Assembly (NCBI GenBank): GCA_025963715.1
Contig: JAOQAG010000006.1
Location: forward strand, 1 to 64,000
Source of the DNA: Bacteroidota bacterium
GTDB taxonomy: Bacteria > Bacteroidota > Bacteroidia > 2-12-FULL-35-15
Reading direction: 5' to 3'
DNA: 64,000 nucleotides
Position 1 is the first letter of the stretch. Every line of letters begins with the position of its first letter. The position numbers and the translations under genes are program-made. Below the pieces are notes generated by a model that searched no databases, had not been told where the DNA came from, and saw only the letters and a list, made by a program, of their open reading frames with translations. Below, one piece after another: positions 1 through 64,000 of this stretch.

Positions 1-136
1 AGGGCTTTTCGCCCGAAGCAATCTCACACCAGCATATAATCTAGAATGAGATTGCTTCGGGCGAAAAGCCCTCGCAATGACGTTCTTAAAATAATTTCTT
101 TTCATGGTGCAAAGTTCCGGATACTCATTTAATGTT
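1..136. repeat. Family A palindromic intergenic repeat, copy 1
   Basis: Bases 1-26 and 47-72 are perfect inverted complements around a 20-base loop (27-46), and the left arm runs off the window edge. Bases 73-136 match 16067-16130 with only a few differences, so this is a second copy of the element at 15982-16130. The loop is inverted relative to that copy (see findings). The remaining bases up to the gene at 260 show nothing I can name. Confidence 0.85.
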
Positions 137-259
137 TATTAAAACAGTAAGCTTGCTGGTTGAGCTGTGTCAAAAACCTATCCAATGGCTGACTGCTTCC
201 TTAAAAAGTGAGTAGCTTTACAAGCTGCCGGAGAATATCCCGGCTTAAAAACTACTCCA

Positions 260-3200
260 ATGAAAAAATTTTTACTACTTCTCTTTATTGTTTCCACGCA
301 TTCGATAATGGCACAATGCCTTTCGGGCAATTATACTATCGGTGGCGCTGCTCCGGATTATCCAACCATTACATCTGCTGTATCGGCACTCACGGCCAAC
401 GGTGTATGCGGCCCTGTTAATTTTAACATCCGTTCCGGCACGTATAATGAACAGGTCGTAATTCCGGCAATTACCGGAAGCTCGGCAACCAATACCATTA
501 CTTTTCAATCGGAGAGCGGCGACAGTACAGCAGTTGTACTTTCTTTTGCTTCAACGGCAGCTCTCAGCAATTATACTTTAAAGCTCAACGGTGCCGATTA
601 TTTTTCTTTTAAAAAGATAACCATCAAATCGCTGAACACAACATACGCAAGGGTTGTTTTTATTACAAATGGCGCCAATCATAATCTTTTTTTGCACAAC
701 GTTATTTTTGGGATCCCGAAACCAGGCTATACCTACCAAAATGAATTTGCATTGTTTTATTCCACAGCCAGTAACGACAATTACAATACGTACGATGGAA
801 ACCGGATGCTCAATGGCACCTTCGGCTTTTGCCTTGCGGGCATTAACATTCCAAATCCTGCAGTGGGAACGGTGATCAAAAATAATTTTTTCCAGGACCA
901 GGGTTGGGCGCCAATTGACCTTGTTTGTCACGGTTCCCCGGTGATCTCCGGAAATACGATCACAAGTAATTTTTCTGTTTATCTCTATTTGCAGGGCATC
1001 CGCCTGGAACAATGCCCGGGCAATTACCAGATCGTAAAAAATAAATTAGTGCAGGGAGGTATTTTCATTGTCAACTCCCAGGCTTCTCCTTCGGCGCACA
1101 GCCTTATTGCTAACAACATGGTTGCAGCAGCCAGCCATAGCGGTATTGATCCGTCTTATTATATTCATGCGCTGTACATTAATTATTCGAGTTATATTGA
1201 TATTGAATACAATTCCATCTGCCTGGCATCGGGCCCGGGAAAGTACACGGTAGATCTGGTTAACGCTCCTTTTGTTGATCTCCGCAATAATATCTTAGTG
1301 AGTAAGGTAAATGGCCCTGTTTTATTTTCTACAATAGCTCCGGTGATAGGCAATCATCTTACATCTGATTATAACAACGTTTATAACAGTGGAAGCGCCC
1401 CGCTTTTCAATTTCAATGGTGTCAGTTATTCTTCACTGGCGGCGTGGCAGGCTGCGCAGGGACAGGATCTGCATTCAAAAAACCTGGATCCTTATTTTAC
1501 ATCTCCAACTAATTTTCGTACCCAAAACGGGTTGCTGTTTGGTGCCGCCAATCCGGTTGCTTCTGTAACGGATGATATTGACGGCATTGTACGCAGCGCA
1601 GTTGCACCTGCTATTGGTGCGTATGAATTTCCATTACCAGCTGCTGATGCGGGTTTATTATCGTATAACGGACTTGTGCTTTCCTGCAACGGCGGCACCA
1701 TCCCGGTAACGGTAAAGCTGGTAAACGAAGGGGCTGGTACGCTTACATCCGCTACCATCAACTGGCAGGTAAACGGGATTGCGCAAACGCCATATCACTG
1801 GACGGGCACTTTAAATACACTGGACAGTACCACGGTATTGCTCGGTAATTATACTTTAACAACAGACCTGAGCCATACTATAAAATCATGGACAAGTAAT
1901 CCCAATGGTTTGCCCGATGTTACGAATACGAATGATACCCTTATTTTATCAAGCAGCTGCAGAACGGATGCTTCACTCAGCGCAATCATCCCATTTGTAA
2001 ATGTATGCGCGGGAACATTGCCGGTGCAGGTAAAATTAAAAAATCCGGGCAACAATACACTTACCAGCGCTACTATTGCATGGAAGGTAAATGGGGTAAG
2101 CCAAACGCCTTATAGCTGGATAGGAGCATTAAATCCGATGGACTCGGCAACAGTTACCATTGGCAATTATAATTTAGCGTCGTACACAACGTATGCTTTT
2201 AAAGCCTGGACACAAAATCCAAATTCTGAAACGGATGTTTTGCATAGCAATGATACGGCTACACTTGCCAACGTGCGCGCAGGCATGAGCGGCATGTATA
2301 CCATAGGCGGTGCAAGCCCTGATTTTGCTACGTTTACCGCTGCAGTGTCGGCTTTAAATACGTATGGTGTTTGCAGCCCGGTTGTGTTTAATGTCCGTTC
2401 CGGCACATATGATGAGCAGGTAAATATCCTTGTCATAGCGGGCGTTTCCCCGGCCAATACCATCACCTTTCAATCGGAAGCATTGGATAGTACCGCCGTT
2501 ATATTAACCAAGTCCGGGGCACCAGCGTATGTGTTACAAACACAATGTCCGTATATGATCATCAGAAAAATGACACTTAAAGCAGTTTCGCTTACAACGT
2601 CTATGGTAATTGCACTGTCCAGCGGAACTGGGGATGTTTTGCAGAACAATGTTATTCAGTCACCAATTGCATCAAGCATTTCCGGCCCTTTATTGGTTCG
2701 TATCGCCGGGGTTGCAAATACAGATCTTGTTTTCGATAAAAATGTATTTATTGGCGGTTCAATAGGAATAAACGCTTTGGCAAACGGTTCCCGTACAAGA
2801 GCCACAAATAATTTATTCCAGGATCAATATTCAAGCGCCATTTCTGTTTTGTACCAGGATTCATTAGTGGTGATTGGAAACAACATCAACACCACCGTTG
2901 GCGCAGGCAACTATACCGGCATTGTAATGCAGGTTTGCACCGGCAGGTTCATCATCTCTAAAAATAAATTAACACGCGGCGGTATTGCCGTATCAATTTA
3001 TAGTAATCCTGCCGTGCTTCCGTCGTTGATCTCCAATAATGTATTGTATACAAATACAGCACAGGTGCTGAATATTTCCACTTGCACCAATCTGAATATC
3101 ATTAACAACATCATCCGTTCCAACAGTACGGCGCCTGCTTTAACATTGTCGGGCATGGGTGTTGGCGTAACTATTTTAAATAATATTTTTTCAAATTATG

Positions 3201-6200
3201 CAGGCGGTTTGGTGATTTCTTATACCCCGGCAGGTGCTATTAATTTTAACCACAACGATTTGTACACCACCGGAACTACGCTTTGTTATTATGCTCCTAC
3301 CGGCTACCCCAACGTAACCACACTAGCACAATGGCAGGCAACGGGTTTCGATTTAAATTCCTACAATATTGATCCGCTTTTTGTTTCTCCTACTGATCTG
3401 CATCCACAAAGTAGTTATATGAATGGCAATGCTCTTGTGAACGCCTTTGTTCCAGATGATGTAAACGGAATGGCCAGAAATGCTTCAACACCTGATCTTG
3501 GCGCGTACGAATTTTCGCTTGCATTGAATGATGCCGCCACGCGCTCGTTTGCCGGTGTTCTTCCGCCCTGCGCAGGTATATCTGCAATTAAAGTAATTGC
3601 AGGCAATAGCGGCGACAATACTATTAACAGCATGACACTAAACTGGCAGCTGAACGGTGTATTGCAAGTCCCTGTAAATGTTACCGGCACTTTATCTCCC
3701 GGACATGATACCACGATCACACTCGGAACAAATAATTTTATAGCCGGTGCCGCATATGTTTTAAAAGCCTGGGTATCCAATCCCAATGGTGTTGCAGATG
3801 CTGCTGCTTCCAACGATACTATTATCAAAACAATATATACAGGCATGGGGGGAGTTTATACCATTGGCGGTGCTTTACCCGATTACAGTACATTTAATGC
3901 TGCTATCAGCGACCTGATCCTGAAAGGCGTTTGCAGCGCGGTTACATTTAATGTACGCGCGGGCACTTATCCCGAGCAGCTTTCTATTCCTGCCATACAA
4001 GGCAGCAGCGCTGTTAATACCATTACGTTTCAATCGGAAAGCGGGATCAACACTTCTGTAATTGTTAGTAACAATGCAGCGGGAAATACATTTACTATTT
4101 TATTAAACAACGCAGATCACATTCTATTTAAAAGCATGAGCATTAAAAAAACAAATGGCTCTACTACTATTGCTAAGGATATAAATACGATCATCAGCCT
4201 GTTTAATCATTCGGAATATAATGTGATCGATAACAACATCATTACCGGTGCAACCGGGTATTGCATCTCCACAGGCAGCACTGCATCTACCGGATCGGGA
4301 CACAATGTGTTTTCGAACAATGATTTTACTAATGGCGGAGGCGGCATTAACATAAACGGAACAGCAATAAATGCATGCAACAAAGTGCTGAATAATACAT
4401 TCCACAATTCGCCGGGAGCGGTAACTGTAAATAATCAGGACAGCATCATCGTTTCTTCTAATACTATCTTGCAAACCACTACAGCACCGGCTTACACGAT
4501 CAGCATCACACTAAGTAAAAATATTTTTGTAACCAAAAATAAGCTGGACATTATCAGCAACGGAATTGGCATTACGCTCACTGCGGACAATACGGGTTTG
4601 GTTGCCAATAATTTTGTTCATTGCGGTGCTTCTCCAACATACACATTGGCAGGAATGGGATTTGGCGGCAGCTCGGGCACGTTCAACGTGATCAACAATA
4701 CAGTGAACATGGAGGATCCGCACATTAACAGCCTTGGTGTATCATTCAGCGGCACCAGGCTTAATTTTAAAAACAATATTGTGATCAATGCCGGTGGCGG
4801 AAAAGCAATTTATTGTGTGAACGGAACGCTTTTTAACGGCTTTTCCAATTACAATAATTTATATTCTACAGGCGCCTTTTTAGGATCATCAGGATCGGTA
4901 AGCCGCACCAACCTTACTGCATGGCGCGCTGCTACGGGCATGGATTCCAATTCTGTTTCGTTAAATACTACTTTTGTTTCGCCGGGCGATTTGCATATGA
5001 GCAGCTATTATACAAACAATGTAGGAATGCCTGTAAGCGCATTGATCACTGATGATGTTGATGGCGACATGCGCAGCACCACCATGCCCGATATTGGTGC
5101 GGACGAATACACTGTAACGGTTACGGACGCATCGCTGCTTGCGTTTGCGGGCGTGTATCCTTCCTGCGCGGGATCAACGCCGGTAAATGTACAGCTGCTC
5201 AACAGCGGTGGCCCCGTGCTGACTGGCAGTGCAATTCACTGGACAGTAAACGGTGCTATACAACCGGTTTATAACTGGTCGGGCACTTTGTTAAGCGCTG
5301 ATACGACTATTGCAACAATTGGGAATTATAATTTTGTTTCGGGCACGCTGTACAACATTACTGCCTGGGTGGAAACGGCTAATGGTATACCTGACGGGCT
5401 GCTTCCGGGCGATACGGCAATGATGCCCAATTACAGCCCGGCACTTTCCGGAACATATACCATTGGCGGTACAGCTCCCAATTATGCAACGTTTAATGCT
5501 GCTGTAGCCGATCTGAGATTAAAAGGTATTTGCGGCCCGGTTATATTTAATGCAAGGCCGGGCACGTACACGGAAGAAGTAACCATCCCATACATCGCCG
5601 GAACATCTGCTGTAAATACTGTTTTATTTCAATCGGAAAACGGCGACAGTACTTCTGTTGTATTGCGGTATGATGCATTGGGATTCGAAGCTGCATTTAC
5701 ATTGCAGTTTGATTCTACCGCTTATGTAACTGTGAAAAAAATAACCATTACCGGCTCTTCCTCCGATCCTTCCCTTTATGGAAGCCTGGTTTTCTTTACG
5801 GAGCATAATCAGCACATCAGCTTTTCGAATAATTTTGTTAATGGAATTATCGGGGGCGCAAACTCGATTTATTCAGGTGGTTATAACAACGATTATATTA
5901 CTATTAGCAATAACAGGATCGCGAATGGCTCCTACGGAATTTATTTTGAAGGCTCTTTTTATTATTATCCCTTCACGGGACAGGAGCCCTCGAAAGGCTT
6001 AGTAATAAGCAACAACTATTTCCTGGGCCAGGCTGCGGATGCCATCCATCTTTTTTACCACAGTAGCCCTGTTATTACACGAAATACTATCACTGCCACC
6101 GGATACGCAATTTCATTTAGAACCGTAAGCGGCGTACCGGTTATTTCCTATAATAAATTGAACGGCGACATCCGGTTTAATTCTGTGATCTCAACGGCAG

Positions 6201-8017
6201 CAGCAAGAGGGCGCATCTTCAATAATATGATCTCTACGCAGGGTTATGGAGTTTGGTTTGAGTCGAACGTACACTACCAGGACTTGTTTTATAATTCGAT
6301 ATACACGTATGGCGGAGGCATTGTAATGCAAACCAGCTCTAACATCCGGAGCCTGAACAACAGCTATTCAGCCACAGATGTAAGTATTTATACTTACCCG
6401 GCAGTTCTTGCTTATGATACTACGGATCTCGAAGTATCGGACCATAACAACTACTATGCAGCGGGAATTGCTCTTGGCGGAGTTGGCTATGTGGGCGTCC
6501 CTAACTTAAATGCATGGCAACTCGCTACTGCACTGGATTCTAATTCGGTAAGCGGAATGCCATCGTTCTACTCAACTACCGATCTGCATTTGAACCTGGA
6601 TACGGTACTAAGCAATCGTGGAGTTCCTATTACCGGCATTACCGATGATATTGACGGCGATCCGCGGAGTACAACTACGCCTGATATTGGTGCTGACGAA
6701 TGCAGCTGTCCCGCACTGGATGCAGCATTGAATAGCTTCCATCCGTTTGTATCTGCCTGCAGCATTACACAACCGGTAAGCGTGCATTTTCAAAACACCG
6801 GGCCTGTAACGCTTCATACGGCAGTCTTTAACTGGTCGGTAAACGGCGTATTACAAACACCGCTTAACTGGACGGGGAACTTAATTTCCTTAGATACAAC
6901 GTCTGTACTTTTAGGGAATGATGTGCTTGCTCCGGGCATAAACATTATAAAAGCATGGGTTTCCAATCCGAACGGAATAACGGATCCTGTGCCTTCGAAC
7001 GATACGATCATACAAACCATTACACTGCCAAATCCTGTAATGACAAGCGGTGCAGGAGCGGGAAGCATTTGCACCGGCAGCCCGTTAAACATTGCGTTGA
7101 CGAGCACTATTCCGGCCAGCTATACCTGGTATGCAACAAACAATGTAAACACAACCGGGGAAAGCACTACTGCACAAACAGGAAATATGATTTCCGACAT
7201 CCTTATTAATTCATCAGCGGTTGCACAAATACTAACATATACGGTAACACCAGTATCGATGGGCTGTGCGGGCGCTTCACAAATTATTACAGTTACAGTG
7301 GATGTTCCGCCGGTTGCAACGATCATACTTTCGGGCGCTTCTTCTTTTTGCCAGGGAAATTCAGTAACGTTAACTTCCGCATCAGCGAGCGGAAATACAT
7401 GGTCTACCGGCGATACAACACAAAGCATTATTGTTAATTATTCGGGAAGCTTTACGGTAAACAATAGCAATGCCTGCGGCTCAGTTACATCTGCAGTGGT
7501 AACAACTACCATGAACTTATATCCATCAATGCCTGTAATTATGCAGGGAGGGGATACTTTGTACTCCGGCGTAACCAGCGGCAACCAGTGGTATTTGAAT
7601 GGAGTGGCCATACCGGGAGCAACCGGCCAGTATTATGTTCCGGTACAGGATGGTAATTATTCGGTGAGTGTTACTGTAGCCGGGTGTACCTCCACATCTG
7701 CTGATTATGTTTATACACTATCTGTGCATACAGGCGTGCAGGATGTAAATGCAAACATGTCCGTCAGTATTTATCCGAATCCTTATTATGATCATACAGA
7801 AATAAGTTATGCATTAACTGCTAAATCGAGAGTGAACATTGAGGTGTATAATGCACCGGGAGAAAAAATAAGCGTGCTTGTAAATGCGGATCAACCGGCA
7901 GGAAACTATCATTATGTTTTTTCTGCAAAGGAAAACGGTTACGGTGCAGGAGTTTATTTTGTAAAAATTACAATTAATGGAAGATCAATAATGAAACGGA
8001 TCGTGGAGATGCAATAA
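260..8017 (+). CDS. Giant secreted T9SS protein with four beta-helix/CARDB-like modules
   Basis: A 2585-residue exported protein with signal peptide at residues 1-19 (ends SIMAQ). Four homologous modules start near residues 22, 673, 1194 and 1730. Each opens with a YTIGG..P(D/N)(Y/F).T motif and FN.R.GTY.E, continues as an Asn-rich parallel beta-helix-like region (NNI, NNF, I.NN spacing), and closes with DD(I/V)(D/N)G..R....P.(I/L)GA.E. CARDB-like beta-sandwich units (WQVNG, W.VNGV.Q.P) follow each module, two after the first and one after each of the others. PKD/Ig-like domains lie at about 2257-2450. The last ~80 residues start at a YPNP motif and end MKRIVEMQ, a typical type A T9SS sorting domain. 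Inferred to be a cell-surface or secreted adhesin or polysaccharide-binding protein; no catalytic residues are evident. Confidence 0.9.
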   Translation: MKKFLLLLFIVSTHSIMAQCLSGNYTIGGAAPDYPTITSAVSALTANGVCGPVNFNIRSGTYNEQVVIPAITGSSATNTITFQSESGDSTAVVLSFASTAALSNYTLKLNGADYFSFKKITIKSLNTTYARVVFITNGANHNLFLHNVIFGIPKPGYTYQNEFALFYSTASNDNYNTYDGNRMLNGTFGFCLAGINIPNPAVGTVIKNNFFQDQGWAPIDLVCHGSPVISGNTITSNFSVYLYLQGIRLEQCPGNYQIVKNKLVQGGIFIVNSQASPSAHSLIANNMVAAASHSGIDPSYYIHALYINYSSYIDIEYNSICLASGPGKYTVDLVNAPFVDLRNNILVSKVNGPVLFSTIAPVIGNHLTSDYNNVYNSGSAPLFNFNGVSYSSLAAWQAAQGQDLHSKNLDPYFTSPTNFRTQNGLLFGAANPVASVTDDIDGIVRSAVAPAIGAYEFPLPAADAGLLSYNGLVLSCNGGTIPVTVKLVNEGAGTLTSATINWQVNGIAQTPYHWTGTLNTLDSTTVLLGNYTLTTDLSHTIKSWTSNPNGLPDVTNTNDTLILSSSCRTDASLSAIIPFVNVCAGTLPVQVKLKNPGNNTLTSATIAWKVNGVSQTPYSWIGALNPMDSATVTIGNYNLASYTTYAFKAWTQNPNSETDVLHSNDTATLANVRAGMSGMYTIGGASPDFATFTAAVSALNTYGVCSPVVFNVRSGTYDEQVNILVIAGVSPANTITFQSEALDSTAVILTKSGAPAYVLQTQCPYMIIRKMTLKAVSLTTSMVIALSSGTGDVLQNNVIQSPIASSISGPLLVRIAGVANTDLVFDKNVFIGGSIGINALANGSRTRATNNLFQDQYSSAISVLYQDSLVVIGNNINTTVGAGNYTGIVMQVCTGRFIISKNKLTRGGIAVSIYSNPAVLPSLISNNVLYTNTAQVLNISTCTNLNIINNIIRSNSTAPALTLSGMGVGVTILNNIFSNYAGGLVISYTPAGAINFNHNDLYTTGTTLCYYAPTGYPNVTTLAQWQATGFDLNSYNIDPLFVSPTDLHPQSSYMNGNALVNAFVPDDVNGMARNASTPDLGAYEFSLALNDAATRSFAGVLPPCAGISAIKVIAGNSGDNTINSMTLNWQLNGVLQVPVNVTGTLSPGHDTTITLGTNNFIAGAAYVLKAWVSNPNGVADAAASNDTIIKTIYTGMGGVYTIGGALPDYSTFNAAISDLILKGVCSAVTFNVRAGTYPEQLSIPAIQGSSAVNTITFQSESGINTSVIVSNNAAGNTFTILLNNADHILFKSMSIKKTNGSTTIAKDINTIISLFNHSEYNVIDNNIITGATGYCISTGSTASTGSGHNVFSNNDFTNGGGGININGTAINACNKVLNNTFHNSPGAVTVNNQDSIIVSSNTILQTTTAPAYTISITLSKNIFVTKNKLDIISNGIGITLTADNTGLVANNFVHCGASPTYTLAGMGFGGSSGTFNVINNTVNMEDPHINSLGVSFSGTRLNFKNNIVINAGGGKAIYCVNGTLFNGFSNYNNLYSTGAFLGSSGSVSRTNLTAWRAATGMDSNSVSLNTTFVSPGDLHMSSYYTNNVGMPVSALITDDVDGDMRSTTMPDIGADEYTVTVTDASLLAFAGVYPSCAGSTPVNVQLLNSGGPVLTGSAIHWTVNGAIQPVYNWSGTLLSADTTIATIGNYNFVSGTLYNITAWVETANGIPDGLLPGDTAMMPNYSPALSGTYTIGGTAPNYATFNAAVADLRLKGICGPVIFNARPGTYTEEVTIPYIAGTSAVNTVLFQSENGDSTSVVLRYDALGFEAAFTLQFDSTAYVTVKKITITGSSSDPSLYGSLVFFTEHNQHISFSNNFVNGIIGGANSIYSGGYNNDYITISNNRIANGSYGIYFEGSFYYYPFTGQEPSKGLVISNNYFLGQAADAIHLFYHSSPVITRNTITATGYAISFRTVSGVPVISYNKLNGDIRFNSVISTAAARGRIFNNMISTQGYGVWFESNVHYQDLFYNSIYTYGGGIVMQTSSNIRSLNNSYSATDVSIYTYPAVLAYDTTDLEVSDHNNYYAAGIALGGVGYVGVPNLNAWQLATALDSNSVSGMPSFYSTTDLHLNLDTVLSNRGVPITGITDDIDGDPRSTTTPDIGADECSCPALDAALNSFHPFVSACSITQPVSVHFQNTGPVTLHTAVFNWSVNGVLQTPLNWTGNLISLDTTSVLLGNDVLAPGINIIKAWVSNPNGITDPVPSNDTIIQTITLPNPVMTSGAGAGSICTGSPLNIALTSTIPASYTWYATNNVNTTGESTTAQTGNMISDILINSSAVAQILTYTVTPVSMGCAGASQIITVTVDVPPVATIILSGASSFCQGNSVTLTSASASGNTWSTGDTTQSIIVNYSGSFTVNNSNACGSVTSAVVTTTMNLYPSMPVIMQGGDTLYSGVTSGNQWYLNGVAIPGATGQYYVPVQDGNYSVSVTVAGCTSTSADYVYTLSVHTGVQDVNANMSVSIYPNPYYDHTEISYALTAKSRVNIEVYNAPGEKISVLVNADQPAGNYHYVFSAKENGYGAGVYFVKITINGRSIMKRIVEMQ

Positions 8018-8171
8018 AAAAATTAAATGATTATCGGAAAGTTTGTACCATAAAAATAATTTACTTTAAGAACGTCATTGTCCGAAGGACTCATTTATAC
8101 TTAGAGGTATTTATGCTACTAAATTTGTAAAAATAACAGAGGATTCATTCTGCAGGCTCTTTCGGGGCTGC

Positions 8172-8271
8172 GCAGCAATATAGATCCATCAGTAATTGGT
8201 TCGAGATTTCATCAGTAGCCTCCACAGCCAATAAAATCAAATCTTTCAGGAAACTGAGAGGCTTTTTTTGT
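8172..8271 (+). repeat. Direct repeat DR1 (pair with 14529-14620)
   Basis: The block TTGGTTCGAGATTTCATCAG, then AGCCTCCACA and a GAAA-loop hairpin, recurs in the same orientation near 14547. Weaker similarity (AGCAATAT) extends upstream. The GGTTCGA core resembles a tRNA T-loop and AGCCTCC an acceptor strand, but no cloverleaf can be drawn. The rest of the 8018-8379 gap holds a fragment of the family A flank on the opposite strand (about 8066-8080) and two terminators. Confidence 0.75.
8243..8269 (+). terminator. Rho-independent terminator with GAAA loop
   Basis: CTTTCAG and CTGAGAG pair as a 7-bp stem (one G-T pair) around a GAAA tetraloop, followed by C and seven T. It lies about 230 bases beyond the stop of the gene ending at 8017 and inside repeat DR1. 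The second repeat copy carries a mismatched version. Confidence 0.7.
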
Positions 8272-8330
8272 TTTTACAGGTTTACACGGCTTAAACCATT
8301 TCGACTTTTTACTTGAACTTTGACTAACGA

Positions 8331-8361
8331 AAAGCAGCCACCCTTCCGGATGGCTGCTTCT
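8331..8361 (-). terminator. Terminator of the MopE-like gene
   Basis: AAGCAGCCA and TGGCTGCTT form a perfect 9-bp stem with a 10-base loop. On the minus strand a short T-rich tail follows. It sits about 20 bases after the stop codon at 8380. Confidence 0.75.
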
Positions 8362-8379
8362 TCAATTGTATTAGAATGA

Positions 8380-11300
8380 TTAACGGATGATGGAGATCTT
8401 CACCGTTTTTACTGTTTTATTGGTGCTGATCTTTACAAAATAAATTCCCGTTGAGCAATTGTTCAGATCGATGCTGTATGTGTTACCCGGATCAGGCAGC
8501 GGATTTTTTGCGGTGTAAACAATATTTCCGTTCAGTGTAGTAACACTGATGGCCGATACCTGCTGCTGCTTACCGGCATCAATCCGGATGGAGCCATTAG
8601 AAGGATTAGGATATACTGAAACATTTTGCGATTCATTGATTGCTGCAACATCCGTGCAAACGCTCACTGTTAACGTATCGTTTGCAGCGCTGGTGCAGGT
8701 CCCATTTGTAACAGTGTATGTAAAGATTACTTCGCCCATGATTCCGGAAGGATCAAACTGATTGCCTGTTACCTGTGCGCCGGAATAAATGCCGCCGGAT
8801 GGTGCGCCGCCTGTTAATGTATATGCATTGTAGTTGCAAATAAGTGAAGTGCCAAAATCAAATGCTACGGCAAGTGTTTGCCCTATGGCATTATCGGTAT
8901 CATCGCAATCGTTTGCATTTAAAACATATCCGGACAAGGCAAAGCATTGTGTCTGCATCTGTGCAGGATCACCAAAGCCATCATTGTCGGCATCTGCAAA
9001 CCATTGTGTATTGGGATTGATGGCTGCGTTGTTATCATCGCAATCGGCATTATTGGCAAGATACCCTAAAGGCTGATCGCATTGTGTAAGTGTAACAGCC
9101 GGATTTCCAAAACCATCATTATCATTATCTGCAAACCAGGTTGTATTTGGGTTATGCGCTGCGTTGCTATCATCGCAATCGGTATTATCGGCTACGTATC
9201 CTGCAGGCTGGATGCATTGTGTAAGTGTAAGAGCTGCATCTCCGAAACCATCATTATCGGCATCAGCAAACCATACAAGGTTGGGGGTAACAGCCGCATT
9301 GTTATCATCACAATCGGTATTATTGGCTACGTATCCCAAAGGCTGTGTGCATTGTGTAAGTATTCCAACAGGGTTTCCAAAACCATCATGGTCATAATCG
9401 TAAAACCATTGTGTATTGGGGTTGATGGCTGCATTGTTATCATCGCAATCGGTATTGTTACGTACAGACCCGAAAGGCTGAGTGCATTGTGCAACCATTG
9501 CTGCCGGATTTCCAAAACCATCATTGTCGGCATCTACAAACCATTGTGTGGCCGGGTTGAGGGTTGCATTACTATCATCACAATCGGTATTATCAAGGAT
9601 ATATCCTAAAGGCTGCGCGCATTGCGTAAGCGTAACAGTTGCGTCACCGTAATTATCGCCATCCGCATCTTCAAACCAAATGGTAGCGGGGTTGATGGCG
9701 GCGTTGTTATCATCGCAATCGGTATTATCAGCTACGTATCCCAAAGGCTGAGTGCATTGTGTACGTGTAACAGTGGCATCACCGTAAGTATCACCGTCAT
9801 CATCTGCAAACCATATGGTGTTAGGATTTATAGCCGCATTTGTATCGTCACAATCGGAATTATCGGTAGTGGATCCTGCAGGCTGCACGCATGCATAGAT
9901 AGGGCTGGCGTTATCACCAAATCCATCGGCATCCGCGTCTGTATAAAAGGTATTGTATAAAAAATCAAACCCGCTTAAGGAATCATTTCCATAATGGCTC
10001 AGGATCTTCACATCGCCGGAAGTATCGCAACCCACTACTGCCGTAATGGTATGCTCGTCCACTACTACAAATGATTGCACATTTAATCCGCCGATCTGCA
10101 CGGCATCTATCCCGTAAAAATAATTACCGTTGATCTGGATATTGGCGCCATACCCTGCAGCCATTGTATTTACCGAAGTAATATCGGGTGTAACCACATG
10201 AAATGAAACAGCACCGTTGGCACCGCCATTATATTCCTGTACCTGAAATTTAACTTTTGTAGTGTCGTTCAAGATCCCATGCCATATATCAGTGTGTGAA
10301 TCACAACACTGGTCGTGATAGAAAACCTGCGTTTCATTAATGTACATGGCGGCAACATCATCATGATTATCAACATTTATCATATAAATGTTATCGGGGA
10401 AACCCTGCCGTTTGTATTGAAATGAAAAATAATCAACATCAACCGGCTCTCCCATGTATCCCGATGCTGACGAAGGAGAATTATTGGGATCCCATACAAG
10501 CGTTGAATTAAAATCAATACCCGGCTCGGTATAATATCCCATGTAGGTATCAAAGTTAAAACCATTAAAGGCATGTGCATTCCATATATTATTGCCATAA
10601 GGAGCAAGCTCATTCACTATTACATAATGTCCTGCAGGTGAAACCGGAGAAGGTGTAATATCCGGCATTGCATTAAAGGAAATGCTGTTTACCCCCATGT
10701 CAATTCCATCAAGGAAAGCAGCGAGGGGATTCATATCTATTGAGAGCCAGAAATAATGGTTGCTGCTGCTGGTAAATGTTACGGGACTAAAAGTAAGCGT
10801 TCCAATATCGGAGGATGAAGCGATCTCTGTTGCATTTGTAAAAACAGAATCGGGCCCGGAATACAGGTGATACATTGCAATATCATTTATGTTGGTGGTG
10901 CCTGCGGGAGAAAACGAAAGGCTATTCAACACAAGCGGGCTTAAGTTCCCGGTTGTAAGGATATCCATCCGGAGTACAGGCACATTCATTTGTGTAGTTG
11001 CAATCTGATCGAATGGATAAATCGGGTGAACCATCTGCACCGTGTTATACACCATAGCAACAGGAGGAAGAACGGTAAAGGTATAATCTTCATAATCAGC
11101 ATAATTGCCGCTGCAGGGAGTAGGTGCGCCGGTTGAATAAGCGCCTACAACCCTCATCCGGTAATTACCGGCAGGAGCAGCGGCAGGCACGGTGATTGTT
11201 CCTGTGAGAAGCGCCCCGCCGGCTGTGTATGTCATAAACATTCGCTCGGCTGCGTCAAACGTTGCATTGTTATTCCAGTCAATCCACATCGCAATGTTCA

Positions 11301-11553
11301 GATCATAACCGCTGCCGTTTTGAATAGCGTATGACAGGGTTTGCCCCGCATAGCCGGAAGCGCTGAGTGTTGAGGAGAAGTCGGTGTAGAGCACACCGCT
11401 TGGTGTAACATTATTAAGATCGGCACCTACCTGTACCCTTGAAATTCCTATTCCGCAACAGGCGAAGCCGGTAGGCGTGCATTGTGCAAACACTTTCGCA
11501 CACATCAGAACAATAAGGATCGCAAGGCCTGTTTTTTTGTAAAATCGCATCAT
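8380..11553 (-). CDS. Secreted T9SS protein with GEVED domain and eight MopE-like metal-binding repeats
   Basis: 1057 residues with an N-terminal signal peptide ending CAKVFAQ. Residues about 55-165 form a GEVED-type domain (MWIDWNNN, PAGNYRMRV, DYEDYTFTV). A beta-sandwich region of the kind seen in BNR/sialidase-like surface proteins follows. Eight tandem ~42-residue repeats then carry D.D.D(G/N)..G(D/N), QC.QP.GY and NTDCDDNNAAINP. This matches the MopE/'putative metal-binding motif' family; the Asp-rich loops suggest Ca2+ binding. The C-terminus begins VSVYPNPSNG and ends VKISIIR, a T9SS type A sorting domain. The repeats are also conserved at DNA level (about 8870-9950). Probably an extracellular structural or adhesive protein; no enzyme domain seen. 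Confidence 0.9.
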   Translation of the reverse strand: MMRFYKKTGLAILIVLMCAKVFAQCTPTGFACCGIGISRVQVGADLNNVTPSGVLYTDFSSTLSASGYAGQTLSYAIQNGSGYDLNIAMWIDWNNNATFDAAERMFMTYTAGGALLTGTITVPAAAPAGNYRMRVVGAYSTGAPTPCSGNYADYEDYTFTVLPPVAMVYNTVQMVHPIYPFDQIATTQMNVPVLRMDILTTGNLSPLVLNSLSFSPAGTTNINDIAMYHLYSGPDSVFTNATEIASSSDIGTLTFSPVTFTSSSNHYFWLSIDMNPLAAFLDGIDMGVNSISFNAMPDITPSPVSPAGHYVIVNELAPYGNNIWNAHAFNGFNFDTYMGYYTEPGIDFNSTLVWDPNNSPSSASGYMGEPVDVDYFSFQYKRQGFPDNIYMINVDNHDDVAAMYINETQVFYHDQCCDSHTDIWHGILNDTTKVKFQVQEYNGGANGAVSFHVVTPDITSVNTMAAGYGANIQINGNYFYGIDAVQIGGLNVQSFVVVDEHTITAVVGCDTSGDVKILSHYGNDSLSGFDFLYNTFYTDADADGFGDNASPIYACVQPAGSTTDNSDCDDTNAAINPNTIWFADDDGDTYGDATVTRTQCTQPLGYVADNTDCDDNNAAINPATIWFEDADGDNYGDATVTLTQCAQPLGYILDNTDCDDSNATLNPATQWFVDADNDGFGNPAAMVAQCTQPFGSVRNNTDCDDNNAAINPNTQWFYDYDHDGFGNPVGILTQCTQPLGYVANNTDCDDNNAAVTPNLVWFADADNDGFGDAALTLTQCIQPAGYVADNTDCDDSNAAHNPNTTWFADNDNDGFGNPAVTLTQCDQPLGYLANNADCDDNNAAINPNTQWFADADNDGFGDPAQMQTQCFALSGYVLNANDCDDTDNAIGQTLAVAFDFGTSLICNYNAYTLTGGAPSGGIYSGAQVTGNQFDPSGIMGEVIFTYTVTNGTCTSAANDTLTVSVCTDVAAINESQNVSVYPNPSNGSIRIDAGKQQQVSAISVTTLNGNIVYTAKNPLPDPGNTYSIDLNNCSTGIYFVKISTNKTVKTVKISIIR

Positions 11554-11716
11554 TTTATATCGTTTTAATAAGGTTTATTGACGATGTAAAATTGAGGCGA
11601 TTCTGGAAATTGAACAATAGTGGGTAACCACTATATTGATTAAGGAATTGGGATTAAGGAATGGGGAATTGGGACGGAGGAATTGGGATTTGAGGAATTA
11701 AAGAATAGAAAAAGAA

Positions 11717-11875
11717 GGTTATGTTGTAGAATAATGTTGCTAATGGAAACAAAAACACTCCAGACTTGTCATCCCGGGCCTGACCCGGGATCTGCCAATT
11801 AAGAACTGTGTAGGCGCTGCAAGCATTTATGAGATCCCGGGTCGGCGCCCGGGATGACAGTATTGTTTGTGAACA
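11717..11875. repeat. Family B MITE-like palindromic element, copy 1
   Basis: Arms TGTCATCCCGGGCCTGAC and the matching GGGATGACA side form a palindrome at 11767-11859. The ~40-base core between them is almost identical to that of the copy at 15816-15907. The left flank starts GGTTATGTTGTAGAA at 11717, which is the terminal motif of copy 2 as well. The rest of the 11554-11897 gap is low-complexity GGAATTGGGATTAAGGAAT text with no coding sign. Confidence 0.75.
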
Positions 11876-11897
11876 TTAACTGTAATCCAAAACTTTC

Positions 11898-12539
11898 TTA
11901 GAGTTGGTTCTTCGAATGAATCGCAAATTTCAACAATGAATTTTTTCCTTCCAGCTTTAATTTTTTCACCATGTTGGAACGGTGATTATCAACCGTGTTG
12001 GGGCTTACAAATAAAAGCTCCGCAATTTCCGGTGTGGTTTTACTTTCTGCGATCAGCTTGAGAATCACTTTTTCGGTAGCGGTTAAAGCATCCAGTTCCG
12101 GAATGACAACTCCCCTATCCTTTGCCACCAGTAGCTTTTCAATGCCCGGACTAATAAATTTTTCGCCTTTCAACACTTTTTTAATGCAGAGGATCAGCTC
12201 TGTGATCGCATTGTCTTTTAACAAATAACCCATCACGCCGATCTCCATTGCATTATTAAAAAAATCTTTTTCGCGGTGCATTGTCAGCAAAATAAATTTT
12301 GTGTCCGATTTTTCTTTCAGCACTTTGTTACATACGTCGAGCCCGCTCAATCCCGGCATCTGGATATCGAGTATCGCAAGATCCGGCCGCTTTGCCACAA
12401 TGCTTTTGTACGCTTCCACTCCATCCGAAACTTCAGCAACAATTTCAAGATCTTCTATTTCCCGTAAAATATCAACCAGTCCTTTTCTGAAAATAGGATG
12501 ATCATCGGCAATCACGGCGGTGTATTTCATTGTATGCAA
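11898..12539 (-). CDS. LuxR/NarL-family response regulator
   Basis: 213 residues. The N-terminal receiver domain carries the acidic pair in IADDHP, the phospho-acceptor Asp near residue 58 (LAILDIQMPG), a T in LLTMH and a K in LLKDN. A LuxR-type helix-turn-helix follows (LTATEKVILKLIAE, TPEIAELLFVSPNTVDNHR). It starts two bases after the stop of the sensor kinase gene, so the two are co-transcribed and almost certainly cognate. An alternative ATG at 12530 gives MKYTAVIADDHP, the usual family start. Target genes are unknown; the adjacent secreted protein at 8380 is a possible one, by proximity only. Confidence 0.95.
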   Translation of the reverse strand: MHTMKYTAVIADDHPIFRKGLVDILREIEDLEIVAEVSDGVEAYKSIVAKRPDLAILDIQMPGLSGLDVCNKVLKEKSDTKFILLTMHREKDFFNNAMEIGVMGYLLKDNAITELILCIKKVLKGEKFISPGIEKLLVAKDRGVVIPELDALTATEKVILKLIAESKTTPEIAELLFVSPNTVDNHRSNMVKKLKLEGKNSLLKFAIHSKNQL

Positions 12540-12541
12540 AT

Positions 12542-14419
12542 TTAAAAAGGTAAGGTAAAAATATATTTGGTCCCTTTGCCCGGAGCGGTTTCCAGCTCAA
12601 AACTTCCTTTGAGATAATTCACTCTTTCTTCGAGGTTGAGCATCCCGAATGAGCGCTGTGATTTTTTAGCCATCATCAGCTTGTCGAAACCTTTGCCGTT
12701 ATCCTGTATGATCAGCTCAATGGTATTCTCCACTTTAGTGGCAGAGATCCGCAATGCTTTTGCATCTGCATGTTTTATCACATTGGTAACGCATTCTTGT
12801 ATAATGCGGTAATAATTGATGAGCTTATCGGGAGCAATATTTTTGTCAAATGCTTCCAGGTCGTGGCTCATAAATAGTTCGGAGCTTGCCTTTACTTTTT
12901 CGCTTAATCCTTCCACCGCGGCAATCAGTCCATACTTCTCCAGCTGGTTCGGATACAGGTCTTTGGACAGATTTCTTACTTCTTCCAGCGTTTCGTCTAC
13001 CGAAGCCATTAAACCGGGATCGTTGTTTTTGACCAGCTGGTTCCTGATGAACAGGATATTTTGCCCGATACTATCATGCAGCTCTTTCGAGATGCGTTGT
13101 TTTTCCGTTTCCTGCGAGATCAATAGCTGTTGCGAATATTGTTCACGAAGTTTCAGGCTTTTGCGGTTATTGTAAAACATAAAACCGGCTGCAACCAGCA
13201 GCAATAACATGGCGGCCAAAACAATAATAAAATTACGCGTATTCTTCTGGATCCGGTTCTGCGCTTCCAGTCCGATCACTACTTTTTCATGCTCTGCTTT
13301 TTGTGCCGCTTCCTTCTTATCAAACTCATAGTTCATTTCCGTTTCTACACTCTTTTTGGTATTTGCTTCATTAAAAATACTATCCTTTGCAGCGACGTAT
13401 TTTTTGTAATATTCAAATGCCTGCTTCGTATCACCAAGCGCTGTATACAAAAGGCTGATCTGCTCATGCGTTTCCATGACGCCCGGACGGTCGTTCAATG
13501 CTTCGGAAAGTGCAAGCGATTGAAAAAGTACCGCTTTTGCTTCGGCATATTTTTTAGTGCTGATGTATACGGAGCCCAGGCTCGAAAACAACATCGGGCT
13601 GTTTGTACGTTCTCCGCTGATGCCGTTATACAGTAATGACTTTTTTAAATATATTACAGCCGTATCAAAATCGGTAATTGCTCCGGCTGCAATTCCTGCT
13701 TTTAGCTGGCTATCTCCCCTGTCTTTATAAGCCATGCCTATATTACCAAGCGCCATGCTTATTCCGGCGGTGTCTTTCACTTGTGTATAGGCCTTCAGGC
13801 AAATGGAATAATAGTGGACTGCCATTTCAAAATTTTTCATTTCGCTGTATTCAGCACCTATATTCCCGTAGATCGTTCTTTCCTCATCACCGTAATCTAA
13901 TAATTTGGCAAGGGCAAGGGCTTTGTAATTATACTGCAGTGCTTTTTGATGATCCTTTAGATCGCCGTAGTTTATTGCAATATCGTTGAATACACATAAG
14001 ATCCCGTATTGGTAATTAATACTTTCATGAATCTTCAATGCTTTAAAATAAAAAACGAGTGCTTTCGAATAATCACCCAGGCCATTGTAGTAATATCCTA
14101 AATATCCATATCCTATGGCCTGTTGCTTTAAAAAATAGGTTTTTAGTCCATTGGAAGCAATTGGCTTTTGCAGGTTGGAAGTGCTTAGCTCAATGATCCT
14201 TTTTATATATTTCAGTTCCATGGGATCATCCATGATCTTATTATAAGCATCAATAAGCATGGTGTCGGCAGTAACATCCCGCTGTGTATTTTCCAGCGCA
14301 TGAATCCTCTTTAGCAACCGTTCTGTTGTTTTATTCTGTGCAGATAGCTCCACAGAAAACACGAAACAGAACACCAGCAAAAAGAAAAAAAAGGATGGAG
14401 AAAAAACAGGTTTCGTCAT
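12542..14419 (-). CDS. Membrane sensor histidine kinase with TPR sensor domain
   Basis: 625 residues. Signal sequence (ends VELSAQ), then a periplasmic array of tetratricopeptide repeats over roughly residues 100-350 (YYNGLGDYSKALVFYFKAL, YGNIGAEYSEMKNFEMAVHYY). A transmembrane helix follows near 390-410 (FIIVLAAMLLLLVAAGFMF). The HisKA_3 dimerisation helix has phospho-His at about 448 in ELHDSIGQ, and a HATPase_c domain shows N-box QECVTNVIKHA and G1 box DNGKGF. This is the NarX/DesK-like kinase class. It precedes and nearly abuts its response regulator. The ligand sensed by the TPR domain is unknown. Confidence 0.95.
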   Translation of the reverse strand: MTKPVFSPSFFFFLLVFCFVFSVELSAQNKTTERLLKRIHALENTQRDVTADTMLIDAYNKIMDDPMELKYIKRIIELSTSNLQKPIASNGLKTYFLKQQAIGYGYLGYYYNGLGDYSKALVFYFKALKIHESINYQYGILCVFNDIAINYGDLKDHQKALQYNYKALALAKLLDYGDEERTIYGNIGAEYSEMKNFEMAVHYYSICLKAYTQVKDTAGISMALGNIGMAYKDRGDSQLKAGIAAGAITDFDTAVIYLKKSLLYNGISGERTNSPMLFSSLGSVYISTKKYAEAKAVLFQSLALSEALNDRPGVMETHEQISLLYTALGDTKQAFEYYKKYVAAKDSIFNEANTKKSVETEMNYEFDKKEAAQKAEHEKVVIGLEAQNRIQKNTRNFIIVLAAMLLLLVAAGFMFYNNRKSLKLREQYSQQLLISQETEKQRISKELHDSIGQNILFIRNQLVKNNDPGLMASVDETLEEVRNLSKDLYPNQLEKYGLIAAVEGLSEKVKASSELFMSHDLEAFDKNIAPDKLINYYRIIQECVTNVIKHADAKALRISATKVENTIELIIQDNGKGFDKLMMAKKSQRSFGMLNLEERVNYLKGSFELETAPGKGTKYIFTLPF

Positions 14420-14528
14420 GCAGCAGGCTTTCTGTAAATATACGCGTAATTGTTAGTACAAACAATCGGCCTTAACAGGTTGCTTTTCGCCCTTATCTGA
14501 TTAAAAACGAGAGCAGCCATCAACTAGA

Positions 14529-14620
14529 AGAGCAATATCATTCAACAATTGGTTCGAGATTTCATCAGCAGCCTCCACAAAACAAAGACAAGCTTTTCAG
14601 GAAACGGAGAGACTTTTTCC
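14529..14620 (+). repeat. Direct repeat DR2 (pair with 8172-8271)
   Basis: Same block as DR1, with AATTGGTTCGAGATTTCATC at 14547 onward, then GCAGCCTCCACA and a CTTTTCAGGAAACGGAGAGA hairpin with a stem mismatch. It is followed by TATGTATATTTT, which could be the decayed start of a GIY-YIG-type reading frame (YVYF), though no gene remains. The rest of 14420-14744 shows no gene. Confidence 0.75.
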
Positions 14621-14744
14621 TTTATGTATATTTTCGATTTGCAAATTAAAATGAAAGTAATAAACAATGCAATATTCAGTAAAATGGCGGAGGCCGTAAA
14701 ATAAACCCAGCGGGACGTTATTCCTAACTATTCCGGTTCAACTA

Positions 14745-15506
14745 CTAACGATGTACAATGCGATGGTATTTTATTTTTTTAATTAAAGATTTGAGTTGCT
14801 TTTTTTCTTTTTCCTTTAACCTGGAAATATAATTGTACATTTTTGCAGAAACCTGCTGGTGAGAAAGAAAACAAATAGCAGAATGACGATCATGCCATTC
14901 GCCAATTTTTTTTTGCAGTTTGTTTATATAACCTGTGTTTAATTCAAAAGCGCTTTGTGTTTTCGCCGGTAAAATATCATATATATTCATTATTTTTTTT
15001 AATCTCGTTCTAAGATGATGCAGGTTTTCTCCTTCTTTTTTATTATCAATTTCCTTTTTTGATTTATTCATTTGTTTTCTAAAAAATCCTATAATTGATT
15101 TTTTGCCGGGGATCCTTGCAGGCAAACAGAATTTTTCACGAAAGCTTCCGACTATTTTAATGTACCCGGGAATATTTTTCCTGAATAATTTCTGACATTT
15201 CTTTTTTTTCTTTACCAATTGAGTAATGAGTTTTTCAGGGGGATGAGGGATTGTATCAAGTTGCTGAACATGCATTTGAAGCTCCCGTATACCACCCGCA
15301 TCATGGAATAAAGACTTCAGTTCATCTTTATAATATTTTTCTTTATTCGTTTTTTCAACAAAATAAAATACTGCTTTTATTTTTTTTATTTCGATTCTCA
15401 AATGATGAAGATGCGTCAATTCATTATCTTCCTTATAGATCTTAAGAGCTTGTTCAATAGATCTAAGCCACTCATCGACATACTCATTTAATATACCCGT
15501 TTTCAC
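14745..15506 (-). CDS. CHAD-domain protein
   Basis: 253 residues, highly basic, with two internally similar helical halves. Each contains the CHAD signature (LHHLRIEIKKIKA near residue 32 and LHHLRTRLKKIMNIYDIL near 162), where conserved His, Arg and Lys line a basic surface. CHAD domains bind inorganic polyphosphate and often accompany CYTH triphosphatases; no CYTH partner is present in the window. The gene stands alone between repeats and is AT-richer than its neighbours. A polyphosphate-binding role is inferred from the family. Confidence 0.85.
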   Translation of the reverse strand: MKTGILNEYVDEWLRSIEQALKIYKEDNELTHLHHLRIEIKKIKAVFYFVEKTNKEKYYKDELKSLFHDAGGIRELQMHVQQLDTIPHPPEKLITQLVKKKKKCQKLFRKNIPGYIKIVGSFREKFCLPARIPGKKSIIGFFRKQMNKSKKEIDNKKEGENLHHLRTRLKKIMNIYDILPAKTQSAFELNTGYINKLQKKIGEWHDRHSAICFLSHQQVSAKMYNYISRLKEKEKKQLKSLIKKIKYHRIVHR

Positions 15507-15763
15507 ACCTGTTCGTATTTAATTTATTGATTGATTATACTGCTTTTAACTCTTTATACAACGCAATTTAAGAGCCAGAGGGGATTGTGAAAACAATTCG
15601 TCAATTTTCCATTGTAGTCTGCTAAATGTGGAAAAAATGCACGATGAAGTCTAAAATACTTTTTGGAAGGCGCAAAAAAGTACGGGAATGATATCCTGAA
15701 CACGGTGGATGATTAAAATTAATTGAAATCGGGAAGTTTATACCAAATGCTTTTATTTTGTAT

Positions 15764-15955
15764 GGTTATGTTACAGAACATTATTGTTTATGGAAACAGA
15801 AATACTTTCTTAAGCTGTCATCCCGGGCTTGACCCGGGATCTGCCAATTAAGAACTGTGTAGGTGCTGCAAGTATTTAACAGATCCCGGGTCAAGCCCGG
15901 GATGACAGTATTATTTGTGAATATTGTAAAAAAAACATTTTACTACAACATAACC
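15764..15955. repeat. Family B MITE-like element, copy 2 (most complete)
   Basis: The ends carry inverted GGTTATGTT at 15764 and AACATAACC ending at 15955. Inside lies a palindrome with arms TGTCATCCCGGGCTTGACCC and its complement (15816-15907) flanking a ~43-base core shared with copy 1. No coding capacity. With the family A hairpin just downstream it fills most of the 15507-16183 gap. Confidence 0.8.
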
Positions 15956-15981
15956 TTTTGTATTGCTAATTTTAATTTGTG

Positions 15982-16130
15982 CGTCATTGCGAGGGCTTTT
16001 CGCCCGAAGCAATCTCATTCTGGATTATATACTACTGGTGTGAGATTGCTTCGGGCGAAAAGCCCTCGCAATGACGTTCTTAAAATAATTTCTTTTCATG
16101 CTGCAAAGCTCCGGGTACTCATTTAATGTT
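15982..16130. repeat. Family A palindromic repeat, copy 2
   Basis: Two perfect 36-base inverted arms (15982-16017 and 16041-16076) surround a 23-base loop. Bases 16077-16130 match 83-136 near the window start. RNA from either strand would fold into a very stable hairpin. It lies about 54 bases from the end of the MFS gene and could end transcription from it, though there is no T-tract. Confidence 0.9.
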
Positions 16131-16183
16131 ATATTTCAAACGCAACCATTATGCCTCTTATCCTCTGCTGAAACTGAAAACAA

Positions 16184-17422
16184 TCAGATCATTCCACCTT
16201 CTTCGCGCTTGTGATAATCTTTAATGAGGTAAACGTACCAAACCACGCCCACCATGTACATCGCGGCAGTGATCAGGAAAATGTTCACATAATCCACATT
16301 AAGCTGTCGCAAAATTCCAAAGATCATAGCGCTGAAAAAAGTGGAACCCGACCAGATGGCGGATGTTAAAGCGCTGGTCATTTCGCGGTTGCGTTCGCCT
16401 ACATATTTCATGGTAATATCGGAAGTCATGGGCGCAGCAATATTCATCAGCGGCTGGCGCAATAAATAAAAAATGATGGCGATGTATACCGAAACGCTCA
16501 ACGTATTGTAATACTGTGTGGTAGCCATCGTGATCAGCGCCATGATGGCGAGCGATTGCGTAAGCGGAACTGCTTTTTTATAACCGATGCCTTGTTTTAT
16601 TTTCGGTACCCACAAAGCGGCATACGCTACAATGCAGGAAGCTGCAAACGACATGTACGAAAATTGTGCGGTGCTCATGCCATGTACATTTGAGAAAAAT
16701 AAACTGATGAACGGAATGGTGAAACCTGCACCCAGTGCAATGATGGAAGTAGGGATCATGGCTTTGGAGATGATGTGCCAATCGTAACTTTTAAAGCTGG
16801 TGCTTTTTTCTTTTTTTACGGGAACGTGCTCATTTTTATTCATGCGCGTTACAAAATAAATACCCGAAAAGCTCAGGATCACAATGCCGGAGAGCAAATG
16901 ACGTTCATTAAAAATTACCGGGTTGGCCGTGTTCAGCACAGCGATCAGTAAAAAACTGAGAATGCTGGCAAGGCTCCAGGTGGCGAAGTTAAGCGTAATG
17001 GCAGGCGTGTGTTGCTTGTGCGGAACGTTCCTTAAAATATAAGGCAGAATGGGAATCTGGATAAACGTATAAGCCGTTCCCCATAATAAATGTGATACCA
17101 GTAACAATGCATTGGAGTGAATGTGCACGCCGATCAAAATCAGTAAACCGAACAAGGGAACACCAAAAGCGGCAATGTAAAAAAGCGGGATGATCTTCCG
17201 GCCTTTGATGTACATGCCTAAAAATAGCGCCAGCGCCAGCATTCCGAGATAACGAAAGGATGTGAAATGTGCATATTGTGCATCGCTGTAACCTTCCACT
17301 TTCATGTACAGCGGCAAGATCGACATGAACGAAACGTTGATCATCTGCACAAAAAACTCGACTGTTACAATGTTTAAAACAGATTTATCGAGCTTCGAAT
17401 ATTCTTTTACAACAGCAAACAT
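16184..17422 (-). CDS. Major facilitator superfamily transporter
   Basis: 412 residues with about 12 hydrophobic segments, for example IIPLFYIAAFGVPLFGLLIL and SIIALGAGFTIPFISLFF. No peripheral domains. The C-terminal half retains a R.PL.N.AAPM segment typical of MFS drug or sugar porters. It starts six bases after the stop of miaA and is probably in its operon. Substrate cannot be told from sequence alone. Confidence 0.85.
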   Translation of the reverse strand: MFAVVKEYSKLDKSVLNIVTVEFFVQMINVSFMSILPLYMKVEGYSDAQYAHFTSFRYLGMLALALFLGMYIKGRKIIPLFYIAAFGVPLFGLLILIGVHIHSNALLLVSHLLWGTAYTFIQIPILPYILRNVPHKQHTPAITLNFATWSLASILSFLLIAVLNTANPVIFNERHLLSGIVILSFSGIYFVTRMNKNEHVPVKKEKSTSFKSYDWHIISKAMIPTSIIALGAGFTIPFISLFFSNVHGMSTAQFSYMSFAASCIVAYAALWVPKIKQGIGYKKAVPLTQSLAIMALITMATTQYYNTLSVSVYIAIIFYLLRQPLMNIAAPMTSDITMKYVGERNREMTSALTSAIWSGSTFFSAMIFGILRQLNVDYVNIFLITAAMYMVGVVWYVYLIKDYHKREEGGMI

Positions 17423-17428
17423 TGTGGT

Positions 17429-18361
17429 TTAATTCGGGTTTGATTGTTCAGAATGATTGATTTGTTGGTTGATAAATGTAACAATGCTTTCCGGCTCCTG
17501 TGGCTCAAACCATTTCATTTCCGGGTCGCGTTTGAACCACGTTAGCTGCCGTTTGGCAAACCTGCGCGTATTTTGTTTGATAAGCGCAACTGCTTCCTGC
17601 AAGCTTATTTTTCCATCGAGGTAATCGAACAATTCCTTATAACCAACTGTTTGCAATGCATTTGCATTTTTATATTCCTGTAATTTTCTTACTTCTTCCA
17701 GTAATCCCTGCTTCATCATATCGTCCACACGGTTGTTAATACGTGCGTATAGCAGCTCTCTCGGCGCGGTTAGCCCGATTTTGATGGTATTAAAATTTCG
17801 TTGTTTTATTTTTCCTTCACGCAAAGTGGAGTAGGGTTTACCCGTGGTAAAGCATACTTCCAGTGCACGGCTCAAACGTTGCGGGTTATTCAGGTCAACC
17901 TGTGCATGATACACAGGATCTAATTCTAAAAGTAAATTTTGCAGCGCTGTTATTCCTTCTGTTTCCAGGATCGTATTGATTTTTTCGCGGATCGTTTCAT
18001 TCGCTTCCGGCAATTCGTCAAAACCTTTACAAACGGCATCAATGTATAATCCCGAGCCGCCAACCATAATTACAATATCCTTCGTGGTAAATAATTCGTC
18101 CAGCAATTGAATGGCTTCGGTTTCGTATTTTCCTACGTTATAATTTTCGGTAATGGAATGTGAATTAATAAAATAGTGCTGTACTTTTTTTAATTCTTCC
18201 GGCGATGGTTTGGCGGTGCCAATACTCATTTCTCTGAAAAACTGGCGCGAATCGGCCGAAATGATGGTTGTGTGAAATAGCTGTGCAAGCTCAATTCCCA
18301 ATGCTGTTTTTCCTATAGCGGTTGGGCCTGCAATAACAATAAGGTATTTTTTATTTTTCAC
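17429..18361 (-). CDS. miaA: tRNA dimethylallyltransferase MiaA
   Basis: 310 residues, normal family length. It transfers a dimethylallyl group to N6 of A37 in tRNAs reading UNN codons. Visible motifs: the P-loop IAGPTAIGKTALG near residue 10, SADSRQFFREMSIGTAKP, MVGGSGLYIDAV, and the RRFAKRQLTWF motif near the C-terminus. The start MKNKKYLIVIAGPT fits the family. Probably first gene of an operon with the downstream MFS transporter, an unusual partner for a housekeeping tRNA enzyme. Confidence 0.97.
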   Translation of the reverse strand: MKNKKYLIVIAGPTAIGKTALGIELAQLFHTTIISADSRQFFREMSIGTAKPSPEELKKVQHYFINSHSITENYNVGKYETEAIQLLDELFTTKDIVIMVGGSGLYIDAVCKGFDELPEANETIREKINTILETEGITALQNLLLELDPVYHAQVDLNNPQRLSRALEVCFTTGKPYSTLREGKIKQRNFNTIKIGLTAPRELLYARINNRVDDMMKQGLLEEVRKLQEYKNANALQTVGYKELFDYLDGKISLQEAVALIKQNTRRFAKRQLTWFKRDPEMKWFEPQEPESIVTFINQQINHSEQSNPN

Positions 18362-18522
18362 GTTACAGAGAAAGCCACAGATTCACAGATTTTTATTTAA
18401 GCAATCCAGAGTTCTATGAAAGGTAAAAATTATAAATGCAGGGGATCGAAAGAACACAGATCCTATAATTATTTTTTTAATTTTAATAATCGGTGAATCT
18501 GTGGCAAACCTTTTTTATCATT

Positions 18523-19143
18523 CTAAAAATCCTCTCCGCCTTCATGATCGCCGCTTTCAAATTCAGCAGCATCTTCATCGTCGTGGATTTCTTCTTCCTC
18601 TCCGGCAACTTCTTCTTCGCCTTCCTCACCTTCTAATAAAGCCGTTTCATCTTCGCTGTGTGCAAGTGTATAAGCTTCATCATCGCTGTGCGGTTCCTCT
18701 TCATCAAATTCTTCCTCATCGGTTACAGGCGGAACAATGGCGTTTGTTTTGTATTGTTTTGGCGCTTCTCCGGCTGATTTAGCTGTTTTCGGATAGCTTG
18801 CCTTTGCATCGTCCGGTACAATTTTCAGCAGCTCTACTAAAAATGTCCAATGAACTTTTGGGTCGTATACGTATACAAATTTCTGGTGAGGATCATCGAT
18901 CAGCAATGCAATTTTGCATTTATTCATCTGGCGCAGGTCCTCTGATTTTTTCAGGCGGATCTCTTCGCCTTTTCGCCAATAATCATCGCTGATAAAAAAA
19001 GAAGCATCGTGCGTGTTGTCGAATCCGATGGATTGAATGATCACATTGTGAAAATCTTCAAAATTCTGAGTGGATTTTATTTCGATCTCACGGTAAACGT
19101 CTTCGTTATCTTCAAAAGTTACTTTAAAGCGGTAAACAGCCAT
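18523..19143 (-). CDS. PRiA4 ORF-3-like (IS1096 TnpR-type) protein with acidic tail
   Basis: 206 residues. Residues 1-125 match the plasmid pRiA4b ORF-3 fold seen in many Bacteroidota chromosomal proteins (YRFKVTFED, FHNVIIQSIGFDN, FVYVYDPKVHWTFLVELL). Despite the name, no transposase or recombinase residues are present. The last ~70 residues are dominated by Glu and Asp (EEFDEEEPHSDDEAY, EEGEEEVAGEEEEIHDDED), predicted disordered. Function is unknown; an acidic tail of this kind suggests interaction with basic proteins, by inference only. It is separated from miaA by about 160 bases and likely transcribed alone. Confidence 0.8.
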   Translation of the reverse strand: MAVYRFKVTFEDNEDVYREIEIKSTQNFEDFHNVIIQSIGFDNTHDASFFISDDYWRKGEEIRLKKSEDLRQMNKCKIALLIDDPHQKFVYVYDPKVHWTFLVELLKIVPDDAKASYPKTAKSAGEAPKQYKTNAIVPPVTDEEEFDEEEPHSDDEAYTLAHSEDETALLEGEEGEEEVAGEEEEIHDDEDAAEFESGDHEGGEDF

Positions 19144-19585
19144 CGTAAAGGGAATTATAGATTGAAATTATAATACTAGTTGCAGCACAAAAATAAGAAT
19201 TATGTTTTGATTTTTTAGAAAAAAATTTCATGCAAAGCTAAGAAGATGCAAATGCTGTGTATGCTGTGTGAATTATTTCTCGTGGAAATGCAGCGTTTGC
19301 TGGGTGTATGTTAACCGCAGAGCGCGCAAAGAAGGCGCAGAGATCGCAGAGGCGCGTATGTTTTTTTCTCGCAGAGACGCAGAGTTCGCAGAGGCTGTGT
19401 GTTTACTGTAATTATACTGTATGTTTTTGAGGCTTCGCTTTCGCAGAGGTTTTTGTTTTAATCCTAAATCCCAATTCCTCAATCCTTCATTCAAAAATCC
19501 TTTTACGCCCTGCCTTATGTTTTCTTTTGTGCCTTATGTGGTGGAAATACACACAGCACAATCCTAATTCCTTAATCCTAATTCC
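19144..19585. repeat. Gene-free gap with family D and low-complexity repeats
   Basis: The gap contains AACCGCAGAGCGCGCAAAGA-type and CGCAGAGACGCAGAGTTCG words (19313-19400), then TTATGTTTTCTTTTGTGCC (19517 on), a one-sided copy of the arm seen at 58906-59006. AATCCTAATTCCTTAATCC text follows up to the next gene. No coding sequence seen. Confidence 0.6.
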
Positions 19586-21001
19586 TTATTCCTTAATTTT
19601 TATTCCTAGCTTCTCCGCTTCCGCGACCATGAACTGAAATGCTTCATCATAATCATTTTTAATAATACCGTCCAGAATCGCTTCCCGGATCGCATTTTTG
19701 ATCAGGCCAACTTCGCGACCGGCCGGAATGTTAAATGCTTTCATAATGTCTTCTCCGCCAATTGGTGGCTGCCAGTTGCGGATATTATCTTTTTCCTCTA
19801 TGTCTTTTAATTTCTGGCGTACCAGCTCAAAATTCTTTAAATATTTCTGAACCTTGTATTCGTTCTTCGACGTGATATCGGCTTCGCACAGTTTCATCAG
19901 GTCGTCTATGTCATCACCGGCCTCAAATAATAAACGGCGAACGGCACTGTCAGATACTTCACTTTTTGCCAGCACAATCGGGCGCAAGTGGAGCAATACC
20001 AGCTTCTGAACGTATTTCATTTTTTCATTCAAAGGCAATTTCAGGTCGGCAAAGATCTTGGGTACCATGCGCGCGCCTTTATCCTCGTGTCCGTGAAACG
20101 TCCAGCCATGATTCGGTTCAAAGCGTTTGGTAGGTGGTTTGGCAATGTCATGCAAAATCGCGGCCCAGCGCAACCACAAGTCATCCGTGGTTTTGCAGAT
20201 ATTATCCAACACTTCCAGCGTGTGGTAAAAATTATCCTTGTGTGATTTTCCGTTGCGCACTTCCACGCCATGCAATGCCACCATTTCAGGAAAAATGTAA
20301 TGTAAGATCCCGGTATCAAATAAAAGCTTGAAACCGATGGATGGTTTTTTCGCCAGGATAATTTTATTCATTTCATCCGAAATACGTTCCTTCGAAATGA
20401 TCTTTATCCGTTCTTTATTTTTTGTGATGCTGGCAAGCGATTCTTCTTCAATTACATAATCCAGCTGTGTTGCAAAACGGATGGCGCGCATCATGCGCAG
20501 CGGATCATCCGAATAGGTAATGTCGGGATCCAGCGGTGTGCGGATGATCTGATCCTCCATGTCTTTTAACCCGTTGAAGGGATCCAGCAGCTCGCCGTAA
20601 TTGGCAGCATTTAATGAAATAGCAAGTGCATTGATGGTAAAATCGCGGCGGTTCTGATCGTCTTCCAGTGTTCCGTTTTCCACAGCAGGTTTGCGGCTGT
20701 CGGAGCGGTACGATTCCTTGCGCGCACCAACAAATTCCACATCGTAATCGTCATAAGCAATTTGTGCGGTGCCAAAATTTTTATAAATATTTACATGGTA
20801 CTGATTCCCTAATTTTTTGGAAACGCGTTCGGCCAGCTCAATGCCGCTGCCGATGGCAACAATATCAATGTCTTTGCAGGGACGATTTAAAATAAGATCG
20901 CGCACCCAGCCACCGATCACATACGCAGGCACCTGCATTTCATCAGCGCAAGCGGAAACGATCTTAAAAACAGGATGGGTTAATTTTGATTGAAAATTCA
21001 C
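19586..21001 (-). CDS. CCA tRNA nucleotidyltransferase / poly(A) polymerase family, HD domain
   Basis: 471 residues. The N-terminal class II nucleotidyltransferase head has GGWVRDLIL and the metal-binding DIDIVAIG near residues 38-48, then the [10 protein letters not shown] motif and [13 protein letters not shown] of the tRNA-binding region. A C-terminal HD domain follows ([17 protein letters not shown]). The enzyme adds or repairs the 3' CCA of tRNA, or is the closely related poly(A) polymerase; the Bacteroidota HD-type members are usually called CCA-adding. No pseudogene signs. Confidence 0.93.
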
Positions 21002-21125
21002 GTGAAATTAGTATTGAGTCGTTTGTCTTTAGTAAATCAGACTGTGTGTAAAATAAATTTTAACGTTTGATAATGAATAATTTTTTAGCATTAGCATCTA
21101 AAGACTAATGACTGATTACTAATGA

Positions 21126-21296
21126 CTATCCACGTTTTAATTTAAGCTCGTCAAAAGCAACGAGTAGCGGAGGCTGACAATGTGCAAGCATTTGCGCGGC
21201 ATTCATTTTTCCCCATTGCGCTTTTGATTCAGGCGTAACGGAATTGATCCGGGTGATTATTTTTTGATTGTCGGCAGGGTTGAATAAACTTTCCAT
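21126..21296 (-). pseudogene. Truncated DUF1569 family remnant
   Basis: A 56-codon frame starting MESLFNPADNQKIITRIN, with WGKMNAAQMLAHCQPPL and ending LKLKRG. This matches the N-terminus of DUF1569 (DinB-like) proteins, which usually run to about 150 residues. The frame stops in repetitive ACTAATGACTGATTACTAAT text, so the C-terminal two thirds is gone. The intact family folds as a four-helix metal-binding bundle. Could still be transcribed; probably non-functional. The rest of 21002-21441 is low-complexity spacer. Confidence 0.65.
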
Positions 21297-21441
21297 TTTT
21301 TATCAGATGTTGGAATATTGGATTTTAGATATTGGACTGTGTGTTAAAAAAATTAAATTAAGTAATGAAAATTTAAAACAATATTAAAAGATCATAATTA
21401 TTATAGTGTGGGTCAAACATCCAACATCTAATATCCAAGAT

Positions 21442-22005
21442 CTATTTTCTTATAATTTTAAACTCGCCGTTCATCGCTACTTTAATGATCGTGGATGGCT
21501 GCACGCTGTTGTTTTCTTTTTGGCGCCAGTTCACAATGTAATCCACTTTATTTAAAATATCGAGTTTGATCTCGTTAAACGATGATGGTGAAGCTTCTCC
21601 GCTGATGTTGGCGGAAGTAGACACGATCGGTTTACCGAACTTATGGATCAGATTTTTGCAAAACTCATCTTTTACCAGGCGGATACCCACGCTTCCATCT
21701 GCAGCAATTACGTTATCGGCCAGCATGCGTGCATCCGGGTAAATGATGGTGAGCGGTGTATCCGCAGCTTCCAGCAAATCCCAGGCAACTTCCGGAACTT
21801 CCTTTACATAGCGGTTCAGCATGGTATGATCGCATACCAGCGTTACCATGCTTTTGTATTCGGCGCGCTGCTTGATCCTGAATACCTTGGCTACAGCATC
21901 CTTGTTACGGGCATCACAGCCAATTCCCCAAACGGTATCCGTAGGATAAAGGATGGTTCCGCCTTTGCGAAGCACTTCCAATGCATTTTTTATTTCTTCA
22001 TCCAT
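21442..22005 (-). CDS. L-threonylcarbamoyladenylate synthase (TsaC/Sua5/YrdC family)
   Basis: 187 residues, a single YrdC domain without the Sua5 C-terminal extension. It makes threonylcarbamoyl-AMP from Thr, bicarbonate and ATP for t6A37 of ANN-decoding tRNAs. Motifs: KGGTILYPTDTVWGIGCDA near residue 14, KQRAEYKSM, SVGIRLVKDEF and PIVSTSANISGEASP. It is the second tRNA A37 modification gene in this stretch after miaA, but the two are not in one operon. Confidence 0.93.
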   Translation of the reverse strand: MDEEIKNALEVLRKGGTILYPTDTVWGIGCDARNKDAVAKVFRIKQRAEYKSMVTLVCDHTMLNRYVKEVPEVAWDLLEAADTPLTIIYPDARMLADNVIAADGSVGIRLVKDEFCKNLIHKFGKPIVSTSANISGEASPSSFNEIKLDILNKVDYIVNWRQKENNSVQPSTIIKVAMNGEFKIIRK

Positions 22006-22321
22006 ACTACGAAATACGAATTAATACTAATTTACGAATCTGTGTGTAGACCTCTCCCCTTCATCCCCTCTCCACAAGAGAGGGGGCTATACCCGAGCTG
22101 TATTTATAAAAGTCAGGCACATGAATTTGTGTGACCAATATTTTTATGTATTCAAAACAACTCTTTTATTTCTCTTTGCGCCTTTGTGCCTTAGTGGTAA
22201 AAAATAATCGCGTAAGCGATCCACTCTTTTTCTCCTTTTTTTTCTCAGTGCCTTAGTGGTAAAAATCCGCTGCAAAGCAGCCACCCGGCAAACTCAAAAC
22301 ACAAAACTCCCCAACTCTAAA
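22006..22321. repeat. Gene-free gap with family C and D repeats
   Basis: 22051-22100 holds the family C unit CCTCTCCCCTTCATCCCC followed by TCTCCACAAGAGAGGG and GGCTATACCCGAGCTGT. 22165-22275 holds family D text with CCTTTGTGCCTTAGTGGTAA, ATCGCGTAAGCGATCCACTC and CAGTGCCTTAGTGG. An inverted version of the latter occurs at 38702-38785. No gene. Confidence 0.7.
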
Positions 22322-23437
22322 CTATCTGTAAATCTCCATCATTTGCGCCGAGATCACTTTCGGATGAAAGCGCTGCACATACTCAAATCCTTTTGTTGCC
22401 ATTTCATTCCGCAATTGTTCCGATTGTAACAGCTGCCTTATTTTTTCCGCCAGTTCTTTTTCATCGGTCGGATCAATGTAAATGGAATCCGGACCGCCTG
22501 CTTCCGGGAAACAACCACCTTTAGTAGTGATCACAGGCGTTTTGCTTGTAAGCGCTTCTATGATCGGGATGCCGAAACCTTCAAACATAGATGGGAAAAT
22601 AAATACCTTCGCCTGTTTGTAGATCACCGGCATATCGCAGTTATCCACATTTTCCAGCACAATAATTCTGCTTTGCAAGTTATTGGCAACCGCATATTCC
22701 ATTACTTTATTAAAATAACTTTTTTTCTTTCCGATCACCACCAGCGGAATCTCTTTTATTTCTTTTAATGCTTTTACAATGGTCAGTAAATTTTTACGTT
22801 CCTCGATGGTACCTACATACAAAAGATAATCTGCCGGTAGCTTGTGTTTGGCGATCACTTCGTTGGTATGTGCCTCTGTTTGTATTTTGTAAAATGCCGG
22901 ATCACAGCTTTGGTAGATCACTTTTATTTTACTTTCCGGAATAAAATAATATTTTTCAATGTCGCGTTTTGTTTCTTCGCTGATGGCGATGATGGTATCT
23001 GCAACATCGCAGGCATGACGGAATTTTTTGTTATAAATTTTACGATCCAGGTATGGATATAATTTCGGGTAGCGTAAAAAAATAAGATCATGAATGGTCA
23101 CTATTTTTTTGCCTTTAAACTCGTTGATGTTAAAAGGCAATTCGTTGCTCAGTCCGTGATATACATCCAAATGCTCTTCTTTCAGCACATTGGTCATTCC
23201 GTACGAACGCCAGCGGGAGCGTAATTTTTTATCAATAAAATGCTGCGGCTCGTGCAGGTGAATGTTTGGAAATTCGGCAATGTGCTGTTGGAAATCGTTT
23301 TCCGATTGACGTGTTGTAAAAAGGGAATACGTGTTTTCCGGAAAATATTCATTCAATGATTTTATAAGCGTACGGGCATAATTTCCCAATCCACTGTTGT
23401 TTAAAAAAGCACGCTTTGCATCAAATCCTATATTCAT
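22322..23437 (-). CDS. Glycosyltransferase family 4
   Basis: 371 residues, GT-B fold. The N-terminal Rossmann half begins MNIGFDAKRAFLNNSGLGNYA, a frequent start in GT4 mannosyltransferase-like enzymes. The C-terminal half has YLLYVGTIEERKNL and the donor-binding E(x7)E motif in EGFGIPIIEALTSKTPVIT. It ends in MATKGFEYVQRFHPK, the usual GT4 tail. Likely adds a sugar from a nucleotide donor during surface polysaccharide or lipopolysaccharide assembly. No other glycan genes are adjacent, so substrate is open. Confidence 0.9.
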   Translation of the reverse strand: MNIGFDAKRAFLNNSGLGNYARTLIKSLNEYFPENTYSLFTTRQSENDFQQHIAEFPNIHLHEPQHFIDKKLRSRWRSYGMTNVLKEEHLDVYHGLSNELPFNINEFKGKKIVTIHDLIFLRYPKLYPYLDRKIYNKKFRHACDVADTIIAISEETKRDIEKYYFIPESKIKVIYQSCDPAFYKIQTEAHTNEVIAKHKLPADYLLYVGTIEERKNLLTIVKALKEIKEIPLVVIGKKKSYFNKVMEYAVANNLQSRIIVLENVDNCDMPVIYKQAKVFIFPSMFEGFGIPIIEALTSKTPVITTKGGCFPEAGGPDSIYIDPTDEKELAEKIRQLLQSEQLRNEMATKGFEYVQRFHPKVISAQMMEIYR

Positions 23438-23470
23438 TTTGTGTTCCTTCTGCTAATGGTTAATTCAGCC

Positions 23471-24142
23471 TTATGATTTTAAAAGTGCTGTAATCACTTT
23501 TACATCCTTGTAGGATTTTGTCTGAGGCTGGTAAATCGATTTTTTAACGAATATAAAATGGAATTTTTTATCGGTATAGGTTCCATCGGTAAGCAATGTG
23601 CTTCCCTGGAAATCCTCCAGCCAAAGCAGTTTAATGGTTTCGCCTTCGTCGGTATTTACATAAATATAAGCAACATCCGCTCCTTCAATTTTACTGATCT
23701 TTCCCATAACAGTTTCATCCTTAGCCGCTGGTGGCGCTGTTGGAGGTGTATCCGTATTTTTCAGCCGTTCATTCACTTCATCTGCCAGGCCCGAATCTTT
23801 TTTTAACATCAGCATGGTCACTTCCTGGAATTTCGGGCAGGTAAAAACGGCATGTTCGCCCAACTTTTGTCCTACCATTTTTATCTGGTCAGGTACCGTA
23901 ATATCGAGCCCCAGCACACTTTTAATTTCTTTTTTATTATCCTGAATCACCGGTAAAAGCGCTAATCCGAGCTTCATTTTTATTTCTTCGGCGTCATCTT
24001 TATCTTTGATCCCTGCTTTTTCAATTTTATCACATGCTTCTTTGCTCATTTTATCAAGAAGCGCTTTTTCAGCATCGCTCTGTGAAAATGACAGGTGGCT
24101 CATCAATAAGAGCGCAATAATAGAGAGGAGTTGTTTTTTCAT
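23471..24142 (-). CDS. Exported protein of unknown function
   Basis: 223 residues from the ATG at 24142, which gives signal peptide MKKQLLSIIALLLMSHLSFSQ. A longer in-frame start at 24172 would add MMLPFNQSKT and overlap dapD, and is less likely. The mature protein has a helical first half with a single Cys, a Pro-rich linker (TPPTAPPAAKDE), then a small beta-rich domain (MGKISKIEGADVAYIYV, LLWLEDFQGS). I do not recognise the family. It follows dapD by 13 bases and is probably co-transcribed. Confidence 0.8.
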   Translation of the reverse strand: MKKQLLSIIALLLMSHLSFSQSDAEKALLDKMSKEACDKIEKAGIKDKDDAEEIKMKLGLALLPVIQDNKKEIKSVLGLDITVPDQIKMVGQKLGEHAVFTCPKFQEVTMLMLKKDSGLADEVNERLKNTDTPPTAPPAAKDETVMGKISKIEGADVAYIYVNTDEGETIKLLWLEDFQGSTLLTDGTYTDKKFHFIFVKKSIYQPQTKSYKDVKVITALLKS

Positions 24143-24155
24143 GGTTTTAGATTGG

Positions 24156-24962
24156 TTAAACGGCAACATCATATTCCCTTAACGCGTTGTTAAGCGAGGT
24201 TTTGAGATCAGTACTTTCTTTGCGTTGCCCGATGATCAGCGCGCAGGGCACCTGGAATTCACCGGCAGCAAATTTTTTGGTATACGATCCGGGAATCACT
24301 ACCGAGCGCGGAGGCACAATTCCTTTGTATTCTTTCGGTTCATTACCGGTCACATCAATTATTTTGGTGGATTTGGTAAGCACCACATTGGCACCCAGTA
24401 CCGCTTCTTTTTGTACGCGTACACCTTCCACCACAATGCAGCGGGAGCCAATAAAACAGCCGTCCTCGATGATCACAGGAGCAGCCTGTACCGGTTCCAG
24501 CACGCCGCCAATACCCACGCCGCCGCTTAAATGCACGTCTTTGCCGATCTGGGCGCAGGAGCCCACAGTGGCCCAGGTATCCACCATGGTGCCGCTATCC
24601 ACGTATGCGCCAATGTTTACATAGCTAGGCATCATGATCACGCCTTTGGCAAGGTAAGCGCCGTATCGCGCCACAGCATTGGGAACCACACGTACACCCA
24701 ATTTCTCATAGCCGGTTTTTAATTTCATTTTATCGTAATATTCAAAAATGCCGGATTCGATGGTTTCCATTTTCTGGATCGGAAAATACATGATTACCGC
24801 TTTTTTTACCCATTCGTTGATCTGCCATTCGTTTCCATTCGGCTCGGCCACGCGCAATTTTCCTTTGTCCAGCTGCTCAATCACTTCCCGGATGGTGGCA
24901 ATGGTTTTTTCGTCTTTTAATAATTCCCGGTTTTCCCAGGCGGCTTCAATAATTTGCTGCAT
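24156..24962 (-). CDS. dapD: Tetrahydrodipicolinate N-succinyltransferase DapD
   Basis: 268 residues from the start at 24962 (MQQIIEAAWENRELL), which fits the family better than the upstream ATG at 24980. Converts tetrahydrodipicolinate and succinyl-CoA to N-succinyl-2-amino-6-oxopimelate in lysine/diaminopimelate synthesis. The middle is a left-handed beta-helix built of hexapeptide repeats (VNIGAYVDSGTMVDTWATVG, SGGVGIGGVLEP, VIIEDGCFIGSRCIVVEG). The C-terminus has PPRSVVIPGSY. Divergent from ruvX. Confidence 0.97.
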   Translation of the reverse strand: MQQIIEAAWENRELLKDEKTIATIREVIEQLDKGKLRVAEPNGNEWQINEWVKKAVIMYFPIQKMETIESGIFEYYDKMKLKTGYEKLGVRVVPNAVARYGAYLAKGVIMMPSYVNIGAYVDSGTMVDTWATVGSCAQIGKDVHLSGGVGIGGVLEPVQAAPVIIEDGCFIGSRCIVVEGVRVQKEAVLGANVVLTKSTKIIDVTGNEPKEYKGIVPPRSVVIPGSYTKKFAAGEFQVPCALIIGQRKESTDLKTSLNNALREYDVAV

Positions 24963-25109
24963 AGTTGATGTAATTTGCAAGCGCGGAAATTCTTAATGTT
25001 TTACAACTAATTGATTTAGATTGTTTTAAATATTTTCCCGCGTTTAAATCCGGGCAAATATAATTAAAAAGGCGGTCGGTTTTCGTGACTTTGGAGTGGT
25101 CTTTTTTAT

Positions 25110-25117
25110 TACTTTTG
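25110..25117 (+). promoter_or_regulatory. Bacteroidota-type -7 box for ruvX
   Basis: TACTTTTG matches TAnnTTTG exactly; a TTG lies 16 bases upstream. Only four bases separate the box from the ATG at 25122, so the transcript would be leaderless or nearly so. Confidence 0.6.
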
Positions 25118-25121
25118 CGCT

Positions 25122-25535
25122 ATGGCGAGGATCATGGCAATAGATTACGGGAGCAAACGGGTTGGAATAGCAGTTACGGATGCTTTGCAGATCATTGCAA
25201 CGGGTTTAACCACGGTTCATTCGAAGGATTTGATTGCTTTTTTGAAAGATTATATTGCAAAGGAAGAAGTGGAATGCATTGTGGTGGGGGAACCGAAGCG
25301 GATGAACAATGAACCTTCGGATTCGGCGCGGTTCATAGAGCCGTTTGTGGTGCATTTGAAACGTACATTTCCCTCCATTAAAATTGAAAGGATGGATGAG
25401 CGTTTTACATCTAAAATGGCGTTTCAAACGATGATCGACAGCGGATTGAAGAAAAAAGCAAGACAGAACAAGGAATTGGTGGACGAGATCAGTGCCACGA
25501 TCATTTTGCAAAGCTTTATGAATAAAAGTCGGTAG
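25122..25535 (+). CDS. ruvX: Putative pre-16S rRNA nuclease / Holliday junction resolvase RuvX (YqgF)
   Basis: 137 residues, normal length. RNase H-like fold with first catalytic Asp in MAIDYGSKRVGIAVTD, then VVGEPKRMN, the conserved ERFTSKMA and the C-terminal acidic DEISATIILQSF. The enzyme family processes the 5' end of pre-16S rRNA and was earlier called a resolvase. The ATG at 25122 (MARIMAID) fits the family; the second ATG at 25134 would remove a conserved R and I. Confidence 0.95.
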   Translation: MARIMAIDYGSKRVGIAVTDALQIIATGLTTVHSKDLIAFLKDYIAKEEVECIVVGEPKRMNNEPSDSARFIEPFVVHLKRTFPSIKIERMDERFTSKMAFQTMIDSGLKKKARQNKELVDEISATIILQSFMNKSR

Positions 25536-25756
25536 TCTTTAGTAATTAGTCTGTAGACGGTAAGCCGGATGCTATTTGCATAAAATTTCAAATATTACTA
25601 AATAATAAATACTGAAAAAAATATAAAATTAGAAGTGATGTGAGTGTTTTGCAGCAGATATTTGAAATAACCGTCAACGAACTACGAACACCAAACTACA
25701 AACTTTTAATAACGAACAACATCTAAATACTAATTACTAACGACTAAAAACTAAAA
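25536..25756. repeat. Low-complexity ACTAATTACTAA spacer
   Basis: The spacer before def holds TAGTCTTTAGTAATTAGTCT at its start and ATACTAATTACTAACGACTA near its end, four to thirty bases from the def ATG. The same words occur near 21105-21125, 29070-29095 and 36886-36922. Confidence 0.5.
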
Positions 25757-26350
25757 ATGGTATTACCAATTGTAGCGTATGGCGATCCTGTATTACGAAA
25801 GATAGGAGTAGAAATTGACAAAGATTATCCGGGACTTCAAAAATTGATCGACGACATGTATGAAACCATGTACAATTCGTCGGGAGTGGGAATTGCTGCG
25901 CCGCAGGTAGGCAAAGCCATCCGTTTGTTTTTGGTGGATGCAAAACCTTTTTCGGATGTGCCGGAAGATGAGGAAAGTGAATACACGAAGGAAGAGATCG
26001 CGATGATGAAACAATTCAAGCGTACGTTCATTAATGCGCAGATAGTGGAAGAAGAAGGGGAGGACTGGTCGTTTAACGAAGGTTGTTTAAGCATTCCTAA
26101 GATCCGCGAAGATGTGATGCGCAAGCCGAAGATCCATATTCAGTATTACGATGAAGATTTTAAGTTCCACGATGAAACGTACGAAGGTATTGTAGCGCGC
26201 GTGATCCAGCACGAGTATGATCATATCGAAGGAAAATTATTTGTGGATCACATCAATCCCTTGCGCCGCCGTTTGCTGAAAGGCAAGCTGAATGATATTT
26301 CGAAGGGAAATGTAAAAGTGGATTATAAAATGCGTTTTCCGAATAAATGA
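25757..26350 (+). CDS. def: Peptide deformylase
   Basis: 197 residues. Removes formyl from nascent N-terminal Met. All three motifs are intact: GVGIAAPQVG (about residue 39), EGCLS (about 110) with the metal-ligand Cys, and QHEYDHIEG (about 155) with two His ligands and catalytic Glu. An insertion between motifs 1 and 2 (DVPEDEESEYTKEE) is common in Bacteroidota enzymes. Follows ruvX in the same direction, a frequent Bacteroidota pairing. Confidence 0.97.
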   Translation: MVLPIVAYGDPVLRKIGVEIDKDYPGLQKLIDDMYETMYNSSGVGIAAPQVGKAIRLFLVDAKPFSDVPEDEESEYTKEEIAMMKQFKRTFINAQIVEEEGEDWSFNEGCLSIPKIREDVMRKPKIHIQYYDEDFKFHDETYEGIVARVIQHEYDHIEGKLFVDHINPLRRRLLKGKLNDISKGNVKVDYKMRFPNK

Positions 26351-26447
26351 TCAGCGAATAATGAATCAAACGAATAGCGAATCTGTACTTAAAAAAATAG
26401 AGTGCTGAACGGAATAAAATCATCCCCCATACATTTAAATTAGAATA

Positions 26448-26996
26448 ATGAAAACAGTAAAACGTATTTTATTAGGAGTAATAACACTTACAATTGTATC
26501 GTGTGGGAACAATACGGAACAGCAATCCAACCAGGTATCAAAGGAAATTCCGCGTCAGCATTTTGTGGATGTGGTAAAAAAGTACGAAGCGGACATGCAC
26601 AAATCCATGACGCTGGACCCGGACCTGGCGGTATTGGGAATAAAAGCGTATGACGATTTTGTGAGTCATTTTCCGACTGATTCACTGGCACCCGATTTTT
26701 TATTTAAAGCTGCCGAGGTTTCTACTGCCATCAAACAATATCCGCAGGCGCTGATGTATTATCAAACCATTACCACCCAATATCCAACATTTAAATTAGC
26801 GCCGGAAAGCCTGTACATGCAGGCATTTTTGATGGATAATTTTTTAAATGAGGATGATAAAGCAAAACCGGTCTACGAACAGGTGATCGCAAAATATCCA
26901 ACCCTGCCGTATGCCAATGATGCCAAAGCGGCCATTAACAACCTTGGTAAATCCGATGAGCAGCTGATTAAGGAATTTGAAGCGAAGAATAAATGA
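26448..26996 (+). CDS. TPR-containing lipoprotein
   Basis: 182 residues. Signal peptide with lipobox ending VSCGNN places the Cys near residue 19. The mature part has two or three tetratricopeptide-like helix pairs (FKAAEVSTAIKQYPQALMYY, AKPVYEQVIAKYPTLPYAND). The pattern resembles the BamD/YbgF class of outer-membrane scaffold lipoproteins, but it is shorter than BamD (~260). Follows def in Bacteroidota genomes I know of, consistent with an operon. Role unknown beyond scaffold. Confidence 0.85.
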   Translation: MKTVKRILLGVITLTIVSCGNNTEQQSNQVSKEIPRQHFVDVVKKYEADMHKSMTLDPDLAVLGIKAYDDFVSHFPTDSLAPDFLFKAAEVSTAIKQYPQALMYYQTITTQYPTFKLAPESLYMQAFLMDNFLNEDDKAKPVYEQVIAKYPTLPYANDAKAAINNLGKSDEQLIKEFEAKNK

Positions 26997-27110
26997 ATTT
27001 GAAAATTTGTCGATTTGAAAATTTGAAAATGGCATAATGATTAAATGAGAAGAAATCAATTATCTTCATATTAATAATCAGCGCATTTTTTTATCAATTC
27101 GTTAATAATA

Positions 27111-27240
27111 CTGTCATCCCGCAATGTTGTGGGATCGCGTAAATATTAGCAGTATTTAATTAACCGATCCCGCAACATTGCGGGATGACATCTCTGGAAA
27201 GTATTTCGTTTCCAGAGCAACATTGTTTTACAATATAATC
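27111..27240. repeat. Family B MITE-like element, copy 3
   Basis: Arms TGTCATCCCGCAATGTTG and CAACATTGCGGGATGACA (27112-27190) flank a 30-base core. The right flank up to 27240 is the reverse complement of the copy-1 left flank (GATTATATTGTAAAACAATG against GGTTATGTTGTAGAATAATG), tying the subtypes together. It lies between two convergent genes, and the rest of the gap is AT-rich repeat text. Confidence 0.75.
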
Positions 27241-27297
27241 ATAGGAATTTACCGCATTAACAGCATTTTCAAATTTTCAAATTGAGGAATTTTCAAA

Positions 27298-28095
27298 TTA
27301 ATTAAGTTCCTTTTCCAGCAGTTCCCTCAACCGTTCCGGCGTTAATGTATGTTTGAGCTCTCCTTCTTTTGAAAAGGAAATCTCCCCGGTTTGTTCTGAA
27401 ACCACGATCGCGATCGAATCCGTATTTTCGGTGATTCCAACGGCTGCACGGTGACGCATCCCCAAATGTGCAGGGAAATTAGCATTTTCGGTAACGGGCA
27501 ATACGCAGCGCGCTGCCACAATAAGGTTTCCCGAGATAATGATGGCGCCATCATGTAAAGGCGAATTTTTATAAAAAATACTTTCGATCATGCGTACTGA
27601 TACTTTTGCATCGATCAGGTCGCCGGTGTTTGCATAAAATTTTAATTCATTGCTTTTGGTAACAATGATGATGGCGCCCGTTTTGCTTTCGCTCATGTTC
27701 TTGCAGGCTTTAATGATGGCATTAATATCCAGTTCGCGTCCGCTGCTTACCTGCCATTTGAAATCAAAAAATCCACGCCCGATCTTTCCTTTTGTAAACA
27801 GATCGGAGGTGCCGATAAATAATAAAAAGCGGCGTAATTCCTGTTGAAATACGATCAGCAAGGCAATAAAACCTACATCAATGAACTTGCCGAGGATGCT
27901 GCCAAACAGCTGCATGTTAAGTGCTTTCACTACAATCCACAACATGTAAAACAGCAGGATCCCGATGAAGATGTTGATGGCCACGGTTCCTTTGATCAGG
28001 TAATACAGCTGATAAATGAGCAATGCCACCAGCAACACATCTACTACGTCGATCCAGTGTACTGTTATAAATATATTTATAAATAATGTAAGCAT
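27298..28095 (-). CDS. cdaA: Diadenylate cyclase CdaA
   Basis: 265 residues. Three N-terminal membrane helices (residues about 13-85) and a DisA_N/DAC domain with DGA at 182-184 and RHR at 214-216, the nucleotide-binding motifs. Makes cyclic di-AMP from two ATP. Family length is normal (~270). In many Bacteroidota cdaA follows folP, but here no folP is adjacent; the upstream neighbour is a divergent membrane protein. Confidence 0.96.
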   Translation of the reverse strand: MLTLFINIFITVHWIDVVDVLLVALLIYQLYYLIKGTVAINIFIGILLFYMLWIVVKALNMQLFGSILGKFIDVGFIALLIVFQQELRRFLLFIGTSDLFTKGKIGRGFFDFKWQVSSGRELDINAIIKACKNMSESKTGAIIIVTKSNELKFYANTGDLIDAKVSVRMIESIFYKNSPLHDGAIIISGNLIVAARCVLPVTENANFPAHLGMRHRAAVGITENTDSIAIVVSEQTGEISFSKEGELKHTLTPERLRELLEKELN

Positions 28096-28130
28096 GTGTT
28101 ACAAATTACGAATTAATGCAAATGTACAAA

Positions 28131-28325
28131 TTTAACCGCAAAGGCCGCGGAGAAGGCGCAGAGGCCGAACAGGTTTTGCACCTTGCCTTGTGTGCTTCTT
28201 TGTGCCTCAGCGAGAAGTTTAATACTGTAAGCCTCAGCAAACTCTGCGCCTCTGCGGGAAATCACACCCAGCAAACAGATAGCCTTTGCGATCTCCGCGC
28301 CTCCTTTGCGCTCTCTGCGGTTAAA
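28131..28325. repeat. Family D inverted-repeat region
   Basis: Left text AACCGCAAAGGCCGCGGAGA is answered on the right by its imperfect complement ending CTGCGGTTAAACAAAC. Further CTCTGCGCCTCTGCGGG words lie between. Frames over this block on both strands are artefacts of the repeat. It occupies most of the 28096-28444 gap. Confidence 0.65.
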
Positions 28326-28444
28326 CAAACAAAGCAAACAACCAGCCTTAGCATCTTCGCGAGAAAAAAATTCAAAAATAAATTTGCACAGCACAATATT
28401 TTACATTTACTTTGCGTTACAAAGTACTTTTAACAGCACTATCC

Positions 28445-29068
28445 ATGGAAGAACAAAAAGAACATTTGCAGGCCTTATCGGACATACGTTCCATGATGGA
28501 ACGTTCCTCGCGTTTTATTTCCCTCAGCGGATTATCAGGCGTGTTTGCCGGGATCTTCGCACTGATCGGGGCATATCTTGCGTACGTAAGGATCGGGTCG
28601 TATAGTGACCGGTATGCAATTATGACCCGGCTTGATGTTACTGAAACGATCATCTACTTATTTCTTGTTGCTGCAGGAGTATTGGTTGCATCATTGATCG
28701 TAGGTGTTTTACTGACCATGCGCAATTCAAAAAAACGCGGCATTAAAACATGGGACAATACCGCGAAACGCCTGCTCATTAATTTAATAATTCCGCTGGG
28801 TACAGGTGGTTTATTTTGCCTGATGCTTATTTATCACGGTTATATTGAAATGGTTGGTCCGGCCACACTTATTTTTTATGGCTTAGCATTGCTCAATGCC
28901 AGTAAATATACATTGAATGATATCCGTTACCTTGGGATCTGTGAGATCGTGCTGGGTTTATTATCTTCCTTTTACACCGGTTATGGCCTGCTGTTCTGGG
29001 CTTCCGGTTTTGGAATTTTGCACATCGTTTATGGCTCGGTAATGTACTTTAAATATGAAAGGGATTAA
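28445..29068 (+). CDS. Membrane protein of unknown function
   Basis: 207 residues from the ATG at 28445 (MEEQKEHLQALSDIRSMMERS); an upstream TTG at 28412 is inside repeat-adjacent sequence and unlikely. An N-terminal amphipathic helix is followed by about six membrane helices (FAGIFALIGAYLAYVRIG, IIYLFLVAAGVLVASLIVG, LIIPLGTGGLFCLMLIYH). This arrangement is recurrent in Bacteroidota next to winged-helix regulators. No catalytic residues seen. Confidence 0.8.
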   Translation: MEEQKEHLQALSDIRSMMERSSRFISLSGLSGVFAGIFALIGAYLAYVRIGSYSDRYAIMTRLDVTETIIYLFLVAAGVLVASLIVGVLLTMRNSKKRGIKTWDNTAKRLLINLIIPLGTGGLFCLMLIYHGYIEMVGPATLIFYGLALLNASKYTLNDIRYLGICEIVLGLLSSFYTGYGLLFWASGFGILHIVYGSVMYFKYERD

Positions 29069-29167
29069 TTAGTAGTTAGTCCTTAGTAATTAGACGGAAC
29101 AGTGCAGATCAAAAAATAGTATACACAGATTTGTATATTCGTATTTATTAGTAATTCGTAACTACAC

Positions 29168-29215
29168 ACCCCTAACCCCTCTCAAGAGGGGAATTGATTC
29201 TGCAAGCATTTTTAA
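29168..29215. repeat. Family C-like fragment
   Basis: CCCCTAACCCCTCTCAAGAG with a short palindrome CCCCTCTCAAGAGGGG, related to the CCTCTCCCC units at 22051 and 36625. It sits in the ACGAATTAC-rich spacer between 29069 and 29298. Confidence 0.5.
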
Positions 29216-29298
29216 TTATGCACAGATTGGTATATTAGTAAAAATTGGTATTTAGTAGATTTATACAGATTTGTAATTCGTAAAATTCGTAATTCGTT

Positions 29299-29598
29299 GT
29301 GAAAAATTATATCCAGCAATTAAACAAAGCATTTGAAAACCGTATCCGGTTGGGGATCATGAGCATCCTCATGGTCAACGACAGGGTGGAGTTCAGCGCT
29401 TTAAAAGAAATGCTGGACATTACCGACGGAAACCTGGCTTCGCATATTTCGGCGCTCGAAAAGCTCGAATACATTGAAGTGCAAAAACAATTCATCGGGA
29501 AAAAACCAAACACCACTTATTTAGTAACACGCGTTGGAAAAAAAGCATTCAACGAACACCTGGATGCGCTGGAAAAGCTTTTAAAACAACGGGATTAA
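29299..29598 (+). CDS. Winged-helix transcriptional regulator
   Basis: 99 residues from a GTG start. A compact winged-helix DNA-binding domain of the HTH_34/ArsR-MarR type: FENRIRLGIMSILMVNDRVEFSALKEM contains the first helices, the recognition helix is in ITDGNLASHISALEKLEYIE, and the wing is VQKQFIGKKPNTTYLVT. No ligand domain. It heads a tight set of genes reaching 34057 and probably autoregulates it. The GTG call rests on the frame and conservation of KNYIQQLNKAFENRIR. Confidence 0.9.
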   Translation: MKNYIQQLNKAFENRIRLGIMSILMVNDRVEFSALKEMLDITDGNLASHISALEKLEYIEVQKQFIGKKPNTTYLVTRVGKKAFNEHLDALEKLLKQRD

Positions 29599-29696
29599 GC
29601 TGTATATATTTTTTTGCCTTTAAACTTTGAACTGCAAAGTACTTTTAAATAATAGTAATAATAGTAATAATAACACAAACCTCTAACTCTAAAAAC

Positions 29697-30407
29697 ATGG
29701 GAATCGCATTTGCAATGGGTATACCTTACACCGCCTTCTTGATTTATCTGATCGTTCAAATCATTCTTACATTAAAACGGAATGAAAAAAAATGCAAAAG
29801 CACAACCGCTGCCGGGATCCTTCTTTTTTCAGAGATCCTTTTTACTGTTGTTGGTCCGGCTCTTGGTTTTTATCGTTTTGATGCCTTCGGCCCGGAAATT
29901 CCATTTGCCAAACAACATGTGCTCATCATCATTTTATTGTCGGCTGTAGGTTCTGCTTCCTTCTGGCTGGCGCGCGCAACAAAAGATACAGACAATCTTT
30001 TTGTGCGCATTTTTTTATCCGCAGGCATGCTGCAGGGAATTATTTTATGTGCCGTAGTAACCATTCACTTTACCGAATTTTTGCTCATGGGAATTGTTTT
30101 TCCATGGGCCGGATTTGAATTGTTATGTCCACTGGTAGCCTTTTTTATGCTCATCCGTGAGCTTTATTTTTATAACCGGGTGAACCTTGATATGGACGAG
30201 TTGCTTCCGTATCGCCGCGAGCTGGGTGTAGAACCTGTTCAATACAAATTATTTCAACAACCGCTACCGGTTCGCTTGTTTGTTTATGCCGCAATTGTGG
30301 TTGTACTGGTGATCGTGCAGGTGCTGCTCGGTTACGCTATCGGGCTGCAGCCGGATAGTATCATCAAAGCATTTACTCAATCTGTTGGTTTCGTATTCTC
30401 CCGCTAA
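29697..30407 (+). CDS. Polytopic membrane protein of unknown function
   Basis: 236 residues with roughly six membrane helices, for example TAFLIYLIVQIILTL, ILLFSEILFTVVGPALGF and LFVYAAIVVVLVIVQVLLGY. No recognisable family motif. It is preceded by an AATAATAGTAATAATAGTAA tract and ends 11 bases before the Coq4-like gene, so it is translated as part of that operon. Transport or sensing is possible, unproven. Confidence 0.75.
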   Translation: MGIAFAMGIPYTAFLIYLIVQIILTLKRNEKKCKSTTAAGILLFSEILFTVVGPALGFYRFDAFGPEIPFAKQHVLIIILLSAVGSASFWLARATKDTDNLFVRIFLSAGMLQGIILCAVVTIHFTEFLLMGIVFPWAGFELLCPLVAFFMLIRELYFYNRVNLDMDELLPYRRELGVEPVQYKLFQQPLPVRLFVYAAIVVVLVIVQVLLGYAIGLQPDSIIKAFTQSVGFVFSR

Positions 30408-30418
30408 ACATAAAAGCC

Positions 30419-30901
30419 ATGCTGAAAAAAATCAAAAAAATAAGATCACGCATTCTCGAATTGCTTACACACGATGTAGCATTGCCGCTGATCACCAAAT
30501 TCCGGAACAACCGCAAATTCAATTATTCCATGCAGCAATTACTGGAATTACCCGATGGCACACTGGGGAAAGATCTGGCTGTGTACCTGCAAAAAAAGAA
30601 ATTCAATCTCCTGCGCAATTACGAGCGTCATGATTGCAAGCACATCATCCTCGGTTACGAAATGGATGAAGCAGGGGAGGCGCGCATGCAGTTTTATTTC
30701 CTCGGGAACGGGCATTATTCCATTACTGTGATTAGTACCGTGCTGATCTGTTTTGTGCTGATGCCCGAACACTGGAAACAATTTTCCCGCGATTATAAGT
30801 TCGGGAAAAAAGGAAAACGGTTTGAAGATCCCGATTACAATCTATTGGTAGTGATGAATACAAACGATCTGAGAAAACAATATTTAAATACTGCTTTATG
30901 A
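30419..30901 (+). CDS. Coq4-like protein
   Basis: 160 residues. Contains the Coq4 signature: LPDGTLGKDLAVYLQ near residues 44-58 and the HDxxHx11E metal motif exactly (H71, D72, H75, E87 in RHDCKHIIL and AGEARM). Coq4 proteins bind Zn and act in ubiquinone biosynthesis; work on human COQ4 points to C1 decarboxylation/hydroxylation of the head group. Bacteroidota generally use menaquinone, so its role here is unclear. A weakly hydrophobic segment (ISTVLICFVLMP) suggests membrane association. It overlaps the next gene by four bases (ATGA). Confidence 0.8.
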   Translation: MLKKIKKIRSRILELLTHDVALPLITKFRNNRKFNYSMQQLLELPDGTLGKDLAVYLQKKKFNLLRNYERHDCKHIILGYEMDEAGEARMQFYFLGNGHYSITVISTVLICFVLMPEHWKQFSRDYKFGKKGKRFEDPDYNLLVVMNTNDLRKQYLNTAL

Positions 30902-31389
30902 AAACATACACAGCCCCACAATTGAAAAAACGCATCAATACCTGGCTTTGGTTATTTATTATTTTCCTGGTATTGAGCGGTGTTACTGCATTTCCGATAG
31001 AAACAGAGCTTTCATTTTTATCCGCTCATTCTTCCGCGCTTCCATTGGAATTGCAAAACTGGATCACACACATTTACGATGCCGTAAAAAATACCAGTCA
31101 GCAGTATCCGCAGCTTTCGTATGGCACCGACTGGCTTGCCTTTGCACATCTGGTGATCGCAACAGCTTTTATCGGCCCGCTAAAAGATCCTGTAAGAAAC
31201 ATTTGGGTGATCCGGTTTGGGATGATCGCCTGTGTGATGATCTTCCCGCTGGCTTTTATTGCCGGGCCTATCCGCCACATTCCGTTTTACTGGCAGCTGA
31301 TCGATTGTTCTTTCGGCGTATTAGGACTCCTCCCGCTTTACCTGTGCTATAAACATATCAAACAACTGGAAAATTTAACCGCTAATTAA
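30898..31389 (+). CDS. Membrane protein of unknown function
   Basis: 163 residues, four predicted membrane helices (TWLWLFIIFLVLSGVTAFPI, WLAFAHLVIATAFIGPL, MIACVMIFPLAFIAGPI, DCSFGVLGLLPLYLCY). Start ATG overlaps the stop of the Coq4-like gene, implying translational coupling. A motif GTDWLAFAHLVIATAFIGP repeats across Bacteroidota homologues in my memory, but I cannot name the family. No catalytic site is visible. Confidence 0.75.
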   Translation: MKTYTAPQLKKRINTWLWLFIIFLVLSGVTAFPIETELSFLSAHSSALPLELQNWITHIYDAVKNTSQQYPQLSYGTDWLAFAHLVIATAFIGPLKDPVRNIWVIRFGMIACVMIFPLAFIAGPIRHIPFYWQLIDCSFGVLGLLPLYLCYKHIKQLENLTAN

Positions 31390-31395
31390 ATCATT

Positions 31396-33330
31396 ATGAA
31401 AAAGAACGATGTCATTTTAATTGTATCCATTATCCTCTACAGCTTCCTGTTTTACGAACAAAGCGCCGGAATTAATTTCCTGCTTTTTAATGCGGGACTC
31501 ATCACTTTACTGATCATCAGGGATAAAAACGTGTACAGGCAAAAAAACTGGCAACTGGCTGCTGCCGGGAGTTTGATAAGTGCAACGTGTATTACGCTTT
31601 ACGCGAACGGCTTATCGGTTACGGCCAACATTATTTCCCTGTGCGCACTTTCTGCTTACAGTTTCCGGCCAAAAACATCCATTATTACGTCCATTTGTTT
31701 TTCATTTGCATCCATTATCGGGTCGTTTGTATTCATGATCCTGGATATCATCCATCGCGCCAGCAAGCCCGTTGTAATAAATGATAAAAAACAAAGCGGT
31801 TCCAAATGGCTCATCTACAGCATTTCGTTTGTGATCGTACTTGTTTTCTTTTTATTGTACAAAAGCTCCAATCCGCTTTTCGATAATTTTACAAAAAATA
31901 TCAATTTCGATTTTATTTCCCTGCGCTGGGTTGTGTTCACACTTTCCGGTCTGTTTCTGCTGTACGGTTTTTTTTATCACAAAGTGATCCGCATTATTTC
32001 CGAAAGGGAAGAAGCAAAACCCAATGACCTGTTGCTGGAAAACAGTAGCAATAAATCTATTTTTAATTTAAGCGTTGAGAACGAAAACCGTTCGGGAGTA
32101 GTGCTGCTTGTGTCGCTAAACATATTGTTATTGCTGGTGAATTTGCTGGATGCTAATTTTATGTTTATAAACAGCACCTTGCCTTCCGGCTTAACGTATT
32201 CCCAGTTTGTACACCAGGGAACCGGTACGCTCATTCTTTCCATCATCATTGCCATCTCTATTATTTTGTATTATTTCCGTAGCGGATTAAATTTTTACAG
32301 CGGTAACAAACAATTAAAAATGCTGGCGTATGCATGGGTTTTTCAAAATATATTTATGATCTGTTCCACTGCTTTCCGCAATAATTTATACATCGCGGAA
32401 TACAGTCTTACGTACAAGCGCATTGGCGTGTATGTATGGCTGTTGCTGGCACTGATCGGCTTACTGACCACATTTGTAAAAATATTCCGTGTAAAAAGCA
32501 ACTGGTATTTATTCCGTTCCAACGGCTGGTTATTTTACGCAGCGCTGGTGATCAGCTGTGTTTTTAACTGGGATGTGATTGTTGCCGATTATAACATCGC
32601 AAGTGCAGCAAAAAATAATAAAGCCATCGATAAATTTTACCTGCTTGATCTTTCCGATAAAATATTGCCGCAATTACTTTCCCTGGAAAATTGGGATAAA
32701 AATAAAAAATCAGAAAAAATGGAAATTCCTTTGTCAGAAAGAGAATTTCTTCCTTCTGATGTTAGCTTCAATCGTTTTTTAAGCGAATCGGTCTATAAAT
32801 TTTTATTGAGTTATCAGGGTCGGCAGTGGAAATCTTGGAATTATTCCGATCGTGTGATTCATGATCAGATCATTGCATTGAATAGAGAAGAAAAAATAAA
32901 TCGTTTTGATATTTCAAGCTATGAAGGTGTTTTTTCACTTGCATCCATCTCAGAATTGGATGGAATTAAAACCCTGAATCTTTCCGGAGATTTCGGTTTC
33001 AATCTTCATGAACTGACACCGTTTAAAAAGCTTACAGCATTAAATTTATCAGATTGTAATATCAACTCTATTCTTAGTTTTCCTGATCTGGAAAATTTAA
33101 CATCGCTTGATCTTTCCGGCAATCAGATCACTAATCTCGCCATGATCCGGAATGCGCCCAATTTGGAACAACTGGATCTTTCAAAAAATGAAAATCTGCA
33201 CGATTTCAGATCACTGTTGTGCTTAAAAAAATTAAAACATCTTGTGATCGGTAACATCACCCAAAAAGGTTTTGATACACTGCAAATGTTATTTCCGGAT
33301 ACCAAAATTGTAGCTAATATTTATAATTAA
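31396..33330 (+). CDS. DUF4173-type membrane protein fused to leucine-rich repeats
   Basis: 644 residues. The first ~400 hold about ten membrane helices and the DUF4173/DUF4153 signatures (SIILYSFLFYEQSAGINFLL, LFDNFTKNINFDFI). After a connecting region comes a C-terminal leucine-rich-repeat fold at about 505-644 (IKTLNLSG, LTALNLSDCNINSI, LTSLDLSGNQITNL, LEQLDLSKNENL). The repeats face the aqueous side and would bind a partner. Second-last gene of the tight 29299-34057 run. The fusion is not what I expect of plain DUF4173 proteins (~500 residues). Confidence 0.85.
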   Translation: MKKNDVILIVSIILYSFLFYEQSAGINFLLFNAGLITLLIIRDKNVYRQKNWQLAAAGSLISATCITLYANGLSVTANIISLCALSAYSFRPKTSIITSICFSFASIIGSFVFMILDIIHRASKPVVINDKKQSGSKWLIYSISFVIVLVFFLLYKSSNPLFDNFTKNINFDFISLRWVVFTLSGLFLLYGFFYHKVIRIISEREEAKPNDLLLENSSNKSIFNLSVENENRSGVVLLVSLNILLLLVNLLDANFMFINSTLPSGLTYSQFVHQGTGTLILSIIIAISIILYYFRSGLNFYSGNKQLKMLAYAWVFQNIFMICSTAFRNNLYIAEYSLTYKRIGVYVWLLLALIGLLTTFVKIFRVKSNWYLFRSNGWLFYAALVISCVFNWDVIVADYNIASAAKNNKAIDKFYLLDLSDKILPQLLSLENWDKNKKSEKMEIPLSEREFLPSDVSFNRFLSESVYKFLLSYQGRQWKSWNYSDRVIHDQIIALNREEKINRFDISSYEGVFSLASISELDGIKTLNLSGDFGFNLHELTPFKKLTALNLSDCNINSILSFPDLENLTSLDLSGNQITNLAMIRNAPNLEQLDLSKNENLHDFRSLLCLKKLKHLVIGNITQKGFDTLQMLFPDTKIVANIYN

Positions 33331-33334
33331 TATT

Positions 33335-34057
33335 ATGAGACCAATTGTAAAAACAATTACCTGGCTTACCGTATTTGCCATTGCCATGGGCTTTTTAGAA
33401 ACTTCCGTCGTGGTGTATCTGCGCAAGCTGTATTATCCCGGTGGGTTTGATTTTCCACTGATACCCGTTACCTGCGATATTGCCACTACTGAATTCTGGC
33501 GCGAAGTTGCTACCATCATCATGCTTATCGGAGCTGGAATTATGTCGGGTAAAAATCCGCTGCAGCGCTTTGTATTTTTCCTATATACATTCGCCATCTG
33601 GGATGTTTTTTATTATGTGTTTTTAAAAGTAGTGCTTGACTGGCCGCAATCGCTTTTTACCTGGGATATTTTATTTTTAATTCCCGTTCCATGGGTAGGG
33701 CCGGTACTGGCGCCCTGCTTAATTTCCCTGTCCATGATCCTGTTCATGCTTGTTGTGGTGGTACAGCAGGAAAAAGGAAAAAATGTAAAAATAAATTTTG
33801 TTGAATGGCTGCTGTTTATTACCGGCAGCGTTACCGCGATTGTTTCCTTCATGTGGGATTATATCATGTATGTTTCCAGCTACGGTGCCGACAAAGGCGT
33901 ATGGACCTTATCCAGCAATCAGAATATGTTTGATGAAGTAAAACATTATGTTCCCGCACATTTTAACTGGGGATTGTTTTGCGTCGGGCAAGGCGTTATT
34001 TTACTGGCGATTGTGCTGGTGTGGTGGAGAGGAAGAAGGATGAAAATTAAGGAATGA
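33335..34057 (+). CDS. Polytopic membrane protein of unknown function
   Basis: 240 residues, about six membrane helices. Notable conserved-looking segments are IWDVFYYVFLKVVLDWP and FLIPVPWVGPVLAPCL, and Trp-rich helix ends. Starts four bases after the DUF4173-LRR stop and is the last gene of the run. A C-terminal WWRGRR faces the cytoplasm by the positive-inside rule. No family named. Confidence 0.75.
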   Translation: MRPIVKTITWLTVFAIAMGFLETSVVVYLRKLYYPGGFDFPLIPVTCDIATTEFWREVATIIMLIGAGIMSGKNPLQRFVFFLYTFAIWDVFYYVFLKVVLDWPQSLFTWDILFLIPVPWVGPVLAPCLISLSMILFMLVVVVQQEKGKNVKINFVEWLLFITGSVTAIVSFMWDYIMYVSSYGADKGVWTLSSNQNMFDEVKHYVPAHFNWGLFCVGQGVILLAIVLVWWRGRRMKIKE

Positions 34058-34188
34058 GGAATTGTGATTAAGGATTTTTCCGCCAGGCGGATTCGAACTG
34101 ACTCCATTTATAAACTGATATTATAAAACGGTCATTTCGAGCGGAGTCGAGAAATAGACAGTCACGGATTTATTTATAGCAAACACCG

Positions 34189-34224
34189 CAAACTTTAAAC
34201 TTTTGAACTTTAAACTTTGAACTA
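34189..34224 (+). repeat. Family E heptad tract before DUF1361 gene
   Basis: AAACTTTAAACTTTTGAACT and continuing AAACTTTGAACT directly precede the ATG at 34228. Near-identical tracts precede the starts at 35223, 59126, 60985 and 47899. Confidence 0.75.
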
Positions 34225-34227
34225 AAA

Positions 34228-34872
34228 ATGAAGTTAATAAAAACAATGGCCATCTCTTCTGCACTCTGTGTAATGCTGCTATATGCACGTGTTCAATGGA
34301 GCGGAAACCTGCATTACGTTTTCCTCGTCTGGAATTTATTCCTTGCCTGGGTCCCGTTCCTGTGCGCTTTCTTTTTATCGGAAGCAAAAAATAATAACCG
34401 TTCAAAATACCTGTTGATTGCATTATTTGGCGCCTGGCTTTTATTTTTTCCTAATTCGCCTTACATCATTACCGATCTTTTTCATTTAAAACAAAATATG
34501 GGAATTCCGTTGTGGTTCGACCTGGTGCTTATTTTATCATTTGCCTGGAATGGCTTGCTGCTGGGTTTTTCCTCCCTGCTGGAAGTGCAGCGCATCTTAA
34601 AAATGTACTTAAATATAAAGTGGGTTCACCTGTTCATTATGGGCTTAATGATCCTCTGCAGCTTTGGGATTTACCTGGGCCGCTATCCACGCTGGAACAG
34701 TTGGGACATTATCAGTAACCCGGTTGCGCTGTTCGCCGATATTTTTAACATGCTCATTCATCCTTTCCATAATACAAGAATGGTGGGTGTTACATTTTTC
34801 TTTTCCTTATTTTTGATCGCCGGTTATCAAACGCTGGATGCATTGATCCGGAATTTTAAAAAAGAAGAGTAA
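34228..34872 (+). CDS. DUF1361 membrane protein
   Basis: 214 residues with about six membrane helices and the DUF1361 signatures NLHYVFLVWNLFLAWVPF, FPNSPYIITDLFHL and YLGRYPRWNSWD. The family is widespread in bacteria and unstudied as far as I know. Acts in the cytoplasmic membrane. The normal family length is about 210-220. Confidence 0.85.
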   Translation: MKLIKTMAISSALCVMLLYARVQWSGNLHYVFLVWNLFLAWVPFLCAFFLSEAKNNNRSKYLLIALFGAWLLFFPNSPYIITDLFHLKQNMGIPLWFDLVLILSFAWNGLLLGFSSLLEVQRILKMYLNIKWVHLFIMGLMILCSFGIYLGRYPRWNSWDIISNPVALFADIFNMLIHPFHNTRMVGVTFFFSLFLIAGYQTLDALIRNFKKEE

Positions 34873-34954
34873 AGGAATAAAGATTTAGGAATTGGGATTA
34901 AGGAATTAGAATTAATGGGTTTACTTTAAATTATTTGCAATTATTTTTTAGAAC

Positions 34955-35128
34955 TGTCATCCCGCAATGTTGCGGGATCTCGTAAATGTTAGCAGTATTT
35001 AAGACTACTATAGATTCGTATAATTTGTAACACACGTAGATTCGTAATTTCGTTCCTGTTCGTTATTTGTACAGCAAACTTTGAACTTGCTTCTAATTGG
35101 CAGATCCCGGGTCAGGCCCGGGATGACA
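34955..35128. repeat. Family B element interrupted by other repeat text
   Basis: Left half TGTCATCCCGCAATGTTGCG (34955 on) and right half CAGATCCCGGGTCAGGCCCG ending GGATGACA at 35128 belong to different subtypes. Between them is ~85 bases of GATTCGTAATTTCGTTCCTG text plus an AAACTTTGAACTT fragment, so the element seems invaded or recombined. Confidence 0.6.
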
Positions 35129-35180
35129 ACACGGAGTGTAATGGGTCTCCGTTTTTTAGCAAAAGCAGTATCTGCGTACA

Positions 35181-35217
35181 GCAAACTTTAAACTTTTGAA
35201 CTTTAAACTTTGAACTA
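35181..35217 (+). repeat. Family E heptad tract before dgkA
   Basis: GCAAACTTTAAACTTTTGAA followed by CTTTAAACTTTGAACTA, six bases from the ATG at 35223. Confidence 0.75.
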
Positions 35218-35222
35218 ATTTT

Positions 35223-35585
35223 ATGAAAAAATTCAGTATCACCGACCGCATCAAAAGTGTTGGTTACGCATTGGAAGGCTTAATCGTATTTTTTAAAACC
35301 CAGCACAATGCCTGGATCCATGTTGCAGCAGCAGCGATTACCATTGCCGCAGGCTTTTATCTGCAGCTCGGTAAAACCGACTGGCTGATGATCATCATCG
35401 CAATAACGCTGGTGTTTATTACAGAAATGTTCAATACCGCCATCGAATTTTTATGCGATGTGGTTTCGCCGCAAATTCATCCCGGGATCAAAAAAGTAAA
35501 AGATGTATCGGCCGCGGCAGTGCTTATTGCTGCAATTGCTGCAATTGCGATGGGAATAATTGTTTTTTTGCCGCGGATATGTTAG
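35223..35585 (+). CDS. dgkA: Diacylglycerol/undecaprenol kinase (DgkA family)
   Basis: 120 residues with three membrane helices. Core motifs: KSVGYALEGLIVFFKTQHNAWIH with the conserved N-A-x-I-H/E region, TEMFNTAIEFLCDVVSPQIHP with the catalytic E..NTAIE, and KVKDVSAAAVLI. Phosphorylates diacylglycerol or undecaprenol; Gram-positive-like members favour undecaprenol. Preceded by a family E tract. Confidence 0.93.
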   Translation: MKKFSITDRIKSVGYALEGLIVFFKTQHNAWIHVAAAAITIAAGFYLQLGKTDWLMIIIAITLVFITEMFNTAIEFLCDVVSPQIHPGIKKVKDVSAAAVLIAAIAAIAMGIIVFLPRIC

Positions 35586-35609
35586 TTTTGATTTATAAAA
35601 CCAATCAAC

Positions 35610-36038
35610 ATGAAAACATTAAAGCATATTGTACTCGTAACCATTTTCGGTTTATTATTTAATTCGGCATTGCTGGCGCAATCCATTCAAAACAGCTCGT
35701 ATTCCACCGTAGGCTATATTAAAAGCGATGGTACCGTTCAGGACGGATCTTATTCAACTGTTGGTTACATAAAAAGCGACGGAACGGTTCAAAATAGTTC
35801 GTATTCAACAATTGGCTACATAAAAAACGACGGGACAGTTCAAAACGGCTCGTATTCCACCATTGGTTATATTAAAAGTGATGGTACCATTCAGGACGGA
35901 TCGTATTCCACGATCGGTTATATCAAAAACGACGGAACGATCCAGAACAGTTCCTATTCCACCATTGGGTATGCAAAAGACGTTGACCAGAATGAAGCGG
36001 CCGCTGCGGTATTCTTTTTCTTCTTTCGGTTAAATTAA
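35610..36038 (+). CDS. Exported 17-residue-repeat protein (5-fold beta-flower type)
   Basis: 142 residues. Signal peptide ends SALLAQ. Five full repeats and a sixth partial unit of SYST(V/I)GYIK(S/N)DGT(V/I)Q(D/N)(G/S) occupy residues about 28-125. They resemble proteins annotated as '5-fold beta-flower', probably a small closed propeller-like fold. The DNA repeats (51 bp) differ mainly at third positions, so the protein rather than the DNA is conserved. The C-terminus AAAAVFFFFFRLN is an odd hydrophobic tail. Begins 24 bases after dgkA. Function unknown. Confidence 0.85.
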   Translation: MKTLKHIVLVTIFGLLFNSALLAQSIQNSSYSTVGYIKSDGTVQDGSYSTVGYIKSDGTVQNSSYSTIGYIKNDGTVQNGSYSTIGYIKSDGTIQDGSYSTIGYIKNDGTIQNSSYSTIGYAKDVDQNEAAAAVFFFFFRLN

Positions 36039-36533
36039 TCAGGATTTCATATTAACGAACTGCAAGGGTAATTCGTAACTTCCTTGTCGCATCAGGGAAA
36101 TTACGGCTTGCAGGTCGTCTATTTTTTTCGCGGTTACACGTACCTGGTCGTCCATGATGGATGCCTGTACTTTCAGCTTCGAATCCTTGATATCTTTCAC
36201 GATCTTTTTACCCACTTCCTTATCAATTCCTTCACGCACTTTAATATCCTTGCGGATCATCATGCCGGATGCTGAGCTGTGTTCTTTACTCATATCGAGG
36301 CATAAGGGATTCAAATGCTGTTTGATCATCCGGGAGCGGATCGCATCGGTAATGGCTTCCAAACGCATTTCATTCTCGGTCATGATCTGCAGTGTCAGCG
36401 TTTTTTTATCATAATTGATCTCGCTTTTTGATCCGTGAAAATCAAAGCGGTTCAAAATTTCTTTGCGCGCTACGTTGATCGCATTATCAAGCAATTGAGC
36501 GTCTACTTTATTTACAATGTCGAATGAAGCCAT
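36039..36533 (-). CDS. YajQ family nucleotide-binding protein
   Basis: 164 residues, normal length. Start MASFDIVNKVDAQLLDNAIN and motif FDFHGSKSEI match YajQ. Ferredoxin-like double domain (RFDFHGS, IRKDIKVREGIDKEVGKKIV, VRVTAKKIDDLQAVI). Some members bind cyclic di-GMP and regulate transcription; others bind tRNA or nucleotides. It converges with the beta-flower gene, the stops adjoining at 36038/36039. Confidence 0.95.
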   Translation of the reverse strand: MASFDIVNKVDAQLLDNAINVARKEILNRFDFHGSKSEINYDKKTLTLQIMTENEMRLEAITDAIRSRMIKQHLNPLCLDMSKEHSSASGMMIRKDIKVREGIDKEVGKKIVKDIKDSKLKVQASIMDDQVRVTAKKIDDLQAVISLMRQGSYELPLQFVNMKS

Positions 36534-36904
36534 GGGTACGAATTTACGAATTACTAATTTTTACAAATATACAAATCATTGGTACGGATAACGAATAGGA
36601 ACGAATATTACGAATTTGTGTGTGACCTCTCCCCTTCATCCCCTCTCCACAAGAGAGGGGGCTGTACCCGAACTGTGTTTGTTAAGTGTTTACTTGAATT
36701 ATAATCCTTCTTCGGAGCTGTCATCCCGTGCTTGACACGGGATCTTATAAATGTTTGCAGTAAGTTTACACCGGTTTGTTGATTATAAACCTGTGTTTAG
36801 GAATGATACTTTCCAACATCCAACATCCAACATCCAACATCCAACATCCAACATTTCTCTTCCCATTCTCTGCGGTAAAATCACATAGTACTAACAACTA
36901 AATA
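36534..36904. repeat. Repeat-filled gap with family C, family B and a heptanucleotide array
   Basis: 36578-36620 holds ACGGATAACGAATAGGAACG text. 36625-36678 is a family C unit. 36719-36744 is a half family B palindrome (TGTCATCCCGTGCTTGACAC). 36812-36854 is a six-fold CCAACAT array. 36886-36922 holds ACTAATTACTAACGACTAA. No gene. Confidence 0.7.
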
Positions 36905-37804
36905 CTAATTACTAACGACTAACATCATGCACCTGGCACTTCCGCCACCATGCTTTTCAATGGTATCCAACGGCGAATGCAACAGCGTTCCGTATTTTTC
37001 CAGTTGGTTAACCTGTGCTTTATTCAGCGATTGATACGCCTGCTCACTCATTACAATAAATGATTCCCCATCGGCATTGAACAGTTGGTAGATGTTTCCC
37101 GCAAAGGAATTCATTTGCACATAACTGATCTCAATGATCTCGTGCCCCGTAGTTTTTAGTGATGCAATAACCGTTTCGGAATCAGCAGCAATACATTCTT
37201 TGCAGATCACCGCAAAATGCTTGCCGATGCACATCAACACATTGGTATGATAAATATCCGCGCCGTTTGCATCCACTGCTTTAAATAAAATGCTCCGGTA
37301 ACCCAACTGTTTGCACAATTGGTCAAACAGTTTTTTATCCGTGCGCGGCGAGCTGTTGGCATACGCGATCTTATTTTCATAATCGAAAACAATGCTTCCG
37401 GTTCCTTCTAAAAATTGCCCTTTTTGTTCATAAGCCCTCAGGTCGATAATGCCGGTGGCTGCTTTCTTAAAATGATCCACTATGTCCATTCGCCTTTCCA
37501 AACGCCTGTTTTCGGCCAGCATGGGGTAAAGTACAATATTGCTGTCCTGAAAAGAGATCCAGTTGTTCGGGAAGATCGCGTCGGGTGTTTCCGGGAAAAG
37601 CGTGTCGTCAAAGATCAGCACGTCAATGTGGTTTGTCTGCAGCAGCGCTGCAAATGCGTCAAACTCTTTTCGTGCTTTTTGCTGCACAAATTCGGCAGCC
37701 AGCTCCTCCGCTGTTTGCTGAAACGAATTGCTTTCCGCCGTTTGTTTATTAAATCCGAAGGATACCGGCCGGATCATCAGGATATTGGATGGCTTTTGCT
37801 GCAT
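36905..37804 (-). CDS. ctlX: CtlX-like arginine deiminase superfamily hydrolase
   Basis: 299 residues from the ATG at 37804 (MQQKPSNILMIRPVSFGFN); a longer frame to 37861 would start inside the divergent promoter. Beta/alpha propeller of the amidinotransferase/dimethylargininase superfamily: N-terminal MIRPVSFGFN, FPNNWISF with substrate Asn, HTNVLMCIG with catalytic His, and the C-terminal active Cys in GGGSARCMMLV. CtlX is assigned to citrulline utilisation; arginine-derivative hydrolysis is equally possible. The -7 box at 37810-37817 implies a leaderless transcript. Confidence 0.9.
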   Translation of the reverse strand: MQQKPSNILMIRPVSFGFNKQTAESNSFQQTAEELAAEFVQQKARKEFDAFAALLQTNHIDVLIFDDTLFPETPDAIFPNNWISFQDSNIVLYPMLAENRRLERRMDIVDHFKKAATGIIDLRAYEQKGQFLEGTGSIVFDYENKIAYANSSPRTDKKLFDQLCKQLGYRSILFKAVDANGADIYHTNVLMCIGKHFAVICKECIAADSETVIASLKTTGHEIIEISYVQMNSFAGNIYQLFNADGESFIVMSEQAYQSLNKAQVNQLEKYGTLLHSPLDTIEKHGGGSARCMMLVVSN

Positions 37805-37809
37805 GATCA

Positions 37810-37817
37810 CAAAAGTA
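37810..37817 (-). promoter_or_regulatory. -7 box for ctlX
   Basis: On the minus strand TACTTTTG matches TAnnTTTG exactly and ends six bases from the ATG at 37804, so transcription would start at or next to the start codon. Confidence 0.6.
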
Positions 37818-37828
37818 TTAATTATCCT

Positions 37829-37836
37829 TAACTTTG
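37829..37836 (+). promoter_or_regulatory. -7 box for the VanX-like gene
   Basis: TAACTTTG matches TAnnTTTG exactly, 13 bases upstream of the ATG at 37850. It is only 12 bases from the opposed -7 box of ctlX, so the two promoters overlap. Confidence 0.6.
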
Positions 37837-37849
37837 TCGCCGGTTGCAT

Positions 37850-38641
37850 ATGAAGAAACAATTTTCCATACTATTTTTTTCCTGTTTGCTCACAAGCTTT
37901 TTCTCCTGTACTTATTTTTCAGGAGAGCAATCCTCCCTTGTAGATCCGGCAGTATCAAAACCTCAAAAAATGGTAATGGCAAATCCTGTACGTCCTGATT
38001 CAGTATCGCATATCAGCGATACAGCGAATGTTGCGGGGATCGAACAAAAAATAATTGCAGCCGGACTTACAGACATACAAACAATTGATTCGGGCATTGT
38101 TGTGGAATTAAAATATTCTACCTGCGATAATTTTTTATTTATGGATCTGTATGGAAACCTTAATAAAGCCTATTTGCAGCCGGATGTAGCCTTGAAATTA
38201 AAAAATGCACAAACATTGATTCGGTCAAAATTTCCTTATTATTCATTGATTGTATACGATGCCGTGCGCCCGCGCAGCATCCAGCACACCATGTGGGATA
38301 CCATCGCTGTACCGTATTACGAGCGCTCAAAATACGTATCAAATCCGCAAAACGGTTCCCTGCATAATTTTGGCGCTGCTGTGGATCTGAGCATCATCGA
38401 TGAAAATGGAGTGGTGCTGGATATGGGAACACCGTATGATTTTTTTGGCGAACTGGCTTATCCGCGGGAAGAGCAGCGTATGATCCGCGAAGGAAAATTA
38501 TCCTACAAACAACTTTTTAACCGCGAAATTTTAAGGGATTGTATGCAGCAGGCTGGTTTTTCTGCCATCACTACCGAATGGTGGCACTTTAATTCCTGCT
38601 CACGAAATGAAGCGATGCTCAAATATAAAATTGTAGAATAA
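37850..38641 (+). CDS. D-Ala-D-Ala dipeptidase, M15 family lipoprotein
   Basis: 263 residues from the ATG at 37850. Lipobox TSFFSC near residue 20. VanX/DdpX-like M15D metallopeptidase: YDAVRPRSIQHTMW with catalytic Arg, SLHNFGAAVDLS carrying zinc His and Asp ligands, and TEWWHFNS carrying catalytic Glu and the last zinc His. Hydrolyses D-Ala-D-Ala dipeptide in the periplasm, for cell-wall recycling. Resistance is not implied since vanH/vanA are absent. Divergent from ctlX. Confidence 0.93.
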   Translation: MKKQFSILFFSCLLTSFFSCTYFSGEQSSLVDPAVSKPQKMVMANPVRPDSVSHISDTANVAGIEQKIIAAGLTDIQTIDSGIVVELKYSTCDNFLFMDLYGNLNKAYLQPDVALKLKNAQTLIRSKFPYYSLIVYDAVRPRSIQHTMWDTIAVPYYERSKYVSNPQNGSLHNFGAAVDLSIIDENGVVLDMGTPYDFFGELAYPREEQRMIREGKLSYKQLFNREILRDCMQQAGFSAITTEWWHFNSCSRNEAMLKYKIVE

Positions 38642-38883
38642 GGGAAGAAGTTTAAAGTTTCAAAGTTTCAAAGTTTGCTGTGTGTGCTCCTTCGGAGCGT
38701 TTTTTTACCACTAAGGCACTGAGAAAAAAGGAGAAAAAGAGTGGATCGCTTACGCGATTATTTATTACCACGAAGGCGAAAAGAGAAGGAAGGCAATGAG
38801 TTTTTTCACTGGCTTGGGTCACACATAAACACAGCTCGCGTATAGCACCCTCTCTTGTGGAGAGGGGATGAAGGGGAGAGGTA
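38642..38883. repeat. Inverted copies of families C, D and E
   Basis: AAAGTTTCAAAGTTTGCTG (38657 on), then family D text CCACTAAGGCACTGAG and GAGTGGATCGCTTACGCG (the inverse of 22190-22260), then the reverse of the family C unit at 38831-38881 (CCCTCTCTTGTGGAGAGGGG). No gene. Confidence 0.65.
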
Positions 38884-39843
38884 TTAAAAAAGATACCCGT
38901 ACCGCTGATGTAAAAATTTATCGCTTACCCTGCCGTGCTTGGTTTTAAACACATTGCTGCTGTATACGATCATTACCTCATGCGTTCCGCTGCTGTAGTT
39001 TCCTATTTTACCGATCAGGAAATCGTAAGAATAACTGATCTGGAAATCTTCCAAAAAGGTAACTCCCACATGCAATGCAACTGCATCGCGCAAGCGCAGT
39101 GAAATGCCTCCGAAAATTTGCTGGTTGTAATGCACCCTTAACGTATAATCGAGGTTGAACGGTGTGCCCGCCACATAAATTCCGTACAAAGTGCTTTCGA
39201 AGATCCAGTCGGGGTTTTGTGAATAATTGTATCCCAGTGTAAAATTAACGTGATCCGCATACTTGATCAGTCCTTTTTTAGTGGAGTCTTTTTTATAAAA
39301 TTCAGCAGTCGATTCAAAAATATGCATCGCACTTATTCCCACATGAAAACGGTCGTTGTACAAATAAAGCCCCGCCGTTGCATCCGGTACCCAGGTACTG
39401 TTGCTGATGTTCTGATCAATGGCCGGATCCTGCGAATTGTGCAAAAAAATCTTATCGCCTATGAGAGTATATTTTGTGAAATTTCCGGCAATACCGGCAG
39501 AAAGCTCAACATCCGGAAAACGAATGTGATAGGCATAGCTGGCGCCTAAATTGGTTTGTTTGCTGGGCCCTACATTGTCCTGCATCACATAGATCCCTGC
39601 GCCCATTTTGCCTTTCATAAAGCGGCTGTTCAGGCTAAAATCCCCTGTACGCGGTGCATCATCATAACCTACCCATTGTGCACGGTAATTGATACGTGCA
39701 TCTATCAGCCGCTTGGTGCCGCTGATAGCAGGGTTTAGCATGTACATGTTGCTTCTGTACTGAGTATAAAAAGGAAGCTGCTGTGCAAAAGCGGTAACAG
39801 AAAATAACAAAAAGAGGGATAAGTAAAGCGCTGTCTTTTTCAT
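38884..39843 (-). CDS. PorP/SprF-family outer-membrane protein
   Basis: 319 residues. Signal peptide ends SVTAFAQ. Family motifs follow: QLPFYTQYRSNMYMLNPAISG, RINYRAQWVGYDDAPRTGDF, GAGIYVMQDNVGPS and LGASYAYHIRF. These are 14-stranded-barrel-like proteins that anchor or secrete particular T9SS substrates at the surface. The gene lies four bases after a CHU_C-domain protein, the common arrangement where PorP/SprF attaches its paired substrate. Confidence 0.93.
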   Translation of the reverse strand: MKKTALYLSLFLLFSVTAFAQQLPFYTQYRSNMYMLNPAISGTKRLIDARINYRAQWVGYDDAPRTGDFSLNSRFMKGKMGAGIYVMQDNVGPSKQTNLGASYAYHIRFPDVELSAGIAGNFTKYTLIGDKIFLHNSQDPAIDQNISNSTWVPDATAGLYLYNDRFHVGISAMHIFESTAEFYKKDSTKKGLIKYADHVNFTLGYNYSQNPDWIFESTLYGIYVAGTPFNLDYTLRVHYNQQIFGGISLRLRDAVALHVGVTFLEDFQISYSYDFLIGKIGNYSSGTHEVMIVYSSNVFKTKHGRVSDKFLHQRYGYLF

Positions 39844-39847
39844 TCAA

Positions 39848-40897
39848 CTATTTTATAATGGTAACCGTACCGTGAAAAGTGCCTAAGCCATGGCCCAGAT
39901 CCAGTATGTAAAAATAAGTTCCGGATGGTAATTCCTCACCATACGCTTTTCCATCCCAGTTATTCAGGTAACTTTTTGCTTTGTACACCTGTTTTCCGTA
40001 ACGGTTGTATACTTCAACCGTGTTATCCGGATATTTATAAATATTCCCGATGTACCACGTATCGTTATTTCCATCAAAATTTGGTGTGAACGTGTTGTAG
40101 ATCACTACCTGGTCGCTTGCTGTTACAAACACTGTAATGTCATCATATCCCGGGCATTCATTGGTTGCATCCGTCCCGTATAAATGGTAAGTAGTTGTTT
40201 CGGTAGGCTCCGCATCCGCATTTTCATTATAAATATAGGTAAGCGTCGGGCCATCACCCCAGGCATAAAAAAATCCGCCGCTGGCATGCAAATGTGCAAC
40301 AGCGCCTTCCATAATGGTGGTGTCCATTCCGGCATTGATCGGTGGAGTAGGGATCACAATCACTTTTACATTGTCCGTGCGTGGCGGACAGCCTGCAACC
40401 GTTGCCGTTAATGTGTAAGTAGTAGTTACTGTTGGTGATGAAACAGGAGTGGTGCTGGTTGAATCATCGAGCGTGGTGCCCGGTGACCATGAATAAGCGA
40501 TGCCTGAAGGATTTGAAGAAGAGCCTATGGAAGCGCTGATTCCCTCACAAATACTGGTATCCCGTCCTGCATTAATGTTGGCAATTACGTTGATCGTGAG
40601 TATCATGGCATCAGCTCGTACAGCACCGGTATCATCTTTTACAGTAACAGTATAGGTGGTATTTACACTTGGTGAAGCAGTAGGGTTTGCTACATTGCTG
40701 GCACTAAGGCCGGTGGTTGGCGTCCAGGTATAAGTATAAGGTGGTAATCCGCCTCCTGCTGTAGGAGAGCCGCCAATAATGGTATTGGCACCCGGACAAA
40801 TGGTTTTATCATTTCCTGCACTTACCGTAAGTTGCGCATAACTGTGTATAGTAACTGCTGCAAAAAGAAGAAAAAGAATGTATTTTTTTACTTGCAT
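39848..40897 (-). CDS. Secreted protein with Ig/PKD-like repeats and gliding-type (CHU_C) C-terminal domain
   Basis: 349 residues. Signal peptide ends HSYAQ. Three beta-sandwich units follow, each opening AG.D..IC or similar (VSAGNDKTICPG, INAGRDTSICEG, INAGMDTTIMEG), of PKD/SprB-like type. The last ~90 residues (YNTFTPNFDGNNDTWYIGNI, VEVYNRYGKQVYK, SGTYFYILDLG) are the CHU_C/type B T9SS signal. Type B cargo usually needs a cognate PorP/SprF, which is the next gene. Probably a short adhesin. Confidence 0.92.
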   Translation of the reverse strand: MQVKKYILFLLFAAVTIHSYAQLTVSAGNDKTICPGANTIIGGSPTAGGGLPPYTYTWTPTTGLSASNVANPTASPSVNTTYTVTVKDDTGAVRADAMILTINVIANINAGRDTSICEGISASIGSSSNPSGIAYSWSPGTTLDDSTSTTPVSSPTVTTTYTLTATVAGCPPRTDNVKVIVIPTPPINAGMDTTIMEGAVAHLHASGGFFYAWGDGPTLTYIYNENADAEPTETTTYHLYGTDATNECPGYDDITVFVTASDQVVIYNTFTPNFDGNNDTWYIGNIYKYPDNTVEVYNRYGKQVYKAKSYLNNWDGKAYGEELPSGTYFYILDLGHGLGTFHGTVTIIK

Positions 40898-41221
40898 TTG
40901 ACCGTGTTCGTATTTTAAAACGTACGAATGTAGATATTATTTTGTATTTTTTTATTGAAAAAGAGGTGTAAACTAAGTTTTCGGGGTACGGATAACGAAC
41001 AGGACGGATACGGATAACGAACAGAAACGAATATTACCAATCTGTGTGTGTTGTGTTTGAAAAGAACGTCCCCTTCAAGGGTTTCAAATCCCTTGATGGG
41101 GTAAAGCAAACATTGGCATGGAATACAAACAAAAAAGCTCCGGAGATCATCCTGAGCTTTCTTGTTATCTTAGTGTCCTTTGTGCCTTCGTGGTAAAAAA
41201 AACAATCGCGCAAGCGATCAC
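40898..41221. other. Gap holding repeat text, a hairpin and a terminator
   Basis: 40985-41040 carries two runs of ACGGATAACGAACAG. 41070-41101 folds as CCCCTTCAAGGG against CCCTTGATGGGG. 41131-41161 is a terminator. 41165-41221 has CCTTTGTGCCTTCGTGG with ATCGCGCAAGCGATC. No gene. Confidence 0.6.
41131..41161 (-). terminator. Terminator of the 1425-residue protein gene
   Basis: On the minus strand AAAGCTC and GAGCTTT form a stem with a 13-base loop, followed by T residues. It lies about 60 bases beyond the stop at 41222. Confidence 0.75.
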
Positions 41222-44200
41222 CTAGTACTTTACAATCTTCGTTACCGAGCGGAAATTCCCTTCACTGAATTCTACTTTTAATGAGTAAATACCTTTTGCG
41301 AGCTCGCTCATTTGTGTTTGCAGGCTTATTTTACCCTCGTCCACACTTGTTGTTTTATCCGATACTATCCGTCCGGTATAATCAAGAATCAAAATCCTGA
41401 TCGTTCCTTTTACCGGTGAGTAAAAATCAAAATTCAGATCGTCGGTTGTTGGGTTTGGATGCACATTGCTTACCGCGATCTGGTCCAGTTTGTTTGTCAC
41501 ATCAATCACCGGGGAATACATGTAATGCCCGTTAAAATCGGTTTGTTTCAGGCGGTAGTAGGTGATCCCATTATACGGAGATGGATCGAATGCGCTGTAA
41601 TCAAGCGTTACCGAACTGTTTCCGGCTCCATCCACTTCTATAAATGGCTCAAATGTAAGTCCTGTTTCGGAACGTTCCAGTGTGTAATAATCATTATTGG
41701 TTTCCGATGCCGTTACCCACATCAGCTTATTTTTAGCACCTTCGCTTTTTCCGGTAAACGATAATAATTCGATCGGTAACGGGCTGGTTGCCTGTGCTGC
41801 CGCAAAAAGCGAGAACCCGCTCATGCCTGTACGCAATACGTTAGTAGCAGTAGAGGTAGCGCCGCAAATTCCCACCAGCGACCAGGTTCCTGTTTCTGTT
41901 GTGGGTGTTTTCATCACCGTCCAGCCCGATGCAGATGCCGTATTGGTAGCACCGTTCGGGTGCAGCGTTGCCGTGTACAATCCTGTGGTAGCATTTGCAT
42001 CCGCAGTGATCGTCCACCAGCCGTTATCCTCCCCCGGTAAGTTATACGTAGTGGTACATTCACTGCCGCCCTGTGTTACCGGCGTAACACCCCATGGAGT
42101 AAATTTTGCCAGTAAATTGCCAATGCTGGTTGCCGATGTAAAATTGATGTTTGCCAGCTGATACCCTTTTGTCGCCTGTCCTACAGGGAAATCATACGAT
42201 CCGGTAGAAGCTACATACCTTCTTAAATTCCCCTGCACAAAGCTGGTGCTGTTCCCTGCGCTCACCGCTGCACTGGCAGTATTCGCTACGTTTACCTCAT
42301 TGGTTCCTGTAATGATCTTTCCCTGGGTAAGCGTAAGCGTTCCCGTACTTGCTTTGATGTACATATTGGTACTGATGGTAACTCCGGTACCGGTATGCGA
42401 CATGACTACATTGGTCAGATCCAGCTGACTGGAACCCTGCGTGTACGTTTGTGCCACGGTACCATTAAACGTTAATGTTCCGGTTGTGCCTGTATTTGCG
42501 TAGGTCGTATTTCCTGTACTGTTCACAAAATTACCCGCAAGCTTAATGGCTTTTCCATTCGAATCAAAAATACTGGTAGCGTTGGAAGTGGTAAAATTTC
42601 CGGCAATATCAACATCATTATTGGCCAATACCGAACCGCCCGTTTTGGTGATCGTAAGATTTCCCAGCTTGCTGCTGCCGGTAAAGTTTCCGGTCATGCT
42701 TTGCGCGGCTGTTGCATTGTCAAATATAATCGTGGAAGTGGAAGAAGCAATGATGGTTCCGTTGTTCACTAAATTACCGCAGATGTGAAGTGTGCTGCCT
42801 GCCTGTAATGTTAATGTAGCTCCAACGTTGATCGTTAGGTCTCTTACATATTGTGCGCCCATGGCCGATGTAATGGACGGTTGTGTTGCAAAGATCCCCA
42901 CATTGGCATCAATACCGCATACCGGTGTGGCACAGCCTCCCCAGTTACTGGCTACGTTCCACGCAGTGCTGCTTCCGCCCGACCAGCTGATGGATGTTGG
43001 AGAAGGTGTATAATTGATTGGTGGCGCACCTGCTCCCGTTGGGAAGTTGATGGTAAATCCTTGTGTACTGTTTGAATAATTCTGGATCACAATTATCCAG
43101 CTATCACCCGCAGCGCAAGCTACCTGCGGCTCATAAGAACCGTTATATCCCGGGTAAGCGGCAGGAGCATTTCCTGTAGGGCTTACACCCGTTACACCCA
43201 GAGAGCTGTAATTACAAGCCGCTGGTGCTAATGTTCCCCCCAGGATTGCAGCACAGCTGGAGCTGGTCATTTTAAACAATGCAAAGTCGTAATCCGTACT
43301 GCTGGTACTTGGCGCACCCGGCCAGTCGTTGGGAACAATATCAAAATTCACATCCCCTGCTGCATTGGTTGTAAAGCCATACCATACGGATCCTCTTTCG
43401 CCGGATGTTAAACAATAGCTGGTTGGTAAATCGCAGCTGGTACCGATCCCCTGGTAACCGGGATTACTAACCGACATGGTGGAATTACAAACCGGGTTGC
43501 TGAATCCGCAATCCTGCCCCGGGATTGATGGAAATGTAGAAGAGCCATTGATGGCAATGATCCCGAATGAACCCACTAAGTCAGTGTTTCCGTCAACGCG
43601 GATATAATACGTTGCTCCGGCCGTTAAGCCCGTCATCGATAAATAGGATGAGTAATCCGATGTTGCCCCGCACAAAGGTGCATCATCATTACAGCCCGAT
43701 GCTACCAGTGCAAGCGAAGCACCGCAGGTTCCGCTGTATAGCGCAATTTCCGTATTGGTAAGTGTTCCTACAATTGTTTTGATCTTTAAAGTGGTTCCGG
43801 TTGGTATCACTTTGTACCATACCGAGTTGTTATTGCCCGTAGTCCAGCAGCTGGGTGCAGCCGGTTCCCCGGTACTGCCGCTGCAGGTATTGTCGCCGCT
43901 TTCGGTTACTCCCAGCGTTAATGGAACGGCGTTACAGGGAAGATCATTTGCCGGGCCGGATCCGTAGGAAGTAACACTAAGGTCGTACGTGGCGTTATTC
44001 GGGCTTGCCCATGTATCAATTACCAGGTAATAAGTACCGGCAGCTAAAGTGGCATTGTTCGATAGAGTAGTGGCACCGCCGTTGCTAACAACGCAGGTGG
44101 TTCCTGCGGCACTCGGACAGCCGTTATACAACTCGTAACCAATAAAGCTGGTGCTTGCATTGGTGATGGAGATGCCAATACATTCCGCTCCCGTTGCTGT

Positions 44201-45499
44201 GTACATATACACGCGGTCTTCGCCCGACTCATAAAATGTTCCGCAGGATCCCGCGCTGGAATTATTGTAATCATCACCGTAGCACTGTGTGGTTTGTCCT
44301 GTTGCCGTAAAAGGCAGTGCCATCAAAGGTGCATTGGCACAGGTTGTTCCTGCCAGCGGCGCAGGGATCGTGGTAACACAGCTCAGCGCTGCCACCCATC
44401 CGTTGGAGCGGGTAGAGCCGTTGGATACAAACCTGAAAGTAAGGCATCCGCCTGCATTGGTAGCGGTATACGTGCAGGGAACAATCGTTCCCGAGATCGT
44501 AGCCAATACCGGCGCGCTTGTATTGGCACCGTCAAAGATCGTTAAAACATCGTTGATAGCTTCCGTTGAAAAAGCACTGAAGGTTACCTGTTCGTAATTG
44601 CCTGCAGTTGGCGGACAGAAGGTCATCACGCTGCTTTCGCTGTTGGCATATTGCGCACTTGGTCCGCCCGAATCATAATAGCTTCCGCCGCAAGCGCTGA
44701 TACTGGCTGTTTGCTGATAGTAGCAGCCGGGTGAGCTGGTGGTAAACGACCAGATGGAACACCCGATCGCATCGCCCAGTGCATCAGTAGCAACAATTTT
44801 CCAGTAATAGGTTGTTCCAGCCAGCAGCAGGCCCGGGCTATACGTAAGCACGTTACCCAGGTTGGTTCCGTTCACAATGTTAGTGGCAAGAATGTCGGTA
44901 CCGAAATACAATTTATATCCCGTAGGTGCACCGCCCGATGCAGGCGCCGTCCAGTTGAGCGTTAAAGCACTGTTACATAAGCCTGTTGCAGCATTTGCAG
45001 GTGAGCCGATCACGGCACATCCTGGTATGGCAGGCGAAGTAATACATACATCACCCGTGAGGCTTCCGATGGTGCCGCTGGTACGCACTATCCGTGCATA
45101 GTACGTAGTTGCCGGAACGGTTGTAAATGTTACGGTTTCATCTCCGCTTGTACCGTTTGCATTTATACAGGTACTGTAGGTCATTGATCCACATGTAGCC
45201 CCGGAATAGATATAAATGGCAGCATCTTTATTGGAGGAGTTATTAAATGTAACGGTGGTAGAAGTAGCTGTTGCCGTAAATTTATACCAGCCATCGCGCG
45301 ATGCAGCACTACCGCAGGTTGAAACATTAGGGTCGTTTACGGTACCATCGCCAATTGTCGCAGCTACATCGCAGGCGCCATTTACCGTTAAGGTGGTAGC
45401 GCCCGAACAGGCATTTCCTTGTGCAAATGTAAATTGAGTAGAGATCAGTAATGAAAGTCCGGCTAAAACCGCTTTGATCACCCGATTTGTTTTAATCAT
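41222..45499 (-). CDS. Large secreted multidomain T9SS type A protein
   Basis: 1425 residues. Signal peptide ends FTFAQ. Several pre-peptidase-like or beta-sandwich domains with ACSGATTL/ PLCGATSD-type Cys pairs, a fibronectin III-like unit around 155-255 (LNWTAPASGG, YYWKIVATD), and a CUB-like domain at about 265-375 (CGGSYYDSGG, DVLTIFDGA). A beta-helix-like stretch follows around 880-1030 (LTINVGATLTLQAGSTLHIC). The last ~80 residues (NPTTDDLNFDFYSPVKG to VTKIVKY) are a type A sorting domain. No catalytic site noted; likely adhesin or matrix protein. Upstream small gene is 55 bases away. Confidence 0.88.
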   Translation of the reverse strand: MIKTNRVIKAVLAGLSLLISTQFTFAQGNACSGATTLTVNGACDVAATIGDGTVNDPNVSTCGSAASRDGWYKFTATATSTTVTFNNSSNKDAAIYIYSGATCGSMTYSTCINANGTSGDETVTFTTVPATTYYARIVRTSGTIGSLTGDVCITSPAIPGCAVIGSPANAATGLCNSALTLNWTAPASGGAPTGYKLYFGTDILATNIVNGTNLGNVLTYSPGLLLAGTTYYWKIVATDALGDAIGCSIWSFTTSSPGCYYQQTASISACGGSYYDSGGPSAQYANSESSVMTFCPPTAGNYEQVTFSAFSTEAINDVLTIFDGANTSAPVLATISGTIVPCTYTATNAGGCLTFRFVSNGSTRSNGWVAALSCVTTIPAPLAGTTCANAPLMALPFTATGQTTQCYGDDYNNSSAGSCGTFYESGEDRVYMYTATGAECIGISITNASTSFIGYELYNGCPSAAGTTCVVSNGGATTLSNNATLAAGTYYLVIDTWASPNNATYDLSVTSYGSGPANDLPCNAVPLTLGVTESGDNTCSGSTGEPAAPSCWTTGNNNSVWYKVIPTGTTLKIKTIVGTLTNTEIALYSGTCGASLALVASGCNDDAPLCGATSDYSSYLSMTGLTAGATYYIRVDGNTDLVGSFGIIAINGSSTFPSIPGQDCGFSNPVCNSTMSVSNPGYQGIGTSCDLPTSYCLTSGERGSVWYGFTTNAAGDVNFDIVPNDWPGAPSTSSTDYDFALFKMTSSSCAAILGGTLAPAACNYSSLGVTGVSPTGNAPAAYPGYNGSYEPQVACAAGDSWIIVIQNYSNSTQGFTINFPTGAGAPPINYTPSPTSISWSGGSSTAWNVASNWGGCATPVCGIDANVGIFATQPSITSAMGAQYVRDLTINVGATLTLQAGSTLHICGNLVNNGTIIASSTSTIIFDNATAAQSMTGNFTGSSKLGNLTITKTGGSVLANNDVDIAGNFTTSNATSIFDSNGKAIKLAGNFVNSTGNTTYANTGTTGTLTFNGTVAQTYTQGSSQLDLTNVVMSHTGTGVTISTNMYIKASTGTLTLTQGKIITGTNEVNVANTASAAVSAGNSTSFVQGNLRRYVASTGSYDFPVGQATKGYQLANINFTSATSIGNLLAKFTPWGVTPVTQGGSECTTTYNLPGEDNGWWTITADANATTGLYTATLHPNGATNTASASGWTVMKTPTTETGTWSLVGICGATSTATNVLRTGMSGFSLFAAAQATSPLPIELLSFTGKSEGAKNKLMWVTASETNNDYYTLERSETGLTFEPFIEVDGAGNSSVTLDYSAFDPSPYNGITYYRLKQTDFNGHYMYSPVIDVTNKLDQIAVSNVHPNPTTDDLNFDFYSPVKGTIRILILDYTGRIVSDKTTSVDEGKISLQTQMSELAKGIYSLKVEFSEGNFRSVTKIVKY

Positions 45500-45554
45500 A
45501 TAGTCTTTTAAGCTTAGGTTGGAGTAGTGGAGTAGGTCTGTTTTGTGTGATTAT

Positions 45555-45938
45555 TTATCGTGCTGTTCCCGTTACCGGAAGCGGGTAATGCGTACAATTG
45601 TCGATCAGCTGCGAAATGGTTACACCGATCTTGATCTCCGTTTTGTATTCGGGATAGGCTGCCTGCAGCATTGCAGCAACGGTTTCACCGGATTCAAATA
45701 CTGCGGGATCATACGTCAGGAGAAAACATTTATAAGCATTGCAATAGCCGTAAACCGTTAGTCCGCTGGTATGGAGCAGCGTGTTTTTGATGGCGTCAAT
45801 GTTTTTATCGGTAATCAGTGGGATGGACAAAACCAGCTCGTGGCTTGTTGTTGAAGAGGTTGTTTGCCCGAAGGCGGCAAATGTGCACAGGCAATTAAAT
45901 ACAATCAGTATACATGACAATCGTAAACATTTTTTCAT
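45555..45938 (-). CDS. Small exported protein with ferredoxin-like (HMA-type) fold
   Basis: 127 residues. Signal peptide ends FAAFGQ. The remainder (HELVLSIPLITDKNIDAIKN, LLTYDPAVFESGETVAAML) has the beta-alpha-beta-beta-alpha-beta rhythm of heavy-metal-associated domains, but the CxxC metal motif is missing; the Cys pair present (YGYCNAYKC) is elsewhere. Precedes the large T9SS protein by 55 bases and may be in its transcript. Function unknown; the fold call is tentative. Confidence 0.7.
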   Translation of the reverse strand: MKKCLRLSCILIVFNCLCTFAAFGQTTSSTTSHELVLSIPLITDKNIDAIKNTLLHTSGLTVYGYCNAYKCFLLTYDPAVFESGETVAAMLQAAYPEYKTEIKIGVTISQLIDNCTHYPLPVTGTAR

Positions 45939-46154
45939 AAATGGAGAGAGTGAGTAGTGGCTTTAATTTGTTGTATTATACAATAGTATAAAAAAAGACG
46001 CTTAAAACCGTGAAATGGTTGTATCCTTTTACGGGATTTCTACGCAATATTCTGCAAAATAGATTTATTAATCGCTTTGAAGCGGTTTTCATTAGACGGG
46101 GGCGGTTAATTTACAGATGAGAATTATTAACAGCTTTTCAGCCGGAATTAACTT

Positions 46155-46162
46155 TATCTTTG
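46155..46162 (+). promoter_or_regulatory. -7 box for the DUF2779 gene
   Basis: TATCTTTG matches TAnnTTTG exactly, 20 bases before the TTG start codon at 46183. The remaining gap from 45939 contains no gene. Confidence 0.6.
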
Positions 46163-46182
46163 CCGCTTAAATTTTCTCTGTT

Positions 46183-47664
46183 TTGGAAAAACACATTTTA
46201 AGCAAATCTACCTTTTTACGCGGCCTGCAATGCGCAAAGTCCTTGTACCTGTATAAAAATTTCATACAGCTGCGGGATCCGGTTTCTGCCGAGCAGCAAT
46301 CCATTTTTAACCGCGGTAACAATGTAGGAGTGCTGGCACAACAGCTTTTTCCAAACGGAACAGATGCGACACCGGCAAAGCGTTCCGATAATATTTCGGC
46401 TGTAGAACGTACGCAGCAGCTTATCGCAAATGGGGCAGAAGTGATCTACGAAGCTGCATTCCAGCACGAACAGGTGCTTGCTATTCTCGATATTTTAGTA
46501 AAAAAGAACGGGTTGTGGTATGCTTACGAAGTAAAAAGCTCTACTAAAATTTCGCCCGTGTATTTACTGGATGCATCCCTGCAATACTGGGTAATTACCA
46601 ATTCGGGCCTGGCGCTGGAGGATATTTCACTCGTGATCATCAACAATCAATACGTAAAAAAAGGAGAGATCAGCATTCCGGAGCTTTTTAGCATTCGTTC
46701 CGTAAAGAAAGAAGCACTGGCCAACCAGGAAATGATCGCCGAAAAAATAGCAGCATCCAAACAGGTTGCACTAAGTGCACAAATGCCGGATGTAAAAATT
46801 GCGGAACAGTGCTTTAGTCCGTATGCCTGCGATTTTATGGGTAATTGCTGGAAAAATGTACCGAAAGATTCTGTTTTTGAAATTACCGGCGTTTCCAAGC
46901 CCGAGCAATTTTTATTGTACAATGCCGGGCACCGGCTCATTACCGAGATCCCGGAAGAAAATGCACTGGATAAGTTTGCCAACATTCATATCCGTGCAGT
47001 AAAAAATAAAAGTGTGATCACCGATCAGCCAGCATTGAAAAAATTCCTGGAAAAGGCGGAATATCCTTTGTTTTTTATGGATTTTGAAACGTTTATGCCT
47101 GCCATTCCATTATACAACGATACCAAACCATACCAGCACATTCCCTTTCAATATTCCATACATTATAAAAAAAGCAAGGAAGCGCCGCTGGAGCATTTCG
47201 AGTTTTTGGCCGAGCAGGGAATGGACCCGCGTAAAGCGTTTTTATTAAGCATCCTGGAACATACAAAAACCGAAGGCGCCATACTGGTATACGATGCACT
47301 CATGGAGCGCAATGTACTCAACGGCCTGAAAAAAGATTTTCCGGAATACAAAAACGAGATCGATGCGCGTTTGGAACGCTTCCTCGACCTGATCATTCCG
47401 TTCCAGGAACGCAGTTATTACCATCCCGCCATGAAAAATTCGGTGTCCATCAAAAATGTATTACCGGCGCTGGTACCCGATCTGAGCTACAATAATCTTA
47501 AAATTGCAAGTGGCAGCATGGCCATGATCGCTTACGAAAAATTGCAGAAAGAAACTGATATGTTCAAACTCCTCGAAGTACGCGAGCAATTGCTGGAATA
47601 CTGCAAAATGGATACACTTGCCATGGTTAAATTATTTGAAGTGCTGGAAAAAGCCGCTGGCTGA
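46183..47664 (+). CDS. DUF2779 protein: Cas4-like Fe-S nuclease domain plus DEDD exonuclease-like domain
   Basis: 493 residues from a TTG start supported by a -7 box 20 bases upstream. The N-terminal part looks like a PD-(D/E)xK nuclease of the Cas4/RecB type: D103 (LAILDILV), E116 and K118 (YEVKSS), with one early Cys (C17) and three later Cys (C210, C216, C222), the usual iron-sulfur cluster spacing. The C-terminal DUF2779 half has FMDFETF (D300, E302), YDALMERNVL (D371) and YCKMDT (D477), the pattern of an RNase H-like DEDD exonuclease. Family known but its role is not established. Likely transcribed alone. Confidence 0.85.
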   Translation: MEKHILSKSTFLRGLQCAKSLYLYKNFIQLRDPVSAEQQSIFNRGNNVGVLAQQLFPNGTDATPAKRSDNISAVERTQQLIANGAEVIYEAAFQHEQVLAILDILVKKNGLWYAYEVKSSTKISPVYLLDASLQYWVITNSGLALEDISLVIINNQYVKKGEISIPELFSIRSVKKEALANQEMIAEKIAASKQVALSAQMPDVKIAEQCFSPYACDFMGNCWKNVPKDSVFEITGVSKPEQFLLYNAGHRLITEIPEENALDKFANIHIRAVKNKSVITDQPALKKFLEKAEYPLFFMDFETFMPAIPLYNDTKPYQHIPFQYSIHYKKSKEAPLEHFEFLAEQGMDPRKAFLLSILEHTKTEGAILVYDALMERNVLNGLKKDFPEYKNEIDARLERFLDLIIPFQERSYYHPAMKNSVSIKNVLPALVPDLSYNNLKIASGSMAMIAYEKLQKETDMFKLLEVREQLLEYCKMDTLAMVKLFEVLEKAAG

Positions 47665-47719
47665 TTTCTGATGTGCAGATGTGCACATTTCTGATGCATT
47701 GCATTTAGATATTTACAGC

Positions 47720-47899
47720 TCATTTTTTACCACCCCGGCTGATCAGCCAGATGATCCCACCGATCACCAGCAACACAAGGATAATTCCCCATGCCATACC
47801 GGCTTTAAAAATTCCGCCAACAACCTCGCATCCTGCAAAAGCAGTTACCAATAATAATAACGTGCTGAGTGTGAATATTTGCTTTTTCATAATGTCCAT
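47720..47899 (-). CDS. Small lipoprotein / membrane peptide
   Basis: 59 residues from the ATG at 47899, which has an AGGAGG six bases upstream, rare in Bacteroidota. Sequence MDIMKKQIFTLSTLLLLVTA ends its signal in a lipobox AFAGC, then a second hydrophobic helix (GIILVLLVIGGIIWLI) and a basic tail RGGKK. Similar short proteins are common in the phylum and have sometimes been mislabelled phosphatidate cytidylyltransferase. Function unknown. Preceded on its strand by a family E tract at 47935-47972. Confidence 0.75.
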   Translation of the reverse strand: MDIMKKQIFTLSTLLLLVTAFAGCEVVGGIFKAGMAWGIILVLLVIGGIIWLISRGGKK

Positions 47900-47934
47900 T
47901 TTTATCCTCCTGTTTAAAAACTTATGCCAACAAA

Positions 47935-47972
47935 AAAAGTTCAAAGTTCAAAGTTTAAAGTTTAAAGTTTGC
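47935..47972 (-). repeat. Family E heptad tract before the small lipoprotein gene
   Basis: On the minus strand GCAAACTTTAAACTTTAAAC continues into ACTTTGAACTTTGAACTTT, ending about 35 bases from the start codon at 47899. Confidence 0.7.
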
Positions 47973-48017
47973 TGTATAATGCAGAGTGTTTATTCTTTCA
48001 ATTCTCCCTTCCGAAGT

Positions 48018-48113
48018 CGTCATCCCGGGCTTGACCCGGGATCTCATGAATGTTTACAGGATTTAAATTTATAGTTCTTAATAAACAGATCCCGGGTCAG
48101 GCCCGGGATGACA
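48018..48113. repeat. Family B element, copy with inverted core
   Basis: Arms GTCATCCCGGGCTTGACCCG and GGGTCAGGCCCGGGATGAC. The core is the reverse complement of the core in copies 1 and 2 (TTAAGAACT becomes AGTTCTTAA). A half copy lies at 48284-48312. The wider 47900-48435 gap also has GTTCGTTATCCGTA text. Confidence 0.75.
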
Positions 48114-48226
48114 GTCTAAAAATAAGAATCGAACTCCGGGGTCACACAGCAAACACTCATGATTTGTAATTTCGTTCCTGTTCCTGCCCGAATCGTTCAG
48201 GCGGGCGTTATCTGTACGGCAAAAAA

Positions 48227-48260
48227 CAAAAACTCCCGCACAACTAAATGTGCAGGAGTT
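48227..48260 (-). terminator. Terminator downstream of ndk
   Basis: On the minus strand AACTCCTGCACATTTAGTTG then TGCGGGAGTTTTTG forms a stem with one mismatch and a T-rich tail. It lies about 175 bases past the ndk stop, beyond repeat text. Confidence 0.65.
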
Positions 48261-48435
48261 AATAATTTATTGTCTTGAAGTAACAGATCCCGGATCAAGT
48301 CCGGGATGACAGTCTGAAATAAGATTAGGTTCAGAATCAAACACAGAAACATACAGATTAGTATATTCGTACCTATTGGTATTTAGTAGATAACACCCAG
48401 ATTCGTAGTTTCGTTTCTGTTCGTTATCCGTAACC

Positions 48436-48855
48436 TTAGAAGCGCTCTAATTTTGAAAAATAAAAATCACCTTCAATTTGTGCATTTTCATCACTGTCCG
48501 AACCATGCACTGCATTTGCAGCAATGGATTTTGCATAAATTTTACGGATCGTTCCTTCGTCTGCTTTTGTAGGATCTGTAGCACCGATCAGTGTTCTGAA
48601 ATCAGCCACTGCATTTTCTTTTTCAAGAATTGCCGCTACAATTGGGCCAGCCGACATATAATCCACCAGCTCGCCATAAAAAGGACGCTCTTTGTGTACT
48701 TCATAAAATTTACCTGCAGCTTCCGCCGAAAGTTTGGTGTATTTCATTGCCACGATACGGAATCCCGCTTCGTTGATCATTTTTAAAATTCCGCCAATAG
48801 ACCCGTTTTCCACTGCATCGGGTTTGATCATTGTAAATGTTCTGTTTGTTGCCAT
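48436..48855 (-). CDS. ndk: Nucleoside diphosphate kinase
   Basis: 139 residues. Transfers the gamma-phosphate among nucleoside triphosphates. Starts [15 protein letters not shown] with the conserved KPDAV. The family active-site His region is [12 protein letters not shown]. Length is normal (136-155). The -7-like box TACTTTCG at 48932-48939 on the minus strand probably drives it. Confidence 0.97.
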
Positions 48856-48931
48856 TTTTACTGAAAAAATTATAAATTTAAATTAAATGCTTCTTAAACG
48901 ACAAATCTGATTGTCCTGTTTAAACCGGCTG

Positions 48932-48939
48932 CGAAAGTA
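48932..48939 (-). promoter_or_regulatory. Likely -7 box for ndk
   Basis: TACTTTCG on the minus strand differs from TAnnTTTG by one base; it is about 77 bases upstream of the start codon. Confidence 0.4.
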
Positions 48940-49004
48940 GAAAAATTTTCGGGGATAACATTATTTAACACGAAATAAGAAGTAGAAGACCTCGGTATTT
49001 ATTG

Positions 49005-49012
49005 TAAATTTG
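49005..49012 (+). promoter_or_regulatory. -7 box for nrnA operon
   Basis: TAAATTTG matches TAnnTTTG exactly. It overlaps the longest frame start (TTG at 49010), so translation must begin later, at the TTG at 49037. Confidence 0.6.
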
Positions 49013-49036
49013 CGGTTCAAAAATCAAAAAAGCACA

Positions 49037-50056
49037 TTGAACGCAAAACAGATCAGGGAAGTAAAATCACTTCTCTCAAAACCGAAGAATATTGTTATAG
49101 TTACTCACTGGTCACCCGACGGTGATGCGATCGGTTCCTCTTTGGGATTGTATAACTACCTTATCAAAAAAGATCACAAGATTACGGTTGTTACCCCAAA
49201 TGATTATCCGGCATTTTTATACTGGATGAAAGGAAACAGCAAAGTGCTTGATTTTCAGAAAAAAATAAAGTCCGCTAAAAATGCCGTTGCTAAAGCAGAT
49301 CTTATTTTCTGCCTCGATTTTAATTCCCTCAAACGCATTGATAAGCTGGGAGATGAGGTATCGAAATCTCCTGCCATCAAATTCATTATTGATCATCATT
49401 TACAGCCCGACGATTTTGCCAAATACATGCTGCACAGCACCGAAGCCTGCTCCACCTGCGAGCTGGTGTTCGATTTTATCCAGCTCATGGGCGATAAAAA
49501 ATTAATGGACAAGGACATTGCCAATTGTTTATATACCGGCATTATGACCGATACCGGCTCGTTCCGTTATCCCTCCACTACCGCCAAAACGCACCGCATT
49601 ACAGCAGAACTGATCGATGCCGGAGCCGAAAACGGCGAGATCCACAACCGCATTTACGATACCAGCACCGAAAAAAGATTAAAATTACTCGGCTTTTGCC
49701 TGGATGAAAAACTGATCGTTTTACCCGAATACCGCACCGCTTTTTTCAACATCAGCGATGCCGAATTAAAGCGCTACAATTATCAGAAAGGCGATACCGA
49801 AGGCGTTGTGAATTTTGCATTGGGGATCGAAGGCATTCGTTTTGCAGCATTTTTTGCTGAGCGCGATGGCATCATCAAAGTATCGTTCCGCTCCAAAGGC
49901 AGCTTTGATGTCAATAAATTTTCGCGTGCTAATTTCAGTGGCGGCGGACATGCTAACGCAGCAGGTGGAATGAGCGAATTATCGTTGAAAAAAACCATTG
50001 AAAAATTTGTGGCCCTGTTGCCGGAATACAAAAAACAACTTCTTTCAAAAAAGTAA
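49037..50056 (+). CDS. nrnA: Bifunctional oligoribonuclease / PAP phosphatase NrnA (DHH family)
   Basis: 339 residues from the TTG at 49037 (read as Met, then NAKQIREVKS), chosen because a promoter -7 box covers the upstream TTG. DHH/DHHA1 phosphoesterase: WSPDGDAIGSS (DxD), LDFNSLKRID, IDHHLQPDDF (DHH), TGIMTDTGSFRYP, and the DHHA1 motif SGGGHANAAGG. Degrades 2-5-mer RNA and 3'-phosphoadenosine phosphate. First gene of a tight run with the FKBP genes. Confidence 0.95.
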   Translation: MNAKQIREVKSLLSKPKNIVIVTHWSPDGDAIGSSLGLYNYLIKKDHKITVVTPNDYPAFLYWMKGNSKVLDFQKKIKSAKNAVAKADLIFCLDFNSLKRIDKLGDEVSKSPAIKFIIDHHLQPDDFAKYMLHSTEACSTCELVFDFIQLMGDKKLMDKDIANCLYTGIMTDTGSFRYPSTTAKTHRITAELIDAGAENGEIHNRIYDTSTEKRLKLLGFCLDEKLIVLPEYRTAFFNISDAELKRYNYQKGDTEGVVNFALGIEGIRFAAFFAERDGIIKVSFRSKGSFDVNKFSRANFSGGGHANAAGGMSELSLKKTIEKFVALLPEYKKQLLSKK

Positions 50057-50060
50057 TAAA

Positions 50061-50591
50061 ATGAACTATTGCATTCCTTTTTGCCTAGCCGTTCTTGTGC
50101 TTTTTTCCTGCGGGGATACCCAAAAGAAAACAACCAAAAATACCAATATCCAGAGCAAAGAATTTCAGGACAAGCTGGTGGAAGCCAATAAAATGTATGT
50201 GAAACGCGAAAGCGATGAGATCGATCAGTATGTGGCATGCCATAACCTGAACATGATCACTACCGGTACCGGGCTGCGTTACATGATTACCAAAAAAGGC
50301 GATGGGAAAGAGCTGGCACAGGTAGGGCAAACTGCAAGGGTGAATTATAAGGTTAGCCTCCTGGATGGTACCTTTTGTTACTCTTCCGATAAAAATGGCC
50401 CCGAAAACATTGTGATCGGGAAAGATTATACCGAAACCGGTTTGCACGAAGGCATGCAATACCTGCACGTAGGTGATGAAGCGCTCTTTATCCTGCCATC
50501 CCATCTTGCACACGGTCTGGCCGGTGATGGGGATAAGATCCCTGCCAAAGCATCCGTTATTTACGAAATTAAGTTATTATCACTAAGGTAA
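50061..50591 (+). CDS. GldI-like FKBP-type peptidyl-prolyl isomerase lipoprotein
   Basis: 176 residues from the ATG at 50061, four bases after nrnA. Lipobox VLFSC. One FKBP domain from about residue 65 with VGQTARVNYKVSLLDG, GLHEGMQYLHVGDEALFILP, HLAHGLAGDGDKIPAKASVIYEIKLL. Several aromatic pocket residues are replaced, so catalysis may be weak. Resembles GldI, a periplasmic FKBP lipoprotein needed for gliding in Flavobacterium johnsoniae. First of four FKBP genes. Confidence 0.88.
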   Translation: MNYCIPFCLAVLVLFSCGDTQKKTTKNTNIQSKEFQDKLVEANKMYVKRESDEIDQYVACHNLNMITTGTGLRYMITKKGDGKELAQVGQTARVNYKVSLLDGTFCYSSDKNGPENIVIGKDYTETGLHEGMQYLHVGDEALFILPSHLAHGLAGDGDKIPAKASVIYEIKLLSLR

Positions 50592-50592
50592 A

Positions 50593-51495
50593 ATGCTGAA
50601 AATTAAAATTTTATGTGTTTTATCTGTAGTGATACTTTTGTGTTCCTGCTGGGAGGATTCTGCTCACAAAGGATATACTCAAACCGACTCCGGATTGTAT
50701 TATAAGCTCCGGGTGATCGGCGACGGAAAACGCAAGCCTGCCATCGGCGATTATCTTCAATTGCGCATCACTTACAAAACGGAAAAAGATTCGATCTTCC
50801 TGGATTCCTATTCCAGTAATGAAACCGGCATGGTGATCCTGCCTTTTAATCATTCTTCTTTTAAAGGAAGTTTTGAGGAAGGTTTAACAACCATGAACGA
50901 GGGCGACAGTGTTTCATTCATCGTAGACGGAGAATCTTTGTTCCGGGATTTTTTTAAAGTGAAATTACCCTTGTTCCTGCAACCGGGCGATGCCGTAAAA
51001 ATGGAGGTAAAGCTCAACCGGATTCTGGATAAAACAGCCTACGGGCAAACCATCACCGAGTACAAAAATATGGTGGAAGACCGTGACATTGAGGAACAGC
51101 GCAAGCTCAAAACCTTTTTGGATACCTGCCAGGAACATTATATCTTTTTCAGCAACGGCATCTATTGTTTACCCATCAGCCAGGGTACCGGTTATACTGC
51201 CGAATACGGAGACCTGGTAAAGATCAATTATAGCGGCTCCTTTCTCGACGGGCGTGTTTTTGAATCCACCTACATGCGCGGGCAATCGCTGGAATTTAAA
51301 ATCGGGGAACAGGGGCAGGTCATAAAAGGGATCGAATTAGCAATAAGTTTATTGAACGAAGGCGGCAAAGCAAAATTTATTATACCTTCGCAGCTCGCTT
51401 TTGGAGAAACAGGTTCTTCTACCGGAATTGTTCCTCCGTACAGCACGCTTATTTACGAAATAGAACTATTAAATATCAACAAAAACAATAATTAA
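50593..51495 (+). CDS. FKBP-type isomerase lipoprotein, two domains
   Basis: 300 residues, one base after the previous stop. Lipobox LLCSC. The N-terminal FKBP-like half is degenerate (SSFKGSFEEGLTTMNEGDSV, LPLFLQPGDAVKMEVKLNRI). After a helical linker (YKNMVEDRDIEEQRKLKTFL) a better-conserved FKBP domain follows: YGDLVKINYSGSFLDGRVFEST, QGQVIKGIELAISLLNEGGK, IPSQLAFGETG and IVPPYSTLIYEIELL. Trigger-factor-like holdase or isomerase role in the periplasm is inferred. Confidence 0.85.
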   Translation: MLKIKILCVLSVVILLCSCWEDSAHKGYTQTDSGLYYKLRVIGDGKRKPAIGDYLQLRITYKTEKDSIFLDSYSSNETGMVILPFNHSSFKGSFEEGLTTMNEGDSVSFIVDGESLFRDFFKVKLPLFLQPGDAVKMEVKLNRILDKTAYGQTITEYKNMVEDRDIEEQRKLKTFLDTCQEHYIFFSNGIYCLPISQGTGYTAEYGDLVKINYSGSFLDGRVFESTYMRGQSLEFKIGEQGQVIKGIELAISLLNEGGKAKFIIPSQLAFGETGSSTGIVPPYSTLIYEIELLNINKNNN

Positions 51496-51502
51496 AAATC
51501 AC

Positions 51503-52498
51503 ATGAAAAATTCATTTTCTAAAAAACTTAGCTTTGCTGCTTTAGCTGCTGTTGTTGCCATTACAGCCTGCACAAAATCCGACCATCCTGGTTACGAAAA
51601 AGCCGATAACGGTTTATATTACAAGTTTTATAAACAAGATGAAAAAGGTGTGAAACCGAAAGAAGGCGATGTAGTGAAATTGACATTGAAATGGAAAAAC
51701 AGCAAAGATTCCACCCTGTTTGATTCTACAAACCCGAAATACAACCCAAGCGGAAAAACAACCATTGAATTTCCTTTACAAAAATCAACTTTCAAAGGAT
51801 CGTTCGAAGATGCTTTAATGATGATGGCGGTTGGCGATAGCGCAAGCTTTTTGATCAACGCTGATTCCGTATACCTGGCAACATTCAAAGCAAAAGAATT
51901 GCCTCCATACATTCAAAAAGGAACGGTGCTTACATTTGAAACAACACTTTTGAAGGTAACTTCTAAAGATGAGGTGGAAAAAGAACGCCAGAAACAAATC
52001 GAAGAGCAAAAAGTGATGATGGAAGCAAGAAAAGGAGAAGAAGCAAAAACACTTGCTAAATATTTAGAAGATAACAAGATTACTACCAAACCAACAGCAG
52101 ACGGTTTGTATTACATCGAGAAAACAAAAGGTAAAGGCGGCCACCCAAGCAAAGGTGACCAGGTAAAAGTAAATTACATATTAAGTCTTATAGATGGTAA
52201 AATGTTGGAAACAACATTGCCGGAAGCAGCAAAAGCAGGTGGGATCTTTGACGAAAAACGTCCATACGCTCCTGCAGAATATGGGATCGGACAATTGATC
52301 CCGGGAATGGATGAAGGCTTGTTGATGATGAGCAAAGGATCAAAAGTAAAATTGATCATTCCTTCTTCTATCGGCTACGGCGAAGGTAACCAGGGGATTC
52401 CTCCATACACAACATTAGTGTTTGAAGTGGAGCTGATCGATTTTCATGCAGCGCCTGCAAATCAGGGCCCGCCAATGCCTCCGACACCAACAAGATAA
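51503..52498 (+). CDS. FKBP-type isomerase lipoprotein, two domains
   Basis: 331 residues. Lipobox VAITAC. Same layout as the previous gene: a degenerate N-terminal FKBP half (STFKGSFEDALMMMAVGDSA), a charged helical linker (EVEKERQKQIEEQKVMMEAR) and a C-terminal FKBP domain (KGDQVKVNYILSLIDGKML, IGQLIPGMDEGLLMMSKGSK, IPSSIGYGEG, IPPYTTLVFEVELIDF). It ends with a Pro-rich tail PPMPPTPTR. Likely paralogue of the preceding gene by duplication, seven bases apart. Confidence 0.87.
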   Translation: MKNSFSKKLSFAALAAVVAITACTKSDHPGYEKADNGLYYKFYKQDEKGVKPKEGDVVKLTLKWKNSKDSTLFDSTNPKYNPSGKTTIEFPLQKSTFKGSFEDALMMMAVGDSASFLINADSVYLATFKAKELPPYIQKGTVLTFETTLLKVTSKDEVEKERQKQIEEQKVMMEARKGEEAKTLAKYLEDNKITTKPTADGLYYIEKTKGKGGHPSKGDQVKVNYILSLIDGKMLETTLPEAAKAGGIFDEKRPYAPAEYGIGQLIPGMDEGLLMMSKGSKVKLIIPSSIGYGEGNQGIPPYTTLVFEVELIDFHAAPANQGPPMPPTPTR

Positions 52499-52516
52499 TC
52501 GCTCCAACAGCATTTT

Positions 52517-52555
52517 AATTCCGGCCGGAAGAAACCCGTTTCTCCGGCCGGAATT
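52517..52555. other. Strong intercistronic hairpin
   Basis: AATTCCGGCCGGA on the left pairs with TCCGGCCGGAATT on the right, then further pairs (one bulged A) close a four-base CCCG loop, about 17 bp in all. There is no T-tract, so it may trim or stabilise the mRNA or end transcription weakly before the three-domain FKBP gene. Confidence 0.65.
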
Positions 52556-52581
52556 ACATTCACTAAATAAATAATTGCCCT

Positions 52582-53820
52582 ATGAAAAAAGTATTAATTC
52601 TATTTTTGGCCCTTACCGCTCTGAGTGTAAATGCACAGGACAAAAGCAAAACCAAGGAATCGGCTAAAGCCAAAAGTGTAAAAGTAAAAAAGCCGAAAAC
52701 CGTGAAAACAGCATCAGGATTAGAATACACCATCACTGAAAAAGGAGATGGTAAAAAGCCGCAAAACGGCGATAAAGTAGTGGTTCATTACACCGGAAAA
52801 TTAACCAACGATACGATATTTGACAGTTCCGTAAAAAGAGGGCAGCCTTTTACCTTTAAGCTGGGTGCAAGCCAGGTGATCAAAGGATGGGACGAAGCAT
52901 TTTTATTATTGCAGGTAGGCGATAAAGCCACCATTAAATTCGGCCCCGAGCTGGGTTACGGTGCACAGGCAAACGGTAAGATCCCTGCAAACTCCACACT
53001 GGTGTTTGATGTGGAATTGCTGGATGTGATAGAAGGCGTTAGACCGTATGATGTAAAAGGAAAAGACACGATCAAAACAGCAAGCGGGTTGCAGTGCATC
53101 ATTGTTCATGCAAATAAATCAGGAGCAGCTGCAATTGCCGGAACAAAAGTAGTAGCCAATTACAGCGCTTATTTTTTAGATGGAAAAATGTTTGATTCAT
53201 CCATCGACAGAGGCCAGCCTTTAAAATCATCCATCGGAAAAAATCAATTGTTCCCTGGATTGGAAGAAGGAATTGCCTTATTGAAAATGGGAGAAAAAGC
53301 ACGTTTGATCATTCCTTCCAAACTGGCATTCGGTGAAAAAGGCGCAGGCCCGATCCCGGCAAATACCGATCTTGTATTTGACATTGAGATTACTGATGTT
53401 CAAAAAATTATTCCTCCTGTTCAATACGATATCAAAGGACTGGAAGCGAAAAAAACAGCATCGGGAATTACCTATTATGAAGTGAAAAAAAGCGGTAGCG
53501 GCATACAGGCAGCAGCCGGAAAAATTGTGAAAGTGCATTATTCGGGTTACCTGGCTGATGGAACCATGTTCGATTCTTCAGTAGAGCGCGGTGAACCGAT
53601 CGAGTTTCCCTTAGGTGCCGGACGTGTGATCCCGGGTTGGGAAGAAGGAATTGCATTGATGAGCGTAGGTGATAAATTACGTTTAGTGATCCCTTATTTT
53701 TTAGCATACGGAGAACAAGGCCGTCCGCCGCAAATCCCTGCAAAAGCAGATCTTACATTTGATGTAGAGCTGGTAGATGTAAAAGATGGTGGCACACAGC
53801 CAATGCAGATGCAACACTAG
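52582..53820 (+). CDS. Three-domain FKBP-type isomerase
   Basis: 412 residues. Signal peptide ends ALSVNAQ with no lipobox, unlike its neighbours. Three FKBP domains begin near residues 48, 160 and 290, each with TASGL/TASGI start, VHYTGKL.. or VHYSGYLADGTMFDSS, GW(D/E)E(A/G) and IPAN/IPAK..L.FDVEL. Domains 1 and 3 keep the canonical pattern and domain 2 (PGLEEGIALLKMGEKARLII) has partial changes. Periplasmic folding factor. A perfect terminator follows at 53848. Confidence 0.93.
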   Translation: MKKVLILFLALTALSVNAQDKSKTKESAKAKSVKVKKPKTVKTASGLEYTITEKGDGKKPQNGDKVVVHYTGKLTNDTIFDSSVKRGQPFTFKLGASQVIKGWDEAFLLLQVGDKATIKFGPELGYGAQANGKIPANSTLVFDVELLDVIEGVRPYDVKGKDTIKTASGLQCIIVHANKSGAAAIAGTKVVANYSAYFLDGKMFDSSIDRGQPLKSSIGKNQLFPGLEEGIALLKMGEKARLIIPSKLAFGEKGAGPIPANTDLVFDIEITDVQKIIPPVQYDIKGLEAKKTASGITYYEVKKSGSGIQAAAGKIVKVHYSGYLADGTMFDSSVERGEPIEFPLGAGRVIPGWEEGIALMSVGDKLRLVIPYFLAYGEQGRPPQIPAKADLTFDVELVDVKDGGTQPMQMQH

Positions 53821-53847
53821 CAGCAGGATGTTTAATATAAACTATGA

Positions 53848-53872
53848 GGAAGTCGAAAGACTTCCTTTTTTT
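53848..53872 (+). terminator. Terminator of the FKBP gene run
   Basis: GGAAGTC and GACTTCC are a perfect 7-bp stem around GAAA, followed by seven T. It lies 28 bases after the stop at 53820. The rest of the gap to 54136 is AT-rich with ATCTAACATC words and no gene. Confidence 0.85.
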
Positions 53873-54136
53873 GTATAATCTTTTTTAGAAGCAAGAGTTA
53901 AGAATCAAGAGCCAGGAGTTAAAAAATCAAAACGCTGCACAGCTTTTACGTACAGTCCAATATCTAACATCATTTCCTTATGTGCAATCAGTCAAAATGC
54001 TCCTCCAATCAAATCTTGATTCCTGGCTCTTGTTTCTTGCCTTATTTCCCTGTATGCAGATAATATCAAAATGACCGCACATAATAAACAGCATCCTGCG
54101 TCTGATATATCCTTCTTGTTTCTCACATCTAAATAC

Positions 54137-54144
54137 TATCTTTG
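54137..54144 (+). promoter_or_regulatory. -7 box for the acylation cassette
   Basis: TATCTTTG matches TAnnTTTG exactly, 21 bases before the ATG at 54166. It overlaps the longest frame start at 54142, supporting the later ATG. Confidence 0.65.
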
Positions 54145-54165
54145 CCACCGATTTTTAATTTCCCT

Positions 54166-55557
54166 ATGAGCGAAAAAAACAGGCATTCTCAACCTTTTAT
54201 CATGGTACTGGCAACAGCTGTGATCCTGTTTGTTCTTTCGCAGTTCAAAACAGAATTTAATGTGCTAGGTTACCAGGCAAAAAAAGTAGCGCCACTGGCG
54301 GATGTATTGGAAAAAGGGAAATTAAAAAATGTACCGCTGCCGCAGCAGGTCGTAACCGATTCCATCATCTCGAAAGATAGCGTGGCGTTTGCAAAACGCG
54401 ATGCCGATTCGAGCAACATCATCAACTTTGCAACCGATAGCAGCTCAGCTTTAGCGCATTTTTTCGGCGCACTTAATAAGATCAAAAAACAAAAAGGAAA
54501 AGTACGCATTGCCTATTTTGGCGATTCCATGATCGAAGGCGACCTGATCACACAGGATCTGCGGAACGAAATGCAGGAAGCATTCGGTGGCGCAGGTGTA
54601 GGCTACATGCCAATTACATCTATCGTTGCAGGCTTCCGCACCAGCATTATCCACCAGTTTGGCGGCTGGACCACGCACACGCTCCTGGATGTAATACCCG
54701 CCAACCATGTGCTGGGAATCTCGGGTTACAGTTTTGTACCGGAGCTTACCGGGCATGTGGATACAAGCAATGTAAGCGCTGGCAGCTGGGTAAAATATGT
54801 GGCCGTGAAACAAAAATACCTGGATAAATTTTACAAAACAAAACTGTTGTACGGAAAAAGCAAGGGCGAAAATTATGTGGTGATCAACAACACGCATTAT
54901 AAACTGGATGGGACCAACCCGGTAAACCAGCTCTCGGTAAATTGCGGAGCCGGAGTACAATCCATCAGCGCAAAATTCCAATGCACCACACCGCTCGATG
55001 TGTTTGGTTTTAGCATGGAAAGCGATAGCGGTGCATTTGTAGATAATTTTTCTTTCCGTGGTAACTCCGGTTTTCCGCTGGTGAAAGTGCCGCAGAATGT
55101 ATACGCAGGCACCAATGATTGTTTGGGTTACGACCTGATCGTGCTGGAATACGGCCTCAATGCAGTAAGTCCGCAGGTCACCGATTTTTCGTGGTACGAG
55201 CGGGGCATGCTTAGCGTGATCAGTCACATCAAGGCAAGTTTCCCCAATGCAAGCATTTTGCTGATCAGCGTAGGCGATAAAGCTTATCGCAAGGATGGTG
55301 TTTATCAAACCGATCCAAGCGTGCCGATCCTCGTAAAGCTGCAGAAAAAAATGGCGGAACAAACCGGTTGTGCGTTCTGGAGCTTGTACGATGCCATGGG
55401 CGGTAACGGCTCCATGGTTACCTGGGTGGAAGGCGATACCGTGATGGCCAACAAGGATTACACGCATTTTAATTTCCGCGGCGCGCACAAGGTTGGTAAA
55501 TTGCTGTACAGTAAATTAATGAGTGAATACACCGATTATAATAAGAAAAGTGATTAA
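54166..55557 (+). CDS. SGNH/GDSL-like extracellular protein 1
   Basis: 463 residues from the ATG at 54166. One N-terminal membrane anchor (FIMVLATAVILFVLSQF). An SGNH-hydrolase fold shows block I AYFGDSMIEGD (Ser121), block III with GLNAVSPQV and the C-terminal D431..H434 dyad in DYTHFNFRG. The domain between blocks is a beta-sandwich. This is the pattern of AlgJ/AlgX-type or esterase-like partners of MBOAT acyltransferases. The next gene starts one base after the stop (TAAcATG). Confidence 0.85.
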   Translation: MSEKNRHSQPFIMVLATAVILFVLSQFKTEFNVLGYQAKKVAPLADVLEKGKLKNVPLPQQVVTDSIISKDSVAFAKRDADSSNIINFATDSSSALAHFFGALNKIKKQKGKVRIAYFGDSMIEGDLITQDLRNEMQEAFGGAGVGYMPITSIVAGFRTSIIHQFGGWTTHTLLDVIPANHVLGISGYSFVPELTGHVDTSNVSAGSWVKYVAVKQKYLDKFYKTKLLYGKSKGENYVVINNTHYKLDGTNPVNQLSVNCGAGVQSISAKFQCTTPLDVFGFSMESDSGAFVDNFSFRGNSGFPLVKVPQNVYAGTNDCLGYDLIVLEYGLNAVSPQVTDFSWYERGMLSVISHIKASFPNASILLISVGDKAYRKDGVYQTDPSVPILVKLQKKMAEQTGCAFWSLYDAMGGNGSMVTWVEGDTVMANKDYTHFNFRGAHKVGKLLYSKLMSEYTDYNKKSD

Positions 55558-55558
55558 C

Positions 55559-56869
55559 ATGAAACAAACGATGCTGTTTTCCGGGAGATCTTTTTTCTTT
55601 AAAAGAAAGAATGTAATGCGCTTAAATGCGGTGATCCTGCTATTGCTAATGGCCGATTCGCTTTCGGCGCAAACGATCGATTCCACTGCTTATAAATCGT
55701 ATGCGTTCATCCGCACCGATCTCAATAAGATTAGCAACGACAGCGCTTCGCTTTCTTTTTTATATGAAAAATTATACCAGCTCGAAAAAACAAAACAGGG
55801 CCGTGTAAACATTGCGCACATTGGCGATTCGCACATCCAGGCGGATATTTTATCGGGCAGCATCCGTCAGAAATTACAATTGCGCTTCGGGAATGCCGGT
55901 CGCGGCCTGATCTTCCCATACCGCGTTGCAAAAAGCAACGAGCCTACCAGCTATAAAACAATTACCAATGCCAACTGGGATTCCAAACGTAATGTGTTTT
56001 TTGATAAACCATTGCCAATCGGCGTAAGCGGTTTTACGGTAGATACAAAAGATTCATCCGCCGAAATTAATTTACTGGTGAAAGACCAGCCGGGGTTGGG
56101 ATACAGCTTTACAAAGTTTACGCTGTTTCACGATCGCGGACAAAACAATTATGACATTACCATTTGCGACGATCTGAATTGTGAGCGTGGCAAATTCAGG
56201 TCGATCGATAAATCCAACAATCCGTTTGTATCGGAATTAAAATTTGACAAGCCTATCCGTCAGATCTACATCCGCAACAGCGTTGAAGATACTGCTGTGC
56301 AAAAATCCACGCGCATTTACGGGATGCTGCTGGAAAACGATTCGGCGGGTGTGCTTTACAATATGATCGGTGTAAACGGCGCTGAATTCAGGCATTACAA
56401 CATGTCGAAGTATTTTTTACAGCAATTCACCTATCTGAATTCCGATCTGATCATCATCTCGATGGGAACCAACGAAGGATTTTACGGTGGTTTCGACAAA
56501 GATCTGTTTTATAAAAACATTGATACGCTGATTACTAATATTAAGAATGCAAACCCGAATGTATCCATTTTACTGACCACTCCGGGTGATTCATTCCGGA
56601 AAAGCCGCAAAGGCCGCGTAAAAAACCCGGATATGCAGGTTGCGGAACAAACAATGATAAAATATTGCCTGGATCATAACCTTGCTTATTGGGATCTGTA
56701 CAGCATTATGGGCGGTTACGGCTCCATGGCGAAATGGTATTCGGCCAAATTATCGGCAAAAGATAAAGTGCATTTTAGTGGAAAGGGTTACCAGATCCAG
56801 GGCGATTTATTTTACCGCGCGTTTATCAGCGGATATGAAAAGTATGTGAGTGCAAAAGTGAAGAAATAA
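55559..56869 (+). CDS. SGNH/GDSL-like extracellular protein 2
   Basis: 436 residues from the ATG at 55559; a better signal peptide begins at a later Met (MRLNAVILLLLMADSLSAQ). Paralogue of the preceding gene: block I AHIGDSHIQAD, block III IISMGTNEGF, and C-terminal D-x-x-H in DKVHFSGKGYQ. All catalytic residues seem intact. The pair suggests two chemistries, for example transfer and trimming of acyl groups, though this is inference. Followed by the MBOAT gene after 102 bases. Confidence 0.85.
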   Translation: MKQTMLFSGRSFFFKRKNVMRLNAVILLLLMADSLSAQTIDSTAYKSYAFIRTDLNKISNDSASLSFLYEKLYQLEKTKQGRVNIAHIGDSHIQADILSGSIRQKLQLRFGNAGRGLIFPYRVAKSNEPTSYKTITNANWDSKRNVFFDKPLPIGVSGFTVDTKDSSAEINLLVKDQPGLGYSFTKFTLFHDRGQNNYDITICDDLNCERGKFRSIDKSNNPFVSELKFDKPIRQIYIRNSVEDTAVQKSTRIYGMLLENDSAGVLYNMIGVNGAEFRHYNMSKYFLQQFTYLNSDLIIISMGTNEGFYGGFDKDLFYKNIDTLITNIKNANPNVSILLTTPGDSFRKSRKGRVKNPDMQVAEQTMIKYCLDHNLAYWDLYSIMGGYGSMAKWYSAKLSAKDKVHFSGKGYQIQGDLFYRAFISGYEKYVSAKVKK

Positions 56870-56898
56870 ATAGTTGAGCAGAATTTTAATTACAGAGT

Positions 56899-56923
56899 CG
56901 TCATCCCGCACTTGTTGCGGGAT
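56899..56923. repeat. Half family B palindrome
   Basis: GTCATCCCGCACTTGTTGCG and GGATC in the short spacer between the second SGNH gene and the MBOAT gene. Fold is a small hairpin; may tune transcription between the two genes. Confidence 0.6.
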
Positions 56924-56971
56924 CTCATAAAATGAAGTCCTAACATAATAAATCGGGAAACTAAAATAAAA

Positions 56972-58462
56972 ATGTTCAACCTGCATTTCGATACGGAAAA
57001 AATACTGAGCCAGCTGACCTACAATGCGAAAGATCCATTGTTGTTCAACAGCGGCTTTTTCCTGTTTTTCTTTCTCGTTTTTTTATTGGGTTACCAGTTT
57101 TTATATAAAAAGAAAATTTCGCGGGTCATTTATTTTACCATTTTCTCGCTTTACTTTTTTTACAAAGCCTGTGGTTTTTATTTCCTCTTTATTTTACTTT
57201 CGGCCGTCATCGATTTTAATTTATCCAACTGGCTGTACCGTGCACCCACGCAGCGCAAGAAAAAGTTGATCCTGCTGTTCAGTATTGTGATCAACCTTGG
57301 TTTGCTGTTTTATTTCAAGTACACCAATTTTTTTATCGACATTATCAACGATGTTGCCAATGGCCAGATCAAGCCATTGAAGCTGATCCTGCCGATCGGG
57401 ATCTCGTTTTATACGTTCGAAAATCTGAGTTATACCATTGATGTATACCGCGGAAAATTTAAACCCGTGACCAGTTTCCTGGATTATTGCTTTTTCCTTT
57501 CCTTCTTTCCAAAGCTCGTAATGGGGCCAATTGTACGGGCTTCGGATTTTATTCCGCAGATCCGGAAAGATATTATGGTGACTGATTCGGATGTTGCACG
57601 TGGCTTGTACCTGATCCTGGGCGGACTTTTCAAAAAAGTGGTGATCTCTGATTTTATTTACGTGAATTTTGTACAATATATTTTTGATGATCCGTCGCGT
57701 CATTCCGGGATTGAGTGTTTACTTGGTGTGTACGGCTACGCAATGGTCATTTATTGCGATTTTTCCGGTTATTCCGATATGGCCATCGGGATGGCAAAAT
57801 GGATGGGTTTTACCATCAACGATAATTTTGATTCGCCTTACCAATCCAGCAGTATTACTGAGTTTTGGCGGAGGTGGCACATGTCGCTTTCCTCCTGGCT
57901 CAAGGATTATTTATACATTTCGCTGGGCGGAAACCGGGTAGGAAAAGTGCGGCAATACATCAACCTGATGCTCACGATGCTCATCGGTGGCTTGTGGCAC
58001 GGGGCCTCCTTTAATTTTATTGTGTGGGGCGGAATGCATGGGATTGCGCTGGCATTCGATAAAATGCGGATGTCGGTTGCGAAAAAATTGAATTTTAAAT
58101 TCCCTGCGCCGGGATTGATAAAAGTGTTGGGTGTGATCATTACCTTTCATTTTGTATGTTTTTGCTGGATCTTTTTCAAAGCAGCTTCCTTTCACGATGC
58201 CGGTGTGATCATCACACAGATCTTTACCAATTTTAATGCATCGGCCTGGAAACCAATGCTGGATACGTATAAAATTGTATTTGCAGTAATGCTTTTAGGA
58301 TATATTATTCATTTTATCCCGAAATCCTACCAGTATTTTTCCGAAAAAGTGCTGTCAAAGATCACGCTGATAGGTCGGATCGCGGTGATCGTGGTGTTTA
58401 TCTGGATCATCATCCAGGTAAAACAAGCCGACCAGGTAATGCCGATTTATTTGCAGTTTTAG
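56972..58462 (+). CDS. MBOAT-family membrane O-acyltransferase (AlgI-like)
   Basis: 496 residues, ~12 membrane helices. Conserved MBOAT motifs: SYTIDVYRGKF, GPIVRASDFIPQ, FSGYSDMAIGMAKWMGF, EFWRRWHMSLSSWLKDYLYI, and the catalytic His in LIGGLWHGASFNF. AlgI-like members move acyl groups (typically acetyl) across the membrane for exopolysaccharide or peptidoglycan modification. With the two SGNH proteins it makes a plausible glycan O-acylation cassette. Normal length for the family. Confidence 0.93.
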   Translation: MFNLHFDTEKILSQLTYNAKDPLLFNSGFFLFFFLVFLLGYQFLYKKKISRVIYFTIFSLYFFYKACGFYFLFILLSAVIDFNLSNWLYRAPTQRKKKLILLFSIVINLGLLFYFKYTNFFIDIINDVANGQIKPLKLILPIGISFYTFENLSYTIDVYRGKFKPVTSFLDYCFFLSFFPKLVMGPIVRASDFIPQIRKDIMVTDSDVARGLYLILGGLFKKVVISDFIYVNFVQYIFDDPSRHSGIECLLGVYGYAMVIYCDFSGYSDMAIGMAKWMGFTINDNFDSPYQSSSITEFWRRWHMSLSSWLKDYLYISLGGNRVGKVRQYINLMLTMLIGGLWHGASFNFIVWGGMHGIALAFDKMRMSVAKKLNFKFPAPGLIKVLGVIITFHFVCFCWIFFKAASFHDAGVIITQIFTNFNASAWKPMLDTYKIVFAVMLLGYIIHFIPKSYQYFSEKVLSKITLIGRIAVIVVFIWIIIQVKQADQVMPIYLQF

Positions 58463-58573
58463 GTAAAAACAGGGTTTTGCAAATAAATTTTCATACTATT
58501 TTGGTGGATTGAATAAATTTTACGTTATTTGCAGTCCGAAAAATAAAAAGAACAACATTTAATACAAAATACA

Positions 58574-58813
58574 ATGTCAAGAGTTTGCGAAATCACAGGA
58601 AAAAAAGCGATTGTAGGTAACAAAGTATCTCACTCGAATGCAAAAACAAAAAGAAAATTTAACGTGAACCTTCAGGTTAAAAAATTCTTTTTACCTGAAG
58701 AAGATAAATGGATCACCCTTAAACTTTCTACTTCTGCGTTGAAAACCATCAATAAAAATGGCATTACTGCTGTTCTTAAAGAAGCAAGAGAACAAGGCCA
58801 CCTGAAAAAGTAA
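58574..58813 (+). CDS. rpmB: 50S ribosomal protein L28
   Basis: 79 residues. Start MSRVCEITGKKAIVGNKVSHS and SHSNAKTKRKFNVNLQ are the L28 signature. The zinc-binding Cys set is absent apart from one, the usual zinc-free type. Normally followed closely by rpmG in Bacteroidota, but a peptidase gene now lies between them. Confidence 0.97.
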   Translation: MSRVCEITGKKAIVGNKVSHSNAKTKRKFNVNLQVKKFFLPEEDKWITLKLSTSALKTINKNGITAVLKEAREQGHLKK

Positions 58814-58844
58814 TTTTTCATTTACTCATTACACTATTAAAAAA

Positions 58845-58874
58845 AACGTTGCTACTTTCGTAGTGACGTTTTTT
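58845..58874 (+). terminator. Terminator of rpmB
   Basis: AACGTTGCTAC and GTAGTGACGTT pair over 11 bp (two G-T pairs) around TTTC, followed by TTTT. It lies about 30 bases after the stop at 58813. Confidence 0.8.
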
Positions 58875-58905
58875 GTTTTTTAAAACACAATAATTGACCA
58901 AAAAA

Positions 58906-59006
58906 TCCACCACAAAAGGCACAAAAGAAAACATAAGACGTAGCACCAAAACAGTATATTGTTTCACACACAGCCTTATGTTTTCTTTTGTGCCTTTTGT
59001 GGTGGA
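58906..59006. repeat. Family D perfect inverted repeat
   Basis: Two 32-base perfect arms (58906-58937 and 58975-59006) around a 37-base loop. The arm reads TCCACCACAAAAGGCACAAA then AGAAAACATAAG. A one-sided copy lies at 19517 and degenerate nested copies at 62261-62481. Reading frames on both strands here are artefacts. Confidence 0.8.
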
Positions 59007-59087
59007 AAACACACGCAGCATCTGCGCACAGCAAACCAATGAACCAGTGAACTGGTAAACCATTGAACGCACAGCGTCTGCGCACAG

Positions 59088-59123
59088 CAAACTTTAAACT
59101 TTTGAACTTTAAACTTTGAACTA
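59088..59123 (+). repeat. Family E heptad tract before the M24 peptidase
   Basis: GCAAACTTTAAACTTTTGAA, then CTTTAAACTTTGAACTA, ending two bases before the ATG at 59126. Confidence 0.75.
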
Positions 59124-59125
59124 TA

Positions 59126-60520
59126 ATGATCCGCAGCAAAATAATCTTCTTTTTTATACTGATCTCTGCCTGTGGATTCGCCCAAAGCTACGATAACGAT
59201 CTGCTGAGCAGTCAGTTCCACAAAGGCAGGAGAGAAGCCATTCGCAACGGTTTGCCCGATAGTTCCTGTGCCGTGTTTTTTTCCAATCCTGAGCAGCAGC
59301 GTGCCGGTGATACCAAATTCCTTTACCACCAGGATCCCGATTTTTATTACCTCAGCGGTTTAAATGAACCGAATTCATTGCTGATCATTTTTAAAGAACC
59401 GCAAACGTTTTATGACACCATCACTACCAACGAGCTTATTTTTGTGCAGGACCGTAATCCTTCGCAGGAATCATGGACAGGAAAATTGTTGGGAAAAGAA
59501 GGCGTAAAGCAGCAATTGGGATTCAAATACGTATTTTTGAATAACCAGTTCGCCGATTTTAAGATCGACTTTGAAAAATTCTACAAAGTATATCACCTCG
59601 ATTATTTTGATGCGGCACACGATGATCTGAACGATCGTGGTGATCTTGCCAGTCTGATCCGGCATTTTAAATTAAAAACAGATTACAAGCGCAAAAATGT
59701 GGACGGTTTTAACCTGTCGGGTTTAATGGCCTCCCTGCGCGAAGTAAAACAGCCCGAAGAATTGGTATTGATGCGCAAAGCGATCGATATCAGCTGCCTG
59801 GCACATGCGGAATTGATGCGCGCGCTTATTCCGGGTATGGCCGAATACCAGGCGCAGGCAATTGCCGAGTACATATTTAAAAAAGAAGGCTCCGAATATG
59901 TTGCTTATCCATCAATTGTAGGCGCTGGCGAAAATTCCTGCATTTTGCATTACGAGACCAACCGGAAAAAAATGGATGGCGGCGATCTGATGGTGATTGA
60001 TGCAGGCGCCGAATATCATGGTTATGCAGCCGACATTACCCGTACTTTGCCTGTGAACGGCGTTTTTTCGCCGGAAGAAAAAGCCATTTATGAGATCGTG
60101 CTGGAAGCGCAGGAAGCCGGGATCAAAGCTTGCAGGGCGGGAGCGGAGTTCAGGGCAACGCACAAAGCGGCCGTGGCAGTGGTTCAGAAACGCCTGCTGG
60201 AACTGGGAATTATCAAAGATCCGAACGATTTTATGTTGTATTTTTTTCACGGAACCTCGCATTACCTGGGGTTGAACGTGCATGATGCCGGGAATTACGG
60301 AAAACTGAGCCCTGGAAATATCATTACCGTGGAGCCCGGAATTTACATTCCTGCCGGTTCCAATTGCGACCCCAAATGGTGGAACATTGGTATCCGGATC
60401 GAGGATGATGTGCTGATTACCACGGGCGATCCGGATGTGTTATCAGGCAAACTGCCAAAGAAAATTGCGGACATAGAAGCGCTGATGAAGGAGGAAAGCG
60501 TTTTTAATAAAATTAAATAA
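59126..60520 (+). CDS. Secreted Xaa-Pro aminopeptidase (M24B)
   Basis: 464 residues. Signal peptide MIRSKIIFFFILISACGFAQ, unlike the cytoplasmic PepP. AMP_N domain first, then the pita-bread M24 domain with metal ligands in DAGAEYHGYAADITRTLP (two Asp), HGTSHYLGLNVHD (His), VEPGIY (Glu) and GIRIEDDVLIT (Glu), all intact. Removes N-terminal residues before Pro, presumably in the periplasm. It sits between rpmB and rpmG with its own repeat-flanked upstream region, suggesting later insertion into a ribosomal locus. Confidence 0.94.
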   Translation: MIRSKIIFFFILISACGFAQSYDNDLLSSQFHKGRREAIRNGLPDSSCAVFFSNPEQQRAGDTKFLYHQDPDFYYLSGLNEPNSLLIIFKEPQTFYDTITTNELIFVQDRNPSQESWTGKLLGKEGVKQQLGFKYVFLNNQFADFKIDFEKFYKVYHLDYFDAAHDDLNDRGDLASLIRHFKLKTDYKRKNVDGFNLSGLMASLREVKQPEELVLMRKAIDISCLAHAELMRALIPGMAEYQAQAIAEYIFKKEGSEYVAYPSIVGAGENSCILHYETNRKKMDGGDLMVIDAGAEYHGYAADITRTLPVNGVFSPEEKAIYEIVLEAQEAGIKACRAGAEFRATHKAAVAVVQKRLLELGIIKDPNDFMLYFFHGTSHYLGLNVHDAGNYGKLSPGNIITVEPGIYIPAGSNCDPKWWNIGIRIEDDVLITTGDPDVLSGKLPKKIADIEALMKEESVFNKIK

Positions 60521-60690
60521 ATTAAGGATTTATTTATTAAGGATTTAGGATTTCCTGAAATGCAGGAAAGACGCGCAACGCATCTATAATTCAGCATTTA
60601 TAATTCATAATTTAAAATCTGTGATGCGGAGAACGATACATTTTGCAAGAAAAAATGTTCAATTAATAATGCATTTATAATATAAATTAC

Positions 60691-60698
60691 TATATTTG
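60691..60698 (+). promoter_or_regulatory. -7 box for rpmG operon
   Basis: TATATTTG matches TAnnTTTG exactly, 30 bases upstream of the ATG at 60729. Confidence 0.65.
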
Positions 60699-60728
60699 CA
60701 TCCCAATTTAGTAAAAAGAAACACAAAA

Positions 60729-60911
60729 ATGGCAACAAAAGGCAATAGAATTCAAGTGATTATGGAGTGCACGGAGCACAAAGACAGTGGTAAACCAGGA
60801 ACGTCCCGTTACATCACTACTAAAAACAAAAAAAACACTACTGAGCGTTTGGAGTTGAAAAAATACAACCCGATCCTGAAAAAAGTAACTGTTCACAAAG
60901 AAATTAAATAA
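60729..60911 (+). CDS. rpmG: 50S ribosomal protein L33
   Basis: 60 residues starting [18 protein letters not shown]. It has a single Cys, so it is the zinc-free type. The frame extends upstream to 60696 but that start lies inside the promoter box, so the ATG at 60729 is used. Followed by DUF4295, ftsY and rimO. Confidence 0.97.
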
Positions 60912-60941
60912 TTCGTTTTAAGCTGATAAGTCGGTTCTCCG

Positions 60942-60977
60942 GAACTTTGAACTTTAAACTTTTAAACTTTAAACTTA
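60942..60977 (+). repeat. Family E tract before the DUF4295 gene
   Basis: AACTTTGAACTTTAAACTTT then TAAACTTTAAACTTA, seven bases from the ATG at 60985. Confidence 0.7.
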
Positions 60978-60984
60978 TAAAACA

Positions 60985-61146
60985 ATGGCAAAGAAAGTAG
61001 TTGCAACACTTAAATCCGGTAAAGGAAAAGACTTTACAAAAGTGATTAAATTGGTAAGATCTCCTAAAACTGGTGCTTACACATTTAAAGAAGAGATCGT
61101 TCACAACGATCACATCAAAGATTTTTTAGCTTCTGCTTCAAAGTAA
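60985..61146 (+). CDS. DUF4295 ribosome-associated protein (bL38)
   Basis: 53 residues translated by me: MAKKVVATLKSGKGKDFTKV, then IKLVRSPKTGAYTFKEEIVH, NDHIKDFLASASK. Small basic N-terminal half and an acidic C-terminus. DUF4295 is a Bacteroidota-specific family that, as I recall, was found bound in the Flavobacterium johnsoniae ribosome and called bL38. Position right after rpmG is the conserved one. The stop TAA is at 61144-61146. Confidence 0.93.
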   Translation: MAKKVVATLKSGKGKDFTKVIKLVRSPKTGAYTFKEEIVHNDHIKDFLASASK

Positions 61147-61170
61147 TTTTAAGCAATAAACTATTTATGT

Positions 61171-61200
61171 AAAAGCTTCCTGTGCAAGGGAGCTTTTATT
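61171..61200 (+). terminator. Terminator between DUF4295 and ftsY
   Basis: AAAAGCTTCC pairs with GGGAGCTTTT (one G-T) around TGTGCAA, with a short T-rich tail. It lies 24 bases after the DUF4295 stop, so ftsY may need its own promoter or partial read-through. Confidence 0.75.
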
Positions 61201-61258
61201 GTTTCCATCAGCACACACCGCTACTCAGTTTTCATCAATCATTCATCCCGCAAGGATT

Positions 61259-62212
61259 ATGGGCATATTCAACTTTTTCAGCAAAGAGAAAAAAGAAAGT
61301 TTAAACAAAGGACTTTTTGTTACTAAACAAAGCTTTTTTAGCAAGCTGGCCAGTGCCATTATGGGGAAAGCCACCATTGATGACGAAGTACTGGAAAACC
61401 TTGAAGAAATTTTACTTACCTCCGATGTTGGCGTAGATACTTCATTGCGCATCATCGACCGCATTAAAAAACGCGTTGCCAAAGAACGCAAAATTGAAAC
61501 ATCGCAGTTAAATACCATTTTACGTGAAGAAATTGCTGAGCTGTTGGTTTCCAATGGCATGGAAGACCGCGATGATTTTTGGCTCCCAACCGATAAAAAA
61601 CCGTATGTGATCATGGTGGTGGGAGTAAACGGTGTTGGAAAAACAACTACGATCGGGAAATTGGCGCACCAGTTTAAAAAATCAGGAAAAAGTGTGATCA
61701 TTGGCGCAGCAGATACATTCCGCGCTGCTGCGGTAGATCAAATCAAGATCTGGGGCGAACGTACCGGTGTGCCTGTGGTTTCGCAGGGAATGAATGCTGA
61801 TCCGGCTTCTGTGGCATTTGATACGTTAAGCTCGGCTGTGGCAAAGGATGCGGACATTGTGATCATTGATACCGCAGGGCGTTTGCACAACAAAGTGAAC
61901 CTGATGAACGAGCTGACGAAAATTAAAAATGTGATGCGCAAGATCATTCCGGATGCGCCGCATGAAATATTATTGGTGCTGGATGCATCTACCGGGCAGA
62001 ACGCCATTGAGCAATGCAAACAATTTACAGCGGCAACCGATGTAAATGCGCTGGCGCTTACCAAGCTCGACGGTACAGCCAAAGGCGGCGTAGCGATCGG
62101 GATCTCCGATTCATTTAAAATCCCCGTAAAATACATTGGCGTGGGCGAAAAAATGGAAGACCTGCAGGTGTTCAACAAACACGAATTTGTAGACAGCCTT
62201 TTCAAACAATAA
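61259..62212 (+). CDS. ftsY: Signal recognition particle receptor FtsY
   Basis: 317 residues from the ATG at 61259 (MGIFNFFSKEKKESLN). NG-domain GTPase with little of the acidic A domain. Motifs: VGVNGVGKTTTIGKLA (G1), DTFRAAAVDQIK, DTAGRLHNK, TKLDGTAKGG and IPVKYIGVGEKMEDL. Docks SRP-ribosome complexes on the membrane. The short A region is usual in Bacteroidota. Confidence 0.97.
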   Translation: MGIFNFFSKEKKESLNKGLFVTKQSFFSKLASAIMGKATIDDEVLENLEEILLTSDVGVDTSLRIIDRIKKRVAKERKIETSQLNTILREEIAELLVSNGMEDRDDFWLPTDKKPYVIMVVGVNGVGKTTTIGKLAHQFKKSGKSVIIGAADTFRAAAVDQIKIWGERTGVPVVSQGMNADPASVAFDTLSSAVAKDADIVIIDTAGRLHNKVNLMNELTKIKNVMRKIIPDAPHEILLVLDASTGQNAIEQCKQFTAATDVNALALTKLDGTAKGGVAIGISDSFKIPVKYIGVGEKMEDLQVFNKHEFVDSLFKQ

Positions 62213-62260
62213 GCACGTTAAATCATACAGTTTCCTCCGTTTCAAACACAAAAAATTTCT

Positions 62261-62481
62261 ACCACATAGGCACAAAGAAACACATAAGCACTAAATGTGA
62301 CTTGCCAACGTGCAATATTGAACCACAAAAGAAAACAAAAGAATCAAAAGACGAACTGCGACATGCCAATGTGTAGCACATTCATCTGTTTGACATCTTA
62401 CATCTTTTGTTTTTCTTTTGTTCCTTTTGTGGTAAACCTTTAAGCCCTTACGCCTTATGTGATGATTTGTGCCTATGTGGT
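62261..62481. repeat. Nested family D inverted repeat
   Basis: Outer arms CCACATAGGCACAAAGAAAC near 62261-62288 and CTTATGTGATGATTTGTGCC near 62453-62481. Inner arms CCACAAAAGAAAACAAAAG near 62322-62350 and CTTTTGTTTTTCTTTTGTTC near 62402-62432. This nesting indicates one element inserted in another. Occupies most of the 62213-62603 gap. Confidence 0.7.
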
Positions 62482-62527
62482 GATTTTTGTTTTTTATTTT
62501 TCCGGCAAAAAAATAAGACGAAATCGC

Positions 62528-62535
62528 TATCTTTG
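62528..62535 (+). promoter_or_regulatory. -7 box for rimO
   Basis: TATCTTTG matches TAnnTTTG exactly; the 5' leader to the ATG at 62604 would be about 60 bases. Confidence 0.6.
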
Positions 62536-62603
62536 CAGTATATCCGTGGAATGATAACGCTATGCGAATACCGCTTTTAATACCGGGATAAACGAAATTA
62601 CCG

Positions 62604-63914
62604 ATGAAAACAAAAACATTAAAAAAGAATAAAGTAAACGTTGTAACGCTGGGGTGTTCCAAAAATATTGTGGACAGTGAAGTGCTGATGGGGCAATTGA
62701 AAGCCAATAATTTTAACGTACAACATGAAAGTACGGATGATGATTCCAGCATTGTGATCATCAATACCTGCGGGTTTATTGACAATGCCAAACAGGAAAG
62801 CATTGATACCATTATCCGTTATGCTGATGCGAAAAAAGCCGGTTTGGTGGATAAAGTATATGTAACCGGTTGTTTGAGCGAACGTTACAGGCCGGAACTG
62901 GAGAAAGAAATTCCGGATGTGGATGGTTATTTCGGGACGCGCGAATTGCCCCGTTTACTAAAAACATTAAAAGCAGATTACAAGCACGAGCTGGTGGGCG
63001 AACGTTTACTGACAACGCCTCATCATTATTCCTATTTTAAAATTGCGGAAGGCTGCGACCGCCCGTGTTCCTTTTGCGCCATCCCGCTGATGCGTGGCGG
63101 GCATGTTTCCAAACCCATTGAAGAGCTGGTAAAAGAAGCCAAACATCTTGCGAAGAACGGTACAAAAGAGCTGATGCTCATCGCGCAGGATTTGACCTAT
63201 TACGGAATTGATTTAAATAAAAAACGACAGCTGGCTGATCTATTGCGCCATTTATCGGATGTGGATGGCATTGAGTGGATCCGCTTGCATTATGCATTCC
63301 CGGCCGGTTTCCCGATGGACGTACTGGATGTGATGAACGAGCGCAAGAATATTTGCAATTACCTGGATATGCCCTTGCAGCACATTACCGATAACATGCT
63401 GAAAAGCATGCGCAGAGGCACTACCAAGCAAAAAACAATTGACCTGGTGAACCAGATCCGTGATAAAGTTCCGGGTATTGCCATCCGTACCACACTGATT
63501 GCGGGTTACCCGGGTGAAACCAAACAGGACCACGAAGAAATGCTGGAATGGATCGAACAATCGCGCTTTGAGCGGTTGGGAATTTTCGGTTATTCGCACG
63601 AAGAAAATACGCATGCTTATTTATTGAAAGACGATGTTTCCGCAAAAGTAAAACAAAGTCGTACCGAAGCCGTAATGGCTTTGCAGCAAGGTATTTCCTT
63701 TGAACTGAACCAAAAGAAAGTGGGTAATACTTACAAAGTATTGTTCGATAAAAAAGAAGGCGATTATTTTGTGGGCCGTACCGAATTTGATTCACCGGAA
63801 GTGGACAACGAAGTACTGGTAAAAGCAGATAAGGATTTTGTGCGCGTAGGTGATTTCGCAAATGTGAAGATCACTTCGGCGGAAGATTACGATCTGTATG
63901 GGGAAGTAGTTTAA
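62604..63914 (+). CDS. rimO: Ribosomal protein S12 methylthiotransferase RimO
   Basis: 436 residues. MTTase N-terminal domain with Fe-S cysteines in TLGCSKNIVDSE, INTCGFID and VTGCLSERY. Radical SAM core with CDRPCSFC and LIAQDLTYYG. A C-terminal TRAM domain (TYKVLFDKKEGDYFVGRT) binds RNA or protein. Methylthiolates Asp of ribosomal protein S12. Normal family length. Own promoter, after repeat-rich spacer. Confidence 0.96.
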   Translation: MKTKTLKKNKVNVVTLGCSKNIVDSEVLMGQLKANNFNVQHESTDDDSSIVIINTCGFIDNAKQESIDTIIRYADAKKAGLVDKVYVTGCLSERYRPELEKEIPDVDGYFGTRELPRLLKTLKADYKHELVGERLLTTPHHYSYFKIAEGCDRPCSFCAIPLMRGGHVSKPIEELVKEAKHLAKNGTKELMLIAQDLTYYGIDLNKKRQLADLLRHLSDVDGIEWIRLHYAFPAGFPMDVLDVMNERKNICNYLDMPLQHITDNMLKSMRRGTTKQKTIDLVNQIRDKVPGIAIRTTLIAGYPGETKQDHEEMLEWIEQSRFERLGIFGYSHEENTHAYLLKDDVSAKVKQSRTEAVMALQQGISFELNQKKVGNTYKVLFDKKEGDYFVGRTEFDSPEVDNEVLVKADKDFVRVGDFANVKITSAEDYDLYGEVV

Positions 63915-63980
63915 TACACATCTATTGGAATATTTTTTTCTTTATTTAAAATAAAAGTTTATTTTAGGAGAAATAAAAAT

Positions 63981-64000
63981 ATGTCAAACAGAATAAAAAT
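63981..64000 (+). CDS. Possible start of a further gene, cut by window end
   Basis: An ATG at 63981 gives MSNRIK before the window ends. An AGGAG lies about 10 bases upstream. Only 20 bases are visible, so this is a tentative note. Confidence 0.3.

Follow-up and report, generated by a model that had tools for sequence, protein, structure and literature searches.

Both loop orientations occur in REP-dimer hairpins of a Bacteroidota MITE, probably through inversion in place

The window (the whole stretch of DNA analysed, 64,000 nt) starts at base 1 of contig C24 of a 4.91-Mb Bacteroidota-type assembly. Two of its proteins carry T9SS type A sorting domains, i.e. a protein of 2585 aa (positions 260-8017, + strand) and one of 1057 aa (8380-11553, - strand), the gene for the latter containing a tandem repeat with a period of 135 nt (45 codons) at approximately 8944-9918. 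T9SS sorting domains are a trait of the Bacteroidota. The 2585-aa gene is adjoined by R flanks of a MITE, one just before it (83-127) and one just after it (8018-8072), in opposite orientations. The window opens inside the first copy of a long hairpin, hereafter hairpin A, which is therefore seen without its left flank: the contig starts within the left arm (1-26, the inner 26 of 36 nt), which is followed by a 20-nt loop, CACCAGCATATAATCTAGAA (27-46), the complete 36-nt right arm (47-82), and the R flank of the carrier MITE (83-127), ending in the TIR ..GGTGCAAAGTTCCGGATACTCA. The second copy comprises a left arm (15982-16017), a 23-nt loop (16018-16040), a right arm (16041-16076), and the R flank with its TIR (16077-16121). 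Its two 36-nt arms are 100% complementary, and the folding energy is -48.2 kcal/mol (z -16.7). Copy 2 is part of a composite MITE of approximately 399 bp (15723-16121), in which the left TIR TTGAAATCGGGAAGTTTATACCA (15723-15745) is followed by a different hairpin, hairpin B (left arm, 15815-15843; 36-nt loop in its standard orientation, 15844-15879; right arm, 15880-15908), a linker, hairpin A copy 2, and the R end. All of these elements lie on the + strand, as does a further copy of hairpin B in standard orientation with one loop end altered (L150; approximate span, 11767-11853). The R flank and TIR at 8018-8072 lie on the - strand and represent a relic in which a short hairpin remnant, GTCCTTCGGAC, takes the place of hairpin A. 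Another perfect hairpin, with 32-nt arms and a 37-nt loop, is located at 58906-59006, and a related arm is found elsewhere, at 19514-19545. None of the Rfam families reached its gathering score in the window.

A first-pass annotation of this DNA had proposed that the two copies of hairpin A share their arms and right-hand flank and differ by an inversion of the loop only. Sequence comparison identified the same 36-nt arm in both copies, and positions 47-136 and 16041-16130 align in the same orientation with 97% identity over 90 nt, so that the similarity lies on the right, the side that had been named. The loop of copy 1 has the CACC orientation relative to the R flank and that of copy 2 the inverted, TTCT orientation; aligned with the reverse complement of the copy 2 loop, CACCAGTAGTATATAATCCAGAA, the copy 1 loop matches at 18 of 20 positions, with an additional 3-nt indel. 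The loop is thus inverted relative to the flank as described, but the two copies are paralogous insertions and not two states of one locus, and the shared flank belongs to a longer repeat, of which it forms the R half.

Hairpin A forms a family of approximately 90 copies in the assembly, with 36-nt arms, loops of 19-23 nt, and a whole length of approximately 92-95 nt. A pattern for the inner arm matched the genome 95 times in the forward and 103 times in the reverse direction, compared with no match for the reversed-pattern control, and an exact 12-nt core combined with a loop of 14-26 nt gave 91 hairpins. From 101 loci and the window, 87 hairpins were extracted (86, to which window copy 1 was then added); the arms formed part of the search patterns, so that copies with diverged arms are under-sampled, and on contigs C23-C51 the fetched set comprises hairpins with at least one flank pattern. 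Most copies lie between two unlike flanks, L and R, each with a terminal TIR of approximately 22 nt. In several loci (L033, L034, L035:4753, L046, and the end of C6), one arm of a hairpin A variant carries approximately 30 extra nt (CTGTGCCACCGCTAAAGC..CGCGG) before the foot. Four hybrid dimers (L022, L050, L053, and L062) combine a type A arm with an arm that differs in its middle but not in its foot and core, which gives the impression of an exchange of arms between REP types.

Each arm of both hairpins folds on its own into a small stem-loop, preceded by a CGTC or TGTC tag that stays unpaired. A CGTC-tagged REP is defined by a CGTC, TGTC, or CCTC tag at one end, a stem of 8-9 bp that starts with AT, a loop of 4-5 nt, and, in many cases, a CCA tail. 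The A arm reads CGTC-ATTGC..GCAAT-CTCA and the B arm TGTC-ATCCCGGG..CCCGGGAT-CTG, the tag being outside the stem in both. The B unit has an 8-bp stem, a 5-nt loop, and the tail CTGCCA; the A unit, with an interrupted stem of 5+4 bp, a 5-nt loop, and the tail CTCA, is a less exact fit to the CGTC REP than B. In the parts of the source consulted, CGTC-tagged REPs are described from five phyla including Bacteroidetes, without a dedicated transposase, and as units that pair mostly as head-to-head dimers with the tag on the outside (Di Nocera et al. 2013, PMC3733652). The hairpins studied here share with those dimers the CGTC or TGTC tag, a stem starting with AT, a 5-nt loop in each unit, and the head-to-head arrangement with outward tags, and their conserved spacers fall within the length of 20-100 nt that is given for most of the spacers there, which are conserved in head-to-head dimers (PMC3733652). 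The foot tag differs from the GTAG-type tag of GTAG REP/RAYT systems. By these features, the arms fit the CGTC-tagged REP superfamily, and hairpins A and B are head-to-head REP dimers in which the loop is the spacer between the partners. Unlike the dimers of PMC3733652, as far as that source was seen, those described here lie inside a TIR-bearing MITE, consist of two near-identical units, and have spacers in both orientations; the passages of that paper in which 'inver' occurs deal with inverted repeats, and neither 'flip' nor 'template switch' was found in the text available. The inner core was found in at least 98 stretches from genomes of many phyla, and hairpins with the core GAAGCAATCTCA/TGAGATTGCTTC and various loops (L169-L248) are present in Chloroflexi, Patescibacteria, Melainabacteria, Elusimicrobia, Rickettsia, Coxiellaceae, and many Bacteroidota. 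The exact core plus loop pattern had no match in a set of named genomes to which the genome under study possibly does not belong, which does not imply absence, and when the literature was searched for part of the hairpin sequence, the matches listed were all unrelated papers.

Most copies of hairpin A are located inside the TIR-bearing MITE, which is bordered by AT-rich target duplications of approximately 9-11 bp. The TIRs, TGACTATCGGAAAGTTTATACCA and TGAGTATCCGGAACTTTGTACCA, have 79 matches in the genome. In the 24 copies with both TIRs, the strings shared just outside them are often 9-11 nt long and AT-rich, with a mean longest length of 8.3 nt compared with 5.1 nt for shuffled partners (maximum of 6.0 in 500 shuffles). 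TIRs together with target duplications indicate double-strand cut-and-paste movement, and the carrier is accordingly classified, from its sequence, as a putative DDE-type MITE that would have spread through the genome by a DDE-type route. It resembles bacterial MITEs in being short, in having TIRs and a target duplication, and in lacking coding capacity, but differs from them in holding internal REP dimers with flipping loops. In a search for an autonomous parent through pairs of TIRs, the widely spaced inverted pair that was examined (on C5) contained no transposase; this pair was rejected as a parent, as it consists of separate short elements flanking a long reading frame that looks histidine-kinase-like. 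The autonomous parent may be missing from the assembly. When orthologous insertions were sought in sister species by comparing the long MITE with same-genus genomes, full-length matches were found only in the present genome (G000), and 15 of the 35 others matched, mainly over the hairpin. In two MITE copies (window 8018-8072 and L293:914-1021), the hairpin has shrunk to a remnant, and these copies probably arose by palindrome deletion.

The orientation of the loop was scored with the R flank placed on the right (CACC..., C; TTCT..., T). After eight of the 87 hairpins without exactly one R flank had been dropped, 79 copies were orientable, 44 being C and 35 T (binomial p 0.37). Inside contigs the ratio is 29 C to 30 T among 59 copies; the 20 copies at contig ends (15 C and 5 T) are not independent, several sharing one 127-nt assembly node, and are not part of the interior count. 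The inversion of the loop between the arms that had been proposed from two copies is thus supported across the family; the single common orientation that would have refuted it is clearly absent. Inside contigs, both orientations are found in every subtype of the R flank (Ra, 15:14; Rb, 9:14) and of the L flank (Li, 15:15; Lii, 7:7; Liii, 1:1). A 20-nt loop that is identical letter for letter in nine copies is in the T orientation in four and in the C orientation in five, and another identical loop is present in five copies (two T and three C). In Mantel tests with the 59 interior copies, the sequence of the loop was correlated with both the R flank (r 0.36, p 0.0006) and the L flank (r 0.30, p 0.0008), and the two flanks with each other (r 0.40, p 0.001). 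Orientation was correlated with neither flank (R, r 0.01, p 0.11; L, r -0.01, p 0.82) and was only weakly linked to the sequence of the loop (r 0.04, p 0.019), which suggests flipping without full erasure of history. The same picture was obtained with 69 of the 79 orientable copies, the other 10 having short flanks. In 29 of the 59 interior copies, the nearest relative is oppositely oriented. A loop that tracks the flanks, combined with an orientation that does not, is the pattern expected if loops turn in place faster than copies diverge, and the inversion would have followed insertion.

The first-pass annotation had also suggested REP/RAYT-type movement. In one reading of this kind, a RAYT-like (Y1 HUH) single-strand process would fix the orientation at insertion, with no later flipping. 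The REP-like nature of the arms agrees with such a process, and two Y1_Tnp genes are indeed present in the genome. However, none of the three REP motifs sought was found in approximately 3.2 kb around either gene (L117 and L118), the carrier is a MITE with TIRs and target duplications, and in half of the cases the nearest relative has the other orientation. We therefore retain the REP-like arms and regard a RAYT-like origin of the orientations as very improbable.

Ectopic recombination or gene conversion between copies is another route to a reversed loop, because palindromic arms would let the loop of another copy enter either way. The linkage between the L and R flanks, real but incomplete (r 0.40), is compatible with such exchange, as are the existence of hybrid dimers with two different arms and the presence of an unusual 23-nt loop in both L066 and window copy 2, which have the same R type and different L flanks. 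Free exchange, however, would weaken the association of both loop sequence and loop orientation with the flanks equally, whereas only orientation has lost it; the tracking of the flanks by the loop indicates that loops are not freely exchanged between copies. Arms of 36 nt are also short for RecA-type exchange. We consider this explanation unlikely, although it is the one among the alternatives to which we give the most weight.

The ends of contigs bear on a third alternative, namely that short-read assembly has set the orientation of the loops at random. These elements contain or adjoin at least 26 contig ends, and C24:1 and C19:1 each share with the end of C11 an overlap of exactly 127 nt, which is the k-mer of the assembler. 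Moreover, two contigs, C23 (end, 98902; L074) and C32 (end, 29186; L085), double back through hairpin A onto their own flank, with 89 and 92 paired nt, one mismatch, and pairing that continues exactly to the contig end; such paths require reads that join the same flank to both ends of the loop. These ends speak for an assembly artefact, but a k-mer of 127 nt exceeds the hairpin of approximately 92-95 nt, so that the junctions between flank and loop of single-copy loci are resolved, and the 29:30 ratio holds for the 59 copies inside contigs. An artefact is thus a poor explanation of the two orientations.

Hairpin B has 29-nt arms and a 36-nt loop. At 30 of its 33 places, namely those fetched as loci, 16 copies have the standard order X-S-Y, 4 the flipped order Y-S-X, 9 have a single flank called and fit the standard order, and 1 is symmetric (Y-S-Y). 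The loop is therefore flipped in 4 of 29 orientable copies (approximately 6:1), a ratio that differs from that of hairpin A (Fisher p 0.0009). Three of the four flipped copies are located at contig starts, and the fourth (L162) lies inside a contig. An exact match to a 28-nt probe at 23 of the 33 places suggests that B is young, and it looks younger than hairpin A. Two B copies have the same flank on both sides, L140 (C2:3246, Y-Y) and L061 (C17:68, X-X), forming longer palindromes that may have arisen as inverted duplications of the snap-back kind. In the same-genus genome G002, one pair of copies with the same left flank has opposite loops. Heterodimers of unlike REP partners, in which only a short inner arm is perfect, served as controls: all 14 are in one orientation (11 from two metagenome-assembled genomes and 3 from G022), which differs from the 30:29 of hairpin A (Fisher p 0.0005), although these controls are few, come from few lineages, and share ancestry.

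Flipping is seen with two different arm sequences but not in short-arm dimers, and it concerns a segment of only 20-36 nt; these results favour a process that would require only long matched arms rather than a sequence-specific enzyme. The Bacteroidota are rich in DNA that is inverted by tyrosine recombinases, and a conservative, site-specific inversion by such a recombinase would also place the loop in both orientations. Nevertheless, the arms of A and B are unrelated in sequence and both flip, and a segment of 20 bp is too short for the synapsis of two crossover sites; among the readings weighed here, an inverton is the one that we hold to be the least probable.

We propose instead that the loops of these REP dimers invert in place, after insertion of the MITE, by reciprocal template switching between the arms, a reading to which we assign a probability of approximately two in three. 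A nascent strand copying the first arm would jump to the fork's other template strand, where the arm sequence is identical, copy the loop backwards, and return in the second arm. When one arm serves as the template for the other, the same switching would also preserve the near-perfect match between them. Both A and B have long perfect arms and differ among copies by inversion of the spacer alone, the features by which template switching is recognized. The arms were compared in 72 of the 81 copies with full-length arms (the other nine have one or both arms of another type): two substitutions are shared by both arms of one copy, compared with 0.02 expected, and 23 occur on one arm only, which lends weak support to homogenisation of the arms within copies.

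RecA-independent inversion at inverted repeats has been the subject of earlier work in E. coli. In Saccharomyces cerevisiae, according to the portions of the report available, template switching inverts the spacers of inverted repeats and homogenises their arms (PMC8604942). The likeness to the present hairpins lies in perfect arms with only the spacer inverted; the yeast cases described there, however, number 10 and concern coding genes and short spacers (2-5 substitutions) (PMC8604942), whereas here spacers of 20 and 36 nt occur in dozens of copies belonging to a single repeat family, with a ratio of 1:1 in A. Hairpin-linked minute inversions of chloroplast DNA also resemble the flipping of the loops: in trnH-psbA, a loop of 25-27 bp between inverted repeats of at least 18 bp is described, in the part of the source seen, as flipping repeatedly, also within species (PMC2903610). 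That case concerns one orthologous locus across plants, unlike the many paralogous copies in one bacterial genome found here (PMC2903610). Among papers available without subscription, our search for spacer inversion or microinversion at bacterial REPs or hairpins listed none that describes it for CGTC REPs.

The fold-back ends of C23 and C32, together with the ends of C12 and C32, which have a rare R variant in common and carry opposite loops differing at one base, hint at mixed loop states in the sequenced sample. Fold-back chimeras from library preparation would look like the ends of C23 and C32. It is conceivable, though we regard it as doubtful, that flipping is continuous in living cultures and that a single locus therefore has both orientations side by side; the MITEs with their REP dimers would then serve one bacterium as dozens of inversion counters, parallel and reversible, or even as weak regulatory switches. 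If so, the fold-back ends and the opposite loops of C12 and C32 would be the footprints of mixed reads.

Between flanks that stay the same, the loops are found both ways round, in a ratio of 1:1 in hairpin A, the older of the two, and of approximately 6:1 in hairpin B, the younger. Inversion of hairpin spacers has so far been known from single loci, and many replicate hairpins are available here in one genome. One system combines two designs (36-nt arms with a 20-nt loop and 29-nt arms with a 36-nt loop), different ages, and heterodimer controls, so that the way in which template-switch inversion varies with arm length, loop length, and time is readable from sequence and directly testable. Turning in place may be the reason for the scrambled look of REP-dimer spacers, and such loops should be used with caution as characters in alignments or phylogenies. 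The hairpin family thus provides a natural record of hairpin rearrangement in bacteria.

Follow-up and report, generated by a model that had tools for sequence, protein, structure and literature searches.

A conserved Mem0-HTH_34 dyad of Bacteroidia predicted to control interchangeable envelope proteins through a 22-nt putative operator

Stand-alone winged-helix regulators encoded next to a signalling partner have been described as HAAS-PadR systems, and it was proposed that they handle membrane stress in place of two-component systems (PMC11237479, PMC6624303). The LltR operon of Listeria is HAAS-PadR-like and autoregulated (PMC6624303). In Stenotrophomonas maltophilia, envelope integrity depends on CreD (PMC4689548). 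The locus analysed here lies in the window, i.e. the 64,000 nucleotides at positions 1 to 64,000 of contig JAOQAG010000006.1 from a Bacteroidota bacterium. It encodes a polytopic membrane protein (Mem0) followed by a stand-alone HTH_34 regulator, and the closest analogue of this pair is the HAAS-PadR dyad, although homology between them was not found. From comparative sequence analysis, Mem0 and HTH_34 are most probably (roughly 0.7) a membrane-sensor/putative-repressor dyad, which would control interchangeable envelope proteins via a 22-nt operator.

The ORF check of the window placed six ORFs on the + strand between 29299 and 34057, with intergenic distances of 98, 11, -4, 6 and 4 nt. The single direction and the last four gaps agree with the initial annotation, which had given the first gap as 99. 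The unit is wider than this run, since Mem0 upstream as well as DUF1361 and DAGK downstream are members. The features are as follows:

28383-28430, + strand: class-P element; Bacteroidota-type promoter with -33 TTTG at about 28383-28386 and -7 box at about 28407-28414, overlapped by putative operator ACTTTGCGTTACAAAGTACTTT at 28409-28430
28445-29068, + strand: Mem0, polytopic membrane protein, universal HTH_34 partner; ATG start
29299-29598, + strand: HTH_34 stand-alone winged-helix regulator; GTG start; PF13601, 4.2e-30
29609-29645, + strand: class-R element between regulator and cargo; T7 tract at 29609-29615, 8 nt, then putative operator ACTTTGAACTGCAAAGTACTTT at 29624-29645
29697-30407, + strand: MemA, membrane protein, optional cargo; weak DUF6688 match
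30419-30901, + strand: Coq4L, Coq4-family protein, optional cargo; PF05019, HDxxHx11E motif
30898-31389, + strand: MemB, small polytopic membrane protein, frequent cargo; no Pfam family
31396-33330, + strand: DUF4153 membrane protein with C-terminal LRR, main cargo; PF13687, 2.4e-48
33335-34057, + strand: MemC, polytopic membrane protein, cargo; no Pfam family
34228-34872, + strand: DUF1361 membrane protein, frequent cargo; PF07099, 2.4e-47; position kept in congeners
35223-35585, + strand: DAGK, prokaryotic diacylglycerol/undecaprenol kinase family, frequent cargo; PF01219, 1.5e-33; position kept in congeners

An alternative TTG start of the Mem0 ORF, at 28412, falls within the operator. The regulator, which had been called a one-domain winged-helix protein, was confirmed as such by its HTH_34 profile score (104.2 bits against a cutoff of 27), and its nearest solved structure was 1UB9. 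The large protein had been labelled a DUF4173-LRR fusion. Its LRR end stands (about residues 505-622), and the DUF4173 label was replaced by DUF4153, whose profile was matched in full length (5-372 of 373, 165.6 bits). Three membrane proteins had been listed as unknown, which holds for MemB and MemC; MemA showed the weak match given above. The AF2 model of Mem0 (pLDDT 90.7) consists of an N-terminal helix and six long helices, and that of MemC reached a pLDDT of 88.3. Neither model had a PDB counterpart below E 0.001 in a fold search. Comparison with PHROGs returned nothing useful. The alignments revealed invariant residues in MemB (Y75, D78, H84 and R126) and invariant charged residues in MemC; these two proteins may accordingly act in catalysis or transport.

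The distribution of the Mem0-HTH_34 head was determined within the class Bacteroidia, for the most part in draft genomes. Mem0 was present in 93 of 295 class genomes, always as a single copy, so that about one third of the sampled Bacteroidia genomes bear exactly one dyad. No description of the module was found in the open-access literature, and nothing relevant was found there on the operator motif, XrtN or DUF4153. The pair is apparently an undescribed and widespread regulatory cassette of the Bacteroidota, as sampled in this one class. Mem0 was followed by HTH_34 in all 107 loci; outside the genus of the window this was directly so in 84 of 87, with one ORF between them in the other three. 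In these 84 direct pairs the gap between both genes had a median of 2 nt, and a 4-nt overlap was observed in 35.

The order was sampled with 36 genomes, all of one genus, and 20 congeneric loci were compared for gene order. It was fixed in these 20 as Mem0, HTH_34, optionally MemA and Coq4L, MemB, DUF4153, MemC, DUF1361 and DAGK, and it was also kept in loci of other Bacteroidia families. The coupling of the genes is far beyond chance. Homologues are thus adjacent in other genomes, as the gene-neighbourhood search proposed in the initial annotation had asked. The regulator was highly conserved in the genus alignment (mean column identity 91%). DUF4153-LRR was full-length or nearly so in 21 of the 36 order genomes, and among the full-length orthologues the LRR tail varied, with totals of 622-903 aa. 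MemA occurred in 8 of the 36. Coq4L occurred in 11, each copy of it inside this locus. MemA and Coq4L are optional parts, not defining ones. A ferritin-like protein with the pattern E, EExxH, E, DExxH adjoins Coq4L upstream in three congeners. The module first proposed is therefore retained as a conserved unit, with one-component control supported, in a larger form that includes Mem0 and treats MemA and Coq4L as optional.

Outside the genus, the 87 head loci carried DUF4153 (38), CreD (24), MemB (24), MemC (22), DUF1361 (16), DAGK (14), an exo/endonuclease/phosphatase-family protein (12), Coq4L (11), a ferritin-like protein (5), XrtN with a VIT protein (4) and a B12-radical SAM protein (3). 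Class-wide, Coq4L was found in 27 of 395 genomes and MemB in 46 of 295. DUF4153 and CreD occurred together at one head locus only (Fisher 1.7e-6); they are alternatives, almost never both present. The idea that DUF4153 or CreD always travels with the dyad was rejected: only 45 of 111 and 23 of 73 genes, respectively, lay near a head, the rest being elsewhere or in headless genomes. Moreover, none of 20 sampled CreD and DUF4153 genes from genomes without Mem0 had an HTH_34 neighbour. This indicates that CreD and DUF4153 can function without the dyad, and that the dyad is a regulator that acquired them, not an obligate part. The envelope role of CreD gives the strongest hint as to which process the cassette serves.

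Alignment of the DNA 5' of Mem0 revealed a 22-nt element, ACTTTGNNNNNCAAAGTACTTT, with three alternating CTTT/AAAG half-sites, nearly invariant in the 20 genus loci. The exact motif had two matches in the 4.9-Mb genome, starting at 28409 and 29624, both at this locus. With at most one mismatch, its 10-nt core was found 5' of Mem0 in 91 of 107 loci and after HTH_34 in 81 of 107, compared with 2-3% in shuffled sequence. The second copy sits a median of 18 nt past the HTH_34 stop in the class loci. Five of the 107 head loci had neither site, and 19 had no second site. Among 198 class genomes, the 22-nt element (at most one mismatch) was present in 63 of 63 head-bearing genomes and in 4 of 135 headless ones (Fisher 2e-47, a descriptive value that ignores relatedness). 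The four exceptions each had single-mismatch matches, and an exact match was found in none of the 135.

Copies away from the head were also analysed. A total of 24 were examined, those of G205 (two), G113 and G036:C50 being left out. It was observed that 17 front cargo families: three Coq4L, three DUF4153, two XrtN-VIT, one exosortase, two radical SAM and six genes from two small membrane families, with stand-alone Coq4L and DUF4153 genes among them. The remaining seven targets belong to other families, including two polysaccharide-export proteins, an MPAB/Lcp oxygenase and DUF2809. The retention of the operator by genes moved off the head is, at the sequence level, strong evidence for common control of the cargo.

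The sites fall into two classes. Class-P sites, those 5' of Mem0, carry the Bacteroidota promoter hallmarks, with TTG near -33 in 76 of 96 and T at -2 in 94 of 96, and their operator overlaps the -7 box. In class-R sites, those after HTH_34, the same hallmarks were found in 6 of 83 and 36 of 83, respectively. Conversely, a run of at least six T at -15 to -9 was present in 74 of 83 class-R sites versus 5 of 96 class-P sites. Some stand-alone targets, such as the DUF4153 gene of genome G202, carry both types one after the other, the promoter type first and the T-tract type second. Scans of the window for sigma-70 and Bacteroidota promoters stayed at chance level, except for the aligned region 5' of Mem0. 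Separate promoters within the run had been named as a point against the module; the stretch 29609-29645 shares the operator and is devoid of Bacteroidota promoter hallmarks. The class-R element is therefore better read as a checkpoint inside the run than as a promoter in its own right. Alternatively, its T tract could be a binding aid, or the site an unusual second promoter.

Regarding Coq4L, the match of the window protein to PF05019 was borderline (7.1e-5, 22.6 bits, slightly under the 22.9 cutoff). The family was matched by 26 of 28 homologues (best 7e-13), with one congener above the cutoff, which upholds the original designation as Coq4-like. The metal motif HDxxHx11E (H71, D72, H75 and E87) was invariant in the 28-sequence alignment, at a mean identity of 30%. 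One further congener (L055), closer to the window protein, has HVxxH, with V replacing D. A contig scan with the Coq4L query found three close relatives only. The sole solved match in the PDB was 3MSQ, a putative ubiquinone biosynthesis protein (E = 0.0012). No match to the COQ7 family (PF03232) was found in the 36 genomes of the order, making classical ubiquinone synthesis with COQ7 less likely. Coq4L probably binds metal and serves as an accessory protein that interacts with lipids or isoprenoids, and a quinone role is possible.

The initial annotation offered, as one reading, a membrane-embedded complex that acts on lipid or quinone. As a rival model, the six proteins would make up a dedicated complex or pathway of this kind, with Coq4L as a catalytic part. 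The invariant metal motif of Coq4L fits this, as does the presence in the locus of DAGK, a lipid-kinase family member, and the ferritin-like protein with its EExxH and DExxH segments 5' of Coq4L recalls COQ7-COQ4. The operator also occurs at stand-alone Coq4L genes, so Coq4L is tied to the system independently of adjacency. However, Coq4L is found only in the 11 of 36 order genomes and 11 of 87 other head loci reported above, no order genome matches COQ7, and the cargo is exchanged wholesale for CreD or XrtN/VIT. Because the cargo is so readily exchanged, and is in addition controlled from dispersed sites, the proteins are unlikely to make up a fixed membrane-embedded complex, and the pathway version is similarly doubtful; a lipid or quinone role as such is possible. 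A further alternative is a plain operon whose membrane genes are unrelated and simply inherited together, with neither a regulator nor a function in common. It would agree with the many proteins lacking a known function and with the variable cargo composition. It is strongly disfavoured, because the same families recur over many Bacteroidia families and off-locus copies retain the operator.

The 22-nt element could instead act in the RNA, as a leader element, or serve recombination that exchanges cargo, with HTH_34 acting elsewhere. ACTTTG-N5-CAAAGT could form an RNA hairpin and the second copy has its T7 tract; in addition, the head lies between direct repeats of the element and the cargo is modular. 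Nevertheless, the upstream copies overlap promoter elements at a fixed spacing, and genome-wide the element is almost confined to genomes with Mem0-HTH_34. The paired positions 0 and 16 displayed no compensatory change (A-C 18, G-T 14, G-C 0), and the RNA-hairpin reading was rejected on this ground. Overall, a leader or recombination function that bypasses HTH_34 is quite improbable.

In the preferred reading, that of a sensor/repressor dyad, Mem0 would sense the membrane or envelope state and set the DNA-binding activity of HTH_34. The regulator is predicted to bind ACTTTG-N5-CAAAGTACTTT, based on the near-perfect co-occurrence of both. As the operator overlaps the -7 box at the Mem0 promoter, this binding would result in autorepression. 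At the second copy, bound HTH_34 may keep RNA polymerase coming from the head from reading on into the cargo. The RNA-DNA hybrid of the stalled polymerase would lie near the T tract, and roadblock termination is proposed on these grounds. Release would switch on MemA, Coq4L, MemB, DUF4153-LRR and MemC in this locus, with DUF1361 and DAGK as probable further targets; in other loci, CreD or XrtN/VIT would be switched on. In the complete scheme, a new kinase-free membrane-sensing dyad would gate an interchangeable envelope-repair repertoire, occluding the promoter at the head and ending transcription by a roadblock where T7 tract and operator form a checkpoint before the cargo. This scheme is tentative, and we hold it at somewhat less than an even chance. 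With two classes of site, one putative repressor would act over both initiation and read-through, an arrangement that seems unusual. If true, functions could be assigned via the dyad to DUF4153, MemB, MemC, DUF1361 and bacterial Coq4-like proteins. The operator would provide a precise handle that predicts the regulon in any genome.

Several known systems resemble parts of this locus. Coq4L is like Coq4 (PF05019) in its profile matches, metal motif and weak 3MSQ similarity; it differs in being short (about 160 aa), in aligning mostly to the C-terminal half of the profile and in belonging to a genus without COQ7-family genes. The XrtN exosortase/VIT system (TIGR04476, TIGR04477) is cargo of the same head in the four loci counted above and has off-locus operator copies; it is absent from the locus of the window. 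As in CreBC-CreD, where CreD, an inner-membrane envelope-integrity protein, is under a neighbouring system, CreD is an alternative cargo here. The difference is that CreB/CreC is a two-component system, whereas here a one-domain HTH_34 with Mem0 takes that place. CreD (PF06123) was found nowhere in this genome, and the window has DUF4153 instead. The operator puts DUF4153, DUF1361, MemB, MemC and the Coq4-like protein under the same predicted control as CreD. The likeness to HAAS-PadR is in the arrangement: a stand-alone winged-helix protein is always beside a membrane-helix partner, here in 107 of 107 loci, and membrane or envelope proteins would be controlled. None of 60 Mem0 proteins matched DUF1700, DUF1129 or DUF1048 (HAAS) at E 0.01, and the regulator of the window scored below threshold against the PadR profile (14.1 bits, cutoff 27). 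Unlike HAAS-PadR, this dyad has HTH_34 in place of PadR; its cargo includes DUF4153, CreD and Coq4L, and its 22-nt element occurs in two classes of site.

The spacer between Mem0 and HTH34, the regulator with which it heads the regulon, spans 230 nt in the window (29069-29298); in loci from outside the genus its median length is 2 nt. Within it are an inverted repeat and AT-rich short repetitive sequence, and this content resembles a small repeat insertion. The start codon of HTH34 is GTG or TTG instead of ATG in almost every congener (29299 and orthologues in L054-L071), which suggests selection for low translation.

29176-29191, inverted repeat CCCCTCTCAAGAGGGG inside the spacer
35610-36038, small beta-flower protein (PF21785), adjoining the kinase-family cargo gene DAGK
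G085:C5 (L282) and G121:C20 (L283), operator copies immediately before polysaccharide-export (Poly_export/SLBB) genes
L061:10022-10894, L062:10101-10880 and L063:2197-3051, ferritin-like protein directly upstream of the Coq4-like gene Coq4L in three congeners

The beta-flower protein is built of near-identical repeats (YSTVGYIKSDGTVQ), and its position beside DAGK is conserved in several congeners. The operator copies may tie the regulon to capsule or exopolysaccharide.

Translations inspected by eye only showed four successive co-directional ORFs, apparently FKBP-type peptidyl-prolyl isomerase-like, at 49998-53820, the last with three repeats. At 54142-58462, two related secreted hydrolase-like ORFs precede an apparent MBOAT acyltransferase, an arrangement similar, also by eye only, to a surface-polymer acetylation cluster.

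In the ferritin-like protein adjoining Coq4L, EExxH and DExxH segments are conserved, and the two proteins together are reminiscent of the COQ7-COQ4 pair of ubiquinone synthesis.
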